64,000 bases of DNA from Macrophomina tecta (Eukaryota > Ascomycota > Dothideomycetes > Botryosphaeriales > Botryosphaeriaceae): the NCBI GenBank assembly GCA_024180945.1, contig JAKSGN010000005.1:2480001-2544000 (forward strand), in the 5' to 3' direction. A program made the translations under genes and the position numbers. The notes beneath the pieces were generated by a model, which did no database searches, was not told where the DNA came from, and was given only the letters and a program-made list of their open reading frames with translations. Every line of letters starts with the position of its first letter. Within the stretch, counting starts at the first letter, position 1. This document shows, in pieces, positions 1 through 64,000 of this stretch.

Positions 1-1347
1 CATTCCGGATGGAACTTGTGGTCGCATGGAAGCACGCGGACGTCCTGGCCGGGCTCGAATTCCTCGGTGCAGATGGTGCAGCCTGTGTAGGCGTCGCCCT
101 CGGATGCTAAGTTTTCCGCGCTGCTGCCGGCTGCTGCCGGGGCAATGCCGGCCTCGGCCGTACCAGCAGACCGCTGCTCTGAAGTATTGGCTGTTCCTGC
201 AGCGGCATCGCGCGGGGATCCTTCGACGGGGTTCTGCTTGTTGTCGGTGGTTGATGTTTCCGCAGCGCCGGTGGCCATGGCTGCGTCAGCGTGCTGTCCG
301 TGAGCCTCCGCACCGCTCCGCTGCTGATCCTCGTCGGCGCTGTTTCGTGCTGTGGTTTCGCCCATCTCCACGTCCGTCGGCTTGGGCTCGCGCTGCTGCT
401 GGGCCGTTTGATCGCCGAACTTGACGACGGGCAGGGTGTCCAACATCGCCCGTGCGATGCCGCGCACGCGGGTCTGCCGCGATGTTCCTCCTCTGGCGCC
501 GTTGAGCACGACGCCGGGACCGTAGCGCTCGGGATGGCGGTGGGCGCGCAGGGCTCCGGTGATGATGATTACCAGGAAAAGCGCAGTGATGACGCCGGTG
601 ATGCTGTACAGAATGATCATGGCCACGGCGGTGGAGGGGGAGGGGCCCAGCGGGTTGCTCTGGTTGGACGAGCCGTCCTGGTCGGAGCCGGAGCTGTTGC
701 CGGTGGTGCTCATGGTGTCGTTGTCGGTGGAAGAGGCGTGGGCGGGGTGGATTTGGGCAAAGTAGACCTGGCTGCCTTTGGTGGTGGTGGCTACGAGATC
801 GTCAAGCACCTGCTGCGACGTGGTCGCATTGGTCATAGAATACAGAAACGGGGCGCGCTGATCGATGCCAGTGACGTTGCAGTAGCGGGCAGAGGTGGTG
901 AAGAACAGCGCAGCAATGGCGCCGCGGTCGATGGCGGTGTTGAGGACGTCAGCGGCCTGCAGATTGCCCCGGTAGGCGTCCGGGTCGCAATTGATGTAGG
1001 CGATGTTGGAGGAGTTGAGACGCTGGGCGGACTGGTCGGTGGCATAGAAGAGCTGGCCGGTCAGACCAGGGGGCTGTGGGCGGGCATGTCAGTATTTGGG
1101 TGTTTCGGGAGCGAGGGGAGCATGGATCGTACGTCCAGGTCGTCAGCCGCGCGGCGGTCAGCGGAAGGACGTGGGAAATGGGCATCATGGCGCCGTCGTC
1201 GGCGCTGCGGACGACGGACAGCTCGACCTGGGCCAGCGGCACGGCTGGGTCGGTGGCATTGGACGGCGTCACCGTCGCGCTCCGGGCCACCGACACGGCG
1301 GCTGTGAGAGCCAGGGCGAGGGCGCGCTTCAGCACGGTCGCAGGCAT
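1..1347 (-). CDS. PA-TM-RING E3 ubiquitin ligase (C-terminus cut off by window edge)
   Basis: This is a membrane-anchored RING ubiquitin ligase of the protease-associated-domain type, expected in the endomembrane or vacuolar system. The ATG at 1347 opens a hydrophobic signal peptide of about 22 residues. A PA-like lumenal region follows (…GQLFYATDQSAQRLN… and …GAIAALFFTTSARYC…). One transmembrane segment (…STAVAMIILYSITGVITALF…, about 590-650) and an acidic, Ala/Glu-rich linker come next. At the left edge a RING-H2 finger begins (CTIC, then CDHKFHPEC); the remaining zinc ligands lie outside the window. The ORF breaks near 1074-1132. The best-looking donor (GTACGA at 1132) with the CACAG acceptor at 1074 does not join in phase, but a weaker donor at 1170 (GTCCTT) does. 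The exact intron is unresolved. The family call is firm; the substrate is unknown. Confidence 0.8.
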
Positions 1348-1710
1348 GGCGCGGGCGCGGCAGATTCGACGGCGACGTTACAAGGATGGCAGGGCGAGCA
1401 TGGCCGGGGCAGGCGCGAGGGTGAGGACGACGACGGCTCTCCGATCTCAGTTCAGAGCGAGCGGAGGCGGAGCGCAAGCGCGATATCAGGCGCAATGGCG
1501 GCCATGACTAAGAGAGCGAAAGCCGCGGCCGGTCGGGGCTGGGCGGGGAGGAAAGGCGGATGGGACGGCAGAGGCAGTGTGCCAGAGATAGCGGGGCCCT
1601 TGGCGCTTAGGACGCCCGTCCGCCGGCCGCCGGGCTGGTGCTGGTGCGGGTGCGGGTGCTGGTGCTGGTGCTGGGGCCTCTGCTTGTGGTGCCCTGGCCT
1701 GCCCGGCCCT

Positions 1711-1779
1711 GCTGCTGCTGCTGCTGCCTCAGCCCTCAGCCCTCAGCCCTCAGCCCTCAGCCCTCAGCCCACAGCCCAC
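1711..1779. repeat. CTG run followed by CAGCCCT heptamer tandem array
   Basis: About five CTG/GCT triplets are followed directly by about six near-perfect copies of the heptamer CAGCCCT, the last ones decaying to CAGCCCA. It lies about 360 bp upstream of the RING ligase start, outside any supported coding exon. Confidence 0.85.
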
Positions 1780-3319
1780 ACCCGCCGCCGCGCCCTCCCC
1801 GCACTCCCACCACCATCACCGCTCACTCGTCCCAACTCGCACTGCCCGCCCCCCCACGGCGCCCAGCGCTCGGCACCACCACTTATCCGCACCGCCTGTC
1901 ACCGCCGCCAGTGCGCCTTGCCAGCGTGCCGCTTCCTGGCCACCTCAGCAACGCTCGCAATTACCCATTCGCCCTCGCACGAGCCGCCCCAGGACAGCCC
2001 CCGCCGGCCGCATGCATGATTACGCACGCGAACCCAGCGTCGGGCCCTGTTTCAGCACGCGCTGCATGCACTGGATCTGATCTGTGTGGCGCGCCTGCCC
2101 CAAACGCCTCGCATCTCATCTTCACTGCCCATTCAGAACACTCGCCCTCTCCCGGCCTTCGACATCGCCGACTGGCGTTCATGTGGGAGCTTAACGTCCT
2201 GCGCTCGCTCCTCCTGCTCACGAGCCAGTCGGGCGTCAGCCCTCGCGAAGTGGCCGGGCAGCGTCATTTCTGTTTCCTCGCCCTTCTTGTCTGCTTCAAG
2301 GCCCTTTGATCGCCATATGCTCCCAGGGAAATACTCGGTGGCTTGGTATCTGCAGCACCTCGGCTGTCGCAACTAAAAAATGCCGCCCCTATCATCCGCC
2401 CCCCGGAAGAGCTCATGCCGAACCCTGTGATGAGTTTCTCCAGCTACAACGACTCGCACCGGAGCCGAATTTTCGAGTGTGCGCTCCGCGAAACTACCAA
2501 CGGCCTCTCCACTGTGGGGCGACCGCTTACCGAGAGTGGGCGTTGTTTGAGATGAGCGTCCAATCCAGATAAACGAAGCTGAAAATGGGTCTCCGATACG
2601 CAATGTATGCATGCAGGTCCCTCCGCCGACGAATCCAGTAAGTCCACCGTATAACAGGCAAGTTGATTTGCTCCAGAACGCAGTCAGGATGCCCGCCCGC
2701 CCGCCGTCATGCAACTTCTCTGGAGGATGCCGCCTCGACTGCGAGGCTCTGTATTGGCTGTGCGGCATTATTTCCTGCCATCTCCAAACTTGTCTGGGCC
2801 CTTTCTTCTTCATAAGCATCTTGCGTCTCGAAATCAATTCTAAATCCTGCGTTCCTGATATTGGATGATGACACCACCTCCGAAGCATCATTGCCGACAA
2901 GCCCATTCCAAGGTCAAGAGTGTATGTCGCCATGCAGCGCCACGCTCGGCATCCTCGAACACGGGGGGAACCTTCCAAGCCCGGCCTCAAAACCATCGAT
3001 GTCTGGGACACCATCACACGACTTGAACGCCAACCCAGCATAGCCACGCGATCGTGGGATATCTCACTCTGTACACGCTGACAAGTCTCATCGCTGAGCT
3101 GAAGACCCGTAAAAGCGGTCGCGCCCCAACAAAGTGCCAGTCGACACAAGTAATCGCCGCTGTCAGCCCTGCCCTTCCGGTGTTTCCGCACAAACGTTCC
3201 TGCCATCGTGGCTGAGCGCTCGGTCGCGTGCAAGCGCAACAGTTTTTCTCTGTCTGCCTCTTGAGCGGACGATAACGGAAACTCAAATATCCGTATTGAT
3301 CACGCGTGTCTCCAACACA

Positions 3320-3346
3320 TCTCTCTCTCTCTCTCTCGCGCGCGCG
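3320..3346. repeat. (TC)n-(CG)n microsatellite
   Basis: A TC dinucleotide run passes straight into a run of five CG dinucleotides. Alternating CG of this kind can form left-handed DNA. It is intergenic. Confidence 0.85.
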
Positions 3347-4284
3347 CGTTTGATGAGTATGACGGCGGATGCGTGCGTCTCGATATTGGCGGACATCCGC
3401 ACCACTGCTAACAAACAGGGCCAACAACACACTGATCGACGGATGGGATGGGACCTCCGACCTCTCATCGCGACCAATCCAGCTTACAGGCCGCAGCAGC
3501 TGACAGATTACTGACCCTTGCTAGACCCTGCCCCAGCCCCAACCTCTCGGTCGCCTCGAATTTGGAAGATGGGAAGCTTATTCTGCCGCGGTTGCCATTG
3601 TGGCCTAGGGTCGCTGTGATATTTTTCTGCAGATCCTTTCCATGTCGCGCCCCCTGTCTATCATGGGCCCTTCTTCGCTGTCGCTCTTGTTCAGTCAGGT
3701 ATCTGGCAGAAGCCTGGCGCTTACGGGGGGTGATGGCGGGGGCTATGGGGATATCTGCTGGATCGAATCGCTAGGTCCAGCTGACGGAACAGCCTCATCT
3801 TGCCTTACGTCCTCCGAACGTGCATGAGGCAGAAGCTGCAATCAAAGTCCAACTCAGCACCAGTCCTCTACCTATTCAACTCCACGCCCCATCACGATGG
3901 CCCGTTACATCGACGTGAACTGAATTTGACACTCACATCCGGACACGCACACGCAAGCGCTCATAGCCCATCAATAATTCAAGCAGCGACTTCGCACCAC
4001 TACAGAAACTCCGGTCTCTCTATTCACATGTTGCCCGATAAAACTCGCTTAGCTATGCAGATGGGATATCGTGCCTCTTCCATCCCCTCCCGATAACTCA
4101 CCAATGCCTCTCCATCAATTCTCCCGCTCACCTCAAATGATGATGCCATCCGATCACCCTGAGGGGAATTCATGCGCAAGATGCTGACGGAGGCTAAGAA
4201 GCAGAAACAAATAGAGAGAGAGAGGGTCAACCACACTCGACCATGCATGACCTTCTCCGCCCCCTTCCCTCTGGCTAACAACTG

Positions 4285-7200
4285 TTAAACTCTGCCCCTC
4301 AGAGTCTTCATCAACGCCGCAAACTGGATCGGCTTCGTCATGAAGATATCGGCCCCAGCGCTCGTGGCCTCGAATCTTGCGGTCGCGCTGCCCAGACCCG
4401 TGATGACGACGATGTGGACGCCGTCGCGCAGCGACTGCGGTGGTTGTTGTTGCTGCTGTTGCTGCTCGACTGCTGAGGCCTGTGCCGTGGCGCCAGAATC
4501 GTTATCCAGTGCCGCTCCCTCTTCGTCTTTTTTCTCCGCTCTCTCTCCAGCATCTGCGTCCCTCCCACCTTGTCCACTTACAGTCAAGCTCTGTCCACCT
4601 TTGAATGCCTCCATCATCTCACCTCCAGAATCCTCCATACACCACTCCTCAACCCTGTCCACCGCTGTCGCGGCCGCTCCAGTACTCGCCAGCCCACCAA
4701 CACCACCGTCGCCGCCCTCCCCCCCAATCCTCTCCCTCTCCATCTTCCCTTCCTTCTCCTCTAAAACCTCGCACCGCCTCTCCCAAGCCCGAATCTCCCT
4801 CGTCGCCGTCACACCATCCATGACCGGCATACTCAGATCCATCAGCACAGCCGCCCACCTCTTGCGATCGCTTTTGAAAAGATTCACTGCCTCCAGTCCA
4901 TTCCTTGCCGAGGTGTGTGGCAGGCCGTGCTTGTGCAGGAAAGCCGACAGCAAGCGGAGATTAAGCGGGTTATCGTCGACAATGAGGATTTCTTTCGTCG
5001 TTCGGGCGGCGGCTTTGGACGGCGAGGGCACGGAGGCGGTGCGGGTCGGGGATGGGTGTCGTTGGCGGTGCGGCAGGGGGGCGGTGGAGGAAGGAAAAGG
5101 AAGGGGATCCGAGGAGACGGCTGCGGTTGGGGTTTGTTCGTCATCGTGGGCCGGGCTGGGATTCGGAAAAGGCGAGGGTGGAGGAGCGGGGGTGATGGAT
5201 GTGGGCGAAGGAGCCGAGAAGGGCGCGATGTCTGGCGGCGGGGGTGGAGTGCTAGTGTTGTCAAGACGTTTGAGGTAGCGGTGGAGAATGCGGGCGAGTT
5301 TGGATGGACCGCAGCTGTAGGGGATCGATAGTTAACATTCGGCTCTGAAGGTGAAGTCAGGCGAGTAGATCGCGACTTACGGCTGGACAACAACTTCGAC
5401 CTGACCCTGCATTACTCTGGGGTCCATTCGTAGGGTCGTGGCTTCGATGCCGTCAAGCGCGATTACTACGGAGACGCCTGTGTGTGACCTTGTCTGGAAC
5501 ATAGAGTTGAAGATGGGACCAGGGTAGAGGACGAGCTGACTGCTATCCGAATGGACATCAGAATCCGCCGTTCTGATACTAAACCAGTCATTCAGCGTGG
5601 AAGCGAGAGAGGAATGGAAATAACGTTCGCTTAGAGCATAGAGAGCTAGAGACTGGTCATGATGCGGTATGTGCTCTCTCACAAGAGACACAGGCATCGC
5701 GTTGGCGCGTCTTGTCACGTATGCTTCGAAATGGCGGCTGCCTGGGACGCTCATGCCCTTCTGCAGGGTGATACAGACCTTCACTTCTGTGCCGGCGTCC
5801 TCTCGGCTGGTGACCGTGATGTCTCCGCCGAGAGTTTGTACAAGCCGTTTTACCACACTCATTCCCAGACCGGCGCCTGAGGAGAAGGGCGTGGCTTTGG
5901 AGAACGGCTTGAAGAGGCCATCCTGGAGATAACTAAGGGACATCCCGATACCGGAATCCACGACGGATAGTGTAATCTCGCTGCGTTCGTCCTCGACATC
6001 CATAGCAGCGAGAGAGACGCGTATGAAACCGCTGGTGGTGAACTTCAAGGCGTTCCCGAAGACGTTCATCAGAATACGACGCCATATTCCTGGCTCGATA
6101 TAAAAAGCCCATGAGGAGCGATGGGGCATGTCGAGGATGACGCGGACGGCTTTGCGAACCGGCTTTTCTACTGGAGGAGAAGACGGGCTTGCCGAAGAAG
6201 AGAAGTAATCATCCTCACCATCGGAGGGCGGCGGATAGATGTTGTAGGACTGTCCCGAGAAGACAGCTTCGACCGTCTCTTCTGTGAGCTGGCAGATGTC
6301 CACAGCAGGCGGGCTACTGACACGCCCAGCCAGTCTACGCCGTCTCCGCTCCCCGGGAGACGTGGGGTTGGGCCCAGTAACCTCGTTAATTTTGGAATAC
6401 TCGAGCAGGTTAGAGACGGTATCGAGCAGGGTCCGCCCGCACATGGAGATGGAGTTGAGAATGTTGTTCTGAAAGGTGTCTAGAGTGGTGCTCTGCAAGT
6501 ATTCAACCCCGCCCAGCATCCCATGTAACGGAGATCGAAGTTCGTGGGACATGGATTCGACGAAGGTCGTCTTCGCCTGGTCTACTGCAACTGATTCAAT
6601 CCGGCTCAATTCGGTCATGACGCTGTGACCAAAGGCGCGAAGGTAGAGGAGATCGGACCCGTACGTCAGCAGACGATTCGGGGTCGAGACCCAGCAGAGA
6701 CAGCCAGCAAACCACCTCTGCCGTTCAAAATCCCACAAGGGAATCACGGCTGCGCTTCGTGCATTGTGGGCGACATCGACAATGACGTCTACGGCCGTCT
6801 TGCCTTTCGGCTTTCCTCGCCTCCGCCGGCGGATCTGGTCGAAGTCGCCTTTGGAGATGTTGAAGATCTTGCCATCGGGGTGGCGATTAAGCAAGCGCCG
6901 AAGGGCAGTCTCGCTTAGACCCAGATAGTCTCTCCGCGGAACGTTCCCATCTCGACTTGAGCGAGCAGTGTCGGCGAATCCCAGGATTTTGCAGGTAGTG
7001 GAGCTGGCGCCGGTGGAATCCGACGAGGGGTTCGATTCGGAAGAGTCGTCACCAGCGCTCGAGGAAACCAGGTAGCAATCGATGTCGCTGTCTTCGGCGG
7101 AGGCTTCAGGCGGGCTTACATCCGGTGGGCTGGAATTGGCAACGGAGGCATCGAAGAATATCACGCCTTCGAGGTTGCATGACTCTCTCATGATATTGGC

Positions 7201-8150
7201 TGCGCGCGAGAACATGCGCTTGGAGCCTGGCGGGAGGATCTGGTCCTGCAGGGAGATGGTGTCATCGTCATCTAGGGCGTCGGCAGGCTGGGTCTGATCC
7301 GAAGGAGTGGACCGGCTCGTTTCGCTGTGCGGCTGCTCGCGGGCTGGCACTGGTCTCCGAGAAGGAAAGGGCGACGAGCTCGATGGAATGCCGGGGGGGC
7401 GAGGCACATCCAGCTCCTCGCTGTTCTGGAGATCGGCAGCGCCAGTCACGAACGAGGTCAAGCCGCGGACCATCTGCTCGGCCTTGGAGTTGGTGTCCTG
7501 CGCTCTCGAAGCAGCAAGGTAGGAGACGGTGGTAGCAGCGACATCGTGCAGGTAAAGCAGCTGGTCGTCATCTAGGCCGTCGCGCGGACGGTCATCGATG
7601 ACACAGAAAACGCCGATGGCATGGCCGGCTGCGCTTTTCAGAGGCACGCCGGCATAGAAGCGAGCATAGGGAGGCTGCTGGACGAACGAGCAGTCTCTGA
7701 AGCGCTCGTCGGCCTGCAGATCGTTGATGACGACGGAGTCTTCGGACAAGACAGTCTCGCAGATGCCGCCCTCGCGCGGAACGGAGACGCTCCCTAGCCA
7801 CAGGCCGTGGCCGTGGCCGTCGCGGTCGCGGCCATGGGAGCGGAGCGGGAGCGCGGGGGTGGCCTCAGCAAGAATAATCTGCGACTGGCTGTCGATCAGG
7901 GAGATCAGGGCGCGAGCGGCGGGCAGGCGCAGGGCAGCCAGCTGGGCCAGGGCCGTGAGCACCGAGTCAGCAGACGGGCGCGGGCCTGACGCGGAGGTGC
8001 TGTCCGGGATGTGCAGCGCCAGAGGGTAGTAGCTGGGCGGGCGTTAGCAGGACGCAGCGCACGCGACGAGGATGGGCGAGAGGCGCACGAACACAGATCG
8101 CGTTCGCGAGCTCGCTCGGCGGCGAGACGAGCCTTGGACGCGGCGCTCAT
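4285..8150 (-). CDS. Hybrid sensor histidine kinase with GAF domain and C-terminal receiver
   Basis: This is a two-component phosphorelay sensor that should autophosphorylate on His and pass phosphate to its own receiver and then to an HPt protein. I join three exons: 8150-8095, 8032-5381 and 5314-4285. Intron 1 has a textbook TGCTAAC branch site and intron 2 starts GTAAGT. The product is 1,245 residues. In order it has a short basic start (…AAERARERDL), a GAF domain (about residues 43-215), a disordered Ser/Pro-rich linker, the H-box SHELRSPLHG (His near 516), the N-box NVFGNALKF (about 679), the G-box region (DSGIGMS…GAGLGMSVVK), a Pro/Ser-rich linker and a receiver. The receiver has IVDDN near 1013, phospho-acceptor Asp near 1061 in LMDLSMPVMDG, and Lys in MTKPIQF near the C-terminus. 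The receiver is split by a low-complexity insert of about 120 residues that includes poly-Gln. Upstream PAS or HAMP domains and membrane segments are absent, so it is probably soluble. The ligand is unknown. Confidence 0.92.
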
Positions 8151-10429
8151 CGGATGCGGTGGCCGAGACGGGAGTGCTGGGACATCGGCCGGAGCGGCGG
8201 AGGCGCAACATAAAAGATGCGCGGCAAGGCGAAAAGGCCCATGTTGGCCTGCGGGCGGCGCGGTGGCGAAAGATTGAGGCTGTCTTGATCTGCCCCAGTA
8301 CATCGTAGGCCAGCAAGCGCCCGCAGCCCGGCCCAGCCCCAGAAAACCCGCCGTCCGTGCATTCGCCACAGCGCCCACGAGGTCTTCGTCGCAGGCAAGC
8401 TTCTGTTCACCTTCGTCTCTCCGCTTCCGGCTCCGCGTCGATCCTGCCCCCGGACCCGTCGCCGTCGATGCCATCTGCCGATCCAGCCATGCGCGTTCCT
8501 CTCCGAATACCCCATTGCCTGGACCATGGCATTTACAGCTCAATCCCACCACAGTGGCCTGGCCGCGGTGCTGACACCTACAAAGACGGTGGAACCCCGT
8601 TCCAGCCTGCTCCATTTCCGTCCATCAGTATGCCCGCCATCCTTTGCAACCGGAGACTCCCACGCCCGCTGTTGGAGCCTTGTCTGAATGTCTCTCTATC
8701 GCCGCCCGGCATCGTCGTAGTTGTAGCGGCGATACCACGCCGGCACGAAGCGCACGTGTTTGTATCTCTCTATTATCAATGTGCATACGTCAACCTATCC
8801 GTGAAGGAACCCCCGGGTATCGTACCGCACGACGAGAAGAACTGTCGTCTCGTGCGAACGCGCAGCCATCACGACCGCTCGCCTTGCCCACGCTCTCCCC
8901 GTCATCCACCACCGTCGTCAGGTCCCCCACCGAGCTCTCCGCATCCCCAAAATCCCCCTCGTGGCGGTGCGGTCCCGTCCTGCCGCCGCCCCTCGCCCCC
9001 ATCGACGCGCTCCTCTTCACCGTAACCTCCTGCGCCAACACAATGCCCCCCAGCCCCACCTCGTCCTCCAGCGCCTCCCCTCCACCCACCAGCCTCCGCT
9101 CATCCATCTCCCCAACGCCCATCTCCAACTCGCAGCCCTCCGCCGCCCGCCCCACCGCGCCGCCCTTCCTTCCCCTCCTCGACCCCGACGACGAAAACAC
9201 CCTGGCCGAGTGGTTGTGCGAATGGTCGCCGTAGCCCGACAGCCGGCCCGCGCCCGTGTGCACGTACGCGTGCGTGCGGCGCGACGACGACGACGACGAC
9301 GCGGAGCTGAGGTGGATGGCGTAGGGCCACCCGGCGGACAAGTGTCGGCATTATGTTGCGATCCACGGCGTCTCTGGCCGTTGCGCTTCAGGCGGATGCG
9401 CGATAACTGTACGTGTTCGCCGGCAGCAGTTTCGGGTGAATGTGCTGCCATTTACCACTGTAGGTCGTCGAACTTAGCATAATAGGATGTGCAGATCGGC
9501 AAACACTTTTGCGCATCATCGAGATGAGCGATCCCCTGCATGGTAGCTCGCATACTTGAACGTTGACGGCTAGAGTCCCGACAGTGCGTCCTTGCACGAT
9601 CTCAAGTTGCAAGGTGTCACGTCTCGGCAATCTGTCCGAGTCTGATCACTGGGCCTGAACGTGCATTGGGCACGCACGGGCGGGGAGACGGCAGAGGCTG
9701 TTGAAACCTACGCGCAACCTGCTGCGATAAGCTTTCCCCGAGTGGGTTAAAGCGATCTAACAAGACGAGGGGTCAGGCTACCCTGGAGGAAACATTTGCC
9801 AGGCTTTGTTATTGGTGACATCCCAGTACCGGCTAACCAGACAAAGGTAAAGGCGGCGTCCCTTTCACATTTCGTTTAGCTCAAGACCATTTCCATTACA
9901 AGAACTCATGCGTGCATCCTCAAATTTGAGGGCTGATTCCCAGTGAGAAGAGAACCCTCAGAGGCGGAATTAGTGTATTTAGATTGATGCAAGCCCAAAC
10001 GAAGCATCAAAATATTTCGTTCGGAACATTTCCCCAGCTTCTTTGATATTGTAGAAAAGGTCAGTAACCCCTGAAACTGAACACTTGGAACGGTTTTGTT
10101 TGTTGCATCATTTCATTCCTACATACTCGCATACTCGCGACTTGCCATCCTGCCCTCTGGATGACAAGAAGCTACGTAGCCATGTGCGCATGATCCCGCC
10201 CACATTAACATAAGCGTGAACCATGTTGACCAAATCAAAACGCCACCCATATACAGCCGGTGAATCTCTAGTCGAAAAAAAGAAAAAAAAATTGAAAACC
10301 GGTGGTCTTGAAAGAGTCTTACTCTACGCTTTAAGCAGACCTGTGAAAAAGATCCCGCTCCAAAAATCCCGTGACCGAACCTGGTCTTTTTGTCCCCTTT
10401 TTGCTTTTTTTTTCCCCGGTGTCTACCGC
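8151..10429. other. Intergenic between the histidine kinase start and FAS2 3' end
   Basis: This 2.3 kb spacer follows the FAS2 stop and precedes the kinase ATG. It contains a CGA/GAC triplet run (9281-9300) and an A-rich tract near 10266-10285. A 183-codon minus-strand ORF (8790-9341) is listed separately as doubtful. I see nothing else. Confidence 0.5.
8790..9341 (-). CDS. Doubtful ORF, unknown, possibly a last exon
   Basis: An open frame of about 183 codons is bounded upstream by an in-frame TAA just above 9341, and it has no ATG near its beginning (the first codon used is TTG). The peptide is Ser/Arg/Gly-rich, with a poly-Ser stretch encoded by a CGA/GAC-type triplet run and an acidic MGVGEMDERR…EALEDEVGLGG segment. 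It could be the terminal exon of an unrecognised minus-strand gene or a chance ORF in GC-rich DNA. No family is recognised. Confidence 0.2.
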   Translation of the reverse strand: MSAGWPYAIHLSSASSSSSSRRTHAYVHTGAGRLSGYGDHSHNHSARVFSSSGSRRGRKGGAVGRAAEGCELEMGVGEMDERRLVGGGEALEDEVGLGGIVLAQEVTVKRSASMGARGGGRTGPHRHEGDFGDAESSVGDLTTVVDDGESVGKASGRDGCAFARDDSSSRRAVRYPGVPSRIG

Positions 10430-13400
10430 TTAAAAAGCCGAGACGGCAATGGCGATAGCCTGGTCGTCACTGTGGCTAATGCTGACACTGACGGACTTGA
10501 CGCCAGCCTGCTTAGCGGCAGCTTCGGCATCACCGTGAAGCTGCAATAATAGTCAGTGAAGGGTTGCTTCCAGGCTGTTTGAGTGGGAACTTACGGTAAC
10601 AACGGGCGCACCGTTCTCATCATTGAGGACCTCAATGTCCTTCAGAGGTGCACCGGCACCCTTACCAGAAACACCCAAAGACTTGAAAACGGCCTCCTTA
10701 GCGGACCAGCGGCCGGCGAAGCTCGCGTGCGGGTTGGGAGCCGCCTTGCAGTAAGCCTGCTCCTTCTCCGTGAAGTTCCGCTCAAGGAAGGTGTCGTTGT
10801 CGATAGGGATGGCGGAGATGTTTTCGACGTCAACGCCCACCTTGGAGTTCTCGCTAGCGGTGGCCTTGGCGAGAGACTCAACCATCTGGCGCGTCTGCTC
10901 AGACTTCGCCTTCTCAACAGGGCTTTGAGCCGGGAGCCTGGCAGGGTAGGCCCAGTTGGACGTCTTCTTGTCGACGGTGACGCGAGCCGAAGGATTGAGG
11001 AAGACCTCGCTCTGTTGAGCCTCCTCGTACGGTCCCTTGCTCTTAGCCCGGAACATAGTGTTGTTGAGGAGACCGTCGTGGAAGTAGCGATAGGCCTTCT
11101 TCTGGCGGGACTCAACGCGGGTCTTGTAGCTGGCGTACTCGGTGTGCTCGAGGGTGGCAAAAAGGTACTTGGGGTGGAGAACGATGGCCTGAGCACCCTT
11201 TTGACCGAAACCGAAAGAAGTGACAGACACCGCCTTGACACCATCCGTCTGAATAGAACGGCTGGGGTAGACCATGTAATCGAACTTCTCGAGAACCTTG
11301 TCGACATTGTCGGCATTGCGGTTGCCGGGCACGAGACCGGAGTTGAGAACCTGCAGAGCGCCGTTCACCATCCAAGCACCAGCAGCACCCTTGGGGTGAC
11401 CAGTTAGGTACTTCTGGAAGATACCGAGGATGGCATTGCCCTTCTTGCGGCCCAGGTGCTTCATCTGCTGGCAGAGCACATCGGACTCGTTCTTGTCGTT
11501 GGCGACAGTGGAGGTACCGTGACAGGAGGCAACATCCAGGTCGTCGATAGTAAGGCCCCAAGTTGCGAGAGCGCCACGTATGGGGGCAATCCTGGGGTCT
11601 TGCTTCCAGAAGTTGTTGCCCAAGCTGAACAGGGCGGCCTTCTCCTGGCGTTTGGCCTCACGCTCGATGTGAGCGGCACGGTCAGCCATATACTCGGATT
11701 CGCTGAAGTTGGGATCCTGAGACTTCATGGCGGCAACCTCCTCCTGCAAGTACAGCAGCTCGGACTCCTGCCACTGCTTGATCTGACGACGGCGGAGATC
11801 CAGCTGGCGCTTCCTGTACTTGATGTCCAGCAGAGGAGATGGGAACTTGGAGATTTCCTCACGAGCAGTAGTGAGGACACCCTGGCCGGGAGCAGGGACC
11901 GAGCGACCAATCTTGTCGGTGGCAGTAGCAGTGAAGCCAAGGATACCGTAAATCGGAACACCCATGTCAAGAGCGAGACGAGCGTCCATGATAACTTGGA
12001 TGCCGCAACCCTGGGATTCCATGAAACCATTCCGGGTAGTGGTGGTGGGACGCGACATCTCCTTGGGAGTACGGCCGTGGGCAAACTCATCCTCAGCATT
12101 GCTAGTGGCCTTCATGTTGGCGAACTCGTACGAGCCCTCCTCCTGGAAGTCATCGAAACCACCAACAAGGCAGATCCTAGCCTTGCCCTCGAGAATGGTC
12201 TCGTAACCAATGTCGACGGATTCAACAGCAGTAGCGCAAGCACCGGAAGGAGACTTGATGGGGCCAGTGGACGAAAGTAGCAACATGTTGACCCAAGCGC
12301 TCATGGTGTTGATGAATGACTCCTGGAGGATATCCTTCTGGAGCGGCTTGTCGAGGTAGCGATCCTTGTACATACCTCTAAGAGCGCCGGAACCACCGAT
12401 ACCGGAACCAGTACAGTTACCGACCTCAGAGATGTGGACATACTTGTAGAACTCGTACGGATCGGTGATACCGGCCGATAAGAGAGCCTCGGAAACAGAC
12501 ACCAAGACGAACAGGGTGACGGTGTCAACCTGCTCAATGATGTCCTCCGGCACACCGTATCTGCGAGCATCCCAGCCAGTGGGAACCTGGCCAGCAACAA
12601 GACGGTCGAAGCGCAGAGCCTTAGGAATCAGGAGAGTGGCACCCTTCCTCAAGCGAACGGTGTAGTCGCCAGAGTCCGGAATTTCGAAGATCTCCACCTT
12701 GTCGCCGTGCTCGCGCTTGAACTCCTCGGCAGTCTCCTTGGAGGCCTCAAAAGGCTCTAAATCCTCCTCAATCTGGACCTCCTGGAGGAGCTGCTTCTTG
12801 TTGGGGTCATACCCGCCGAAGAGCTCGGGCTCGATGAGACGGATACCGGAATGCTCGAGAATAAACTTCTCGTACTTGGCCTTGATGTCCTTGTCATCGA
12901 CAGGCTCACCAGACTTGGCATCGACCCAACCAGAGTAGCTCTTGCCCTTGATAGGACCATTGTGGTTCTTGATGAGGCCCATGATCCAGGCCATCTCGAC
13001 GCAACCCTCGAGAGAGAACTCGCCATAAGCCTCCATCTCCCAGCGAGTGCGGGCGTTGCCCCAAGGACCGACTTCGGCAAAACCAGTGACAACGACGACC
13101 TTCTCCAGGTCGACCATACCCTTGAGGTTCTCGTTGAGAGGCTTGACCTCCGTCTCCCAATCAGGAACCTTGGGGAAGTCGAACTTCAAGTTAGCACGAG
13201 GTTGGACAGTGACCTTCTTGTACAGAGCCTCGCTCTTCTCGCCGTTGACGATCTTGTTCTCGGCAGAGGTCTCCTTGGTGACGGCCTTGCGGATCTCGCT
13301 GGTCTCCATGAGCTCCTTGCGGAGATCGGTCATGAGATCCTTGAGGTTAGGCAGGTACTGGAAGCCGCCGTTAAGATCGGCCCAAACAGGCTCGATCTGG

Positions 13401-16136
13401 CAGAGATTGACAATCGAGGGGGCCATGAGACCGAGGAGATTGAAGGCCATCTCCTGCTGAGAGAAGGTGCGGACACCGTACTTCTCAATACCCTCAGCGA
13501 CAATGTTGTTGCCTCCCATGAGACCAGTACCACGAGTCCAACCGATGACAGCACCGCAGATAGTGAGGTAGTTACCCCAGCTTTCAGAGTGCCACCTGTT
13601 GAAGAGAGTCTCAAGAGCAATCTTGGACTCGGAGTACAGACCGTCATTGCCGAAGGTACCGTGATTGGGAGAAAGAGGAAGGATGACCTGAGCGGGACGA
13701 GTCTCAAATGCGTTGGCTTGTTTCTGCTGCTTGACGCAACCCAAGAGGCGAAGGAGGTTGGTCAGCATGATGCGGTGAGCGAGCTCGGACTTGGAGTCAA
13801 TTCCATCGATCTCGCGACCGTTCTCAGAGATGGCCGCAAAGGGAACGACGTAGTCAAGGTCCCAGCCAAGACCGTTCTTGGTATCGTAGATGTAGTTGAC
13901 AAGGGCATCAACATCCTGCTTGCTACCCTGGTTGAAGGGGACAACGATGAGCTGAGAACCACGGGCACCGTGGCGGGAATAGATGGACTGGTAGTACTCG
14001 TTGACCTCGCGGGAGAAGCGGCTAGTCGTGACGACAACCTTGGCACCACCGGAGATCAAGCCCTGGAGAACCTCAGCACCGATGGAACCGGCACCAGCAC
14101 CCGTCATCAGAACGTTCTTGCCCTGGAAAGTAACGCCGTCGCGGGCAGCGCGCTCCAAACCGTCGAGGTAAATGCCAGTAAGCTTCTTGCTGTACTCCCA
14201 ACCATGCTCGTCCTTACGCTTGAGATGCAAGAAGGGAATGGTCTCAACCTTGCCCTGCTTGTTGGTGCCGTTGATGCGGCCGTTACGGCCCTTGCGCCGG
14301 CCGTTGGCGCTCTTGCCGTTCTCAGCAGGAATGATCTGACCCTCGTTCATGGACAGAGAGCGAATGACGTCGGCGTAGAGGCTCTTGATCTGCAGCTGAG
14401 AAGACTTGGAAAGCTTGTGCTGCTGGCGGATGAGCTTGTAGATCCGCTGGAGATCGTTCTGGACCTTGGTGCGGTTGCCGTACTCTGAGAGCTTGCCGCC
14501 CTCAGCCATCTCCTTGACGTAGTGCTCGAGCTTGCGCACACTGGCTCTAGGAACTTCAGCGTAGTTCATGTTGCCACGAGCATCAATGTTGAGCGAGGGA
14601 GCAGTGGGCATGGCGACATCCTTGTAGACGGGAGCGGTATTGAGGACGTCCTGGCAGTTTTCAATGAGCTGCTGACCCAGTTGTTTGGCAAGCTCGTAGG
14701 TCTCGCCGCGCTCTGTCGGGCAGTGGTCAATGTGATACTGCATGAATTCGAGGAGAGTCGGGTTCGAGCGGTTCATGATGTTGATGCACTGGCTGACGAT
14801 TTCACGGTCAACAGCCTTCAGGCGACCGAAAATGATATCATAGTACATGGTGAGCGCGTCCTGGCGAGCCCAGTTCCACGAGGAATCGTAAACACGGGCT
14901 TTGAGGGGAGTAAATTGGGGCTCAATACCGGCGGCGTAGAAATCGCCGTGCTCGGCAGACCAGAGATCCAGCTGGGCCTGAAGAGCCTTGTTGGTCTCCT
15001 GCGAACCAACGAAAGCCTTGTCACCGGAGCGGAGGTCCATCTTCAAGTAGCGAGCAAAGAGTTCGAGCTGCTGCTTGAATAGCGCCCTCTGGTCCTTGGT
15101 GAGGGCGTCAATGGCAGCAGGGTCCATCATCATGCCGCCAGCCGCAGCACCAGCGTCGCCGCCAGCTGCAGGCGCGGACAGGTTGATACCGGCTGTGGCC
15201 GCGTACTTGTTAGAAATGTCGTCCAACCAGGCCTTGGCGTCCGCCTCAGAACCAAGACGCGAGGGCGGCTCCATAGTCAGACCGAGCAGCAGAACACCAT
15301 CCTGGCGTCCAGGTCCAAGACCCCACCTGGTCTCAAGGTGTTTCCTTGCGGTTGTGTTGTTGAAGCCACCGGGCATCTTGGAGGAAATCAGACGCGCGAT
15401 CAAGGAGGACGATTGCTTTCCGAGCTGGCCGTTGAAAGTGGCCTGCATCGACGCACCCAACTCGTCGAGCGGGGTGTCCTCGGGCTTCTCTGGGGTAGAG
15501 CCGAATTCCTTGCCCAAGTCTCCGAGGATTTCGTTCTGGAGGGTGGATTTGCCTAAAGTCCATGTCAGAATGAGGAATTTTCGTGGCGAGCGCAGATTTT
15601 CTCAAAGACTCACCTCCAACCAAATCCTTGATGGCCTTGCTCAAGGGAATGTCGGCGAGTGACTTCTTCAGCTTCTGGGCCACCAATGCGCGCAGAATGT
15701 CTGTTGCGGTGACGGGGGCGTCTGGAACAGCGGTGGCAGGGCCTGCGCTGGGCGGCGGTGCGGCAACCGGAGCAGCAGCCGCGGCAGCTGGGGCAGAAGC
15801 TGGCGCAGACGAAGATGCTGCCGCCGGAGCGGGGGTCTCGGGCTCTTCCTCAACGGGATCGACATCGTAATAGATGTCCTTCGCGTCCTTGTTGTAGCAC
15901 AGAATCTGGCGCTGGACGGAGCGCGCCGCATCGTGTGCTTCGTACTTGGAGGCCAGTGTCCGCTTGGCCATCACGCCGAGGGTGTCGGCGGGACCGACTT
16001 CGACAATGCGCTCGGTGGTCTTCTCGCCGAGGATGACATCCTGCGTCTCAATCCATCTCACGGGCGAGGCAAACTGGTATGCAAGCAGCTCAACGAGGAG
16101 CGTGTGGGAGAGCTCCTGCTCGATCTCGGGACGCAT
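10430..16136 (-). CDS. fas2: Fatty acid synthase subunit alpha
   Basis: This is the alpha chain of the cytosolic fungal type I fatty acid synthase (alpha6-beta6), carrying ACP, ketoacyl reductase, ketoacyl synthase and phosphopantetheinyl transferase activities. I join exons 16136-15614, 15552-10595 and 10540-10430, giving 1,863 residues, the usual size. The N-terminus ([20 protein letters not shown]) completes the malonyl/palmitoyl transferase fold of the beta chain. An Ala/Pro-rich linker leads to the ACP, where LVGGKST carries the phosphopantetheine Ser (about residue 177). The KR has [12 protein letters not shown] near 662. The KS has the catalytic Cys in GACATAVES (about 1280) and His motifs SCHGTST and LTGHPKG. 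The C-terminal PPT domain ([10 protein letters not shown]…[13 protein letters not shown]) ends in …IAIAVSAF. Intron 1 interrupts the ACP two codons before the modified Ser. The gene is divergent from fas1, so the shared spacer probably coordinates both subunits. Confidence 0.98.
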
Positions 16137-17264
16137 GATGGCGGTGTGGAGGGCGGAGGCGGATCGAGAAAATTTTGGGCGAGGAATTAAAGGCGTGGGT
16201 ATCTAGAGAGCGGGCACGGCAATGTCGGCGGGAGACAGGGCGTGAGGAGCCAATGGCGCGTGCGTGGGCGGGCGCGCGTCAAAAAGGCGGAGAGGAAGGG
16301 AAGGAAAAGTTGGACGGGTGCTCGGTGGGTGTAGAGGGCGGTCACCACCAAGGCTTGCGGAGTTGTGGGAAGAGGGAGGGACGAAGGGCGGGTGGCAGGC
16401 GAGGGAACTGCAGGCTTTCAAGGCCGGGTGGGCGGTTGTTGGTATCAGCGGCTCTGGCGCGAACTTGAGCCCCGGGTGTTGAGGGTCTGCGGACGATGTT
16501 GAAGCTTTGGCTCCCCGGCAGGCCCAACGAAAATCGGCTAGTGTTGACGTGAATGAAGCACCTCCGCACACCCATTGACCGCCCACCGCCCACCCAACCT
16601 GGCGCCAGCAGCCGCTCGCAGCGAACGAGAGGCGTGCAATTTTCGCAGCGCGCGACTCCGACCGGCCCCGAGCTTGGGCGGCGGGCTGCAGGTGAGGCTC
16701 CATCCGCCCGGGCAGGCCCCGCGGTTGGCCGGGGGTGGCCTGCGCCAGCGTTAGACCTGCATAGCGGACGTCCCAACCGAATCCACCCCTGCACAGACGC
16801 GCTCAACTGAAAGCTGCCGCTGCAAGCCCGCCGAGCGCATGCTCCAGAGAGAAAAAAGAGTTGCTGTCCGTCCACGTCCCGACCACTCAACTCTTCCTCT
16901 TCCACGCCCTATCTCCCCCTCTCTCTCTTCTTCTTGCGTCCATCTTCCCCTCCTCCAGCCGTTAGATTTCCCCAGACACTCGGGGACGTGATACCCACCG
17001 ACAAGGGAGCTGCCTGCGCAGTACAGACGAATTCCCTTGCGCCGCCGTTGAGCTTGGTCCCTGCTGCCTCAGTGCCTCTGGTAAGCCTCCGTGCCTGCTC
17101 TTGCGCGCCGCATTGGCGCGCTGAGGAGCTGTTGTTGCCACCTTTCACGCAGTCTTACTTTCTGCGGGCGGTGTCGGGCCGGGAGCTTCGTGCGCGTCAG
17201 TACTGACAGCAATCCAGCACCACCTCATTCTGCAAGCCCACCTCCACATCCTTCACCTGCAACC
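16137..17264. promoter_or_regulatory. Shared divergent promoter region of FAS2 and FAS1
   Basis: A 1,128-bp spacer separates the two FAS start codons, which point away from each other. It must hold both promoters and 5' leaders. A pyrimidine-rich tract (16880-16960) lies toward fas1. I see no TATA box and did not identify a specific activator site. The divergent placement fits the need for equal amounts of both subunits. Confidence 0.7.
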
Positions 17265-20200
17265 ATGTACGGCTCTGGTCCGCAGACTGGCGTCTCCACG
17301 CCCCGCTCTCAGGCGCACCTCCGCCCTCTCATCCTCTCCCACGGCTCGCTCGAGCATACCTTCCTCATCCCGACCGCCCTCCACTTTAATGCTTCACAAC
17401 TCAAGGACACCTTCCTCTCCACCCTTCCCGAGCCGACAGAAGACCGTGCTCAGGATGACGAGCCGTCGTCGGAGTGCGAACTGGTCGCCAGATATTTGGG
17501 CTTCATTGCCAGGGAAGTCGAGGAGGGCGACGACCCGGGCTCGTTTGAGGAGGTCCTCAAACTCGTGCTGAACGAGTTCGAGAGGGCATTTTTGCAGGGC
17601 AACGAAGTCCATGCTATCGCTGCTCACCTGCCCGGTATTGAGGCAAAGAAGCTTACCGTTGTGAGCGCATACTATGGCGCTCGTGCTGCTGTCGACCGGC
17701 CGATCAAGCACCACGACTCGGCGCTTTTCCGGGAGGCCGCGGACGGAAATGCCCACATTTACCCTGTCTTCGGTGGTCAGGGTAACATTGAGGAGTACTT
17801 TGAGGAGCTCCGCGAAGTCTACACCACCTACCCGGCTTTCGTTGAGGACTTCGTCAACGCCGCCGCCGCCCATCTCCAGACGCTGTCCCGCGACGAGCGC
17901 GTCGCGAAGCAATACGCCAAGGGCCTGGATGTCCTGCGGTGGCTTAACAACAAGGAATCTCAGCCTGACACCGATTACCTGGTCTCCGCGCCTGTTAGCT
18001 TGCCGCTCATCGGTCTGACCCAGCTCGCACACTACGTTGTCACCTGCCGGGTGCTGGGAAGCCACCCTGGCCACCTCCGGAGCTACTTCAGCGGCACCAC
18101 CGGCCACTCACAGGGCGTGGTGACCGCTGCTGCCATTTCCGCATCGAAGAGCTGGGAAACTTTCGACAAGGCCTCGCGGGATGCACTCACCATCCTTTTC
18201 TGGATTGGTTCGCGTAGCCAGCAGGCCTACCCGCGCACTTCCCTAGCCCCCAATGTCCTGCAGGATTCGATTGACAATGGCGAAGGCACTCCCACGCCTA
18301 TGCTTTCAATCCGTGATCTCCCCAGGAAGGCCGTCGAGGAGCACATCGCAACGACAAACGAGCACTTGCCCAAGGATCAGCACATTGCCATCTCGCTGGT
18401 CAACAGCGCCCGCAACTTCGTCGTCACCGGCCCCCCAATTTCTCTGTACGGTCTGAACCTGCGCCTGAGGAAGGTGAAGGCTCCTACTGGTCTTGACCAG
18501 AACAGGATCCCCTTCACGGAGCGCAAAATTCGCTTCGTCAACCGTTTCCTGCCCATCACTGCGCCTTTCCACAGCCCGTACTTGGCCGAGGCGACCAAGT
18601 TCCTGGACGAGGACCTTAAGGACATCGTCATTCCCAGCGAAAACCTTGGAATCCCCATGTTCCACACTGCCACCGGCAAGGACATCCGTGAGGACAAGGA
18701 GGCCAACATCGTGCCTGCCCTCGTGAGGATGATCACTCAGGACCCTGTCAACTGGGAGCAGGCTACCGTCTTCCCGAATGCCACTCACATCCTTGACTTC
18801 GGTCCCGGTGGCATCTCAGGTCTTGGTGTCCTTACCAACCGCAACAAGGAAGGCACTGGAGTCCGCGTCATTCTTGCGGGCACCATGGACTCCACGAACA
18901 GCGAGGTCGGCTACAAGCCCGAGCTGTTCGATCGCGATTCTGAGCACGCCGTCAAGTATGCTGTGGACTGGGTGAAGGAGCACGGCCCCAAGCTAGTGAA
19001 GACTTCCGCTGGTCAGACCTTCGTCGATACGAAGATGAGCAGGCTTATCGGTCTTCCTCCGGTGATGGTTGCGGGTATGACTCCCTGCACCGTTCCCTGG
19101 AAGTTCGTTGCCGATACTATGAATGCCGGTTTCCACATTGAACTTGGTGGCGGTGGTTACTTCATGGATTCCATGATGACCGACGCCATTAAGAAAATCG
19201 AGCAGGCCATCCCTCCTGGACGTGGTATCAACATTAACGTGCTCTATGTCAACCCGCGTGCCTTGAGCTGGCAAATTCCCATGGTTGCCAGGCTTCGTTC
19301 TGAGGGTGTCCCGATCGAGGGTCTGACCATTGGTGCCGGCGTCCCCTCGATCGAAGTTGCGACCGAGTACATCGAGACGCTTGGTCTGAAGCACATCAGC
19401 TTCAAGCCCGGTTCTATGGATGCCATCCAGCAAGTGATCAACATCGCCAAGGCTCACCCGACTTTCCCTGTCATGCTGCAGTGGACTGGTGGTCGTGGTG
19501 GTGGTCACCACTCTTTCGAGGACTTTCATCAGCCGATCCTTCAGATGTACGGCCGTATCCGCAAGTGCGACAACATCATTCTTGTCGCCGGTAGCGGTTT
19601 CGGTTCTGCTGAGGATACTTACCCCTATCTCACTGGTGTTTGGTCCACCAAGTTTGGTTTCCCGCCCATGCCTTTCGATGGTTGCCTGTTCGGAAGTCGT
19701 ATCATGGTTGCCAAGGAAGCCTTCACCTCCCCGGCGGCCAAGCAGGCCATCGTGGATGCGCCCGGTGTCGATGACAGCGAGTGGGAGAAGACTTACAAGG
19801 GCCCTACTGGTGGTGTCATCACCGTTCGCTCTGAGATGGGTGAGCCTATCCACAAGCTCGCCACCCGCGGTGTCTTGTTCTGGGCCGAGATGGACCAGAA
19901 GATCTTCTCTCTCGACAAGGCTAAGCGTCTTGTGGAGCTCAAGAAGATGCGTGACTATATCATCAAGAAGCTCAATGACGACTTCCAGAAGCCTTGGTTC
20001 GGCAAGAACTCCGCTGGTGAAGCGGTCGATCTTGAGGACATGACCTATGGCGAAGTTGTTCGTCGTATGATTGAACTCATGTACGTGAAGCACCAGTCCC
20101 GCTGGATCGACGTCACGCTCCGCAACTTCACTGGCGACTTCATCCGCCGCGTCGAAGAGCGTTTCACAACCAGCTCTGGCAAACCGTCGTTGGTCCAGAA

Positions 20201-23200
20201 CTTCACGGAGCTCGAGAAGCCTTTTGAGTTTGTCGAGAAGCTCTTCAAGGAATATCCCGAGGCCGATAAACAGCTCATCAACGCTCAGGATGTGCAGCAC
20301 TTCCTGATGCTCACCATGAGGGTGATACAGAAGCCTGTCCCCTTTGTTCCTGCTCTTGATGAGAACTTCGAGTTCTACTTCAAGAAAGACTCGCTCTGGC
20401 AATCTGAGGACCTCGATGCTGTCGTTGACCAGGACGTGGGCAGAGTCTGTATCCTTCAGGGCCCAATGGCTGCCAGGTTCTCGACCAAGGTGGACGAGCC
20501 CGTTAAGGAAATTCTTGGCGGTATCCACGAGGGTCACATTAAGCACCTGACCCAGGACCTGTACGGCGGTGATGAGTCTAAGATCCCTGTCGTCGAATAT
20601 TTCGGTTCCAAGCTTCTTGGTGCCCACGATGATGTGGCCGAGGTCGAGGGTCTCACCGTTTCTGAGGTCCCTGATAAGACTATCTACAGGCTTTCCTCTG
20701 CCCCCAACGCCACCCTACCTGACATCACTTCGTGGATGCAGCTGCTGGCTGGCAAGACTTACTCTTGGAGACATGCATTCTTCACGGCGGATGTCTTCGT
20801 CCAGGGCCAGAGGTTCCAGTCCAACCCCATGCAGAGGATCTTTGCGCCAACGCTTGGTATGATGGTCGAGATTGCTCACCCCAACGACCCTGCCAAGACC
20901 GTCATCACCATGAGGGAGCCCTCCCATGGTGGTAAGCACATTAAGACCGTTGAGATCAGCCTGCAGGGCAAGAACGAAGTTCTGGTTAACATGATCGAGG
21001 AGCGCTCTGCCCTGCGCAAGCCGACTGCTTTGCCTCTCAAGTTCACTTACCACCCCGACTGTGGCTACGCCCCTATCCGCGAGGTTATGGAGGACCGCAA
21101 CGACAGAATCAAGGAGTTTTACTACAAGCTGTGGTTCGGCGACGAGCAGTGCCCCTTCGACGCTTCTGTCACCTCCACCTTCGAGGGTGGTCGTGCTACC
21201 ATTACTGGCGAGGCGATCAACGACTTCGTCCACGCTGTTGGCAACACTGGCGAAGCTTTCGTTGACCGTCCCGGTAAGGAGGTCTTCGCTCCTATGGACT
21301 TTGCTATCGTCGTTGGCTGGAAGGCTATTACCAAGCCCATTTTCCCTCGTGCTATCGACGGCGACCTTCTCAAGCTAGTTCACTTGTCCAACGAGTTCCG
21401 CATGGTCCCAGGTGCTCAACCTCTCAAGAAGGGTGATGTTCTCGACACCACCGCTCAGGTCAACGCTGTCATCAACCAGGATTCTGGTAAGATGGTGGAG
21501 GTCTGCGGTACCATCACCCGCGATGGCAAGCCTGTCATGGAGGTGACCAGCCAGTTCTTGTACCGCGGTGCTTACACCGACTACGAGAACGCCTTCCAGC
21601 GCAAGTCCGAGACTCCTTTCAACCTGCACTTGGCCACCACCAAGGATGTCGCTGTCCTGCGATCCAAGGAGTGGTTCAAGCTTGAGGACGGAGACATCGA
21701 TCTTCTGAACAAGACCTTGACTTTCAAGCTACAGACTCTCACCCGCTACAAGAACAAGTCTGTTTTCAGCTCGGTCGAGACCGTCGGCGAAGTCCTCCTT
21801 GAGCTGCCTACCAAGGAAATCGTCCAGATTGCTTCGGTGGAGTACGAGGCTGGTACTTCCCATGGCAACCCAGTCGTTGACTACCTCGAGCGCAACGGCA
21901 CTAAAGTTGATCAGCCTGTTCTCTTCGAGAACCCTATCCCCCTCCACGGCAAGAGCCCTCTTACGCTCAAGGCGCCGGCTTCCAACGAGACCTACGCCCG
22001 CGTGTCCGGCGACTACAACCCCATCCACGTGTCGAGGGTGTTCTCCAAATTTGCCAACCTGCCCGGCACTATCACCCACGGCATGTACTCGAGCGCTGCT
22101 GTCCGCAGCCTTGTTGAGACTTGGGCCGCTGAGAACAACATTGGTCGCATCCGCAGCTTCCACGCTGACCTTGTCGGCATGGTTCTGCCCGATGATGAGA
22201 TCGACGTGAAGTTGCAGCACGTTGGCATGATCTCGGGTCGCAAGATCATCAAGATCGAAGCTTCCAACAAGGAAACTGAGGAGAAGGTTCTTCTCGGCGA
22301 AGCCGAGGTTGAGCAGCCTACCTCTGCCTACGTCTTCACCGGCCAGGGCTCGCAGGAGCAGGGTATGGGTATGGACCTGTACAACAGCAGCCCTGTTGCC
22401 AAGGAAGTCTGGGACCGGGCCGACAAGCATTTCTTGGACAACTATGGCTTTGCCATTACTCACATTGTCAAGAACAACCCCAAGGAGCTCACCGTTCACT
22501 TCGGTGGCCCTCGCGGCAAGGCCATCCGCCAGAACTACATGTCCATGACTTTCGAGACTGTAGCTGCTGATGGCACGGTCAAGTCCGAGAGGATCTTCAA
22601 GGAGATTGATGAGGAAACGACCTCGTACACTTACCGCTCTCCCAGCGGTCTGCTTTCCGCTACCCAGTTCACGCAGCCCGCTCTTACTCTGATGGAGAAG
22701 GCTGCCTTCGAGGATATGAGAGCCAAGGGCCTCGTCCAGAGCGACAGCAGCTTTGCTGGCCACTCCCTCGGCGAGTACGCTGCGCTGGCTGCCCTTGCAG
22801 AGGTCATGCCCATCGAGAGCTTGGTCTCTGTCGTGTTCTACCGTGGTCTCACTATGCAGGTTGCGGTCGAGCGTGACGAGGCTGGACGCTCCAACTACTC
22901 CATGTGCGCTGTCAACCCCAGCAGGATCTCCAAGACCTTCAACGAGCAGGCTCTGCAGTACGTTGTCGAGAACATTGCCGAGCAGACTGGATGGCTCCTC
23001 GAGATTGTCAACTACAACATTGCCAACATGCAGTACGTTGCTGCTGGCGACCTGAGGGCGCTTGACTGCCTTACCAACGTCACCAACTACCTCAAGGCGC
23101 AGAAGATCGATATTCAGCAGCTCATGCAGACCATGTCGCTTGAAGACGTCAAGGCTCACCTGGTTGAGATCATCAAGGAATGCGCCAAGCAGACGGAGGC

Positions 23201-23525
23201 TAAGCCGAAGCCTCTTGATCTGCAGCGTGGATTCGCGACCATTCCACTCAAGGGCATCGACGTGCCCTTCCACAGCACCTTCCTGCGGTCTGGCGTCAAG
23301 CCGTTCCGTTCCTTCTTGCTCAAGAAGATTCATAAGACGTCGATCGACCCCAGCAAGCTGATTGGCAAGTACATCCCCAACGTGACTGCTCGTCCCTTCG
23401 AGATCACCAAGGAGTACTTCGAGGATGTTTACCGCCTGACCAACTCGCCCAAGATCGGCAACATTCTCGCCAACTGGGACAAGTACGAGGAGAAGCCACA
23501 GGAGGCGGCGGCTGCGACGGCTTAG
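17265..23525 (+). CDS. fas1: Fatty acid synthase subunit beta
   Basis: This is the beta chain of type I fungal fatty acid synthase, with acetyl transferase, enoyl reductase, dehydratase and malonyl/palmitoyl transferase activities. It is a single uninterrupted exon of 2,086 codons from the ATG at 17265 (ACCATGTACGG context). The open frame continues upstream, but the leader there is compositionally unlike FAS, so I place the start here. The acetyl transferase nucleophile is in GTTGHSQG (Ser near 282). The flavin-dependent enoyl reductase has VMVAGMTPC (about 605). The hot-dog dehydratase has GDYNPIHVS (His near 1588) and [11 protein letters not shown]. The malonyl/palmitoyl transferase has [12 protein letters not shown] (Ser near 1834). 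Length and domain order are normal. No break is seen, and codon use strongly favours C/G at third positions, as expected of a highly expressed gene. Confidence 0.98.
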
Positions 23526-24065
23526 GCGTCGTAGGGTGACTGAAGAAGATGGAGAGCAGAAAATGCGGGGAACTGCGATACATTCGGTAATGATTCATGT
23601 AACTTGGCGTTCTGGATGGGGGTTTGCAAAGAGGATTGTAGATTTTTCTAGCTCATGTATATCCATGGCGGCTTCTGTATGGGTTTGCTTCTATGGGCGA
23701 TGCTTTGTGCGTAGACTTTCCAATTGAAGACTTCAGAAATGTGTTGGAGGGGCCATGTGATTTGAGAAACATGCCTTGCATTGCCGTGACGTCGCGTAGC
23801 GTACACGTGCAGAGGTGCACCGATGGCCGTTGTTGGAGGTGCCGTCCGCTCTTGGCTGGTCCCGCACGTGACCGCGTAGATTCACGGTGAGGTGAGAGGG
23901 CCGCGGAATTAAGGTGGCCTCTGCCGGAGTTCGGCCGGAGTTGTGTAAACATCCCAGCGGGCGACTGTCAGCGCTGCGCATGCGGTGCCCTGCGAATAAT
24001 CCAACGGAACAGCAGCTTCACCCGGACAACCGCCGCCGCCGCCGCACCACCTGCGCGCCGTCATC
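23526..24065. other. Intergenic, FAS1 terminator and BRR6 promoter
   Basis: This 540-bp spacer lies between two plus-strand genes. It carries two CACGTG hexamers (near 23806 and 23866) in the half nearer the Brr6-like start. No ORF is supported. Confidence 0.45.
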
Positions 24066-25741
24066 ATGGACCGCTTCCGCTCGGCTCATACGCCTATGGA
24101 GTATGAGTACACGAACGGCACAGGTCCCGTCGACGAGAGCTCGCCCTTCATCATTGCATCGCGCAACGCCAGCGCGCAAAACAAGAAACGTAAGTTAGGT
24201 GCGCCGCCACCACCATGCCTCACCGCCCGCAACTTTGCAACGACATGGCATGCATTGAATCGCACTTGTGAAGCTTCGTTCGAGCGCTGATAGGGATTGC
24301 ATGCGCGCGACAGGGAACTACGGCCTGTTTGACACGCCCAACCGCCAAACACCCAGCCTCCGCCCGCCAGCCTCCCAGCCTTTCTACTTCTCGCAGCCGC
24401 CTTCGTCATTCGCCGCCAATACAGGCAGAAGCAGCCCCACCAAGCCCCTCTCTTCCGTTCCTGAACACCTGCGGGACGCCAAATTCTCCACCCCGCGCAA
24501 GCCCGCAAACGACTTCAATTTCAGCTCAGGCGGAGAAACACCCGAAACACCTGGTGATCCGGACGCCGACAACGCGGACAGCGAGGCCACGCCCGACAGC
24601 AGCTTCATGGGATTCAGAAATCGCGCGGTGAACTTCATGGCGGGTGGGAAGAATAGGGAGAGCGCCAGCCCGACCAAGAGCCCGACTAAAGAGCGGAGGA
24701 GAGACAGCTGGATAAGTGGCTTGAGCAAGGCGCTCAGCCCTGGAAAGGAGACAAGCTTGGCCAAGGCGCCATACTCGGACAAGGCGGAGAAGCGTATCAT
24801 CAGGCGGAGGCAGAAGGAGGCAGATCGAAGGCGTGGGCCGGCTCGCTCGCGGCGCGGAGCGGACGCCGACTCGGACGATGATGATAAGAGCAGAGGAGGA
24901 AGGCACTCGACAACAGATAGCGTCATTGGCGCTATCCTGTCCTACATTGACGCGCATCCCAACCTTCCTCACACTCTGTCCTTCTACGCGCAGCTCATTC
25001 TCAACTTTTTCTTTGTCGGCTGCATCATCTGGATTGTCTATTCTTTCTGGAGCGCGATCCAGAGCGACGTCAACATCGAGGCGGACCGTGCTATTGCTGA
25101 AGCATTAGCAGAGATGGCGGTATGCGCAAGGGAATACCAGGCAAACCGCTGTGCGCCCGAGACGCGGGTGCCGGCCATGGCGACGCTCTGCGATAACTGG
25201 GACGCATGCATGAACAGGGACCCGAAGAAGGTGGGGCGTGCCAGGGTCAGTGCACATACCTTTGCGACCATCTTCAACAGCTTCATCGAGCCTATCAGCT
25301 GGAAAGCTATGGTATGTATCATCCGTTGTCGTATAATCATTCGGGAAGATTAGCTGACAATCTCCCACGTAGTTCTTCTGTCTTATGATCGTCATCATCT
25401 GCCTCTTCGTCAACAATATCGCTTTCACCAAGTTCCGTAATACGCACCCAGTTCATCATAACCAACAACAGGGCCATCCTCACGACCCCTACCAGCAATG
25501 GCAGCAGCAGCAATGGCCCGGCGGCGTCCCACCTACGCCACAGCGCTATCCGAGCAATGGATGGGATACGCCTGGTCCCCATATGATTGGAGGTTTCTAC
25601 CAGACACCCGCACACCATGCCATGCCGCAGTACGGCGGCTATGAGCCACGGCCAAGCCAAACTCCTGGCCATCCAGGAGAGCAGCAACACCAACAGCAGC
25701 CGCCGCCCAGTTCGAGTCCGATCAAGCGACTACAGTTTTGA
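24066..25741 (+). CDS. BRL1: Brr6/Brl1-type nuclear envelope protein (disulfide-bridge nucleocytoplasmic transport domain)
   Basis: This is a nuclear-envelope/ER membrane protein needed in yeasts for nuclear pore assembly and membrane lipid homeostasis. I join exons 24066-24189, 24314-25311 and 25373-25741, giving 496 residues. Both donors are strong (GTAAGT, GTATGT) and the frame stays continuous. A long, Ser/Pro/Arg-rich, probably nucleoplasmic N-terminus precedes the core. The core is TM1 (NFFFVGCIIWIVYSFW), a lumenal loop with four cysteines (…VCAREYQANRC…TLCDNWDAC…) expected to form two disulfides, then TM2 (CLMIVIICLFVNNIAF). A Gln/His/Pro-rich tail ends at …SPIKRLQF. The last intron falls just before TM2. 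I cannot tell Brr6 from Brl1; filamentous fungi usually have one copy. The family call is firm. Confidence 0.92.
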
Positions 25742-27920
25742 GACCTGTAGTTAACGGCGCCGACGCCGCTTTCGTTCAGCTATTTCCTTTTTCGATGCTT
25801 CCTATCTTCTCTTCTTCACTCTGTATCAGCATGAACCATTTTGGATACGCATCCCGGAACAGTGTGGTGCGCGGCGTTTTGAGGGTCGGCCATGAATACA
25901 AATGAGCGGGAAAGGGGGATTGGGAGGGGGTTCATAGGGCCGTGCAAAAGCAAAATCACGATTGTGGCATATAGGCGTGCCAGGGAATATGATAATTGTT
26001 TTCTTTTGCTTGCGAGTCTGGGAGGCTGGGGAGACTTTTCTGTTCCTATCTCCCTTTCTTGTGTGCTCATGGGCCTGCATGGGCTTTTTGGGTACGGTTT
26101 TTTCATTCGTTTCGAGGATTCCTCTTGCACAGGCAAACAGAAGGCCAATCGCGATCCTCGGCAGCCATGGGAGGTGGAAGCAGTCACCCGAAAAAAAGCC
26201 CAACCGCATGAATGCGGCAGTTCCCCATGCACACTCACAGGGCAGGCCGTCGCTCGAAATTCCACCTCTTGACGCAGCGAGAGTGGAGAGGTGCGAGCCA
26301 CATCTTCGACTTACCACGTGACAGAGTGCATGCCCGGCAAAGGTTCAAGCGGTGGCGAGGTACATGTAGCTGTTTCTCACGTGAAACTGTTGTCAGCTAT
26401 CCTGCAGACTTCAGCTGCAGGGCGAAATGTGACAATTCGTGCGATGAGAGGCTGCCATCGGCAGGATCTCTGCCCTGTCGCTTACCCCTGGTGAGGCCAC
26501 CCTGGTTCTGGGCGCTGCACGTAAGACCACGAGGCTGCGCAAGCAGGGTAGCGGCAAACACCTGATCCTGCACAAGTGATAGGCCAGGAGATGTGCAGAT
26601 TCGACATCACCTCTTCACAACCCAACGTCACTCCGTCACACTGCAACGCGACCACGAAAATTTTCGCGTAGTCGTTGTCAGTATGCAGCGGCGAGGTTTC
26701 CTTGACTCCGCCCAGCGATCCCGCCCTGCAGACCTTCTGGAATGATTCCACCACTTGGCATGCAGTCGACACTGACCGGTGATCTACAGGATCGGCCCGA
26801 AACGGTAAACTCTCCATCACCAACCGCTCCACCGTCTGGCGCGCCGGAGAAGCGCACAAAATGTTGGGGGAAAGACAGTCACATCACTCTGGCGTCGATG
26901 GTTGCCAACGATAGCCCGCTAGCCGACTCGCCCGCGATAGTGTTTGTTTGAATCGGGTGGGATACGCGGCATCCTTCCTGGGTCGTTCGTCTCCGGACTT
27001 GGGATACTGCAGATACAGCAGCAGAAAAAGAGGCAGGGCTTGCCGTGGGTGAGGCTGTCAAACCAGCACACTAGTGTTGGGCTTTCATGGAGTCATCGCA
27101 TACTCCAGACATCCACGGGCAGTGGTGCTATGGTCTGGCGGCAAATGCGTGCGTACTCGTTATATCCGGATACTCGGGAGCACGCAGCTGACACGAGAAC
27201 CAGATCCACGGCCATTGGACTCGCTTGCCTGTCGCCCCCGGCATCATGCATGCAAGCCTGACGAACGATGCCAGCCAGCCCATGCAGAAAATTTTCACCC
27301 ATCGACGACGAGTTTCACGGTCGTGTGGCTGACCTGGCCCGATTGGATAGAGGATGCTTCTCACCGCATCGCCACTGTGACAGTCAACACCACGAACCCC
27401 TGAATATCGGGCTGTCCTTGCTTGTTCTGGACTGCGGTCCTTGTCTGGTTGCGCAATCAGCGGGAAGCAGCACAGCGGGCCGTTGATGCTGGATCCCGCC
27501 CGGCATTCGACGGGAGCAGAACACGTACATTGGTGAACGATCGACCAGGTACGAAGCGGTTCTTTTGCCTTTGCAAAAAGACTCATATCGTGCGGACTGA
27601 CCGGTCGCGAGCAAGGGGGTAACGTGGAAAGGAGAGGAGACAGCACATCAATGGCAGAGCACACACCATCCACTGGCCACCTACCACCCAAGCAAAACGA
27701 AGAGTCAATGTTTCCAAATTTATGCCACGGATTTTTTTTCTCTGTCTCTCTCCCTGCTTGCGCCGCCACAACAACAACACACCAACTCATACACGCAGCA
27801 GAGAACCAGTCCAGAACGCGAGCAAAGGACAGCAAGCTTTGCCTCCCTATCAAGCCCACTCGCCCCCATCCAGTGTATAAAGCAGTGTCCACCGCCCGCC
27901 ACCACAACAGGCTTTCCACA
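25742..27920. other. Intergenic, no supported gene
   Basis: This 2.2 kb stretch has only short, mutually overlapping ORFs on both strands without recognisable domains. CACGTG occurs near 26316 and 26378. The end nearest 27921 becomes pyrimidine- and A-rich like a promoter and contains TATAAA. Confidence 0.45.
27874..27879 (+). promoter_or_regulatory. TATA box candidate
   Basis: A TATAAA (within GTGTATAAAGCAG) lies about 45 bp before the ATG at 27921, in a region otherwise without AT-rich runs. It supports transcription of the small downstream ORF. Confidence 0.4.
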
Positions 27921-28250
27921 ATGGGTCTTCTTCGTACAGCAACCTCTACTTTCAGCTTCAAAGATTTCACTGTGTCTGCGACGACCGCTTTGCTCACCTT
28001 CTCCTTCCGTCCTTTCCTCCTTTTCGTCTTCAATTCCATTATTCCAATCATGTTCAGGCCCGGCAAGAGAGTTGGCGCTTCCAGCACCGCCACTGCTACC
28101 ACGACCACTGCCGCCGGCGGCGCTGTTCCGACTGCGATGGACGTCATGGACATCACTCCCCCTGCCGCTGCAGGTCCCAGGCCCCGTTCGTCGAGGCAGA
28201 GGAAGCCCAAGCCTCAGGGCCCGTGGCCGAGGGATGCTGGCGGACAGTAA
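27921..28250 (+). CDS. Small hypothetical protein with hydrophobic N-terminal segment
   Basis: The ATG at 27921 opens 109 codons. Residues 15-45 or so are hydrophobic and aromatic (…TFSFRPFLLFVFNSIIPIMF…), suggesting a membrane anchor or hairpin. The rest is Ala/Thr/Pro-rich and ends with a basic tail (RPRSSRQRKPKPQGPWP). A TATAAA stands 45 bp upstream in an ACAATGG start context. No family is recognised. The frame is open further upstream, but that part looks random. It may be a real small membrane protein or a chance ORF. Confidence 0.4.
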   Translation: MGLLRTATSTFSFKDFTVSATTALLTFSFRPFLLFVFNSIIPIMFRPGKRVGASSTATATTTTAAGGAVPTAMDVMDITPPAAAGPRPRSSRQRKPKPQGPWPRDAGGQ

Positions 28251-29075
28251 ATGTCTTTGCCAACCCCAACTTTCTGGTTCGTGTGCCTCATGGCGTTTGG
28301 GATTTTGACGATCAACAATCTGACGGCGTGGCAGCGAGGTGGCAACTTCACTGAGAGGGCGATATTTTCTATCATTTCCGACATTCGACCCACACAGCCA
28401 TCAATCGACAACGACAAAGAAACGATAATCATAATACGACTCCCGGTTTTTCCCCCCCTTCAACGATTGGACCCACGATGGCGACGACGATGACGATAAT
28501 CGATAATGTCCTTTGGCGATTCTTCTTTCTTCTTATCCTCCTCTGCTTCCAAACTATCTCCGCTATGCAAACGAAGATGCGAAGGTTGCCGCTGGTCGGC
28601 GCTAGAGCGTCCTCAATCCAAATCAACCAAAAAAAAAAATTAAAAAAAAAAATTAGAAAGGAGAGCGACAGGCATCCATTACCCCCTCACGCGACCTCTC
28701 CTCCCCCTGCCCCCCTTTCTTCCCCCGGTTGTTGGGCTGTTGGTGGAACTCCCCGGATCGTCTCGGGAGCGATAAAGGGAGAGTGTGGGTGGGGGAATCG
28801 GGGACCCACAGTTTTCTCTTCGACCGGTCAGCGCTCACCGCCTTGGGGGCATGCATGCCGACGAGGGGAGCCCCGCACATCTGTGCTTCTCCTACTCAAC
28901 CTCTCTTTCGTTGCGCGCGGCCATCCGCAAGCTTGCATGCATATGCGCATACTTCCTTCCGCTCCCACTGCGTGCTGTATAATGCCGCAGCTAGGCTGAG
29001 TGCTGCAGATGTCCTCGCATCTGAGGGGACGGGGCGGCAGGCAACTCGAGATGGGATGCTGCATTTTGCATCATG

Positions 29076-29079
<4 letters not shown>

Positions 29080-29106
<27 letters not shown>

Positions 29107-29112
29107 CTTTTT
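29080..29112. repeat. (TTTTC)n microsatellite
   Basis: Several consecutive TTTTC units run into a T-rich tract. It is intergenic. Confidence 0.8.
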
Positions 29113-29856
29113 AATTGTCTTCCTCCCTGTCGCTGGCCTAGGAAGAATCGTGCGGAGTCGATTGCGCATGCATGCTGTGGAAGCTTGCTGCTCACCGGTC
29201 GCCCAGTCACCCGTCCAAACTCTGTTCGCTGGCTGGCTGAACTGTCGAAGCGAAGAGCGGAGCTGAGCTGAGCTGTGCACGGGAGAGCAGCCGCAGGTGG
29301 GACCGTCCAAGGCAGGAGTCCGCCGGCTGTCCGGCGGCCTCTGCTGCACTTTGCAGTGGCTGGCCTATCCAACCCCCTGTACCGAGATCTGGTAGGGCTG
29401 AGAGCGAGGGGCTTGCACTGGCGCCGATCTGATCGAGAGTTTTGGCGCGGGCGTTCTGCACGTTGGCGGCTGGATCACGTGATGGAGATTGTTGACGATG
29501 TCGAGGATTTCTTCTGCTGCTTCTGTTTCGCTTTTGTCGTTTATGGCGGTGTGGAAGGATCGTTGACTACGGAAGGGCTGGTTTTTTTTTTTCTCTCACC
29601 TGGATGTTTTTTTTTTTTTTGGGAGTGGCTCGCTTGCTGGATTGGAGATACCTGGTATTCTTTTACGCGCATAGATCATGGCGTTTTTATTTTTGCTTTC
29701 TCTTTTTGCGCTTTTTTGCTTTCCTTTTACAGATAGAGTATATAGATGACGGACGCTATCACGCGATATGTAGTTTGGAATTTGTAATGGGTTGAAACTC
29801 AACTGCCAGTTTGTATGTTCTATTGTTGTGATTGCGCAGAAGGAAATGTTCCCCTT

Positions 29857-29995
29857 TGTTTGAACTCAATGCTGGTCCCTCAGAGGGCCCTTGGTGAAAC
29901 TGCAAACTATTTAACAAGGGCCAAGAGCCACTATACTACATTTGGATATTCTCATTTGGACTATCTACTGCTACACGCATGTTCGTCTTCAAACA
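29857..29995. mobile_element. Solo-LTR-like element, copy A (139 bp)
   Basis: The element begins TGTTTGAA and ends TTCAAACA, an 8-bp terminal inverted repeat with TG...CA ends. It is flanked on both sides by the identical 5-bp duplication CCCTT (29852-29856 and 29996-30000). A second copy of exactly the same length lies at 49818-49956 with about 90% identity. TG/CA ends plus a 5-bp duplication are the signature of LTR-retrotransposon integration. No internal region or second LTR is next to it, so it reads as a solo LTR of a very short-LTR (TRIM-like) family. A MITE is the alternative. Confidence 0.75.
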
Positions 29996-30343
29996 CCCTT
30001 CACTGTCACGCCAGAAAGCCTGAGAGATAATCAGGGAGAGAAGGGAGAGAAATACAAATACGACCAACCGGATGTGGGTGAGAACAATAAACGAAGGCAA
30101 CCTAATGAAAGGCGAGGGGAAGATGTGGAGACATGATCCAAGTTTAGAAATGAGAAGACCAATCGCCGAAGCTCTGTGACGCGGTGCTGCTCCTGTTGCT
30201 CGAATTGGTCGGGATTTCTGCTCCACTCCTCCTATAAGAGATTCGTACGTAAACATCTATTGATAGCAATTACGCCAAGTGCCTGCTTCGGCTCCACATG
30301 CGCATCCTTTGCATTGTAAAAAGCTTAGGAACCCAACATGTTG

Positions 30344-30560
30344 GCGCGCCAGGAGGTATTCCGATTTCGTCCGCCTACTTTCCCGTACTCTTATCTAGCC
30401 GCGCCCGTCCGGCTAGGCTCGGGCTAGCTGCCCGACTCTACCCCCGGTCTATAACTACACTGCTTGTCATCTACAAGCCCGCCAGCCAGCGGCCTTGGCT
30501 AGTAAGTCTGGGTAGTGCTTCTTTAGTTTAAGCATTGCGGGCGGTTGGCGTAGTAGGGCG
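30344..30560. other. Hairpin-rich segment with retroelement primer-binding-like motif
   Basis: CCAACATGTTGGCGCGCCAGGAGG starts here in two overlapping halves: a palindrome CCAACATGTTGG and a TTGGCGCGCCAGG that resembles the sequence just inside the 5' LTR of some retroelements. Downstream are inverted repeats CTAGCC...GGCTAG and CGGGCTAGCTGCCCG. No coding sequence is present. It could be a degraded transposon fragment; this is weakly supported. Confidence 0.25.
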
Positions 30561-31217
30561 GGCACTCAACTGCCAGATGACAGGCAGAGTCTCACAACTC
30601 TTCAGTGGTCTATTCTGATAGTAATCACGTATGATTATTAATCACGCTCGTGTCTCTTTCCCCACTAGGTGCAGCAACATATTGATTGGTAGCGTGATAA
30701 TCTACTACTGCTTGTCCATTGGCTGGCATCAACCGAAGTGCCGGTACGAACCAACGTACCAAGTGACGCAGTATTAGGCAACGGAATTGCGGCGCACACA
30801 GACGAAAAGGGCTGAGCAACGCGAGCCCACATCAATTCGAGCTCAGGCGGTTAATTCTGATAGAAGCTTTCCTTTCGACTTTCGTCTCTAGTAACACCAT
30901 TACTGGTAGGACGGAGAGGTTGTCGCAGCTTACGGCAGAGCATTTTTGTACATCTACGTACACAGGCCTGCGCCAAAGCCTGTCTTAGTTTGTCGCAATA
31001 AGACAGCACGATACAAGGCACAGTCAAGGCTCTGTGACAGGAATGGCTTAGTGCAAAGTAAACACTGCCCACCTTATGCAAACTGCGTATTTGAACTGAG
31101 CCAACCCCACTCAATCAGAGGCAACCAGGGACGAACCTGCAGATCCACACTTTTTACCTCGTTTTGCAATCCCTTTTTTCTCTCCAGGTCCCATCCGCTT
31201 TCATCCATCTCTTCGAC

Positions 31218-32494
31218 ATGAGCCCCTTGCAACCGATCAGCTTCTATATGCGGCGCCTTGGATCTCAAGAATCACAGGTCTCCCACGAGCTCTCCTTGGA
31301 CAGCGACTCTTCTGTAACAGTGTCGAGAGCCAAAAGGCGGCGTCGAGCGGCCAAGTCGATATTTCTACTGCTTGCAACAACCGCGTTTGGTGCTATGTAG
31401 GTTTCCCAGACAGTTGTAAAATTAGTTGGGTAGATATTAACCGTGATGGTCACAGAATATGGCTTGGGATTGCATACGTGAAGATTAGGAGCCTTCTGCA
31501 AGCATCGCCGCCGTCAAACGAATACTCGGCAATCTCTGCTCTCTGGAGAAGCCCTGACGACGCTGCTTCTCTCATCAACTACCACTCATCCCCTGGCGGC
31601 ATTGCTGACGTGTCACCACTCCCCTGCCACTCCCACAACGACTACTGGCGCAAGGTTCCGCTCTTCGACGCCATCTCCTACGGGTGCGTGAGCGTCGAAG
31701 CCGACATCTGGCTTTCCGACTCCTCCGACTTCCCCGACCGGCAGATCTCATTCGACGGCGGGCCTCCCGAGACGGTCAGGAGCATCGAGCTGCAGGTCGG
31801 CCACGCGCGCGACGCCCTGACTCCCGACCGCACGCTGGACAGCCTCTACCTGGGCCCGCTCTTCCACCTGCTCTACGAGCGGACCTCGCCCGACGACGGC
31901 TCCACACTAGGCATCTTCGGACCGGCTCCGTCCACGACGCTCGTCCTCCTCATCGACTTCAAGCCGTCCAGGGACGTGCGGGCGGTTTGGCGGGCGCTGC
32001 AGCTCAGCCTCTCCGTGTTCCGGAAGTTCGGATGGCTGACGCGCTGGGATCGCGAGCGCAACGAGCGTGTCGCCGGCCCGCTGACGATCGTCGCGTCGGG
32101 CGACGCGCCCTTCGACGAGATCGTGGCGTCGCCGCACGCGGATGTGTTCTTCGATGCGCCGCTGGGAGAGCTGGCCACGGACAATCGATACAATGCGTCC
32201 AACTCGTACTATGCCAGCGGCTCGCTGGGCGGGCTGGTGGGGAAGCTTGGTTTGGGTCAGAGCCTGAGCGGCGCTCAGGTCGAGAAGCTGACGAGTGTTG
32301 TCCGCGCGGTGCGGGAGCGTGGCTTGGTTGCTCGAGTGTGGGGCACGCCGAAGTGGCCGGTGGCGACGAGGAATAAGGTCTGGGAACAGCTGGTGGATGC
32401 TGGCGTTGGTGTGCTGAATGTGGATGAGTTTGGCACAGCGACGAGGAAGGATTGGCGGTTGTGCAATATCGCGGGGGTGGAGCTGTGTCCTTAG
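31218..32494 (+). CDS. AIM6-like PLC-type phosphodiesterase family protein
   Basis: This is a predicted membrane-anchored protein of the altered-inheritance-of-mitochondria 6 family, which has a PLC-like phosphodiesterase TIM-barrel fold. I join exons 31218-31396 and 31456-32494, giving 405 residues. The intron has GTAGGT, a TTAAC branch and a CACAG acceptor. A basic RAKRRRR stretch precedes one N-terminal transmembrane anchor that spans the exon junction (SIFLLLATTAFGAIIWLGIA). The barrel begins with the family signature CHSHNDYWRKVPLFDAI, followed by VEADIWL, LLIDFKPS, and …VRVWGTPKWP-like strands ending in NVDEFGTA. The His and acidic residues in HND and EAD are those used for metal and phosphate chemistry in related phosphodiesterases. 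The substrate is unknown, and the yeast member has no defined biochemical role. It stands alone between long intergenic stretches. Confidence 0.88.
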
Positions 32495-35400
32495 CAAGGG
32501 CCGGCCACGCGTCGTCATACTACGGCCCCTTGGAGCTGAAGTAGCTTACGGTGACCTTTAGGTTTCAGCTGTGCAAATGGTTTGCGGAGTTTACGTTGAG
32601 AATGGTCTTCTGGCACCGGATGGGAGACATTTGGAAGAGTCATTGCATCATGTCGAGTCTCTGCTGATCTACAGTGCGTCAGGGATGTGTCCAAGAGAAT
32701 CCCGAGTGAGAAGTACCAGATGTGAGTCACCATCTAACGTGTAGAGGTAGAATGCAAGGCTTAGCACCGTCCTGGTGCAGATCATGCCGTTGCTGTTACA
32801 ACGCGCGGAGACCCTTCTTGCACAAAAAAAATAAAGAAGAGTGGGTCCTCCATCTCCACAGTAACCAGGTCGATGAAAATTTATGCCTGACACTCATTTT
32901 CCACCCTTTTTCACTACACGAAAATGACGCGATAAGCAATGCGTGGCTTTGAGCCACCACGCGCAGCGAGCTGGGTTAATCGGCGCCGAATTATAAGAGC
33001 CAGATTTTCAGTCCGAGGTTTTCAAGATGATTATCCAGTTATTTGCGGTTTGCGCCTTCTTGTGGTGAAGTTATTAGCAAACGCTATGAGTTGATCTTCG
33101 CCTTCCGGGAGCAGGCACTTATGCAACGCCGCCAAGATAGTATGATGGCAACATCGCAAAACCATTCAATGACCTGAGAAACGCTTCTGCCTCAACAGTC
33201 AAATGTGACACTGGCGATACCAAACTATGCCCCAAATAGATTAAAAGCTATGATTCGGGGCTTTTCTATATGCTATTACCTCTGTGTTGTTCAAGTGGAG
33301 TTCACAACCGTTCAGAGCCCCTTGCTACGTGAAGTCAGATATAATTATACAAGATACAGGAATCAACGACAGATACGCAGCGGTGCAAAATCACGTCCAG
33401 GCTAGGTTCCATTCATCCGGAGGAAGAGGGCACATTTAGTGGCATCCCAATAGCTTTCACTGTCTAACAGTACATGCAAGTGCGCACACTGGCATGTATT
33501 CCGACGCTCAGAACTCTTATGGCCCAGTTGTGCAATAGAGGTATTCGAGAGGGAGACCGAGTGGCAGCACCGCAGGGAATGGCCGCAAACCCCTGTTCGT
33601 AGCTTGGTGTCAAAGCGAAGACCTTCTGACACGGCGAGACCGTCCTCCTTGCCTTCTGTCAACCCTGAATAGACGGGACGCCTTCGCTACTTGCGCTCGG
33701 TTAGTCTTACAGTTCTTATAGTACCTGAAAACGTACTTATATAGATTTACAATCCCGTTGCCAAACAACGCGGGTCAGGGACCCGGGCAGTCATGGCGGC
33801 CGCCTGCCATCCGCAGCCAGCCATTGCAGATGGTGCATCTCGCCACGCGTAAGCGTCTGGCTACGCAGCTAGCCATGTCGTACGAGCTATCTTTAATGAG
33901 CTGCCCGAGTTCTCGTTGCATTGTTCGGATGCGTGTCGAGCGGATGACGCGTCGGATTGTGTGTTGTGGTGGAGGCAGGAGGCGGTTCAGAATAGGATGA
34001 CGGGTGTCAGAATCTGAAGGTGGTTTGAAGGACGAATGAAGATGAGTGGTAGTTGATTCATGCGATGAAGAAAAGGTCTTGTGATGGCTTTGTTTTCGTG
34101 GTCGAGTGATGGAGCTGAGACTTTTATACGGTCGGCGAGTGGGTTCTGGGCAGGCCGACATGTATGGGAGAAGCATGGTCTGACGGAGGAGGGACGTGCC
34201 TCGCGTATGACTCTCCAGCTTGCCCTAATTCCGTCTTGTCAGTGTTTCATCGACCAATCCAGAGCCCAAGAAAAGAAAATCAAGACCTGGTGTTGAAAGC
34301 CGAACCCCCCGCCACTCTCCCAGCACGAGCCATGTCCGCCATGTACGGAGACACAGCATAATTAGTGGCACCCGCAGAATTGCCATGACATGAAGCACGC
34401 AAGCTCATCACCTCCAGAGCCATAAGGCGGTACAGGTACCTCGCCGTTCTCGTGTCTGTCGTCTGCTCCGCCTTTTCCGACGGCTATCCTTGCACCCAGC
34501 ATCTGGGGAATTTGACTTTTTTAGCGTAGGATGGAACGGGGCAGAAGGCTTCCGGGTAAGCAGATGCGATCGATTCCTACCGGGGTAAAGCGTGCGTGCG
34601 GAGCTGACCACATTTGCAGTGCGCGACCCCCCCTGGTCGGGGGCGTCTTTCTCAAGACGGGTTCCCGTCGTTGTTTTGGGAGACCGGCCCCAGGATCAAA
34701 TGGGCCTTACTCGGCGGTCTATTTCGCCTCGAAAAGGCTCACATTTGATTCCGACAGAACGGAAATGATATCTTGTATCTTGCGGGCGTGTGAGCATACA
34801 GTTCCACATTGGAGCTTGGCGTCACCGATCAGTCCGCAGTGCAGGATTTTTACCAGGGTCTCTTCGCCCCTATAGGAGAAAACCAGCGCCAAAGCAGGGA
34901 CGCTGTCATGAGGGCCATCAGTCACCGTCATTATTCAAATTGAGAGCGGCCAGGGCGCAAAAGGGATGGCTAAGGTAGTTGTGCGATATTTGGTTGAGCG
35001 TTCGGGGGGGAAGGAACAAAGACGGTGGACCACGTACGGCTTTGTGTGGTTGGATTGGCCGCTAAAAGGACTGGCCGTACAACCAACAAACGTATAATGA
35101 GAGGCAACGCAACGTTAACAAAAAAAAAAAAAAAAAAAAATACGGGAGCAACAAGCAACTCAGGATCGTCTCTCTAAAATAACCGAAAAAATATCCATAT
35201 AACTTGCAAAGCAGGGTGCGGCTGGGTACTTACGCGCCGAGGCTGTGCGGCACAGTAGGTGCAAGATGGATATATTTAGGGCAGGCGGCAAGGCAGACTG
35301 CGAATGCATTTCGCTGCCTTGAGGCGGAGCCTGGCTATCCCCTTGGCTCCAGAACTATCTTTAGCATACCTTGCTGTAGGTGTGGTAGCCTGGGACCAAA

Positions 35401-35653
35401 CTGTAAACAAGGCATTCGCGGTCGCGGCACAGAATCCGGCAACGACTTTTGAGAAGTAGACGAGCCGCTGCGGATTGCGAATAAGGCTGTTCACTCCTGC
35501 TCCTTTCCCCACTCCCGCTCTACAGCCGATTGAGGACATTTCGAGACAGAATCTGAGGATTTATTTTTATGACAGCTCGTGCCGGAGCTCACGTTCACTA
35601 CCGTATCTCTTTCGCCCTCACTTCGCACTGCGTCCCCAACCTGCATCACTGAC
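32495..35653. other. Intergenic, no supported gene
   Basis: This 3.2 kb stretch is between the AIM6-like gene and the permease 3' end. It holds a poly-A run of about 20 (35121-35140) and short AT-rich patches (33240-33360). Only small, domain-free ORFs occur. Confidence 0.5.
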
Positions 35654-37321
35654 TCAAATCATCTTCTCAGGTTCCGCTCGCACCATACTCGCATCCTTCT
35701 CTTGCGCCTCCGACCCATCCTCCCGGCTTTCTGATGTTGACGCCTCGTCGTACGCGTGAATTGTACACGGAACGAGGCTCTCCCGAGCCGGAAACGCGAC
35801 ACTCAGCGAGACATAAACAACCGCCGCCAAGCCAAATCCGACCAGGTAGTTGAGGTAGTAGATATACACCGCACCCCCGATATGCAGGCCCGGAGTGACA
35901 TCATGCGCCAGGCCGGGCAAGTTCGGCGCGACGGCCACCAGCAGCGCCGTCACGGCCCGCCAGTTCGTGCCCTTCCAATACGCGTACCGCCCGTGCGGAT
36001 CGTACAGCGCGGGCACGTCGATGGCGTGCCTCTTGACAACGAAGTAGTCGGTGATGAGAACGGCCGAGATGGGCGCCAGGAAGATGGCCAGCGCGCTGAC
36101 GAAGGTGACGAGCTGCGGCGCGGACCCGGAAATCTTCCACGGCACCATGACCCAGCCGCCGACGAGCGTTCCCAAGAAGGCGCCGCGGCGGATGTTGATG
36201 TAGCGCGGGAACAGGCCGGACAGGTCGTTGGACAGCGAGACGATGTTGGCCGACATGTTGATGCCGATCTGCGCCAGGCAGAACGAGATGCCGCAGAAGA
36301 AGACGGCGGCCCGCCCGCCGCTCGTCTCTTGCCAGTGCGCGAAGAGCTCGGCCGGCGACCAGATGAAGGTGCCGTAGACGACCTTGCTGGCGCTGCACGC
36401 GATCATGCCCATCACGCCGATGTACAGGCCAACGAGCGGCAGGCTGGCCGCCTGCACAACCTGGTGCCGCGGCGACTTGACGTAGCGCGAGACGTCGGCG
36501 ATGTTGGTCGCCATGGTCGCCCAGCCGCACACGGTCTGGAAGAGCATGTAGACGGTCAGCCAGGCGCGCTCGCTGCCGTCCACCGCCGGCTGCTGGTTGA
36601 AGATCTCGCCGGAGGTGCCCGCGCGGTGGACGAGATAGCCGACGATGCCGAGCGATGTGGCCACCATGAGGGCCGCTTTCATGTAGAAGAACCAGGTCAT
36701 CTTATGCGGCGGGATGAGCACGAAGGGCAGCTGCATCAGCCAGAACAGGAGGTGGGCTACGAGAGTCTTGGTGTCGATGTCCTGAGAGGCCGGGATGTGG
36801 TTCGGCAGCCGTCCAAACGATGGCCACATGGCCGTGAGCACTTGCGCCATGACCTGAGATCCGCTATATGTCTGAAGGGCATGCCAGAAAAGCGCAGTAG
36901 CAATGCGGATGCACACTACCCCTTTGGCAGCCTGGTAGCCGAAGCTGCTCCTTGCCTGCACGGGAAAGGGGACCCGCAACCGTGTGCCGATGTGACCGTT
37001 CAGCACTACGGGTATGGCGATGAGGAAATCCCCCAAGAAGGTACACCAGATGGCCTCCTTGTACGTTAGCCCTATCTTGATAATGGTAGCCATTGACTCC
37101 CAGCCCTGGATGGTGAGGATGTCGGAGAACCAATAGAATATCAGTGTCCATGCTTTCCACGTTTGCTTTTCCTTGGGAGTGGGATCCGTGTCTGCATTGG
37201 AAAAGGCGCCTGGCGGCGCAAGAGAGCTCGGTTCGACGTCAAGCTCCCATGCTGTGGCAGACGTGAGCCGTTTCTGAACCGTTTCCCGAGACGGAAGCCT
37301 TCTTCGAAGTTGGTCCGCCAT
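35654..37321 (-). CDS. NCS1-family nucleobase/allantoin-type permease
   Basis: This is a plasma-membrane proton symporter of nucleobase-cation-symport family 1 (Fur-like uracil/allantoin/uridine branch). It is a single exon with its ATG at 37321, 555 residues and about 12 hydrophobic segments. Family landmarks are the N-terminal motif LIFYWFSDILTIQGW in TM1 and the NGHIGTRLRVPFPVQARSSFGY loop. Others are QTVCGWATMATNIADVSRY in TM6 and ISFCLAQIGINMSANIVS in TM8. Late in the protein come PISAVLITDYFVVKR and the cytoplasmic YDPHGRYAYWKGTNWRA segment. It is the most downstream of five minus-strand genes. The CGG-N6-CGG motif found before three of the others was not seen upstream of it. NCS1 members import uracil, allantoin, hydantoins or vitamins; the substrate cannot be assigned here, but import of a small N-heterocycle would fit the hydrolases nearby. 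Confidence 0.92.
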   Translation of the reverse strand: MADQLRRRLPSRETVQKRLTSATAWELDVEPSSLAPPGAFSNADTDPTPKEKQTWKAWTLIFYWFSDILTIQGWESMATIIKIGLTYKEAIWCTFLGDFLIAIPVVLNGHIGTRLRVPFPVQARSSFGYQAAKGVVCIRIATALFWHALQTYSGSQVMAQVLTAMWPSFGRLPNHIPASQDIDTKTLVAHLLFWLMQLPFVLIPPHKMTWFFYMKAALMVATSLGIVGYLVHRAGTSGEIFNQQPAVDGSERAWLTVYMLFQTVCGWATMATNIADVSRYVKSPRHQVVQAASLPLVGLYIGVMGMIACSASKVVYGTFIWSPAELFAHWQETSGGRAAVFFCGISFCLAQIGINMSANIVSLSNDLSGLFPRYINIRRGAFLGTLVGGWVMVPWKISGSAPQLVTFVSALAIFLAPISAVLITDYFVVKRHAIDVPALYDPHGRYAYWKGTNWRAVTALLVAVAPNLPGLAHDVTPGLHIGGAVYIYYLNYLVGFGLAAVVYVSLSVAFPARESLVPCTIHAYDEASTSESREDGSEAQEKDASMVRAEPEKMI

Positions 37322-37891
37322 GTCCAATCGAGTGGAGTACGTTGCCGAGCGAAATTGGAAGATGACAAGGCGTGAACATCACAGTTACCGGCGTAGCGGC
37401 CCATAAGAACTGTGTTTGGTCGCGTGGGGAATGAACAGGCGGCAGGAGAGGCGAGCCCGCAAAGATAAGATAGGTATTGGCCTACGAGTCCCGCGGGGTA
37501 TATCGGCCGCATCTCGCGAAAAGCGGGGTCCCCAATTTGGCTCAAAATTTTTTCCCTCCATAGCGTTCGGCGGTCCGATGTCTGAGTCGTAGCTTCTTTT
37601 AGCGTTTGATCCTGCTATCAAACGCGATAACGAGTCAGAGATGCAAGAGTGGGAGCCCGCTGGAGCATTCCGCCAATCGGAATCTGACAGACGAATCGGG
37701 CATTGCGGATTAGAGAGATGTCGCCAATATAACACCTGAAAGGCGGGATACGAGCATGCTTGCCATCGAATATTTAGGGGTAGATTTCTCTGGGCCAGCA
37801 CACGGTCCTAGTGCCAGGACGAATTCCATTTTCGGTCATGGACATATGTACGAGAAGGTTGACGGGATAGTTGAACCGTGAATCGAGAGTA
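37322..37891. other. Intergenic, permease promoter and regulator 3' end
   Basis: This 570-bp spacer lies between two minus-strand genes. It shows no supported ORF and no copy of the CGGAGAWGGCGG motif. Confidence 0.45.
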
Positions 37892-39996
37892 CTACACGTC
37901 GAGACCATCTGCAAAGGTTTCCCAAAGATCCCAGGGCACCGTAGAGGGGCTTAGCCAGTACCTTGGTTGCAGACGGTTCATCAGACTGCTGGCATGTCGT
38001 TGGCTCTCCGGCCAGGGCCCAATTCTATGGTCATAACTCACGCGCAAAATGTCTCTCTGAATCTGAATCGACTCACTTTCGGCTGCGTTAGTCGCATTGT
38101 CAAAAGAAGAGTGGTTGAGGGACACTGACAAGAGGCGCCTTAGCGCTGGTTCTGCCTTGGCACAGATACGGCTGCGTGGAGCCATGTCACCAAAAGTCTG
38201 CAGTGTCTCCATGAGAAGAATTTGGAGTTCTTGGTCCTGATCATCGTCCCCTGGTGAGGATAAGACTGCGGCAAGTACCACTGCGGCGTGAAAGGCATGA
38301 AAACTTCCCACTCCCTGACTGTACCATCTGTACGGAAGAAAAAGAGGAGATTGGTCAATTGAGCGATGAAGCTCGAGCATCTGTCGGGCGGCTTTGATGC
38401 ATTTTTCGCGGGAGACCTTCGATTGCTCCCACGTGGAGCAGAGACTGGGGTTCACAAAGAAGGGACGGTGGAGGAGGAGCACAAGCTGGTGGCTATAGCC
38501 ATCAAGTATATGCAGCTGCAACATGTGGTGAGCTGGGAGAGACTGTGTCTGAAGGTCCCTCAGGTATCGTGCGTTCCACGATTCACGCTCCAGATTGATC
38601 TCCCGCTCCAAATCCGACAGGGTCTGCGCCGAAAGAGCCTGTTCTCCGTAGAAGCTGAGGCATATCCTTGAATAGATCCCGTAAAGTCGGAATTTGAAGA
38701 GCATGTAAGTCATCTGCGTTGCTCTCGGGGAATCTTCAAGAAGGGTGAGTGCGTCCGTAAGTTGGTCGTCGTCGATGTTCGCTGGAAGCTGTACTGAGCC
38801 CGAGATCCGTGGAGCCTCAACGTTACCAGACGCAATGCTTTGAATGGTATATAGCATCATTAGACCTGCCCAGCATCGCCGTCTGTTCTCACAGTCCAAA
38901 GGGCTCAGGTTGAAATGCTCAGGATCCACATGACACCCGATGGCTACGGCCATATTGTAGGTCATCCCAAGAAGGGCCCAGCTCTCTCCATGGGTATGGC
39001 TAATACCGTAGATCAGAAGAACCATAGCCTGGACTGTGCAAAGGGTTTGGCGAGACATATAGTGGTCAGCTTGTAAGCACCGCATGGCTGCCGCACGATA
39101 GCGGGCCGACAAGATCGAGATATTTTTCAAAGGTTCTTCGCGCCTTCCCAAGTCTTCGAGGAGCTTGCTCTCACCGCTAAGGCTTGTGACTGATATGCTG
39201 ATCATGATATACAGCAGGGCTAACCAAGAGAGCGAAGCGGTTTGCGGACTTGATTTGAACTTTGCATAAGATTCCCTAAAAGTGGGCTCATGTAATATGT
39301 GGAACAGCTGTGCGAGCTAATTAGATGGGAGCTGCGGGATGGGCTCCATGAAGATACACGTACCGGGGAAAATACAGCAAAGAACACTTCAACAAGCTCA
39401 TCGCAGGACGAGTACGGAGGCAAAGGTAGCATAAGATCATCCAAAGACGTTCGAAAAGCAGAGCCGAAAGGCCCGTCAGTGTTGTCTTCGGTGCATTCAT
39501 CACCGCAACCACTCATGGTATCTACCAGCGCCGAATCTTGCAGGATGGAATCCCAGGCTGAGCTCGATGGTTGGAACCGGACATGGCCAGATTTGGAGAC
39601 GACCAATCGACCTCCTGAGACGGGTCTAGCCGGAAAGTTGTCCGATGGCGGAGTCTGGAGTGCAGCAGAGAAATCCGTGGATAAGGAAGTGTGCGACACA
39701 TCTGTCTCAGGACTGGGAAGCTGCCAATCGGCTATATGGGCCCTAAGCAGAGCCTCCAGTTGCTTCACACGTTCAGCCAGCTCGTCGGTAGGTGTGGATA
39801 TGACTGCTTGGTCAGTGCGACGCTCGAAATTGCGCGAGGGCTCTCGAGTGGCGTAAACGCATTCCGATGGCGGGATCCGCCTACGAACACATGTCGAGCA
39901 TGGGCCGGGCTTGGTACGCGGACACCGAATCTTGCGCTGTCTGCAGGGTTCGCAACTGACGGGCATGCGCTTCCTGGACGCGACCGGCGCGGACAT
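37892..39996 (-). CDS. Zn2Cys6 transcription factor with fungal-specific middle homology region
   Basis: This is a nuclear binuclear-zinc-cluster regulator, probably controlling the neighbouring enzymes. I join exons 39996-39364 and 39307-37892, giving 682 residues. The ATG at 39996 is the first in frame. The six zinc ligands are Cys15, 18, 25, 33, 36 and 46 (CEPCRQRKIRC…CSTC…C). A short coiled-coil-like stretch (ELAERVKQLEALLRAHI) follows, typical of dimerising members. Exon 2 begins LFHILHEPTF, the usual entry to the fungal_trans domain, which includes RRRCWAGLMMLYTIQS and ends with the C-terminal …WDLWETFADGLDV. Three CGG triplets spaced by 6 bp (40067-40087) lie 71-91 bp before its start, suggesting autoregulation. 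It sits between the permease and the fusion hydrolase on the same strand. Confidence 0.92.
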
Positions 39997-40427
39997 GGCG
40001 GATGTAGAAGGTGCGTTGGATTGAGACTGGCTTGCTCCGGGAGAGGTGTTATAGCGCGGTGGAGGGCGGAGAAGGCGGAGAAGGCGGGGATGCGCAAAAC
40101 CAGTGTCATGCGCATCCTCGGCTAATGGAAGAGCGTCACTCCTGGAGCATTTTTTACGAGTCAATTCTACATTAACTGTGATTGTACGCACTTGCGGAGA
40201 TGGTCGCAATGACCCTTGCTGAATTGCACAGCTGTTCACTTAGTCACGAAGATGCGTCTGTCAACCTGGTGCAACTTCTCCACCTGTGGCTGACATCATA
40301 CCCCAACATATCAGGGCGGACAGTTCAGTGCAGTAAGAGAAGGAATAGAAGGTATTATCATTGCCGGAATTCATAGTCAGCGTAATCCATGCCTGTAACG
40401 ATGAAGGACAGAGCCCCCCGCTATCGC
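39997..40427. other. Intergenic, regulator promoter
   Basis: This 431-bp spacer upstream of the Zn2Cys6 gene contains the CGG-N6-CGG-N6-CGG array at 40067-40087. The sequence is not coding if the first in-frame ATG is used. Confidence 0.5.
40067..40087 (+). promoter_or_regulatory. CGG-N6-CGG-N6-CGG array (CGGAGAAGGCGG twice, overlapping)
   Basis: Two overlapping copies of CGGAGAAGGCGG lie 71-91 bp upstream of the Zn2Cys6 regulator ATG. Zinc cluster dimers bind paired CGG triplets at fixed spacing. The same 12-mer with one T-for-A change occurs before the fusion hydrolase (42386) and the amidohydrolase (45670). Confidence 0.5.
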
Positions 40428-42225
40428 TCATGAGAGAAATTTCGCAACAGCATGAGACACGCCTGCCGGATCTTCGAAGAGATGCCAATGTCCAACATTG
40501 GGCAAAACGCTGACCTCGCTGCCTGCAATCCTCTCTCCGTAAGCCTTGGCCAATGCTGGAGGACAAACCGCATCATTGTCCCCAGTAAGGATGAGCGTTT
40601 CAGCCTCCAGACTCTCAACAGGGATAGCATCGGTAGCCCCAGCCAGTGCAGAACATCCTTTAGCGTATCCCTCGGGGTCTTGCCCGAGTAGAGAAAGCCT
40701 GATGGCAGTGGTGGCTAGCGCATTGTTCGCTTGCGTATGGTGCGAAGTGCCGGCGCCGACTATGCCATCCACCACGGCGGACATTCCACCTTTCCTTACC
40801 GTAGCGGCACGTGCGTGCGAGCCCTGAGATCCAGCGGCAGGCAGCGGCGACGGCGGGGGACCCAACAAAATGAGCTTCTTCACGAGCTCAGGATATCTGC
40901 AGGCAAATGTGGCTGCGACGAGGCAACCCATCGAGTGGGCGATGACGGTGGCATTCCCTGTGATGCCTGCATGCTTGAAGATTTGCAAAAGGTCTGATGC
41001 GAATGATCCAACGGAAAGGACACTCAGCGGTGATGTCGGGGAGAGCCCATGGCCCTCGAGGTCAAAAAGATGTAGCGGCCGGTCTGCCAAAGAGGCACCA
41101 GAGATCAAAGGTCTCCAGTAATCGAGTGTCCCACCGAGTCCGTGGATGAAAACAATTGGCGTGCCGTTGTCTCCCCCCAGTTTCTTGTAATGAAGCAGCT
41201 TCCCCCCGACGTCTGTGAGGCCGACCCCACCTACGCTCTTTGCAAAGTTATTGGGAGAGATCGCAGAGGCCTTGAGGGCAGGGGCAGCGGGAAGACTATC
41301 GGAGACCTTGTTGCGGAGAGTACCGAGACCAGTCACTGACACAGCGATCTCATCTCCAGGTTTGAGAAAAACAGGAGGTCTCCGCCCAATACCCACGCCG
41401 GCGGGAGTTCCAGTGGCCAGAACGTCTCCTGGTTGAAGTGTCTGGCCTTCAGACATAGTTTTGATAAGCTTTGGGATAGAGAAGATCAGATCATTGGTTG
41501 TGGAATCCTGTCTAGCCTCCCCGTTGACATGCGTTTGGATCTTGAGCACGGGAGGCAAATGCACTTTCGAGATGGCAATCGGGCCCTGTAAAGAGTAAAT
41601 AACTTGCTTAAGTTGGAGACAAGCACGACAGGGAACATACCATCGGACAAAAAGTATCAGCTGACTTTCCAATGTAGAATTGTTTGTGGTCCCTTTGTCT
41701 TTCTCGCGCAGTCACGTCGTTGATGATCGTGTAACCCCAGACGTGATCCATAGCGGCATTCTCATCAATTCTAAAGCCAGCTTTCCCGATGATGACACCT
41801 ATCTCACCCTCGTAATCAAGGCTCTCAGTGAACCCGGGGTGGGAGAAGATGGAATCTCCGTGGGCAATAATTGAAGTTGCGCGTTTGGTGAATATCACGG
41901 GATGGGTAGGCTGGTCAACCTTGTCAGAGCTGTCATAACCTGATTGGTTGAACTCTTTGGCATGCTCGCTGTAGTTCTTGCCTACAGCGAGGATGTCTCT
42001 ACCAGTAATGGGGGCGAGGAGCTGGACTGAAGCGGCTGGGAACGGTTGTCCGCCCGGAGAGATGAGACTTTCTCCAGCTTCAATGACCTGGTACATATCC
42101 GTGACCGCAGTGCCAGAAAGAAAGTGTAAAGGCTGAATTGTTTCATTTTGGAGGTCGTAGTGGCCCATGCGGGGCTGGGAAACCACCGGGTCGAGATAGG
42201 CTGCGAAGTGAATAGCGGCCATCAT
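40428..42225 (-). CDS. Fusion of FAH-family isomerase/hydrolase domain with alpha/beta hydrolase
   Basis: This predicted bifunctional catabolic enzyme is encoded by exons 42225-41641 and 41585-40428 (580 residues; a start one codon later at 42222 is equally good). Residues 1 to about 290 form a fumarylacetoacetate-hydrolase-type domain: GKNYSEHAKEF, the metal-binding EGEIGVIIGK and INDVTARE, and the signature TMSEGQTLQPGDVLATGTPAGVG. Such domains hydrolyse, isomerise or decarboxylate beta-dicarbonyl or hydroxymuconate compounds. From about 320 to 580 an alpha/beta hydrolase follows: oxyanion HGLGG, nucleophile Ser413 in AHSMG, acid Asp near 533 in GDNDAV, and His561 in VGHWHLF, most like enol-lactone or carboxylester hydrolases. 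The linker shows no stop or splice site, so I take the fusion as real. The two domains could act in sequence on one ring-cleavage product. The substrate is unknown. Confidence 0.88.
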
Positions 42226-42645
42226 GTGCAGATGATTGAGTCGTGAGGATGTGGCAGCAAAGGAGGGAGATGATTTGTATAGTCTCAACGGGCTTTGCTG
42301 AACTTGCCATCCTTTTGATCCATCAGCGGGGAAGACTAGAGTGGGTAGTTGTTAGGCCCGTCTGCGGCAACACAGATGCTTATCCCCGCCATCTCCGCCG
42401 TCCCCGCATGTTCTCCGCGCTTGCATCAGTCAGCTCCACTTCACTACCCACTCCGTTGTGCAACACTGTAGGCATCTTTAAGGTAGCCCACTTGCCTCCA
42501 CAGCCTCGTCAGTATACTCCGCCAAACTAAGTAAGGTATTTCAACGGATTGGTAATACTATCATTCAGTTACTATGCTTGTGGACAAGAAACCCCCGCTT
42601 CGCTGCCTTCATCAGATCATGCCACCCTCCTCCCGTGTGGATAGT
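42226..42645. other. Intergenic, fusion-hydrolase promoter
   Basis: This 420-bp spacer contains the CCGCCATCTCCG site at 42386-42397. No ORF is supported. Confidence 0.45.
42386..42397 (-). promoter_or_regulatory. CGGAGATGGCGG site before the fusion hydrolase
   Basis: Read on the gene strand the site is CGGAGATGGCGG, about 161 bp upstream of the ATG, with another CGG immediately beside it. It is identical to the site before the amidohydrolase. It is a candidate target for the neighbouring Zn2Cys6 regulator. Confidence 0.5.
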
Positions 42646-43194
42646 TCACCAGTCCTGAGAGGATCCCAAGCGCGCCAGACCAATGTACCGTGGCTTTTCC
42701 TGGAATCTATTTGCAACTCCTGTGGTGCGGGCAATTCTGTAGCGGTGCCCCGCCGCTCGCAGATGTTCGGCGCTGTGGAATCTCCAGAATTGCCAGGAGC
42801 AGTCTGTCCCTTTGAAGTTGAAGAGTATTTGAGCACCTCCTGGATGATCGTGGGCGTAATCGGTGCAGTCGTAGACAATACTGTCTATCACGAGATAAAG
42901 ACGTTCCACGTTCTCCTCGAGTTGGGCAGCAAAATCTACCGCGGACAAAAACGGGAGCTCCTCATTGGGAAGTGCTTCGTCTGCTAAGGGCAGATGCTCT
43001 ATGTGCGGATAATGCTGGTCTGGCGAGGTAAGACTCTTCCTGTCTCCGGGGGACTTGTCGTATTTCGTGGAAGTGGAGCTGACCGGCGGCCCACGGATGT
43101 TCTCGATATGTATGTGTGCATATTTGAGATCGTGTTCTGCCGGAGTAAGCTGAGTATTGCTAGTATAACTAGCTTTGAGCTTCATCCAGCCCAT
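42646..43194 (-). CDS. Stand-alone cytochrome b5-like heme-binding domain protein
   Basis: This is a small electron-transfer protein of 182 residues if started at the ATG at 43194; the start is uncertain because the frame is open further upstream. The C-terminal half is a cytochrome b5 fold: LYLVIDSIVYDCTDYAHDHPGG, with heme-ligand His117 in HPGG and second ligand His140 in FWRFHSAEHL. The N-terminal 90 residues are unremarkable, and no transmembrane anchor is visible at either end. It lies between the fusion hydrolase and the amidohydrolase on the same strand. Such proteins donate electrons to hydroxylases or desaturases, but no P450 or Rieske partner is encoded in the window. The family is well supported; the role is inferred from position only. 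Confidence 0.78.
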   Translation of the reverse strand: MGWMKLKASYTSNTQLTPAEHDLKYAHIHIENIRGPPVSSTSTKYDKSPGDRKSLTSPDQHYPHIEHLPLADEALPNEELPFLSAVDFAAQLEENVERLYLVIDSIVYDCTDYAHDHPGGAQILFNFKGTDCSWQFWRFHSAEHLRAAGHRYRIARTTGVANRFQEKPRYIGLARLGSSQDW

Positions 43195-43685
43195 GGAGGT
43201 CGATATTTTTATGAAGAAATGGTGTAATGACGAGCACGTGTAAAATTTGAACTTTCCCGAGTTGTAGACACGGACTTCAGAAGATTCATTCAAATCTTCC
43301 AGACGAGTCTTCTAAGGTAGAGTAAGGATGAGGGGTAGCGCTGAAACAGCCGAGGTAATTATGTCCGAGAATGAAGAAGTCTTGAAATGCTCCGCAAAGG
43401 GTCCACTACATGCCCGTAGCCAATGGCGATGGTTACCAATGACAAATGTCTGACCCATAGAACGGCGAGGTTAGTGCGAAACAAAAGGCACAGTAGTCAA
43501 GCATGCACAGGATGAGGTAAATTGCTATAGGTAAGCAAGCATACAATCAAGTGGCAACTGCTCCGTTGAAAGCTTCTCAAATGCATGGCATTTCTGTCGG
43601 ATAGCTCGGAGGAGCTGGCTGTACAAACTAGCTTAAGAACTAATTGGAAACATCATACTGATTCAAACCCAAGAAGAGAATTTCA
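43195..43685. other. Intergenic, between cytochrome b5 gene and amidohydrolase
   Basis: This 491-bp spacer has no ORF of note and no copy of the CGG-N6-CGG motif. Confidence 0.4.
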
Positions 43686-45502
43686 TCAATAGTCCCTCTG
43701 CATGCTCTTCTTAATCTCAGGATACTCCTCCACACCCAGGTTTGGGACAATATTATGCTTGTTATGGTCCTGACCTGCAATGGGAACCGATGCGAAGTCT
43801 CGGACGTATTCCCTTCTCCCGGCCTTGTGCACGCGGCCGTTCATGATGATAATGTTTATCTTGTCATGATCTTGAAGAATCGAGATATCGTCCAAGGGAC
43901 TTCCATCGATGAGTATGCAGTCTGCGTAGTATCCTGGAAGAATCTTGCCAAGCTCGTGGTCCCTCATGAACAATTTAGCAACTCCGCTGGTAGCGGCGAT
44001 AAGGGCCTCGTGCGCAGTGAAGCCGAGGAGACGGACAAAGTGTTCGAGGTCGCGGGCATATGTCCCATGCGGCGTCCACTTGTCTTGTAAGCATCATTAC
44101 AACCAGGTTTCTGTGACGCCCTACTTACTGCAAAGCCGTAATCCCCTCCTGGCAAAACGACGATACCCCGCCTGTGCATCTCCCGAAGCGCTGCAATTGC
44201 AGCATCGAGCTCCCGTTGATATCCGGCCTTTTCCGCATGTGCATATGAGTAGCCAAATGCTTCAGCCTCATTAAGAGTAGCAACAAGCCAGTTGATGGCA
44301 GGAGCCACGACCAACTCTGCCTTCTTTTCCTCAAGCATTTGCATACCTGCCAAACATTTCGAGTATCAGCATGAGGCTAGCTCTGCGATGCATCTTGGCT
44401 AAAGGGTAACTCACCCTCGTCATCAATGTATGAAGCATGGTATATCACATCGACCCCATGCTTGACGCACATTTTTACTGAGTCGCGTGCGCGAGCGTGT
44501 GCACAGAGCCGTTTACCGGCTTTATGGGCCTCATCCACACAGGCTGCCGTCTCCTCATCTGTGAAGTAGCAGTCTTGTGCAGACCTGATCTCCGTGATCT
44601 AGAGCGTGCAATCAGATCGATTAGCGCAGCCAATTTGGCGGACGGAATGGAAGAGCTTACCTCCTCTCCAGACATGCTCAGCTTTATGTTGTCAACACCG
44701 AGCTCAATATGCTCCCTGATCACCTCTCGCATCTCATCTGGTCCGTCGGCAAACGCTGAAATGCCAGCAACCAAGTCACCACCCCGCCGGCACATTTCCT
44801 GGCCGTTAGCCAGATAACGTGGCCCGGGGATATCCCCAGCATTGATAGCATCCCGGATGACGACGTCCAGGCGTTTCTTCGCAGAAGCGGCGCCGAATGC
44901 CATGGTGTATCCGGAGTCCAGGAAGCATTGGGCGCTTTTCATTGTGAGTAACACATGCTCCTCGACTCCGAGCTCTCCGAGCCTCGCAAGGTCACCGCCT
45001 ACATATGAGTTGAAGGCAATGAGCGTCGGAGGACTGCATGATCATGTTTTAGAACGCTTACCGTTCCATGTGAAATGTGCGTGAGCATCGCCGAGGCCGG
45101 ACATGAGAGTCCTGCCTTTGCCTTGGAATACTCGGACTTTGGGATCCTTCATGAGCTTTTCTCTATTTGCAACATTCCCAACCTGTGCTATGCGCTCGCC
45201 TTCGCGCGCATATTAGCTGGAGCCCGGCTCGAAGCACGGGCTTTCCTGACCTCACCTTCGATTAAAACATCTCCGCGGTATGGCTCGCGGCCGGTTGACT
45301 CGAGTATATTCACATCAGTGAACAAGATTTTTGACGCTGGATGTGTACCCAGGATTTCGTATTTCTTCGGAGTCAGGGACCGATCGAAGGCCAAATCCGC
45401 AATGGGAGCCATGTTGCGAGGGAACCCCCGATACTGCGCAGGCTCTGAAGCTACATCAGTCGGCCATGAGATTGTTGACTCTTGGTGCACGGACGGAGAC
45501 AT
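43686..45502 (-). CDS. Metal-dependent amidohydrolase, six exons
   Basis: This is a TIM-barrel amidohydrolase of the imidazolonepropionase/prolidase-like branch, expected to cleave amide or cyclic amide bonds with zinc. I join exons 45502-45256, 45199-45062, 44998-44661, 44598-44415, 44346-44129 and 44078-43686; all junctions keep frame and give 505 residues. Metal ligands by motif are His122 and His124 in DAHAHF, Lys234 in NIKLSMSG (probably the carboxylated bridging Lys), His275 in CAHARA, His295 in IYHAS, and Asp371 in LPGGDYGFAWTPHG. The C-terminal strand ADCILIDGSPLDDI is typical of the small beta domain. There is no signal peptide, so it is cytosolic. It is the first gene of the minus-strand run, with a CGGAGATGGCGG site about 168 bp upstream. 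The substrate is unknown. Confidence 0.9.
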
Positions 45503-45669
45503 GGTGCGATGAGGATGAAAGAGGAGACGAACGAGGAGCCCAAGAAACTGTTCAGAGGACGGTGCTTACGAGGATGCCTTGGCTGTCATCTTCATGCAGC
45601 CATATAGTCAAATACGGAAGTCAATATGCGGGGTAAGACGGTGGTTGAAGAGGCCAAGACCGCCCTTCT

Positions 45670-45681
45670 CCGCCATCTCCG
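45670..45681 (-). promoter_or_regulatory. CGGAGATGGCGG site before the amidohydrolase
   Basis: This is the same 12-mer, in the same orientation and at nearly the same distance (about 168 bp) as the site before the fusion hydrolase. It is a candidate Zn2Cys6 binding site. Confidence 0.5.
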
Positions 45682-47531
45682 CTCCACGAGCTCACCCTGT
45701 TCCGGCAGTATGTGCATTTATAATTGATATACCTTAATTATGGGCCATTGATGAGGATGGAAAGGGAGACGTGGTGCCGGGCATGTAGCAAAGTCTGCTG
45801 CCATACACATTGGAATCCCTCACCGTTCTACATGCATTGAAGCCATATCTTGAGCGGAAGATTAGCCACCTATTCGAAATGAACTTCGGTGGAGTTGCGT
45901 TGGCCTCTTCTGAAGGAAGCTGAATCCACATGGACGGCACAATACGCCGATGATTAGGAGAACGGTATCGAAATCGCGTAGGGCCCCTGCAATGGTTGAT
46001 GACCCCACAGCGGGCGGGAGGAAGCGGCCCCAGACTTCCGAGCATGCTGGGTCAACCGTCACAAACGCCCACCAAGCGCCCGCCCTCCTGGCCGTCATCT
46101 CCGCGTCTCGCATTCATCGGAACCTACGTCAAGATCCAGCAGCATCATCGATCGGCTTGCTACTCACGACCCTCGCGGGAGAGAAGGAACCGGTCTCATT
46201 GTGCCAACCTGCTCGCCGGGCCCGCGCGCTTGGAGTTCAGCGGTTCACTCGCTCCGCGCTCCCCCCAATTCTCGCGTCCTGTAGAAGCACTCATCCCGCC
46301 TTTGCCGTCTTTACTACCGTCTGCGTTTGACACCATACAGTCATATCCCCCAGTCATCCTGAGCTGGCTTTTGCGGATCTGATACGATGCGACGTGGTCC
46401 AAAATGCGATATTCCAAGCTGACGAGAGTACAGTCGCGTTGCGGAGTGCGACCGCTCGGTCATAGATAGCGCTGATAAGCACTACGATGGTTGCTTGGAT
46501 CTGCCGAGAAGCCATTGACGCTCACACTGAAAAGCTCAACGCATGACGAATCCCGAAATCGCGGCTGCTCAACGCCATCATCATCGCATCGTACCTTCCG
46601 TGGACTGCTGCTGCGAACACAGTCAGAGACACGGTAATAAAAGCATGCTGGTGAAATGGATACTAGCAACGCGGCATTGTTAGTCAAGATCTGGTGGCGT
46701 ATTTGATCTCTGTTGCATTGCCTTCTCCCTCTTGCTTCGTTTTCCTGCGAGCTCGTCCTCTCCCGCCGCGAAAAATCCCCGAAGTATTCCGAGAATTTGA
46801 ACGCGGGCGCAGCATAAATGGATCGAAGAGAGAGAAGCACCGATCAACATGAGCGGAGAGGAGTGCGTGACGGAGGTGGATGCTCTTGAAGGTCTGACGC
46901 TTCTGCGAAACCATATTCAACGTTGATCTGCCGACTTTGCCCGCTGAAAAGAGCCTCAAGACGGCAATGACGTCTGCCATGCCGCCGAACCGGATCGAAT
47001 AGCCTTCTGCCGATTTCCATGGGAGAATCATTGAACCCCGAGATCTCGCCGACCGAACGCGATATCAAGCTCGGATTCGGACTTGGGCCGAATATGGCAA
47101 GGCTTTGCTTGAGCACAGACGTCGCGACTAATGGTGCCGTCCTGATTACTCTAACATTTGAAGCCTCAAAATTACCAAGCAGCGCGCGACGGAGCTCCAC
47201 CCGTCAGCGTTTTTGGTGCTCCTGATTGGCTGCCGCGCTTTTTCATCTGGCCGGCAGTGGCGTCTACGTTCCTCCCTCGAAGCTTCCTCAGCCATGATCA
47301 CTATTCTTGTGTTTCTGTGCGCCATTCATCGACGTTGGCTTACGTTTCATGCCCACGTTTTCTATGTCCGATTGGGACAAGCAACCGACAAGCTTTGCCA
47401 CGTGTGTCTGCAAGGGCCGCTCCTGCGGCTCTTCGTGCTGGGGATGCTGAGTGAGCAGCAATGTCCGCGGTGTTGGTGCCGGACGTCAATCGCCTGAGCC
47501 ATGCTCCGCTGGAAAATCATGGAACCAGCAG

Positions 47532-47541
47532 CAGTATATAT
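47532..47541 (+). promoter_or_regulatory. TATA box of the Old Yellow Enzyme gene
   Basis: AGTATATATACC lies about 120 bp upstream of the ATG at 47657 in otherwise GC-rich DNA. Confidence 0.5.
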
Positions 47542-47656
47542 ACCACCTGCGCTCGACCGTCCACGAATGCTCTTACCGTTTTCATCCAAAACAAAGGTGT
47601 AATCCTTCACTGTCACTACTACTCGTTGCCTCATCATCTGCACCGCATTATCTACC

Positions 47657-48838
47657 ATGGCCGAGAACACCAAGCTATTCACCCCCCTCAAGGTGGGAAG
47701 CACCGAGCTTGACCACCGTGTCGTCATGGCGCCTCTGACTCGCTTCCGCGCAACGAACGAGCACGTTCCTACCGATACCATGAAGCAGTACTACGCTCAG
47801 CGTGCTGTCGTCCCCGGTACCTTGATCCTCACCGAGGCTACTTTCATCACCGAACGTGCTGGTGGCTACGCCAATATTCCCGGACTCTGGACTGAGGAGC
47901 AACTCGCCGGCTGGAAGAAGATCACCGACGCCGTTCACGCCAAGGGCAGCAAGATCTGGGTCCAGCTCTGGGCTCTGGGCCGGGCCGCCTGGCCCGACCC
48001 AGAGGGCTCCGGCGGTGCTGTCAAGAATGAGGAGTTTGACTTTAAGAACAACTTCGTCAGCGCCAGCGACGTGCCCATGGCTCCCGGTCTGCCGGCTCCC
48101 AGGCCGTTGACGGAGGAAGAGATCCACGGCTACATCAACGACTACGCCACCGCTGCAAGGAACGCGGTCGAAAGGGCCGGCTTCGATGGTGTCGAGATCC
48201 ACGGCGCCCACGGCTATCTCATCGATCAGTTCACCCAGGACGTCTCCAACAAGCGCACCGACCAATGGGGCGGCAGCATCGAGAACCGTTCCCGCTTCGC
48301 CCTCGAGGTCTCCAAGGCTGTCGTGCAGGCTGTCGGCGCCGAGCGCACCGGCATCCGCCTCAGTCCCTTCAGCAACTTCCAGGGCATGCGTATGGCTGAG
48401 GACAAGATCGTGCCGCAGTTCTCGTACCTAATCGCCGAGATCCGTAAGCTCCAGCTCTCCTACCTCCACCTCGTCGAGCCCCGTGTCGCCGGCGTCATTG
48501 ACCGCGACCCCAAGGGCGAGAACCTCCAGTTCGCCCTGCAGGCCTGGGGAAAGGACAAGCCTCTGCTTATTGCCGGAGGCTTCACTACCGAGAAGGCGAA
48601 GGAGGCCGTTGAAACTACGTACAAGGACTATGACGTCGCCATCGTCTTCGGCCGCAGGTTTATCTCCACGCCTGACCTGGTATATCGCGTGAAGAAGGGC
48701 CTCGAGCTCGCAGACTACGACAGGTTCACCTTCTACATCAACCAGAAGGCTGGCGACAAGTGCGAGCCAGGTTACATTGACTACCCGTACTCCGACGAGT
48801 ATATCAAGGAGTTTGGCAAGCCGGCGGAGGCTGTTTAA
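47657..48838 (+). CDS. Old Yellow Enzyme-type NADH:flavin oxidoreductase
   Basis: This is an FMN-dependent ene-reductase that reduces activated C=C bonds of enones using NAD(P)H. It is a single exon of 393 residues with its ATG at 47657. It has the full (beta/alpha)8 barrel signature: PLKVGSTELDHRVVMAPLTRFRA at the N-terminus (Thr28 near the flavin), WVQLWALGRAAWP, and the substrate-binding pair His182 and His185 in EIHGAHGYLIDQF, with Tyr187 as the likely proton donor. NKRTDQWGGSIENRSRF, AGGFTTEKAKEA and the FMN phosphate-binding VAIVFGRRFISTPDL follow. In classical yeast OYE the second His position is Asn; the His form is also known in the family. It is divergent from the amidohydrolase. 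Reduction of an enone intermediate is plausible but unproven. Confidence 0.93.
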   Translation: MAENTKLFTPLKVGSTELDHRVVMAPLTRFRATNEHVPTDTMKQYYAQRAVVPGTLILTEATFITERAGGYANIPGLWTEEQLAGWKKITDAVHAKGSKIWVQLWALGRAAWPDPEGSGGAVKNEEFDFKNNFVSASDVPMAPGLPAPRPLTEEEIHGYINDYATAARNAVERAGFDGVEIHGAHGYLIDQFTQDVSNKRTDQWGGSIENRSRFALEVSKAVVQAVGAERTGIRLSPFSNFQGMRMAEDKIVPQFSYLIAEIRKLQLSYLHLVEPRVAGVIDRDPKGENLQFALQAWGKDKPLLIAGGFTTEKAKEAVETTYKDYDVAIVFGRRFISTPDLVYRVKKGLELADYDRFTFYINQKAGDKCEPGYIDYPYSDEYIKEFGKPAEAV

Positions 48839-50070
48839 TTCACTTTTCTGCTATTTTTTTTTTTGTAGACTTAAGAAGATTCCCACGGTACAAAAAAAAT
48901 GGTGGAGTTTGGGTGTAGCGCTTATTTAATCCAATTTTCTCTTGATCAAGCCCAAAAAGCGCGACTTTTTATTGCCTGCGATCCGCAATATCCTTACGAA
49001 AAAGTCACAGCCTTCATTTACGGCGAGAGAGTCTCGATACAAGAGGCAACGCGGGCACAGATGGTATGCACGTAGGTCGAAAGAGATGGAGTATAGCTTT
49101 TCTGAAGTTTACTTGCAATGCAGTGAATTCTTATTAATGTGTGACTACAGAAACGCTAGTTAAACCCGTAAATCAAGGTTATGGAGCAGCCTTGAACCGC
49201 GAAGCATCCGATTTGCATTTTGTGTAACATCCTACCACGTAGGATATCAAATGCCAGGAATTAAGCAAATAAATCACTTATATAAGACTCGGGGGGAGCA
49301 GCCAATGAACAAACGTATATAAGGCACGCGGCAAGATCCAAGGAGTTGCGGTGGAAACACCGGGGCTCGTGCGCTTCAGCCTATTAGTAGCGCGAATGCA
49401 ATAGAACCCTCCCAGGAACGCGAACACTTTCTGCACATACATAAACTGATACTATGCGTGTGCGCATACTACGGGCCATGATATAGTCCCCCCCTTGCCT
49501 CTTTCAGCTTTTTCTCACCGGCAACACAGCCCCTGACCCGACCATAATTGAACTCAGCCCCAAGAGCCATTAACACTCCCCGTTGGTCTCCGGGTAAAGG
49601 ACAGGTTTTATTCAAGCTGCCCACCGGGAAAGCATTTCAAGAGAAGCATTTGCGGGATAATCCTGGATACTGGCGTGAAGTGATACACTTGCGGAGACAC
49701 AGTGACGGGGCGGTTCAAAGTTGATGCAAGATGCAAAACACAACGCGTAAAAATCACATATAAGGGCAACTCCACGTCGTGCGGGACTCAAGCTTCTCGG
49801 ACATCAGATGTGACACGTGTTTGAACTCAATGGTTATCTCTCAGAGGGCGTTCGGTGAAACTGCAGACTATCTAACAAGGGCCAAGAGCCACTATACTAC
49901 ATTTGGACATCCTCATTTGAACTATCTACTGCTACACGCATGTTCGCCTTCAAACAATACGTGGTCGGATGGGTGTATTCTCTAAGTAAGAGTAGAAATG
50001 AAAACATCCCTCCACTGGCCAATCTTCGGCCTGGTTGTCCCCCGGCGCCTAACCACGTATCGCATCTCCG
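48839..50070. other. Intergenic with the second solo-LTR-like element
   Basis: This stretch runs from the Old Yellow Enzyme stop to the doubtful small gene at 50071. It is rather AT-rich near 48850-49330 and contains the 139-bp element at 49818-49956. No ORF is supported. Confidence 0.45.
49818..49956. mobile_element. Solo-LTR-like element, copy B (139 bp)
   Basis: It has the same 139-bp length and the same 8-bp terminal inverted repeats (TGTTTGAA...TTCAAACA) as the copy at 29857. Flanks are ACACG on the left and ATACG on the right, a 5-bp duplication with a single C/T difference. Most differences between the copies are C/T or G/A transitions, as expected from RIP or CpG decay. Confidence 0.72.
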
Positions 50071-50496
50071 TCAAATTAGACGACTGTCCGCCTGATTATA
50101 ACGCCGAGTTTTTGCTCCTCTCGTACCCTCGATTGTTTGTTGGGACCGCACACCGCCTCGTTTGGAACTGAAACAGAGCCTTCCGTCCTTTCCGGTTTGC
50201 ATCCCAGTTCCCATGGGACGTCGCACTTACCCCGCCCCGGGTCTAGGACGCTCCATTTGAGCCAAGTTCCCATTTTGAGCGTCTCCCTGGAGAATAACAC
50301 GCCCACGCCGTCCATGGAGATTGACCGCTGCACCGAAAGAGGTAGGACTGTAAAACATTTCCTCGAAGCCATCATGGACACGCGTCACGACAGCTTCTCT
50401 ATCCGCCCCGGATAAGAAAATCACCCACTCCCTCTGGCTTAGCCCCTGCATCAACCCGCCTGCGCCGCCTCCCTTGCTGAGATCAGGGAGGGGCAT
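50071..50496 (-). CDS. Candidate small two-exon gene, unknown function
   Basis: The ATG at 50496 opens an exon that ends exactly at a consensus GTAAGT donor (50230). A TTTCAG acceptor gives exon 2 at 50167-50071; the joined frame is intact and encodes 120 residues. The N-terminus is Gly-rich (LSKGGGAGGL). The middle (VTRVHDGFEEMFYSPTSFGAAVNLHG) looks like folded protein, and the tail is basic. A CTATATTT lies about 25 bp upstream, followed by a CT-rich leader. No family is recognised. It may be a real small gene or a gene remnant. Confidence 0.35.
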
Positions 50497-51234
50497 TAGA
50501 CAGAGAAGATAAGACCAAATATAGGTGGCTGCGCATTAAGGACATGTCGGATGATATTTCCGCAGGTGTCGAGCCTAGCGAAGCGCTACGCCGGCGAGAT
50601 TCGTTCACAAAGCGGAGACTCCGAACGCCGCAATTGCTCAATGACAAGTTGAACTATATCGCCATCATATCTCTTGGACAATAAAGCCGAGATCCGCCCT
50701 TGGTCTTTAGGCATGTAGCGAAGGGGATAGTATAGGAACCGATTCGTGACTCGACATGTTTTATGGACATGAGAAAAACGATCGGGAAGCTTCGTCGCAA
50801 CCACACCTACTTATACCAATTTCCTTCGCAATACAAACCGTCCGCATGTTCAAAGCATCGGCATGTTGATTACACTGTGTCCATCGGGCTGATTACGCGC
50901 TTTCTCCTTTTTTGTTTCGGAGGCAGTAGAAACGCCGACGCGATTACTATGTACGTAGAGAGCGAAAGTGTCAATGCCGACTTTTCACTCTATAACCGTA
51001 TAGTAATCTTCCCGAATACTAGCCTGATCGTACGATTGTGGGGCTTCCATCGCGATAATATTGCGTCTTCCGAAGTGTTGCTCCGTCTCTCTATGAATCT
51101 CTATATAGGACACCCTGGGTTTCGCCGACTCTGAGTCTCCTCATCTGCTCAACAACATCTTCTGGCCACTTGAGAAGTTAGGGTTTCCCTTCACAAACTC
51201 GTTTCAAGTTCATCAAAACAAGACTCCTCCAAAC
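50497..51234. other. Intergenic, promoter of the tautomerase gene
   Basis: This is a 738-bp spacer. An AT-rich TCTATATAGG lies about 130 bp before the tautomerase ATG. No supported ORF is present. Confidence 0.4.
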
Positions 51235-51684
51235 ATGCCTCTCTGGATGATCTACCACCCCGCCGGCACCTTCGAGGACGACGCCTCAAAGGAAGCTCTC
51301 TCCAAAGACATCACCAAGTTCTACACCGACATCGAGCTCCCAAAATTCTACGTCGTCGTCAACTTTGTCAAGCTGAACCCCACCGACACGTGGATCGGCG
51401 GCCGCCCAAACACCGGGAATCCCTTCATCCGGTTCAAAATCGACCACATCGCCGTCCACATCCCCAATGCCGACGAGTACTACCACGGCACCACGGCCAA
51501 GATCGACGCCCTGCTCAAGCCGCACATCGCGGACAAGGGATACGACTGGGAATTCCACATCGACGAGACGGAGAGGAGGCTGTGGAAGGTCAATGGTTAC
51601 ATTCCGCCGCAGTACAAGAGCGAGGGCGAAAAGCTATGGTCGAAGGAGAACAAGCCCGTGCCGTATCCAGGAATGATTCAGTAA
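51235..51684 (+). CDS. Fungal 4-oxalocrotonate tautomerase-like (cis-CaaD-type) protein
   Basis: This small enzyme of the tautomerase superfamily uses its N-terminal Pro as catalytic base or acid after removal of the initiator Met. It is a single exon of 149 residues. The start MPLWMIYHPAGTFEDD exposes Pro at position 1 of the mature chain. The fold repeats beta-alpha-beta units, with LPKFYVVVNFVKL and PFIRFKIDHIAVHI as core strands, and ends KPVPYPGMIQ. Length and layout match the fungal putative oxalocrotonate tautomerase domain. It lies among the Old Yellow Enzyme and MDR reductases. Family members isomerise dienols or dehalogenate acrylates; the substrate here is unknown. Confidence 0.88.
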   Translation: MPLWMIYHPAGTFEDDASKEALSKDITKFYTDIELPKFYVVVNFVKLNPTDTWIGGRPNTGNPFIRFKIDHIAVHIPNADEYYHGTTAKIDALLKPHIADKGYDWEFHIDETERRLWKVNGYIPPQYKSEGEKLWSKENKPVPYPGMIQ

Positions 51685-52575
51685 TGACGTATTTAGCGAT
51701 GCGTCGGAGTAGTGCCGGCGCCACTTCGAGTTTGGGACGGATCTTTCATAACAGTTTAAAATCTCGCAGTTGTCGTCGACTTTTCAACAAAGTCTTATAA
51801 TAGAATTGAACTTCAGCGCGTTTGGCTTCTTAGGATTGTTGCTTGAATCTTCGTATTATTAGGAGTTGCAACGCACATTCGATCCCCTGTTGCGTTTGAG
51901 GCGGGCCTTTTTTTTTTTTTTTTTTTGAGGGGATCGATGGGATTAGTGATCGTGCAGGTGGCGGGATGCTCTCCGTCCGTGGGGATTTTTCCGAAGACTC
52001 TCGCATTCCCCTCTTCTTGCTTGTAACTGCTCATGTGCGCCTCATAGCATCTGCATACTATTTTCATGAGATACAAGATAACCTTAAAAGTTGCTGGGGG
52101 TTCCATGGTTGCAACATACTCTAGGCCTATTTATGCAACTAGTCGAAGAATAGCAAGGACGACAGCCAACTGCAATGGCTGGACAAAAAGTATCGGCTGT
52201 GTTTGTAATCAGTACTTTAGGATCCTGGCGTGAGACCATATTTGACGGGTTGAATGGCGGAATGGGCAAGCTTTCGTAGGAATAGGGGCGGCTCATCGTC
52301 GGGTAGTGGTCCGATAAGCAGACAGCCCGGCTATGTTCGAATAGGAAATAGAGTTGGCCATAACAGTGGAGCATTACTAGCTGTAGGGCCGAGGATATAG
52401 CGTGTATTTTCGCATGCCTGATTGTTTATCGGACGAACGTTGTCGAAAAGAAAGTCAGGGTCGTCAGGTTAAATAAGGCTGCACTGACGAGAACTCGAGT
52501 AGAGACAGCCAATGCCATTCAGCTGCCGAGCAAGCCCTTGATCTTGTATCTCTGCCGTTCCCCACACTTTGAATC
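51685..52575. other. Intergenic, no supported gene
   Basis: This 891-bp spacer between two plus-strand genes includes a poly-T run near 51910-51926. Small ORFs lack recognisable features. Confidence 0.45.
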
Positions 52576-53716
52576 ATGAAGGAAGCAATTGTGCACAGAG
52601 CCGAAAAGGTTTGCGCCAACTCCGATGATGCCATTGACGGGAGACTGATGGCAAGCAGGTGGAAATCATTGATTTCCCGATCCCAGCACCAGGGCCTGAT
52701 CAGGTGATCATTCGAGTTATGGCCAGTGGCTGCAATCCTAAAGACTGGTAGGGCAAGGGCACGGATCTGCTTCGCTGTCCGCTGACGCAATCTCCAGGAA
52801 AATGCCCGAAATGTTTACTCCTGGAATCAACTCAGGCGACGACATCGCGGGCATCGTTCACGCAACCGGGGCGAACGTGTACGAGTTCAAGCCAGGCGAC
52901 CGAGTGGCAGCTTTCCACGAGCTACAAGCGCCCGGCGGCAGCTTCGCAGAGTACGCCGTGGCTTGGCAGTACATGACGTCTCATATCCCCGATGGAGTCA
53001 GCTTCGAGGAAGCATCAACGACCCCTTTGGCCGCCCTTACGGCCGTCATGGGCAACTACGTGCACCTGGGCCTGCCTGAGCCGTGGAAGCCTGCTACCGA
53101 GAAGCTCCCATTCCTCGTGTACGGCGCAGCAACCGCAGTGGGCGCATTCGCGATCAAGCTGGCGCGGCTCTCCAACATCCACCCCATCATCGGAGTGGCA
53201 GGAAGAGGCATTCCGTTCGCGGAGTCGCTGATCGACAAATCAAAGGGCGACGTGATCCTCGACTACCGCAAAGGCAACGACGCGGTTGTCGCCGGCATCA
53301 GGGACGCGCTGCGCGCTTCCGGGGCTGCGCAGCTCTACCACGCGTTCGACGCCGTCGTCGAGAACGGAAGCCATACCAATGTCGTCGAGGTCCTCGCGCC
53401 CGAGAGCCGCGTCACGTATGTTCTCCCGCCGGAGCTCACTGCCCCGCCGGGCTTCCGCTATCCCGACACATACAAGGCTGCCGGGTTCACCAATGTCCAG
53501 GATGCGTACGGTGCGAATAAGCAGGAGGGATTCATCTACCTTCGGTGGATCTTCCGCATGATGATGGAGGGCAAGCTTACAGCGCATCCGCATGAGGTCA
53601 TCCCGGGTGGCCTGGCGGGTGTGGGCCAGGCGCTGCAGAATTTGAAAAGCGGGAAAGCAAGCGCAGTGAAGTACGTGTTTAGGGTCCCGGAGACGGAGGG
53701 CGCTGGGCAGGATTAA
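52576..53716 (+). CDS. Zinc-independent MDR oxidoreductase (quinone/enoyl reductase-like)
   Basis: This is an NAD(P)H-dependent medium-chain reductase of the type seen as trans-acting enoyl reductases and quinone oxidoreductases. I join exons 52576-52608, 52659-52747 and 52798-53716, with two 50-bp introns, giving 346 residues. The N-terminal GroES-like fold runs MKEAIVHRAEK-VEIIDFPIPAPGPDQVIIRVMASGCNPKDW across the junctions. SGDDIAGIVHATGANVYEFKPGDRVAAFH follows, then the Rossmann glycine motif YGAATAVGAFAIKLARL near 140 and the C-terminal IPGGLAGVGQALQNLKSGKASAVKYVF. The cysteine/histidine set for structural or catalytic zinc is absent. It is tail-to-tail with the next gene, 216 bp apart. 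The substrate is unknown. Confidence 0.9.
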
Positions 53717-53932
53717 GCAACCGCTGGGAGCCTCTTGGCTTCTCGGTACGAGATCATTCAGCAAGGTATGGGCTACTCTGTTGTCGGAGCATGCAAGGAG
53801 GCCTGCACTGGTGGCGTGAGAGAGTCTACGGTTGAGTCCCGATCGTGTTTTTCGCTTCACATTTCAGAAAGCAATGCTCATTCTTCGTTCAAACTATCAT
53901 CAACGCTGGGTACCAGCATTGCACATGAGCTC

Positions 53933-55143
53933 TTAGACTTTGATAACAACCTTTCCCACATGCTTTCCAGAGTAGAGGTAGTCGAACGCAGCCTTGGAGT
54001 CGTCAAATTCGAAGATGTGATCGATGAGAGGTTTCAAGGAGACTCCATGCTTCTCCAAGTGTTGGTTAAGGTCCTGGAAATCTTTCTTGGAACCCACGGC
54101 GATTCCCCTGCGTCCTGACTAAGCATCACATTGCCATGCAGAGAATGGAGAACTTACTGGATCTTGGCCGTCTTCCGGAGCAAGGAGAAGAAGAGATTGG
54201 GGTCAAGGCTTGTGGCAACTCCGCCAAGGAAGCCTACCAGAGAGATGACTCCCTTGTGACGCAATGACTCAAGGTCCTGCGGAAGAGAGGCAGGGCCAAT
54301 ATTGTTTACCACAATGTCCACGCCTTTCCCGCCCGTGATCCGGTTCACCTCTGCGGCAATGTCGGTGGTTGACTTGTAGTTGATCGTGCTGATGGAGCCT
54401 TCGGCTGACAATTTTTGGATGGAGCGCAGCTTCTCATCGGAAGAAGAGGTGATGATGGGGTGAATGCCGGCTGTGAGGCATATGAGCAGAGCAAACATGC
54501 TGACCCCACCGGTCCCTGCATACTGTAAGCGGACAAGCAGCAAAACAACGAAATGCGTGCTTGCCTTGGAGAAGGGCAGTGTTGCCCTTGTTCGCTGTTC
54601 TGGGCATGTCCAGAGCCGTCCAGGCGGTGACACCGGCGCAGGCTATGGTGGAACCCTGCGCAAGAGTCAGTATGACTCGGACGGTCAAGGCCGAGACGAA
54701 GCCGCACATACCTCTTCCCACGAGAGATGGCTCGGAAGCGGAACGAGATGGGTTTCTTCAAAGACAGCAAATTCGCGCAGCACTCCGTCCGTATCTCCGC
54801 CCAGCGCCACGGTCTTGTCTTTTTCCTCGCCGGTGATGCTCTCAAGATTGAAGATAGGTGAAACGTGGTCTCCCACTTTGAAAGCGTGCACACCAGATCC
54901 GACAGAGACCACTTCAGCAGCACAGTCTGAAGCAGCGATGCCCTTGTCTTCGACCTCGACAGGATATAAACCGTTCAGCATGGCGACATCCCTGAAATTT
55001 AGGGAGACTGCGTGAATGCGAATGAGGACCTCGTTGGCCTTGAGCTCGGCAGGGCCGTCTTCGACTACTTTTTCGAGGGCAAGCGGCAGGCCGCCCGCCT
55101 TTGCCGTCCGGCGGAAGGCGTGGTAGGATTTAGGCAGAGACAT
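53933..55143 (-). CDS. NAD(P)-dependent MDR alcohol dehydrogenase-like protein with a GC-AG intron
   Basis: This is a second medium-chain dehydrogenase/reductase, not closely alike the previous one. I join exons 55143-54712, 54655-54565, 54515-54158 and 54107-53933, giving 351 residues. Landmarks are ANEVLIRIHAVSLNFRDVAMLNG, GSGVHAFKVGDHVSP, GVTAWTALDM, the cofactor motif LLQGTGGVSMFALLI (about 175-190), and the C-terminal AFDYLYSGKHVGKVVIKV. Zinc-ligand cysteines of classical ADHs are not in place. Intron 2 (54516-54564) begins GCAAGC, not GT; only this junction restores the conserved QGTGGVS, so it is probably a genuine GC-AG intron. Intron 3 uses the last of several AGs. It faces the preceding MDR gene. 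Confidence 0.9.
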
Positions 55144-56313
55144 GACTCGCAGATGCAGCCACGGTGAGTTGGAAGTAGCTCAAAGAGGCAATCTGAGGTG
55201 TGCCATTGAGCCTGGGCGCAACTAAGTGTGATTTGGACAACTTTATATGCACCTCTACATGCGTCGTGACGTTTGCGACTGGAGCGCTCGAAGGATCACC
55301 TTGATATGTAAGCGGCGGACGAGAGACGGACAAAACGGGACTAAACTCGGTCAATTCGGATTGCGTCTTAGACAACGACACTATCGGGCAGAGCGGTCCT
55401 CACTCGACAGGCAGGTTTTAGGGTGCGTTTTGTGCACGGATTATAACGCCTTACTGATTCTAATGCAAGGGGTAGTTTTCTAACGACTCGTAACCACGGC
55501 TGGCGTATATTCTAATGAGCCTGGCCGGAAGGGATAAATGTTTTATGCGCTAGCGCGTACGCATCATAATCTCGTAATATTAGGGTAGCACTATAAGAGG
55601 CCGGTAAGGATAGCCATTACCTACGGCGGCCTATGCCGCACTAGTACTATAATCGTCTTACCCCGAAACGGCTCCGTTATTTAATGCGTACGTAATAACC
55701 CAATACTAGAGGATACTAATACTACTTAGTATTTTTTCTAATTCTTCTAACCTCTTAAGCGTTATTTATTGGTAACGCAATACTGTGCCTTAAGAGGCTA
55801 AGCCTATTAGACTCATTGTGTTACGTTAGAAATTACAAAACACCTTCCCTTTTCAGAATGTGCACAAAACGCACCCTTACATGCGCTCGAGTACACTATC
55901 TTGGCGAGCTCGTGGTGACTGGATCCAGGAGCAGGCCAGAGCACCTGTGTGCGCTCGACCAATCAGAACCCCCGCACGCCGCTCTTGCCCGACGAGAAGA
56001 CGTCGCCGCACAACCTTCGGTCCGCGCAGCCGAAAAGCACCGTCGAAGCAGCCCTCCACCTCATTCCGCCTGCTTTGGCACCTGTGCTGCCGCCGGCCTC
56101 AATCCATGGCTCTCTAGGTCTCGCCCAGGCGCCGCACTGCCGACCGCCCCGGCCTCAGGCCCCGGACTTTGGGTCTCGGCCCCAGGTCTCGGCCCTATTC
56201 GGCGCCACTGCTTTTTGTCTTTTTTGCGCCTCTCCTTGTCCCGCCCTCCAACTCTGCGCAAGATCCACCCTCTCTTTCCCTCCCTCGGTGCGCCAGGCAC
56301 GTCCTGAGGTCCG
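55144..56313. other. Intergenic with a 456-bp MITE
   Basis: This spacer between the MDR gene and the methyltransferase gene (divergent starts) contains the terminal-inverted-repeat element at 55421-55876. No ORF is supported. Confidence 0.5.
55421..55876. mobile_element. Tourist/Harbinger-like MITE
   Basis: Perfect 17-bp terminal inverted repeats, GGGTGCGTTTTGTGCAC at 55421-55437 and its complement at 55860-55876, enclose 456 bp. Both ends are flanked by TTA (55418-55420 and 55877-55879), the 3-bp target duplication of PIF/Harbinger elements, whose ends also typically start with GG. The interior is AT-rich compared with its flanks, encodes no transposase, and contains a nested hairpin (CCTCTTAAG at 55751 with CTTAAGAGG at 55789; GCGTTA with TAACGC inside). 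It therefore reads as a non-autonomous DNA element. Confidence 0.82.
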
Positions 56314-57504
56314 ATGAGCCTCCCGGCCCAATGCCTGCCTCCTACGAGCAGCCTTCCTCCTGCTCGTTCTCTGGCCTCCCTCACCGAAGATCAGATTTCC
56401 TGCGCTCTGCGCAACCTGCATCTCCTGTACTGTCCTTTGCGCCTCCCGCCGTCTTTCCAACCACACCTCGGGCCCAAGACAGTCCTTAACGTCCCGCCCG
56501 TGGACTCGGGCTACGCCTCTCACAACGAAGACGATGACAGCGACGCTGACGATGCCGCCGACGCCCTCGCCGCCCTCCGCGCCGACCCCTTTGAGCGCAA
56601 CTTTGCCGTCCGCTGGCTAACCACCTTCATCGCCCGCGCCGACGAGCTGTCGCTCGCCTGCGATGACACGCGCTCGCGCTTCATCAACGCCGCCGCCGCC
56701 GTGCTCGCCTCCTTCAACGACCCCGTCGAGGAAGACGAAGAAGAAGGCACCGTGCGCGACTTCTCCTTCCCGCTCTCCTCCTCCGCTGCGCCTCGCGAGC
56801 GCATCCACGTCCGCCTCAACGACGCCCCGCTCTCGGGCACCGACCACACCGACGTCGGCCTGCAGAGCTGGGGCGCCGCCGTCATCCTCTCCGACCTGCT
56901 CTGCGTCGCGCCCGCGCGCTTCCTCGCCCCCCACCACCTCGCGACACGCCGCACTGGCGCTCCTCCGACCACCGTCGTCGAGCTCGGCGCCGGCACCGGC
57001 CTCGTCAGCCTCGTCCTCGCGCAGCTCCTGCCCCGCCTCGCCGCCGGCCCCGGCCCGGCCCCCGCCGTCGTCGCCACCGACTACCACCCCGCCGTGCTGC
57101 GAAACCTGCGCGCCAACATCGCGTCCAACGCGTCGCCTGTGCAGGCGTGCCTGCTGGACTGGGCGGCGCCGGCCTTCCCCCCGCCGCTGGATCGCCCCGC
57201 GCAGGTGCTGGTGGCGGCGGACGTGATTTACGCGCGCGAGCACGCGATGTGGCTGAGGGACTGCGCCGCGAGGATGCTGGCGCCCGACGGCGTGTTTTGG
57301 CTGATTGCGACGGTGAGGCCGACGGGCCGGTTCGAGGGCATTACCGAGACGGTGGAGGAGGCGTTTGAGGAGGGGGAGAGGGCGGGCCGGGCGGGGGGCG
57401 GAAGGGCGCTGAAGATCTTGGAGATGGAGAAGCTGGAGAAGAGGAAGGGCGTCGGAAGGGGCGATGAGAGTGGCTACAGGCTGTACAGGATCGGGTGGGC
57501 TTGA
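56314..57504 (+). CDS. EFM2-like protein-lysine methyltransferase (seven-beta-strand, Methyltransf_16)
   Basis: This is an S-adenosylmethionine-dependent protein methyltransferase of the family that in yeast methylates translation elongation factors. It is a single exon of 396 residues from the ATG at 56314; another ATG nearby is out of frame. A family-typical N-terminal helix region (TEDQISCALRNLHLLYCPLRLP) precedes an acidic low-complexity stretch. The catalytic core has DVGLQSWGAAVILSDLL, SAM-binding motif I VVELGAGTGL (221-230), ATDYHPAVLRNLRANI (post I), LLDWAAP and VLVAADVIYAREHAMWL. The C-terminal part is Gly/Glu-rich and ends YRLYRIGWA. The gene is unusually GC-rich at third positions. 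It appears to be a housekeeping gene inserted between accessory genes. Confidence 0.88.
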   Translation: MSLPAQCLPPTSSLPPARSLASLTEDQISCALRNLHLLYCPLRLPPSFQPHLGPKTVLNVPPVDSGYASHNEDDDSDADDAADALAALRADPFERNFAVRWLTTFIARADELSLACDDTRSRFINAAAAVLASFNDPVEEDEEEGTVRDFSFPLSSSAAPRERIHVRLNDAPLSGTDHTDVGLQSWGAAVILSDLLCVAPARFLAPHHLATRRTGAPPTTVVELGAGTGLVSLVLAQLLPRLAAGPGPAPAVVATDYHPAVLRNLRANIASNASPVQACLLDWAAPAFPPPLDRPAQVLVAADVIYAREHAMWLRDCAARMLAPDGVFWLIATVRPTGRFEGITETVEEAFEEGERAGRAGGGRALKILEMEKLEKRKGVGRGDESGYRLYRIGWA

Positions 57505-58886
57505 TTGCCGGTTCTGCGAGAGGCGTTTTTTGGGGGTGCCGGGCCGGGGTTCTGCGTTTGGTTTGTGCTTGTTTTGCGTTTAGCGGGGCGATAGAGATAG
57601 ACTTTAGATGATTAGACTAGAAGAGAGAAAGACATGACTTTACGTAGAAGATCTAGATTTGGGAGGACGGCAGGATGGTATTCGGACTCAACAGCAGCTA
57701 TCCTGCCTTGGAGGCGGTGCTGGAAGCGTTGGGTCCTGGGGACATAACGGTGACCCTGAAATCATTCTCCACCACCGTTGCGACCCTTCTAATGCGCTCG
57801 GCAGCGGGTCACGCTCAGTCCCTGGAGGGAGGAAGACTACTTCCACTGCGTAGACAGGTCGGAAGCAGCCTCGCTCCGAGTGTCCGAGGCTCTTGAGATG
57901 ATCTGGAGGACGTGCTTTACCGCTGAGGGAATAGCGAGTACTGCTGCCGTGTGCCGGCGGCAGCAAGTGATAGACGCAGCGAGGAGGGTTGGCTTGCTAT
58001 TGGGGGTGGCAGATACGCTCGGCATAGGCGCTAGCCTCGTTTCGACAGGCAATGCGATTGCGGGGGTGGCAAGCCGCAGCGTCATGGAGCAATCGTGGAC
58101 GAGGGCTTTTCTGCCCTCTGAAGGGGACTCCAGTAACGCCAATGAATAAAATTCGCTGTTTGATTTTATATGAACCAATTCAAGACCAATGAAGGTTGTG
58201 AAAAAACACACCGGCGACTGAGTTTAGTCCGACCCGGAATTGGCCAGGCCCTGTACAGAAGAATTTCCTCGTTTTGTTGCTTGTGCCACCCCCCTCCCCG
58301 TGAGCAGAGGGGGCGAGAAAAGCCCCTCAAGCGCTTGTTTGGGTGTTCTAATGAATAGCGAGCTTTGGAAACCGCCGCTGGTGATGATTTGAACTCAGCC
58401 AGCTCTCTAGGTGTTCATCGGAATTGCGCGTTGCATTTCGCATTGGCCTGTTGCAGGAAGAGAGTAACTGGCGCGAGTCAGTCTTTTGGCCAGCGAAGAC
58501 ACACATCGCCGCTTGTTCTTGCCGCTTGCTTGTCCACACCAACTGCAGTCACAGCACATGACAGGTGTCCTTGGACGGGAAGAGCCTCGACCTGCTCAGA
58601 TACATGCTAGTGGATGTGATTCCTTCCCATAACGTTATGGCGTTGTGCTTGAGCCCCACTTTCCAGCTTCCCTGCATGCAATAGCAGTACACCGCTCCCG
58701 ACGGCTCGTATCGCTATAGGTCGAATAGAGCCGCCTAAGCGCCCAGACTTTCTGTCGCGAGGGGATGTGCCTGTGCAGCAAAACTGCCACGCGGTGACTC
58801 CACCTGTCCCTGCAGAGTGAGACATAAAACCAGGCCACCGGTAACGGTGCTACCGGTCGTCCGGCCCCTTTCCATTCCATGTAACC
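57505..58886. other. Intergenic, one doubtful ORF pair
   Basis: This 1.4 kb spacer lies between two plus-strand genes and holds the doubtful small ORF at 57675-58149 (listed separately). Nothing else is recognised. Confidence 0.4.
57675..58149 (+). CDS. Doubtful small gene or frameshifted remnant
   Basis: The ATG at 57675 starts MVFGLNSSYPALEAVLEALG…LLMRSAAGH. A second frame from about 57840 continues SEAASLRVSEALEMIW…LLLGVADTLGIGASLV to a stop at 58149. Both halves look protein-like. They can be joined only by a very short (about 40 bp) GT...AG interval or by a frameshift. No family is recognised. Confidence 0.25.
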
Positions 58887-61623
58887 ATGGCCGACAGAGC
58901 TTTTCGCGTCGTCATAGTCGGCGGCAGCATCGCCGGGCTCACCCTCGCCCTGGCCCTGGAGAAAAATGGAATCGACTTCCTCGTCCTCGAAGCCTACCCG
59001 GAGATCGCGCCACAGGTGGGCGCGAGCATTGCTGTCTTGCCAAATGGATTTCGCATCTTGGATCAGCTCGGGTGCTATGAGGATATGATGGCGAAAGTGA
59101 ACTGCACGACCGATAACTTCATCATCAGAGACTCGGATGGGAAAGTCCTGATCCATGTGAAGAATCTCGAACATCACCTTATTCAGAGGTTCGCAGGCAA
59201 AACTCGCGGATATAAAGAGGGGATAACTGACTTACCGCAGACACGGATACCCAATGATATTCTTCGAGCGACGAATGGTCATTGAGGTGCTCTACAAGCA
59301 TATCCGTCAGAAGAACAAAGTCTTGACGTCTAAACGGGTTGCTAAGGTTGAGGAGAACGCCGACCGGGTCGCCGTTGTCTGCGAGGATGGCGATCGATTC
59401 GAAGGAAGTATAGTGATAGGCGCAGACGGCATTCATAGCAAGGTGAGCGAAGAAATAAGCCGAGCGGCGGAAGCTCAGGATCCACAATACAAGAAAGGTA
59501 AAGTGCATTACCACCCTGGCTTCAATCACCGTTAGCCTGACTGGTGCTCCAGACGATCTCCCTGTCCAGTACCGATGCCTTTTCGGTATCTCGGAGAAGG
59601 TTCCCGGAATTGCAGAAAACACACTTCACCACGTCACCAACGAAGGTTCCTCCTCGTTTGCGGCTTCAGGACCGAACAATCGAACGTACTGGTGTCTATT
59701 CATCAACACCGGCTCAACCTACCACGGCCAGGACCTTCCCCCTTACGATGCAAAGGATGAAGCCGAAACAGTCCGCAAACACGGCAACGACGCCATCACC
59801 GAGACCGTCAAGTTCTCCGATCTGTACGACCGCAAGCTCATGACTGTCTGCACCCCGCTGCACGAATACGTCCTCGGCAAATGGCACTCCCAGCGCTGCA
59901 TGGTCATCGGCGACGCTGTCCACAAAGTCCGTCCCTTCCCCCTCCCCCTCCCCCTCTCCACAACCCCTCGCTAACCCTCCACAAACTCCCAACTAACATA
60001 CTGCAGTTCAATCCCATCATCGGCCTCGGCGGCATGTCCGCCATGGAAACCTGCGCCGCCCTCACCAACGCCCTCGTCGCGCTCCACCGCGCGCACTCCG
60101 GTTCCCCCGCTTCCATCCCAGCCTCATCCATCGCAGCCGCCTTCGCCCAAACCCAGGCCGTCCGCGAGCCCCGCGCCGCGGCCCTCGTCGCCGTCTCCCA
60201 GCAAACGCAATACCGCTTCGCCATGGAGACGCCCCTGCTCCGCCTCCTCAACCGCCACTACTTCCCCGCGCTCGGCCCGCGCGCCGCCCTGCGCCTGCTG
60301 TCCGAGGCATACCCGGGCGCCGCGAGCTTCGACACTCTGCCCACTCCGCAGAAGCCCCGCGCGCTGCCGTATGAGGACGAGTTGCTGCGGGTACCGGCGG
60401 CGAGGAGCGGGACGGTGGATGTCGTGGTGGGTGTGCTGGTCGGCGCGATGGTGGTGGGCGGGGTGTATGCGCTGTTTGCGGTAGGGAGGATCAATGGAGC
60501 GTTTCCGCTGGTGAGGGAGGCGGTGCGGGAGGGGCTTGTGCCGGGATTAGGCGGAGTGGCGCTGAGGTCGGTGTTCGGGGCTGAGAGGGTGCCGAGGGTG
60601 GATCGCTTGCTGCGGACGTTGACGGCTGTGTTCATGCCCGTGGTTGCTGGTGCAGCGGGGCCGGAGAGTAAGATCCAGGCGGGGTACTTTTTGATTTCGG
60701 TCTTTCTGCCTCTGCTGGCTGTGCTGGTGGTCGAGGGATATAGGAAGAGGAACACCTGGTCCCTGATCTGGAGGTACGTTTCTCATGGTCACCACCCGTC
60801 TGTTGACCGGTTGCTGACGTTCCAAACTAATAGTCCGAGTCTCTGGACGGCGGCAGGCCAGCTTTTCGGTCTCGGGATCGTCTTGCCGGTTTATGTCTTG
60901 GCCTTTTATTCCAACTCCAAAGGCACGGCGTACTGGATGCCTGCAGAGCGATATATTCCTGAGATCACCAGCAAGGCCCTCCTCCCTTCGCTGGTCGTTA
61001 GATTCCTTATTCCTTCTGCTGTAATGGTATCTCTGAGCGGAATAGAGCCTTACGCACAAGAAGTCATCGCATTTTGGCAGATTACGCCAATGCTGGTCGT
61101 CCTTCTGACAGAGGCACTATCGGGCCTTCTGCGCGCGATACCACCCACGGACAGGAAGAGTAAAGCGCCGGTAGAAGACTATCAGGGGTTTGACTTACCC
61201 CACCTGAGACGGCTATATGGTGCGCAATTCCTAATTGCAGCCGGTGTTCATGTTGCAGTTCTAGCCAGTCTGGTAGTTTCGTCCACCTGGTCAGTTGCTG
61301 GAGCGTTCGTTCCGCGGAGCCCGAAAAGCCCCGTCTCAACGGTAGCAGCGGGTATGGCCATCTTCTTCAAGTTCGACCTTCTGTTGGTGGCGCTCGCGAC
61401 CTTCGTTTGGGTGGTTCTCAACATCATTGATATGAGGAGGGTGGGCATCGCAGCCGTGTCACTGCCCAAAGCCGTCTCTGTCTTGGTTGTGGGGTACATT
61501 GTTGTTGGCCCAGGTGCTACTGTGGCGGCGTTCTGGAAGTGGCGTGAGGAGAAAATGGCACGGCCAGAGCTGAAAGGTAACGAAACTTCCAGCGAAGCCA
61601 ACGGAGATGCAAAACCCTCTTAG
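58887..61623 (+). CDS. FAD-dependent monooxygenase fused to a C-terminal polytopic membrane domain
   Basis: This two-part enzyme is encoded by exons 58887-59188, 59241-59497, 59553-59926, 60007-60773 and 60834-61623 (829 residues, all junctions in phase). Residues 1-440 or so are a group A flavoprotein monooxygenase, as in fungal meroterpenoid and indole-diterpene epoxidases. They carry the FAD motif [21 protein letters not shown] at the N-terminus, [25 protein letters not shown] and the GD motif [23 protein letters not shown]. From about 450 onward there are about eight hydrophobic segments ([40 protein letters not shown] and others) with the loop [21 protein letters not shown]. This membrane half is of unknown function; in position it resembles a cyclase or carrier fused to the epoxidising half. 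No prenyltransferase or cyclase gene is nearby. Confidence 0.85.
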
Positions 61624-62307
61624 AAACTATAACATTGCCTCCGACGGGATCGTCTCCGTTGCCGCTTCTGGTTCCCGATTCGCTTGCTGAGCGGCTCCGT
61701 GTGGAGGTGTGTTCGATTACGCTTAAATTATGTTCAAACTTATTTCCTCGTTCGTGACACACATGTCATGTTAAGATACCTTCATTGGTGCTTGTGGTTA
61801 CTGAATCCCACTTTTGTTGTTTATGGCTCGAGTTGGCTTTCACGTCGGCGCAGCGAGGAGAAATGACGTGCTGTTGACGAACAATTCCGCAACAACGACC
61901 CCTGCTTGGTCCGGCTAAGCGCAATGTTCGAAAACAAATCCATTCTCTGCATTTGGTTTTTTGGCCATGTTTTACGGCGGTTATACCCCATGTTGCCCAG
62001 ATTCGTACATGAACTACGCTGATTCATCCGTAAAACCCATATGCCGCTGTCACTCATTGCCGGCATGTGAATCTACACTTTGCTCTCTCTGAGTAAGTTG
62101 TGGGACTCCCGAGTCGCGCGTGGCGTCCGAGGCAGCATAGTTTTCTCTGACACCATAATGCTCCACGACTTCGTAATCAGATGCAACTCAGACCAAGTGA
62201 CATAAGAAGATGGTGAAATTCCTACTTATCGATCAGAACTTTGCCAAAACCCTTCGACCCTCCTCAACCCGTAATTTTGTGAACGCCCACTTTTGCAGTA
62301 TTGAAAG
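61624..62307. other. Intergenic, no supported gene
   Basis: This 684-bp spacer between two plus-strand genes contains short ORFs only and no recognised motif. Confidence 0.4.
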
Positions 62308-63956
62308 ATGGCGAGAAACGCGAGTGTACCTGTTGCAGACGATGCCCACCATCCAGGTGAGTAATTCTTTGAACTTGAACGACAGGAACTGATCTTGTGG
62401 ACAGTCAGGTGGTATCGCTCAACCTTTTACAACATGACAATCCTTGGTTTGTGCATCTGTCTGCGCCAGGTATCTGGATCGCCATGAACTCACTGGGCGC
62501 GGGTGGTGCGGCTTCCCCGAAGGTGGTCAATGCGGCCAATGCCCTGACGTTCTGCCTCATGGTGGTCTCTTGCTATTTCTCCAGCGTCATTGTTCACTAT
62601 ATCGGGATCAAGGGGTCGCTCATTTTTGGAACGTTAGAAGAATGATTATTGCTCGTGAATAGATGGTTACTAAGGCTTTTATAGTCTGGGCTACGCACCC
62701 TTCGCCGCTGGCCTATACACCAACAACCGCTACGGCACAAACTGGCTGATGCTCTTCGGCGCCGCACTCTGTGGTATTTCCGCAGGCGTGTTCTGGATGG
62801 CTGAAGCCGCCATTGCCATTGCGTACTCAGAGCCCTGGAATAAAGGCAAAGCATTGGGCTACTGGCTTACATACCGCCTTTCGGGTCAAATCATCGGCGG
62901 AGCAATCAACCTCGGCATCAACGTGAACAACGACAAGGCGGGAAAAGTTTCGTATACCGTCTTTATTGTGTTTATTGCCATTCAGGTTGCCGGTCCGTTC
63001 GTCGCGTTGCTTCTAACAAACCTGCTGCTGTTGAGCGGAAGGATGGGAAGAAGGTCAGCTTGTCCATTGTCGAGAATCCGTGGTATGAGATCAAGGCGAC
63101 TACGCGGAATTTCTTCACCCCAAAGTTCCTGCTCATCGTCCTCTTCATTGGCCAGGCGGTCTTCTCAGAGGCCGTATTCTTTACATATCTTGCTAGTGAG
63201 TCTGGCTATTCCTCATCAAGCGATTCCATCAGCTGACAGGAGCAGCCTGGTTCACCGTCCGCTCCAGAGCCTTGGGATCATTCCTTTCCGGTATGGTCGC
63301 TGTCATATCCGGCAATATCCTTGGCGTAAGCTTAAATCTTCTGACCTGCTCGCAACAAGGCTGATAGATGTTTCCAGCACTGGCTCGACCGTTCGAAAGC
63401 GTCTCTCAAGGCCCGCACCAGGAGCACATTCTTCCTTCTCGTCGTGCTCCAGGGTGCATGGTGGACGTGGGCCACAGTCCTCGTCTCCAGGTTCCGCCAC
63501 ACCCGGCCAACATATGATTGGTCCGATGCAGCATTCGGTTCCGCTTTCGGCGTCTACATCATGCTCACCATCGGATTCCAGCTAAATTACTTGTTTCTGT
63601 TGGCCACAAGCGATTTTCAGTGGAGATTCAAACAATACTGACTGAATCTCAGATACTTCATCGTCACCCACCTAGCCGAGGGCGAGGAGGAGGTCATCAG
63701 ATACGCGGCGCTGCTCCGAGGTGTCGAGTCCGCGTGGCAGGCTGTCAGCTACGGCTTGACCTCGTTGCCACTCTTCGCGGAAGTCGGCGGAGTCTACTTT
63801 ACGTTTGTTCTTTGGGGCGCATCTATCTACCCGGCCTGGCTCGTGTTGAGGCATTTCGGTCGCAAGGCATTGGATGTCGCGGCTGTTGGTGCGGGAGAGT
63901 CGAGCGAGAGCGATACGACCGAGGTGAATGTGGAACCCAAGACGTCAGCCATTTGA
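62308..63956 (+). pseudogene. UNC93-like major facilitator, two apparent -1 frameshifts
   Basis: This is an MFS membrane transporter of the fungal UNC93-like (DUF895) type. Five introns can be placed (62357-62404, 62633-62684, 63196-63245, 63326-63377 and 63599-63652). The chain starts MARNASVPVADDAHHP and VRWYRSTFYNMTILGLC, continues SAPGIWIAMNSLGAGGAASP, LCGISAGVFWMAEAAIAIAY, ALGYWLTYRLSGQI, FTPKFLLIVLFIGQAVFSEA, LQGAWWTWATVLVSRF and ends …EVGGVYFTFVLWGASIYP…TSAI. The frame must change by one base near 62454 (between LGLC and LSAPG) and again near 63018 (between ALLLT and VERKDG), each time as if one A were missing. Everything else is well conserved. It is therefore either a young pseudogene or an intact gene with two sequencing errors in A runs. 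Confidence 0.8.
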
Positions 63957-64000
63957 GAAAGTTTATGAGATACACTTTCATAGTGGCTGTGGCTTGCGCA
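63957..64000. other. 3' flank at right window edge
   Basis: Only 44 bases follow the transporter stop; nothing can be read from them. Confidence 0.3.

What the first reader, a model, noticed from the sequence alone, without database searches (positions are those of the whole stretch)
40067..45681. Shared CGG-N6-CGG motif marks a candidate regulon around a Zn2Cys6 gene
The 12-mer CGGAGATGGCGG occurs about 161 bp before the fusion hydrolase (42386-42397) and about 168 bp before the amidohydrolase (45670-45681), in the same orientation. The regulator's own promoter has two overlapping CGGAGAAGGCGG copies (40067-40087). A one-mismatch copy (46092-46103) lies farther out in the amidohydrolase/Old Yellow Enzyme spacer. 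I did not see it before the cytochrome b5 gene, the permease, the tautomerase or the monooxygenase. Zinc cluster dimers read exactly such paired CGG triplets, so the embedded regulator could bind all three promoters and itself.
Basis: partly seen in the sequence, partly recalled or inferred. Interest (0 to 1): 0.8.

Follow-up and report, generated by a model that had tools for sequence, protein, structure and literature searches.

The report
Likely self-regulating fungal regulon sites
Three neighbouring genes of a fungus share an unusual repeated DNA tag in their control regions, most likely the landing site of the regulator that one of the three encodes, so that it would control its pathway and itself; this is a good candidate of an ordinary kind and still needs a binding test.

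Summary
The sites are real and at the stated coordinates. The 12-mer alone is not specific: CGGAGAWGGCGG occurs 122 times in the 54.1-Mb genome. But it is the core of a longer 9-bp-periodic array, GCGGRGAHG-GCGGRGAWG, with 9 genomic matches, 4 of them in the regulator, fusion-hydrolase and amidohydrolase promoters. A 20-mer version has exactly two perfect genomic matches, the regulator and hydrolase promoters. The trio shares an 18-mer with 4 mismatches in all; 300 shuffles reach 8 at best, the 34 other promoter trios of the window 9-11, and 1 of 400 real-sequence trios reaches 4. The embedded Zn2Cys6 regulator is the likeliest reader: its family profile matches the Hap1 DNA-binding domain best by far, Hap1 reads direct repeats, and regulator, hydrolase and amidohydrolase recur together on other fungal contigs. 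Main rival: 8 of the 9 CGG units also fit the carbon repressor CreA's SYGGRG. Binding is not shown, and site conservation in other species could not be tested because no fungal DNA is held. Verdict: well-supported candidate regulon, new member of a known kind.

The parts
37892..39996 (-). Zn2Cys6 regulator gene; exons 39364-39996 and 37892-39316, 685 aa
   Evidence: Pfam Zn_clus 3e-06 and Fungal_trans 5.5e-13; ATG 39996; junction chosen among 12 frame-keeping options; homologs start alike
40066..40096 (+). array in regulator promoter: GCGGAGAAG GCGGAGAAG GCGGGGATG CGCA; inverted relative to the gene
40428..42225 (-). FAH-domain / alpha-beta hydrolase fusion, 580 aa; intron 41586-41640 read by eye
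   Evidence: Pfam PF01557, PF00561; homologs of 553-602 aa over 97-100% of it
42377..42407 (-). array in hydrolase promoter: GCGGGGACG GCGGAGATG GCGGGGATA AGCA
42646..43194 (-). cytochrome b5-like gene between FAH and AH; no array before it
   Evidence: Pfam Cyt-b5 9e-14
43686..45502 (-). amidohydrolase gene, several exons, splice sites read by eye
   Evidence: Pfam Amidohydro_1 1e-07 on the last exon; PDB prolidase-like 1.4e-33; homologs up to 78% identity
45660..45682 (-). array in amidohydrolase promoter: GCGGAGATG GCGGAGAAG then CGG shifted by 1 bp
46092..46103 (-). single CGGAGATGACGG copy in the AH/OYE spacer; doubtful
35654..37321 (-). NCS1-type permease gene, no array in its upstream region; cluster membership uncertain
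   Evidence: Pfam Transp_cyt_pur 4.4e-88

Best explanation
The arrays are binding sites of the embedded Zn2Cys6 regulator. Each 9-bp unit carries one CGG that one zinc cluster reads; two units in tandem form a CGG-N6-CGG direct repeat bound by an asymmetric, Hap1-like dimer. The regulator thereby controls the FAH/alpha-beta hydrolase fusion, the amidohydrolase and, about 71 bp before its own start codon, itself. Shown: the array, its near-uniqueness to these three promoters, the domains, the Hap1-like DNA-binding domain, the recurrent linkage of the three genes. Inferred: binding, dimer geometry, activation rather than repression, autoregulation.
For: 18-mer class GCGGRGAHGGCGGRGAWG: 9 genomic matches, 4 in the three promoters (reversed control 3); of the 5 others 3 lie in long open frames that look coding, 2 are unclear. 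CGGAGAWGGCGGGGATNNGC: 2 perfect matches in 54.1 Mb, both here; AH has 2 mismatches, as do 20 other places. Trio score 4 versus at best 8 in 300 shuffles, 9-11 in 34 other trios of the window and 1 of 400 real-sequence trios at 4 or below. Profile of 20 regulator homologs against the PDB: Hap1/CYP1 7.7e-12, next RSC30 1.7e-05; single sequence Hap1 1.3e-05, next PUT3 0.011. Hap1 binds direct repeats asymmetrically (PMC3358323, passages). The FAH paralog L010 (69% identity) has no CGG-N6-CGG in 3585 bases. Precedent: the Zn2Cys6 factor KojR prefers CGGCTAATGCGG, and the kojT promoter holds four CGGN6CGG (PMC10890517, abstract and passages).
Against: No binding or expression data. The patterns were chosen after seeing the locus. 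The 12-mer is common. 8 of the 9 units fit SYGGRG. The OYE and FAH upstream regions also share a block rarely reached by shuffles (7 of 300) that is not this array as far as tested. The third CGG of the AH array is out of phase. The b5 gene, inside the cluster, has no array. Most listed homologs show no shared contig (102 of 120 regulator rows with FAH), though the lists are capped at 120.
Confidence: 0.7

Rival explanations
1. The arrays are clustered sites of the carbon catabolite repressor CreA (Mig1 type): GCGGAG and GCGGGG both fit SYGGRG. CreA would repress the structural genes and the pathway regulator together, the double lock known for ethanol genes.
For: 3 of 3 units in the regulator array, 3 of 3 in FAH and 2 of 3 in AH fit SYGGRG (read from the sequence). 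CreA often has several bound sites at promoters of regulator genes, and double-lock control is described (PMC8844935, passages).
Against: SYGGRG is everywhere: 399 in the window against a shuffle mean of 367. Phased triples SYGGRG-N3-SYGGRG-N3-SYGGRG show little excess genome-wide (37 against 31 for the reversed pattern). CreA explains neither the 9-bp phase nor the A-W-G that follows the hexamer in nearly all units.
Confidence: 0.14
2. The arrays are products of 9-bp replication slippage or of a copied promoter fragment, without a common reader.
For: Units are near-identical tandem 9-mers; 9-bp microsatellites of related sequence exist in the genome (L075); the regulator and FAH arrays are 31 nt inverted copies at 84%.
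Against: No similarity beyond the block was found in the upstream regions (best ungapped block is the array itself). Slippage would have to hit three promoters of one conserved gene set; trio score 4 against 9-11 for other trios.
Confidence: 0.08
3. Another Zn2Cys6 or GC-box factor encoded elsewhere reads the array.
For: Many fungal Zn2Cys6 proteins read paired CGG triplets (PMC5559640, PMC5468973, passages); 20 distant regulator-like matches in this genome.
Against: Linkage of this regulator with FAH on other contigs and an array in its own promoter make it the simplest reader.
Confidence: 0.08

Closest known systems
Hap1/CYP1 of yeast
   Same: Zn2Cys6 domain with an R-x-P-x-S-C start and a coiled-coil-like stretch after the linker; best PDB match; reads direct repeats. 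The 6-bp spacing of its sites is recalled, not from a call.
   Different: Heme-responsive, not a cluster regulator. Hap1 sites favour TA in the spacer (recalled); here the spacer is AGAWGG.
KojR of Aspergillus oryzae
   Same: Cluster-encoded Zn2Cys6 regulator preferring CGG-N6-CGG (CGGCTAATGCGG), several copies in one target promoter (PMC10890517).
   Different: Spacer differs; kojic acid biosynthesis rather than a FAH/amidohydrolase set. Protein relationship to KojR not tested.
AmyR and InuR
   Same: Zn2Cys6 activators of catabolic genes reading CGG repeats (PMC5468973, passages).
   Different: Spacing is N8, not N6.
CreA double-lock elements
   Same: GC-rich SYGGRG repeats in promoters of pathway genes and their regulator (PMC8844935).
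   Different: No fixed 9-bp phase is known to me; the genome shows little excess of phased SYGGRG triples.

Membership tests
Zn2Cys6 transcription factors | Zn_clus domain with six cysteines | tested here: met
   PF00172 3e-06, 27.7 bits against a cut-off of 21; the cysteines are among the columns at least 90% conserved
Zn2Cys6 transcription factors | fungal-specific middle domain | tested here: met
   PF04082 5.5e-13
direct-repeat (Hap1-type) readers | closest DNA-binding domain is Hap1 | tested here: met
   profile 7.7e-12 against 1.7e-05 for the next protein
direct-repeat (Hap1-type) readers | binds CGG-N6-CGG | not testable with these tools
   needs gel shift or DAP-seq
self-regulating cluster regulon | site shared by the regulator and structural gene promoters beyond chance | tested here: met
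   patterns defined after seeing the locus
self-regulating cluster regulon | sites conserved in orthologous loci | not testable with these tools
   no fungal relatives held (one search states none); only proteins found
CreA target | clustered SYGGRG in the promoters | tested here: inconclusive
   8 of 9 units fit, but the hexamer is common and phased triples show little excess

The most novel reading that the evidence does not exclude
A dual-reading element: one tandem 9-bp array serves both the pathway activator (CGG-N6-CGG) and CreA (SYGGRG), so that activation and carbon repression compete for the same bases in the enzyme promoters and in the regulator's own promoter. Three equally spaced CGG would also let dimers sit in two overlapping registers. 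The regulator, FAH fusion and amidohydrolase would form an old regulon of filamentous ascomycetes for an unknown substrate.
Probability: 0.2. Interest if true: 0.55.

Novelty: new member of a known kind. Interest (0 to 1): 0.4.

Why it matters
If right, an uncharacterised regulator family with homologs in many ascomycetes gets a concrete, testable binding site and target set, and the recurrent regulator / FAH fusion / amidohydrolase set becomes recognisable as one regulon. It also gives a simple place to ask how an activator and CreA share bases. It does not change what is known about how Zn2Cys6 proteins work.

Tried and rejected
The bare 12-mer as the marker: rejected as non-specific (122 genomic copies; 54 of CGGAGATGGCGG). 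The sample of genomic copies is partial: all 52 outside copies of CGGAGATGGCGG and 8 of the CGGAGAAGGCGG copies were scored. Paralogous clusters: the FAH paralog L010 and five weaker FAH or regulator loci on other contigs hold no such array; scattered single CGG-N6-CGG of other sequence do occur. CreA hexamer counting: uninformative. Papers: one paper holds a CGG-N6-CGG spelling; searches showed no paper on this cluster or site in their listings (open PMC papers only; one search listed 14 papers holding the letters, none of whose titles concerns a fungal regulator). PMC10512309 (abstract and passages) lists a Fusarium C6 factor FVEG_03393 beside a FAH gene FVEG_03394 that is induced by benzoxazolinone (log2 2.34) while the factor is not significant; orthology was not tested. 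No structure prediction was run.

Weak points of my own work: splice sites of the FAH fusion and amidohydrolase were read by eye (the scripted FAH search printed nothing because its start was one base off); the contig length of one row (P0347) was mistyped and one row (P0247) had none, neither affecting the listed pairs; the real-sequence null draws on 27 loci that I picked as non-coding-like.
Full report
Setting. The window lies in a fungal genome of 54.1 Mb in 37 contigs. The regulator is 98% identical over the 57% of it that the match covers, and the FAH fusion 96% over its full length, to proteins of Macrophomina phaseolina MS6, so this is that species or a close sister. On the minus strand lie an NCS1-type permease, a Zn2Cys6 regulator, a FAH-domain / alpha-beta hydrolase fusion, a cytochrome b5-like gene and an amidohydrolase; an Old Yellow Enzyme gene follows on the plus strand.

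The observation. The 12-mer alone is a weak marker: 122 copies genome-wide, 60 for the reversed pattern. Of 60 other copies scored, 23 exceed 5 in a rough codon score; the score is imperfect, because the window's own amidohydrolase site gets 8.4 in a 27-codon frame. As arithmetic, about 0.01 groups of three such places within 5.7 kb are expected in the genome, with the caveat that the pattern was chosen from this locus.

The array. Read as 9-bp units, the regulator promoter has GCGGAGAAG GCGGAGAAG GCGGGGATG, the hydrolase promoter GCGGGGACG GCGGAGATG GCGGGGATA, and the amidohydrolase promoter GCGGAGATG GCGGAGAAG followed by a CGG one base out of phase. The first two are 31-nt inverted copies at 84%. 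CGGAGAWGGCGGGGATNNGC has exactly two perfect genomic matches, these two promoters; with up to 2 mismatches there are 26 places (reversed control 12), the amidohydrolase promoter among them. GCGGRGAHGGCGGRGAWG has 9 matches (reversed control 3), 4 of them in the three promoters; of the other 5, three lie in long open frames that look coding (L008, L077, L078) and two are unclear (L073, L076). CGGNGANGGCGGNGANGGCGG has 8 matches, 2 here, reversed control 3.

Chance. Best ungapped block between promoter pairs against 300 shuffles each: regulator-FAH 0 of 300, regulator-AH 1, FAH-AH 13, OYE-FAH 7, permease-FAH 75, b5-FAH 265. For the three promoters jointly, the best 18-mer costs 4 mismatches; 300 shuffles reach 8 at best, the 34 other trios of seven upstream regions of this window give 9 to 11, and 1 of 400 trios of real sequence from other loci gives 4 or less.

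The reader of the sites. The regulator has Zn_clus and Fungal_trans domains. Against the PDB its first 106 residues match Hap1/CYP1 best (1.3e-05; next PUT3 0.011), and a profile of 20 homologs does so much more clearly (7.7e-12; next RSC30 1.7e-05). Hap1 binds two half-sites arranged as direct repeats, asymmetrically (PMC3358323, passages); that its spacing is 6 bp is recalled. KojR, a cluster-encoded Zn2Cys6 factor, prefers CGGCTAATGCGG, and the kojT promoter holds four CGGN6CGG (PMC10890517, abstract and passages).

Linkage elsewhere. Homolog lists (best 120 of 410, 1120 and 3310) were compared by the length of the longest contig, equal lengths above 10 kb being taken as the same contig: regulator with FAH 18 pairs (one of them M. 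phaseolina), FAH with amidohydrolase 27, regulator with amidohydrolase 14, all three on 6 contigs. Locus tags in the listings agree: ONS95_010813, _010812 and _010809; IFR05_007467, _007466 and _007463; BP6252_10878, _10879 and _10881; EG329_012034, _012036 and _012039; VTN77DRAFT_2529 and _2528. One record has FAH and amidohydrolase domains in one gene model (P0123, Aplosporella). Against: 102 of 120 regulator rows have no FAH partner in the capped list, in Pycnora the amidohydrolase is 12 tags away from FAH, and in Thermocarpiscus it is on another contig. Linkage of the permease, b5 or OYE genes was not tested.

Negative control in the same genome. The FAH paralog at C7 (69% identity, L010) has no CGG-N6-CGG within 3585 bases, and none of the regulator-like matches lies near it.

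Rivals. Eight of the nine CGG units fit the CreA hexamer SYGGRG, and CreA double-lock control with several bound sites at regulator promoters is described (PMC8844935, passages). But SYGGRG is common (399 against 367 in shuffles), phased triples show little genomic excess (37 against 31), and CreA does not ask for the A-W-G that follows. Both proteins may read the array. Slippage of 9-bp units is possible (a related microsatellite exists at L075), but would have to strike three promoters of one recurrent gene set.

Function of the genes. The FAH half is closest to YisK-like and HpcE-like decarboxylases/hydrolases, the other half to esterases and enol-lactonases, and the amidohydrolase to prolidase-like and imidazolonepropionase-like enzymes. 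A catabolic pathway opening an amide or lactam ring is a guess; the substrate is unknown.

Verdict. Conservation of the sites across species, the decisive computation, could not be run because no fungal DNA other than this genome is held.

Noticed in passing
window 10553-15601 (-) and 17085-23525 (+): Divergent pair of very long frames that look like the two fatty acid synthase subunits (by eye from the translation; not searched).
   Followed up: no
window 4285-8043 (-): Long frames that look like a GAF/histidine kinase with a receiver domain (by eye; not searched).
   Followed up: no
window 39990-40001 and 37315-37326: The regulator and permease start codons sit in the same kind of context (CGGACATGGCGG, TGGACATGGCGG on opposite strands), so these near-copies of the motif are probably start-codon context rather than sites.
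   Followed up: partly
window 46296-46307 (-): CGGCAAAGGCGGGATG, a degenerate relative of the array, in the AH/OYE spacer; no exact match to the array.
   Followed up: no
L035 (C7:98069) and L051 (C21:10164); C7:39004 and C12:2059: Motif copies with identical surroundings lie near contig ends, suggesting subtelomeric duplications.
   Followed up: no
C3:16288, C3:3788884, C31:1518737, C31:2149775, C32:435487: The same 24-mer recurs at five places, probably a dispersed repeat.
   Followed up: no
P0008, P0044, P0054, P0074, P0098: Database gene models fuse the regulator to a TauD-type dioxygenase or to a pyridine-nucleotide oxidoreductase, hinting at other neighbours of the regulator in Talaromyces and Fusarium.
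   Followed up: no
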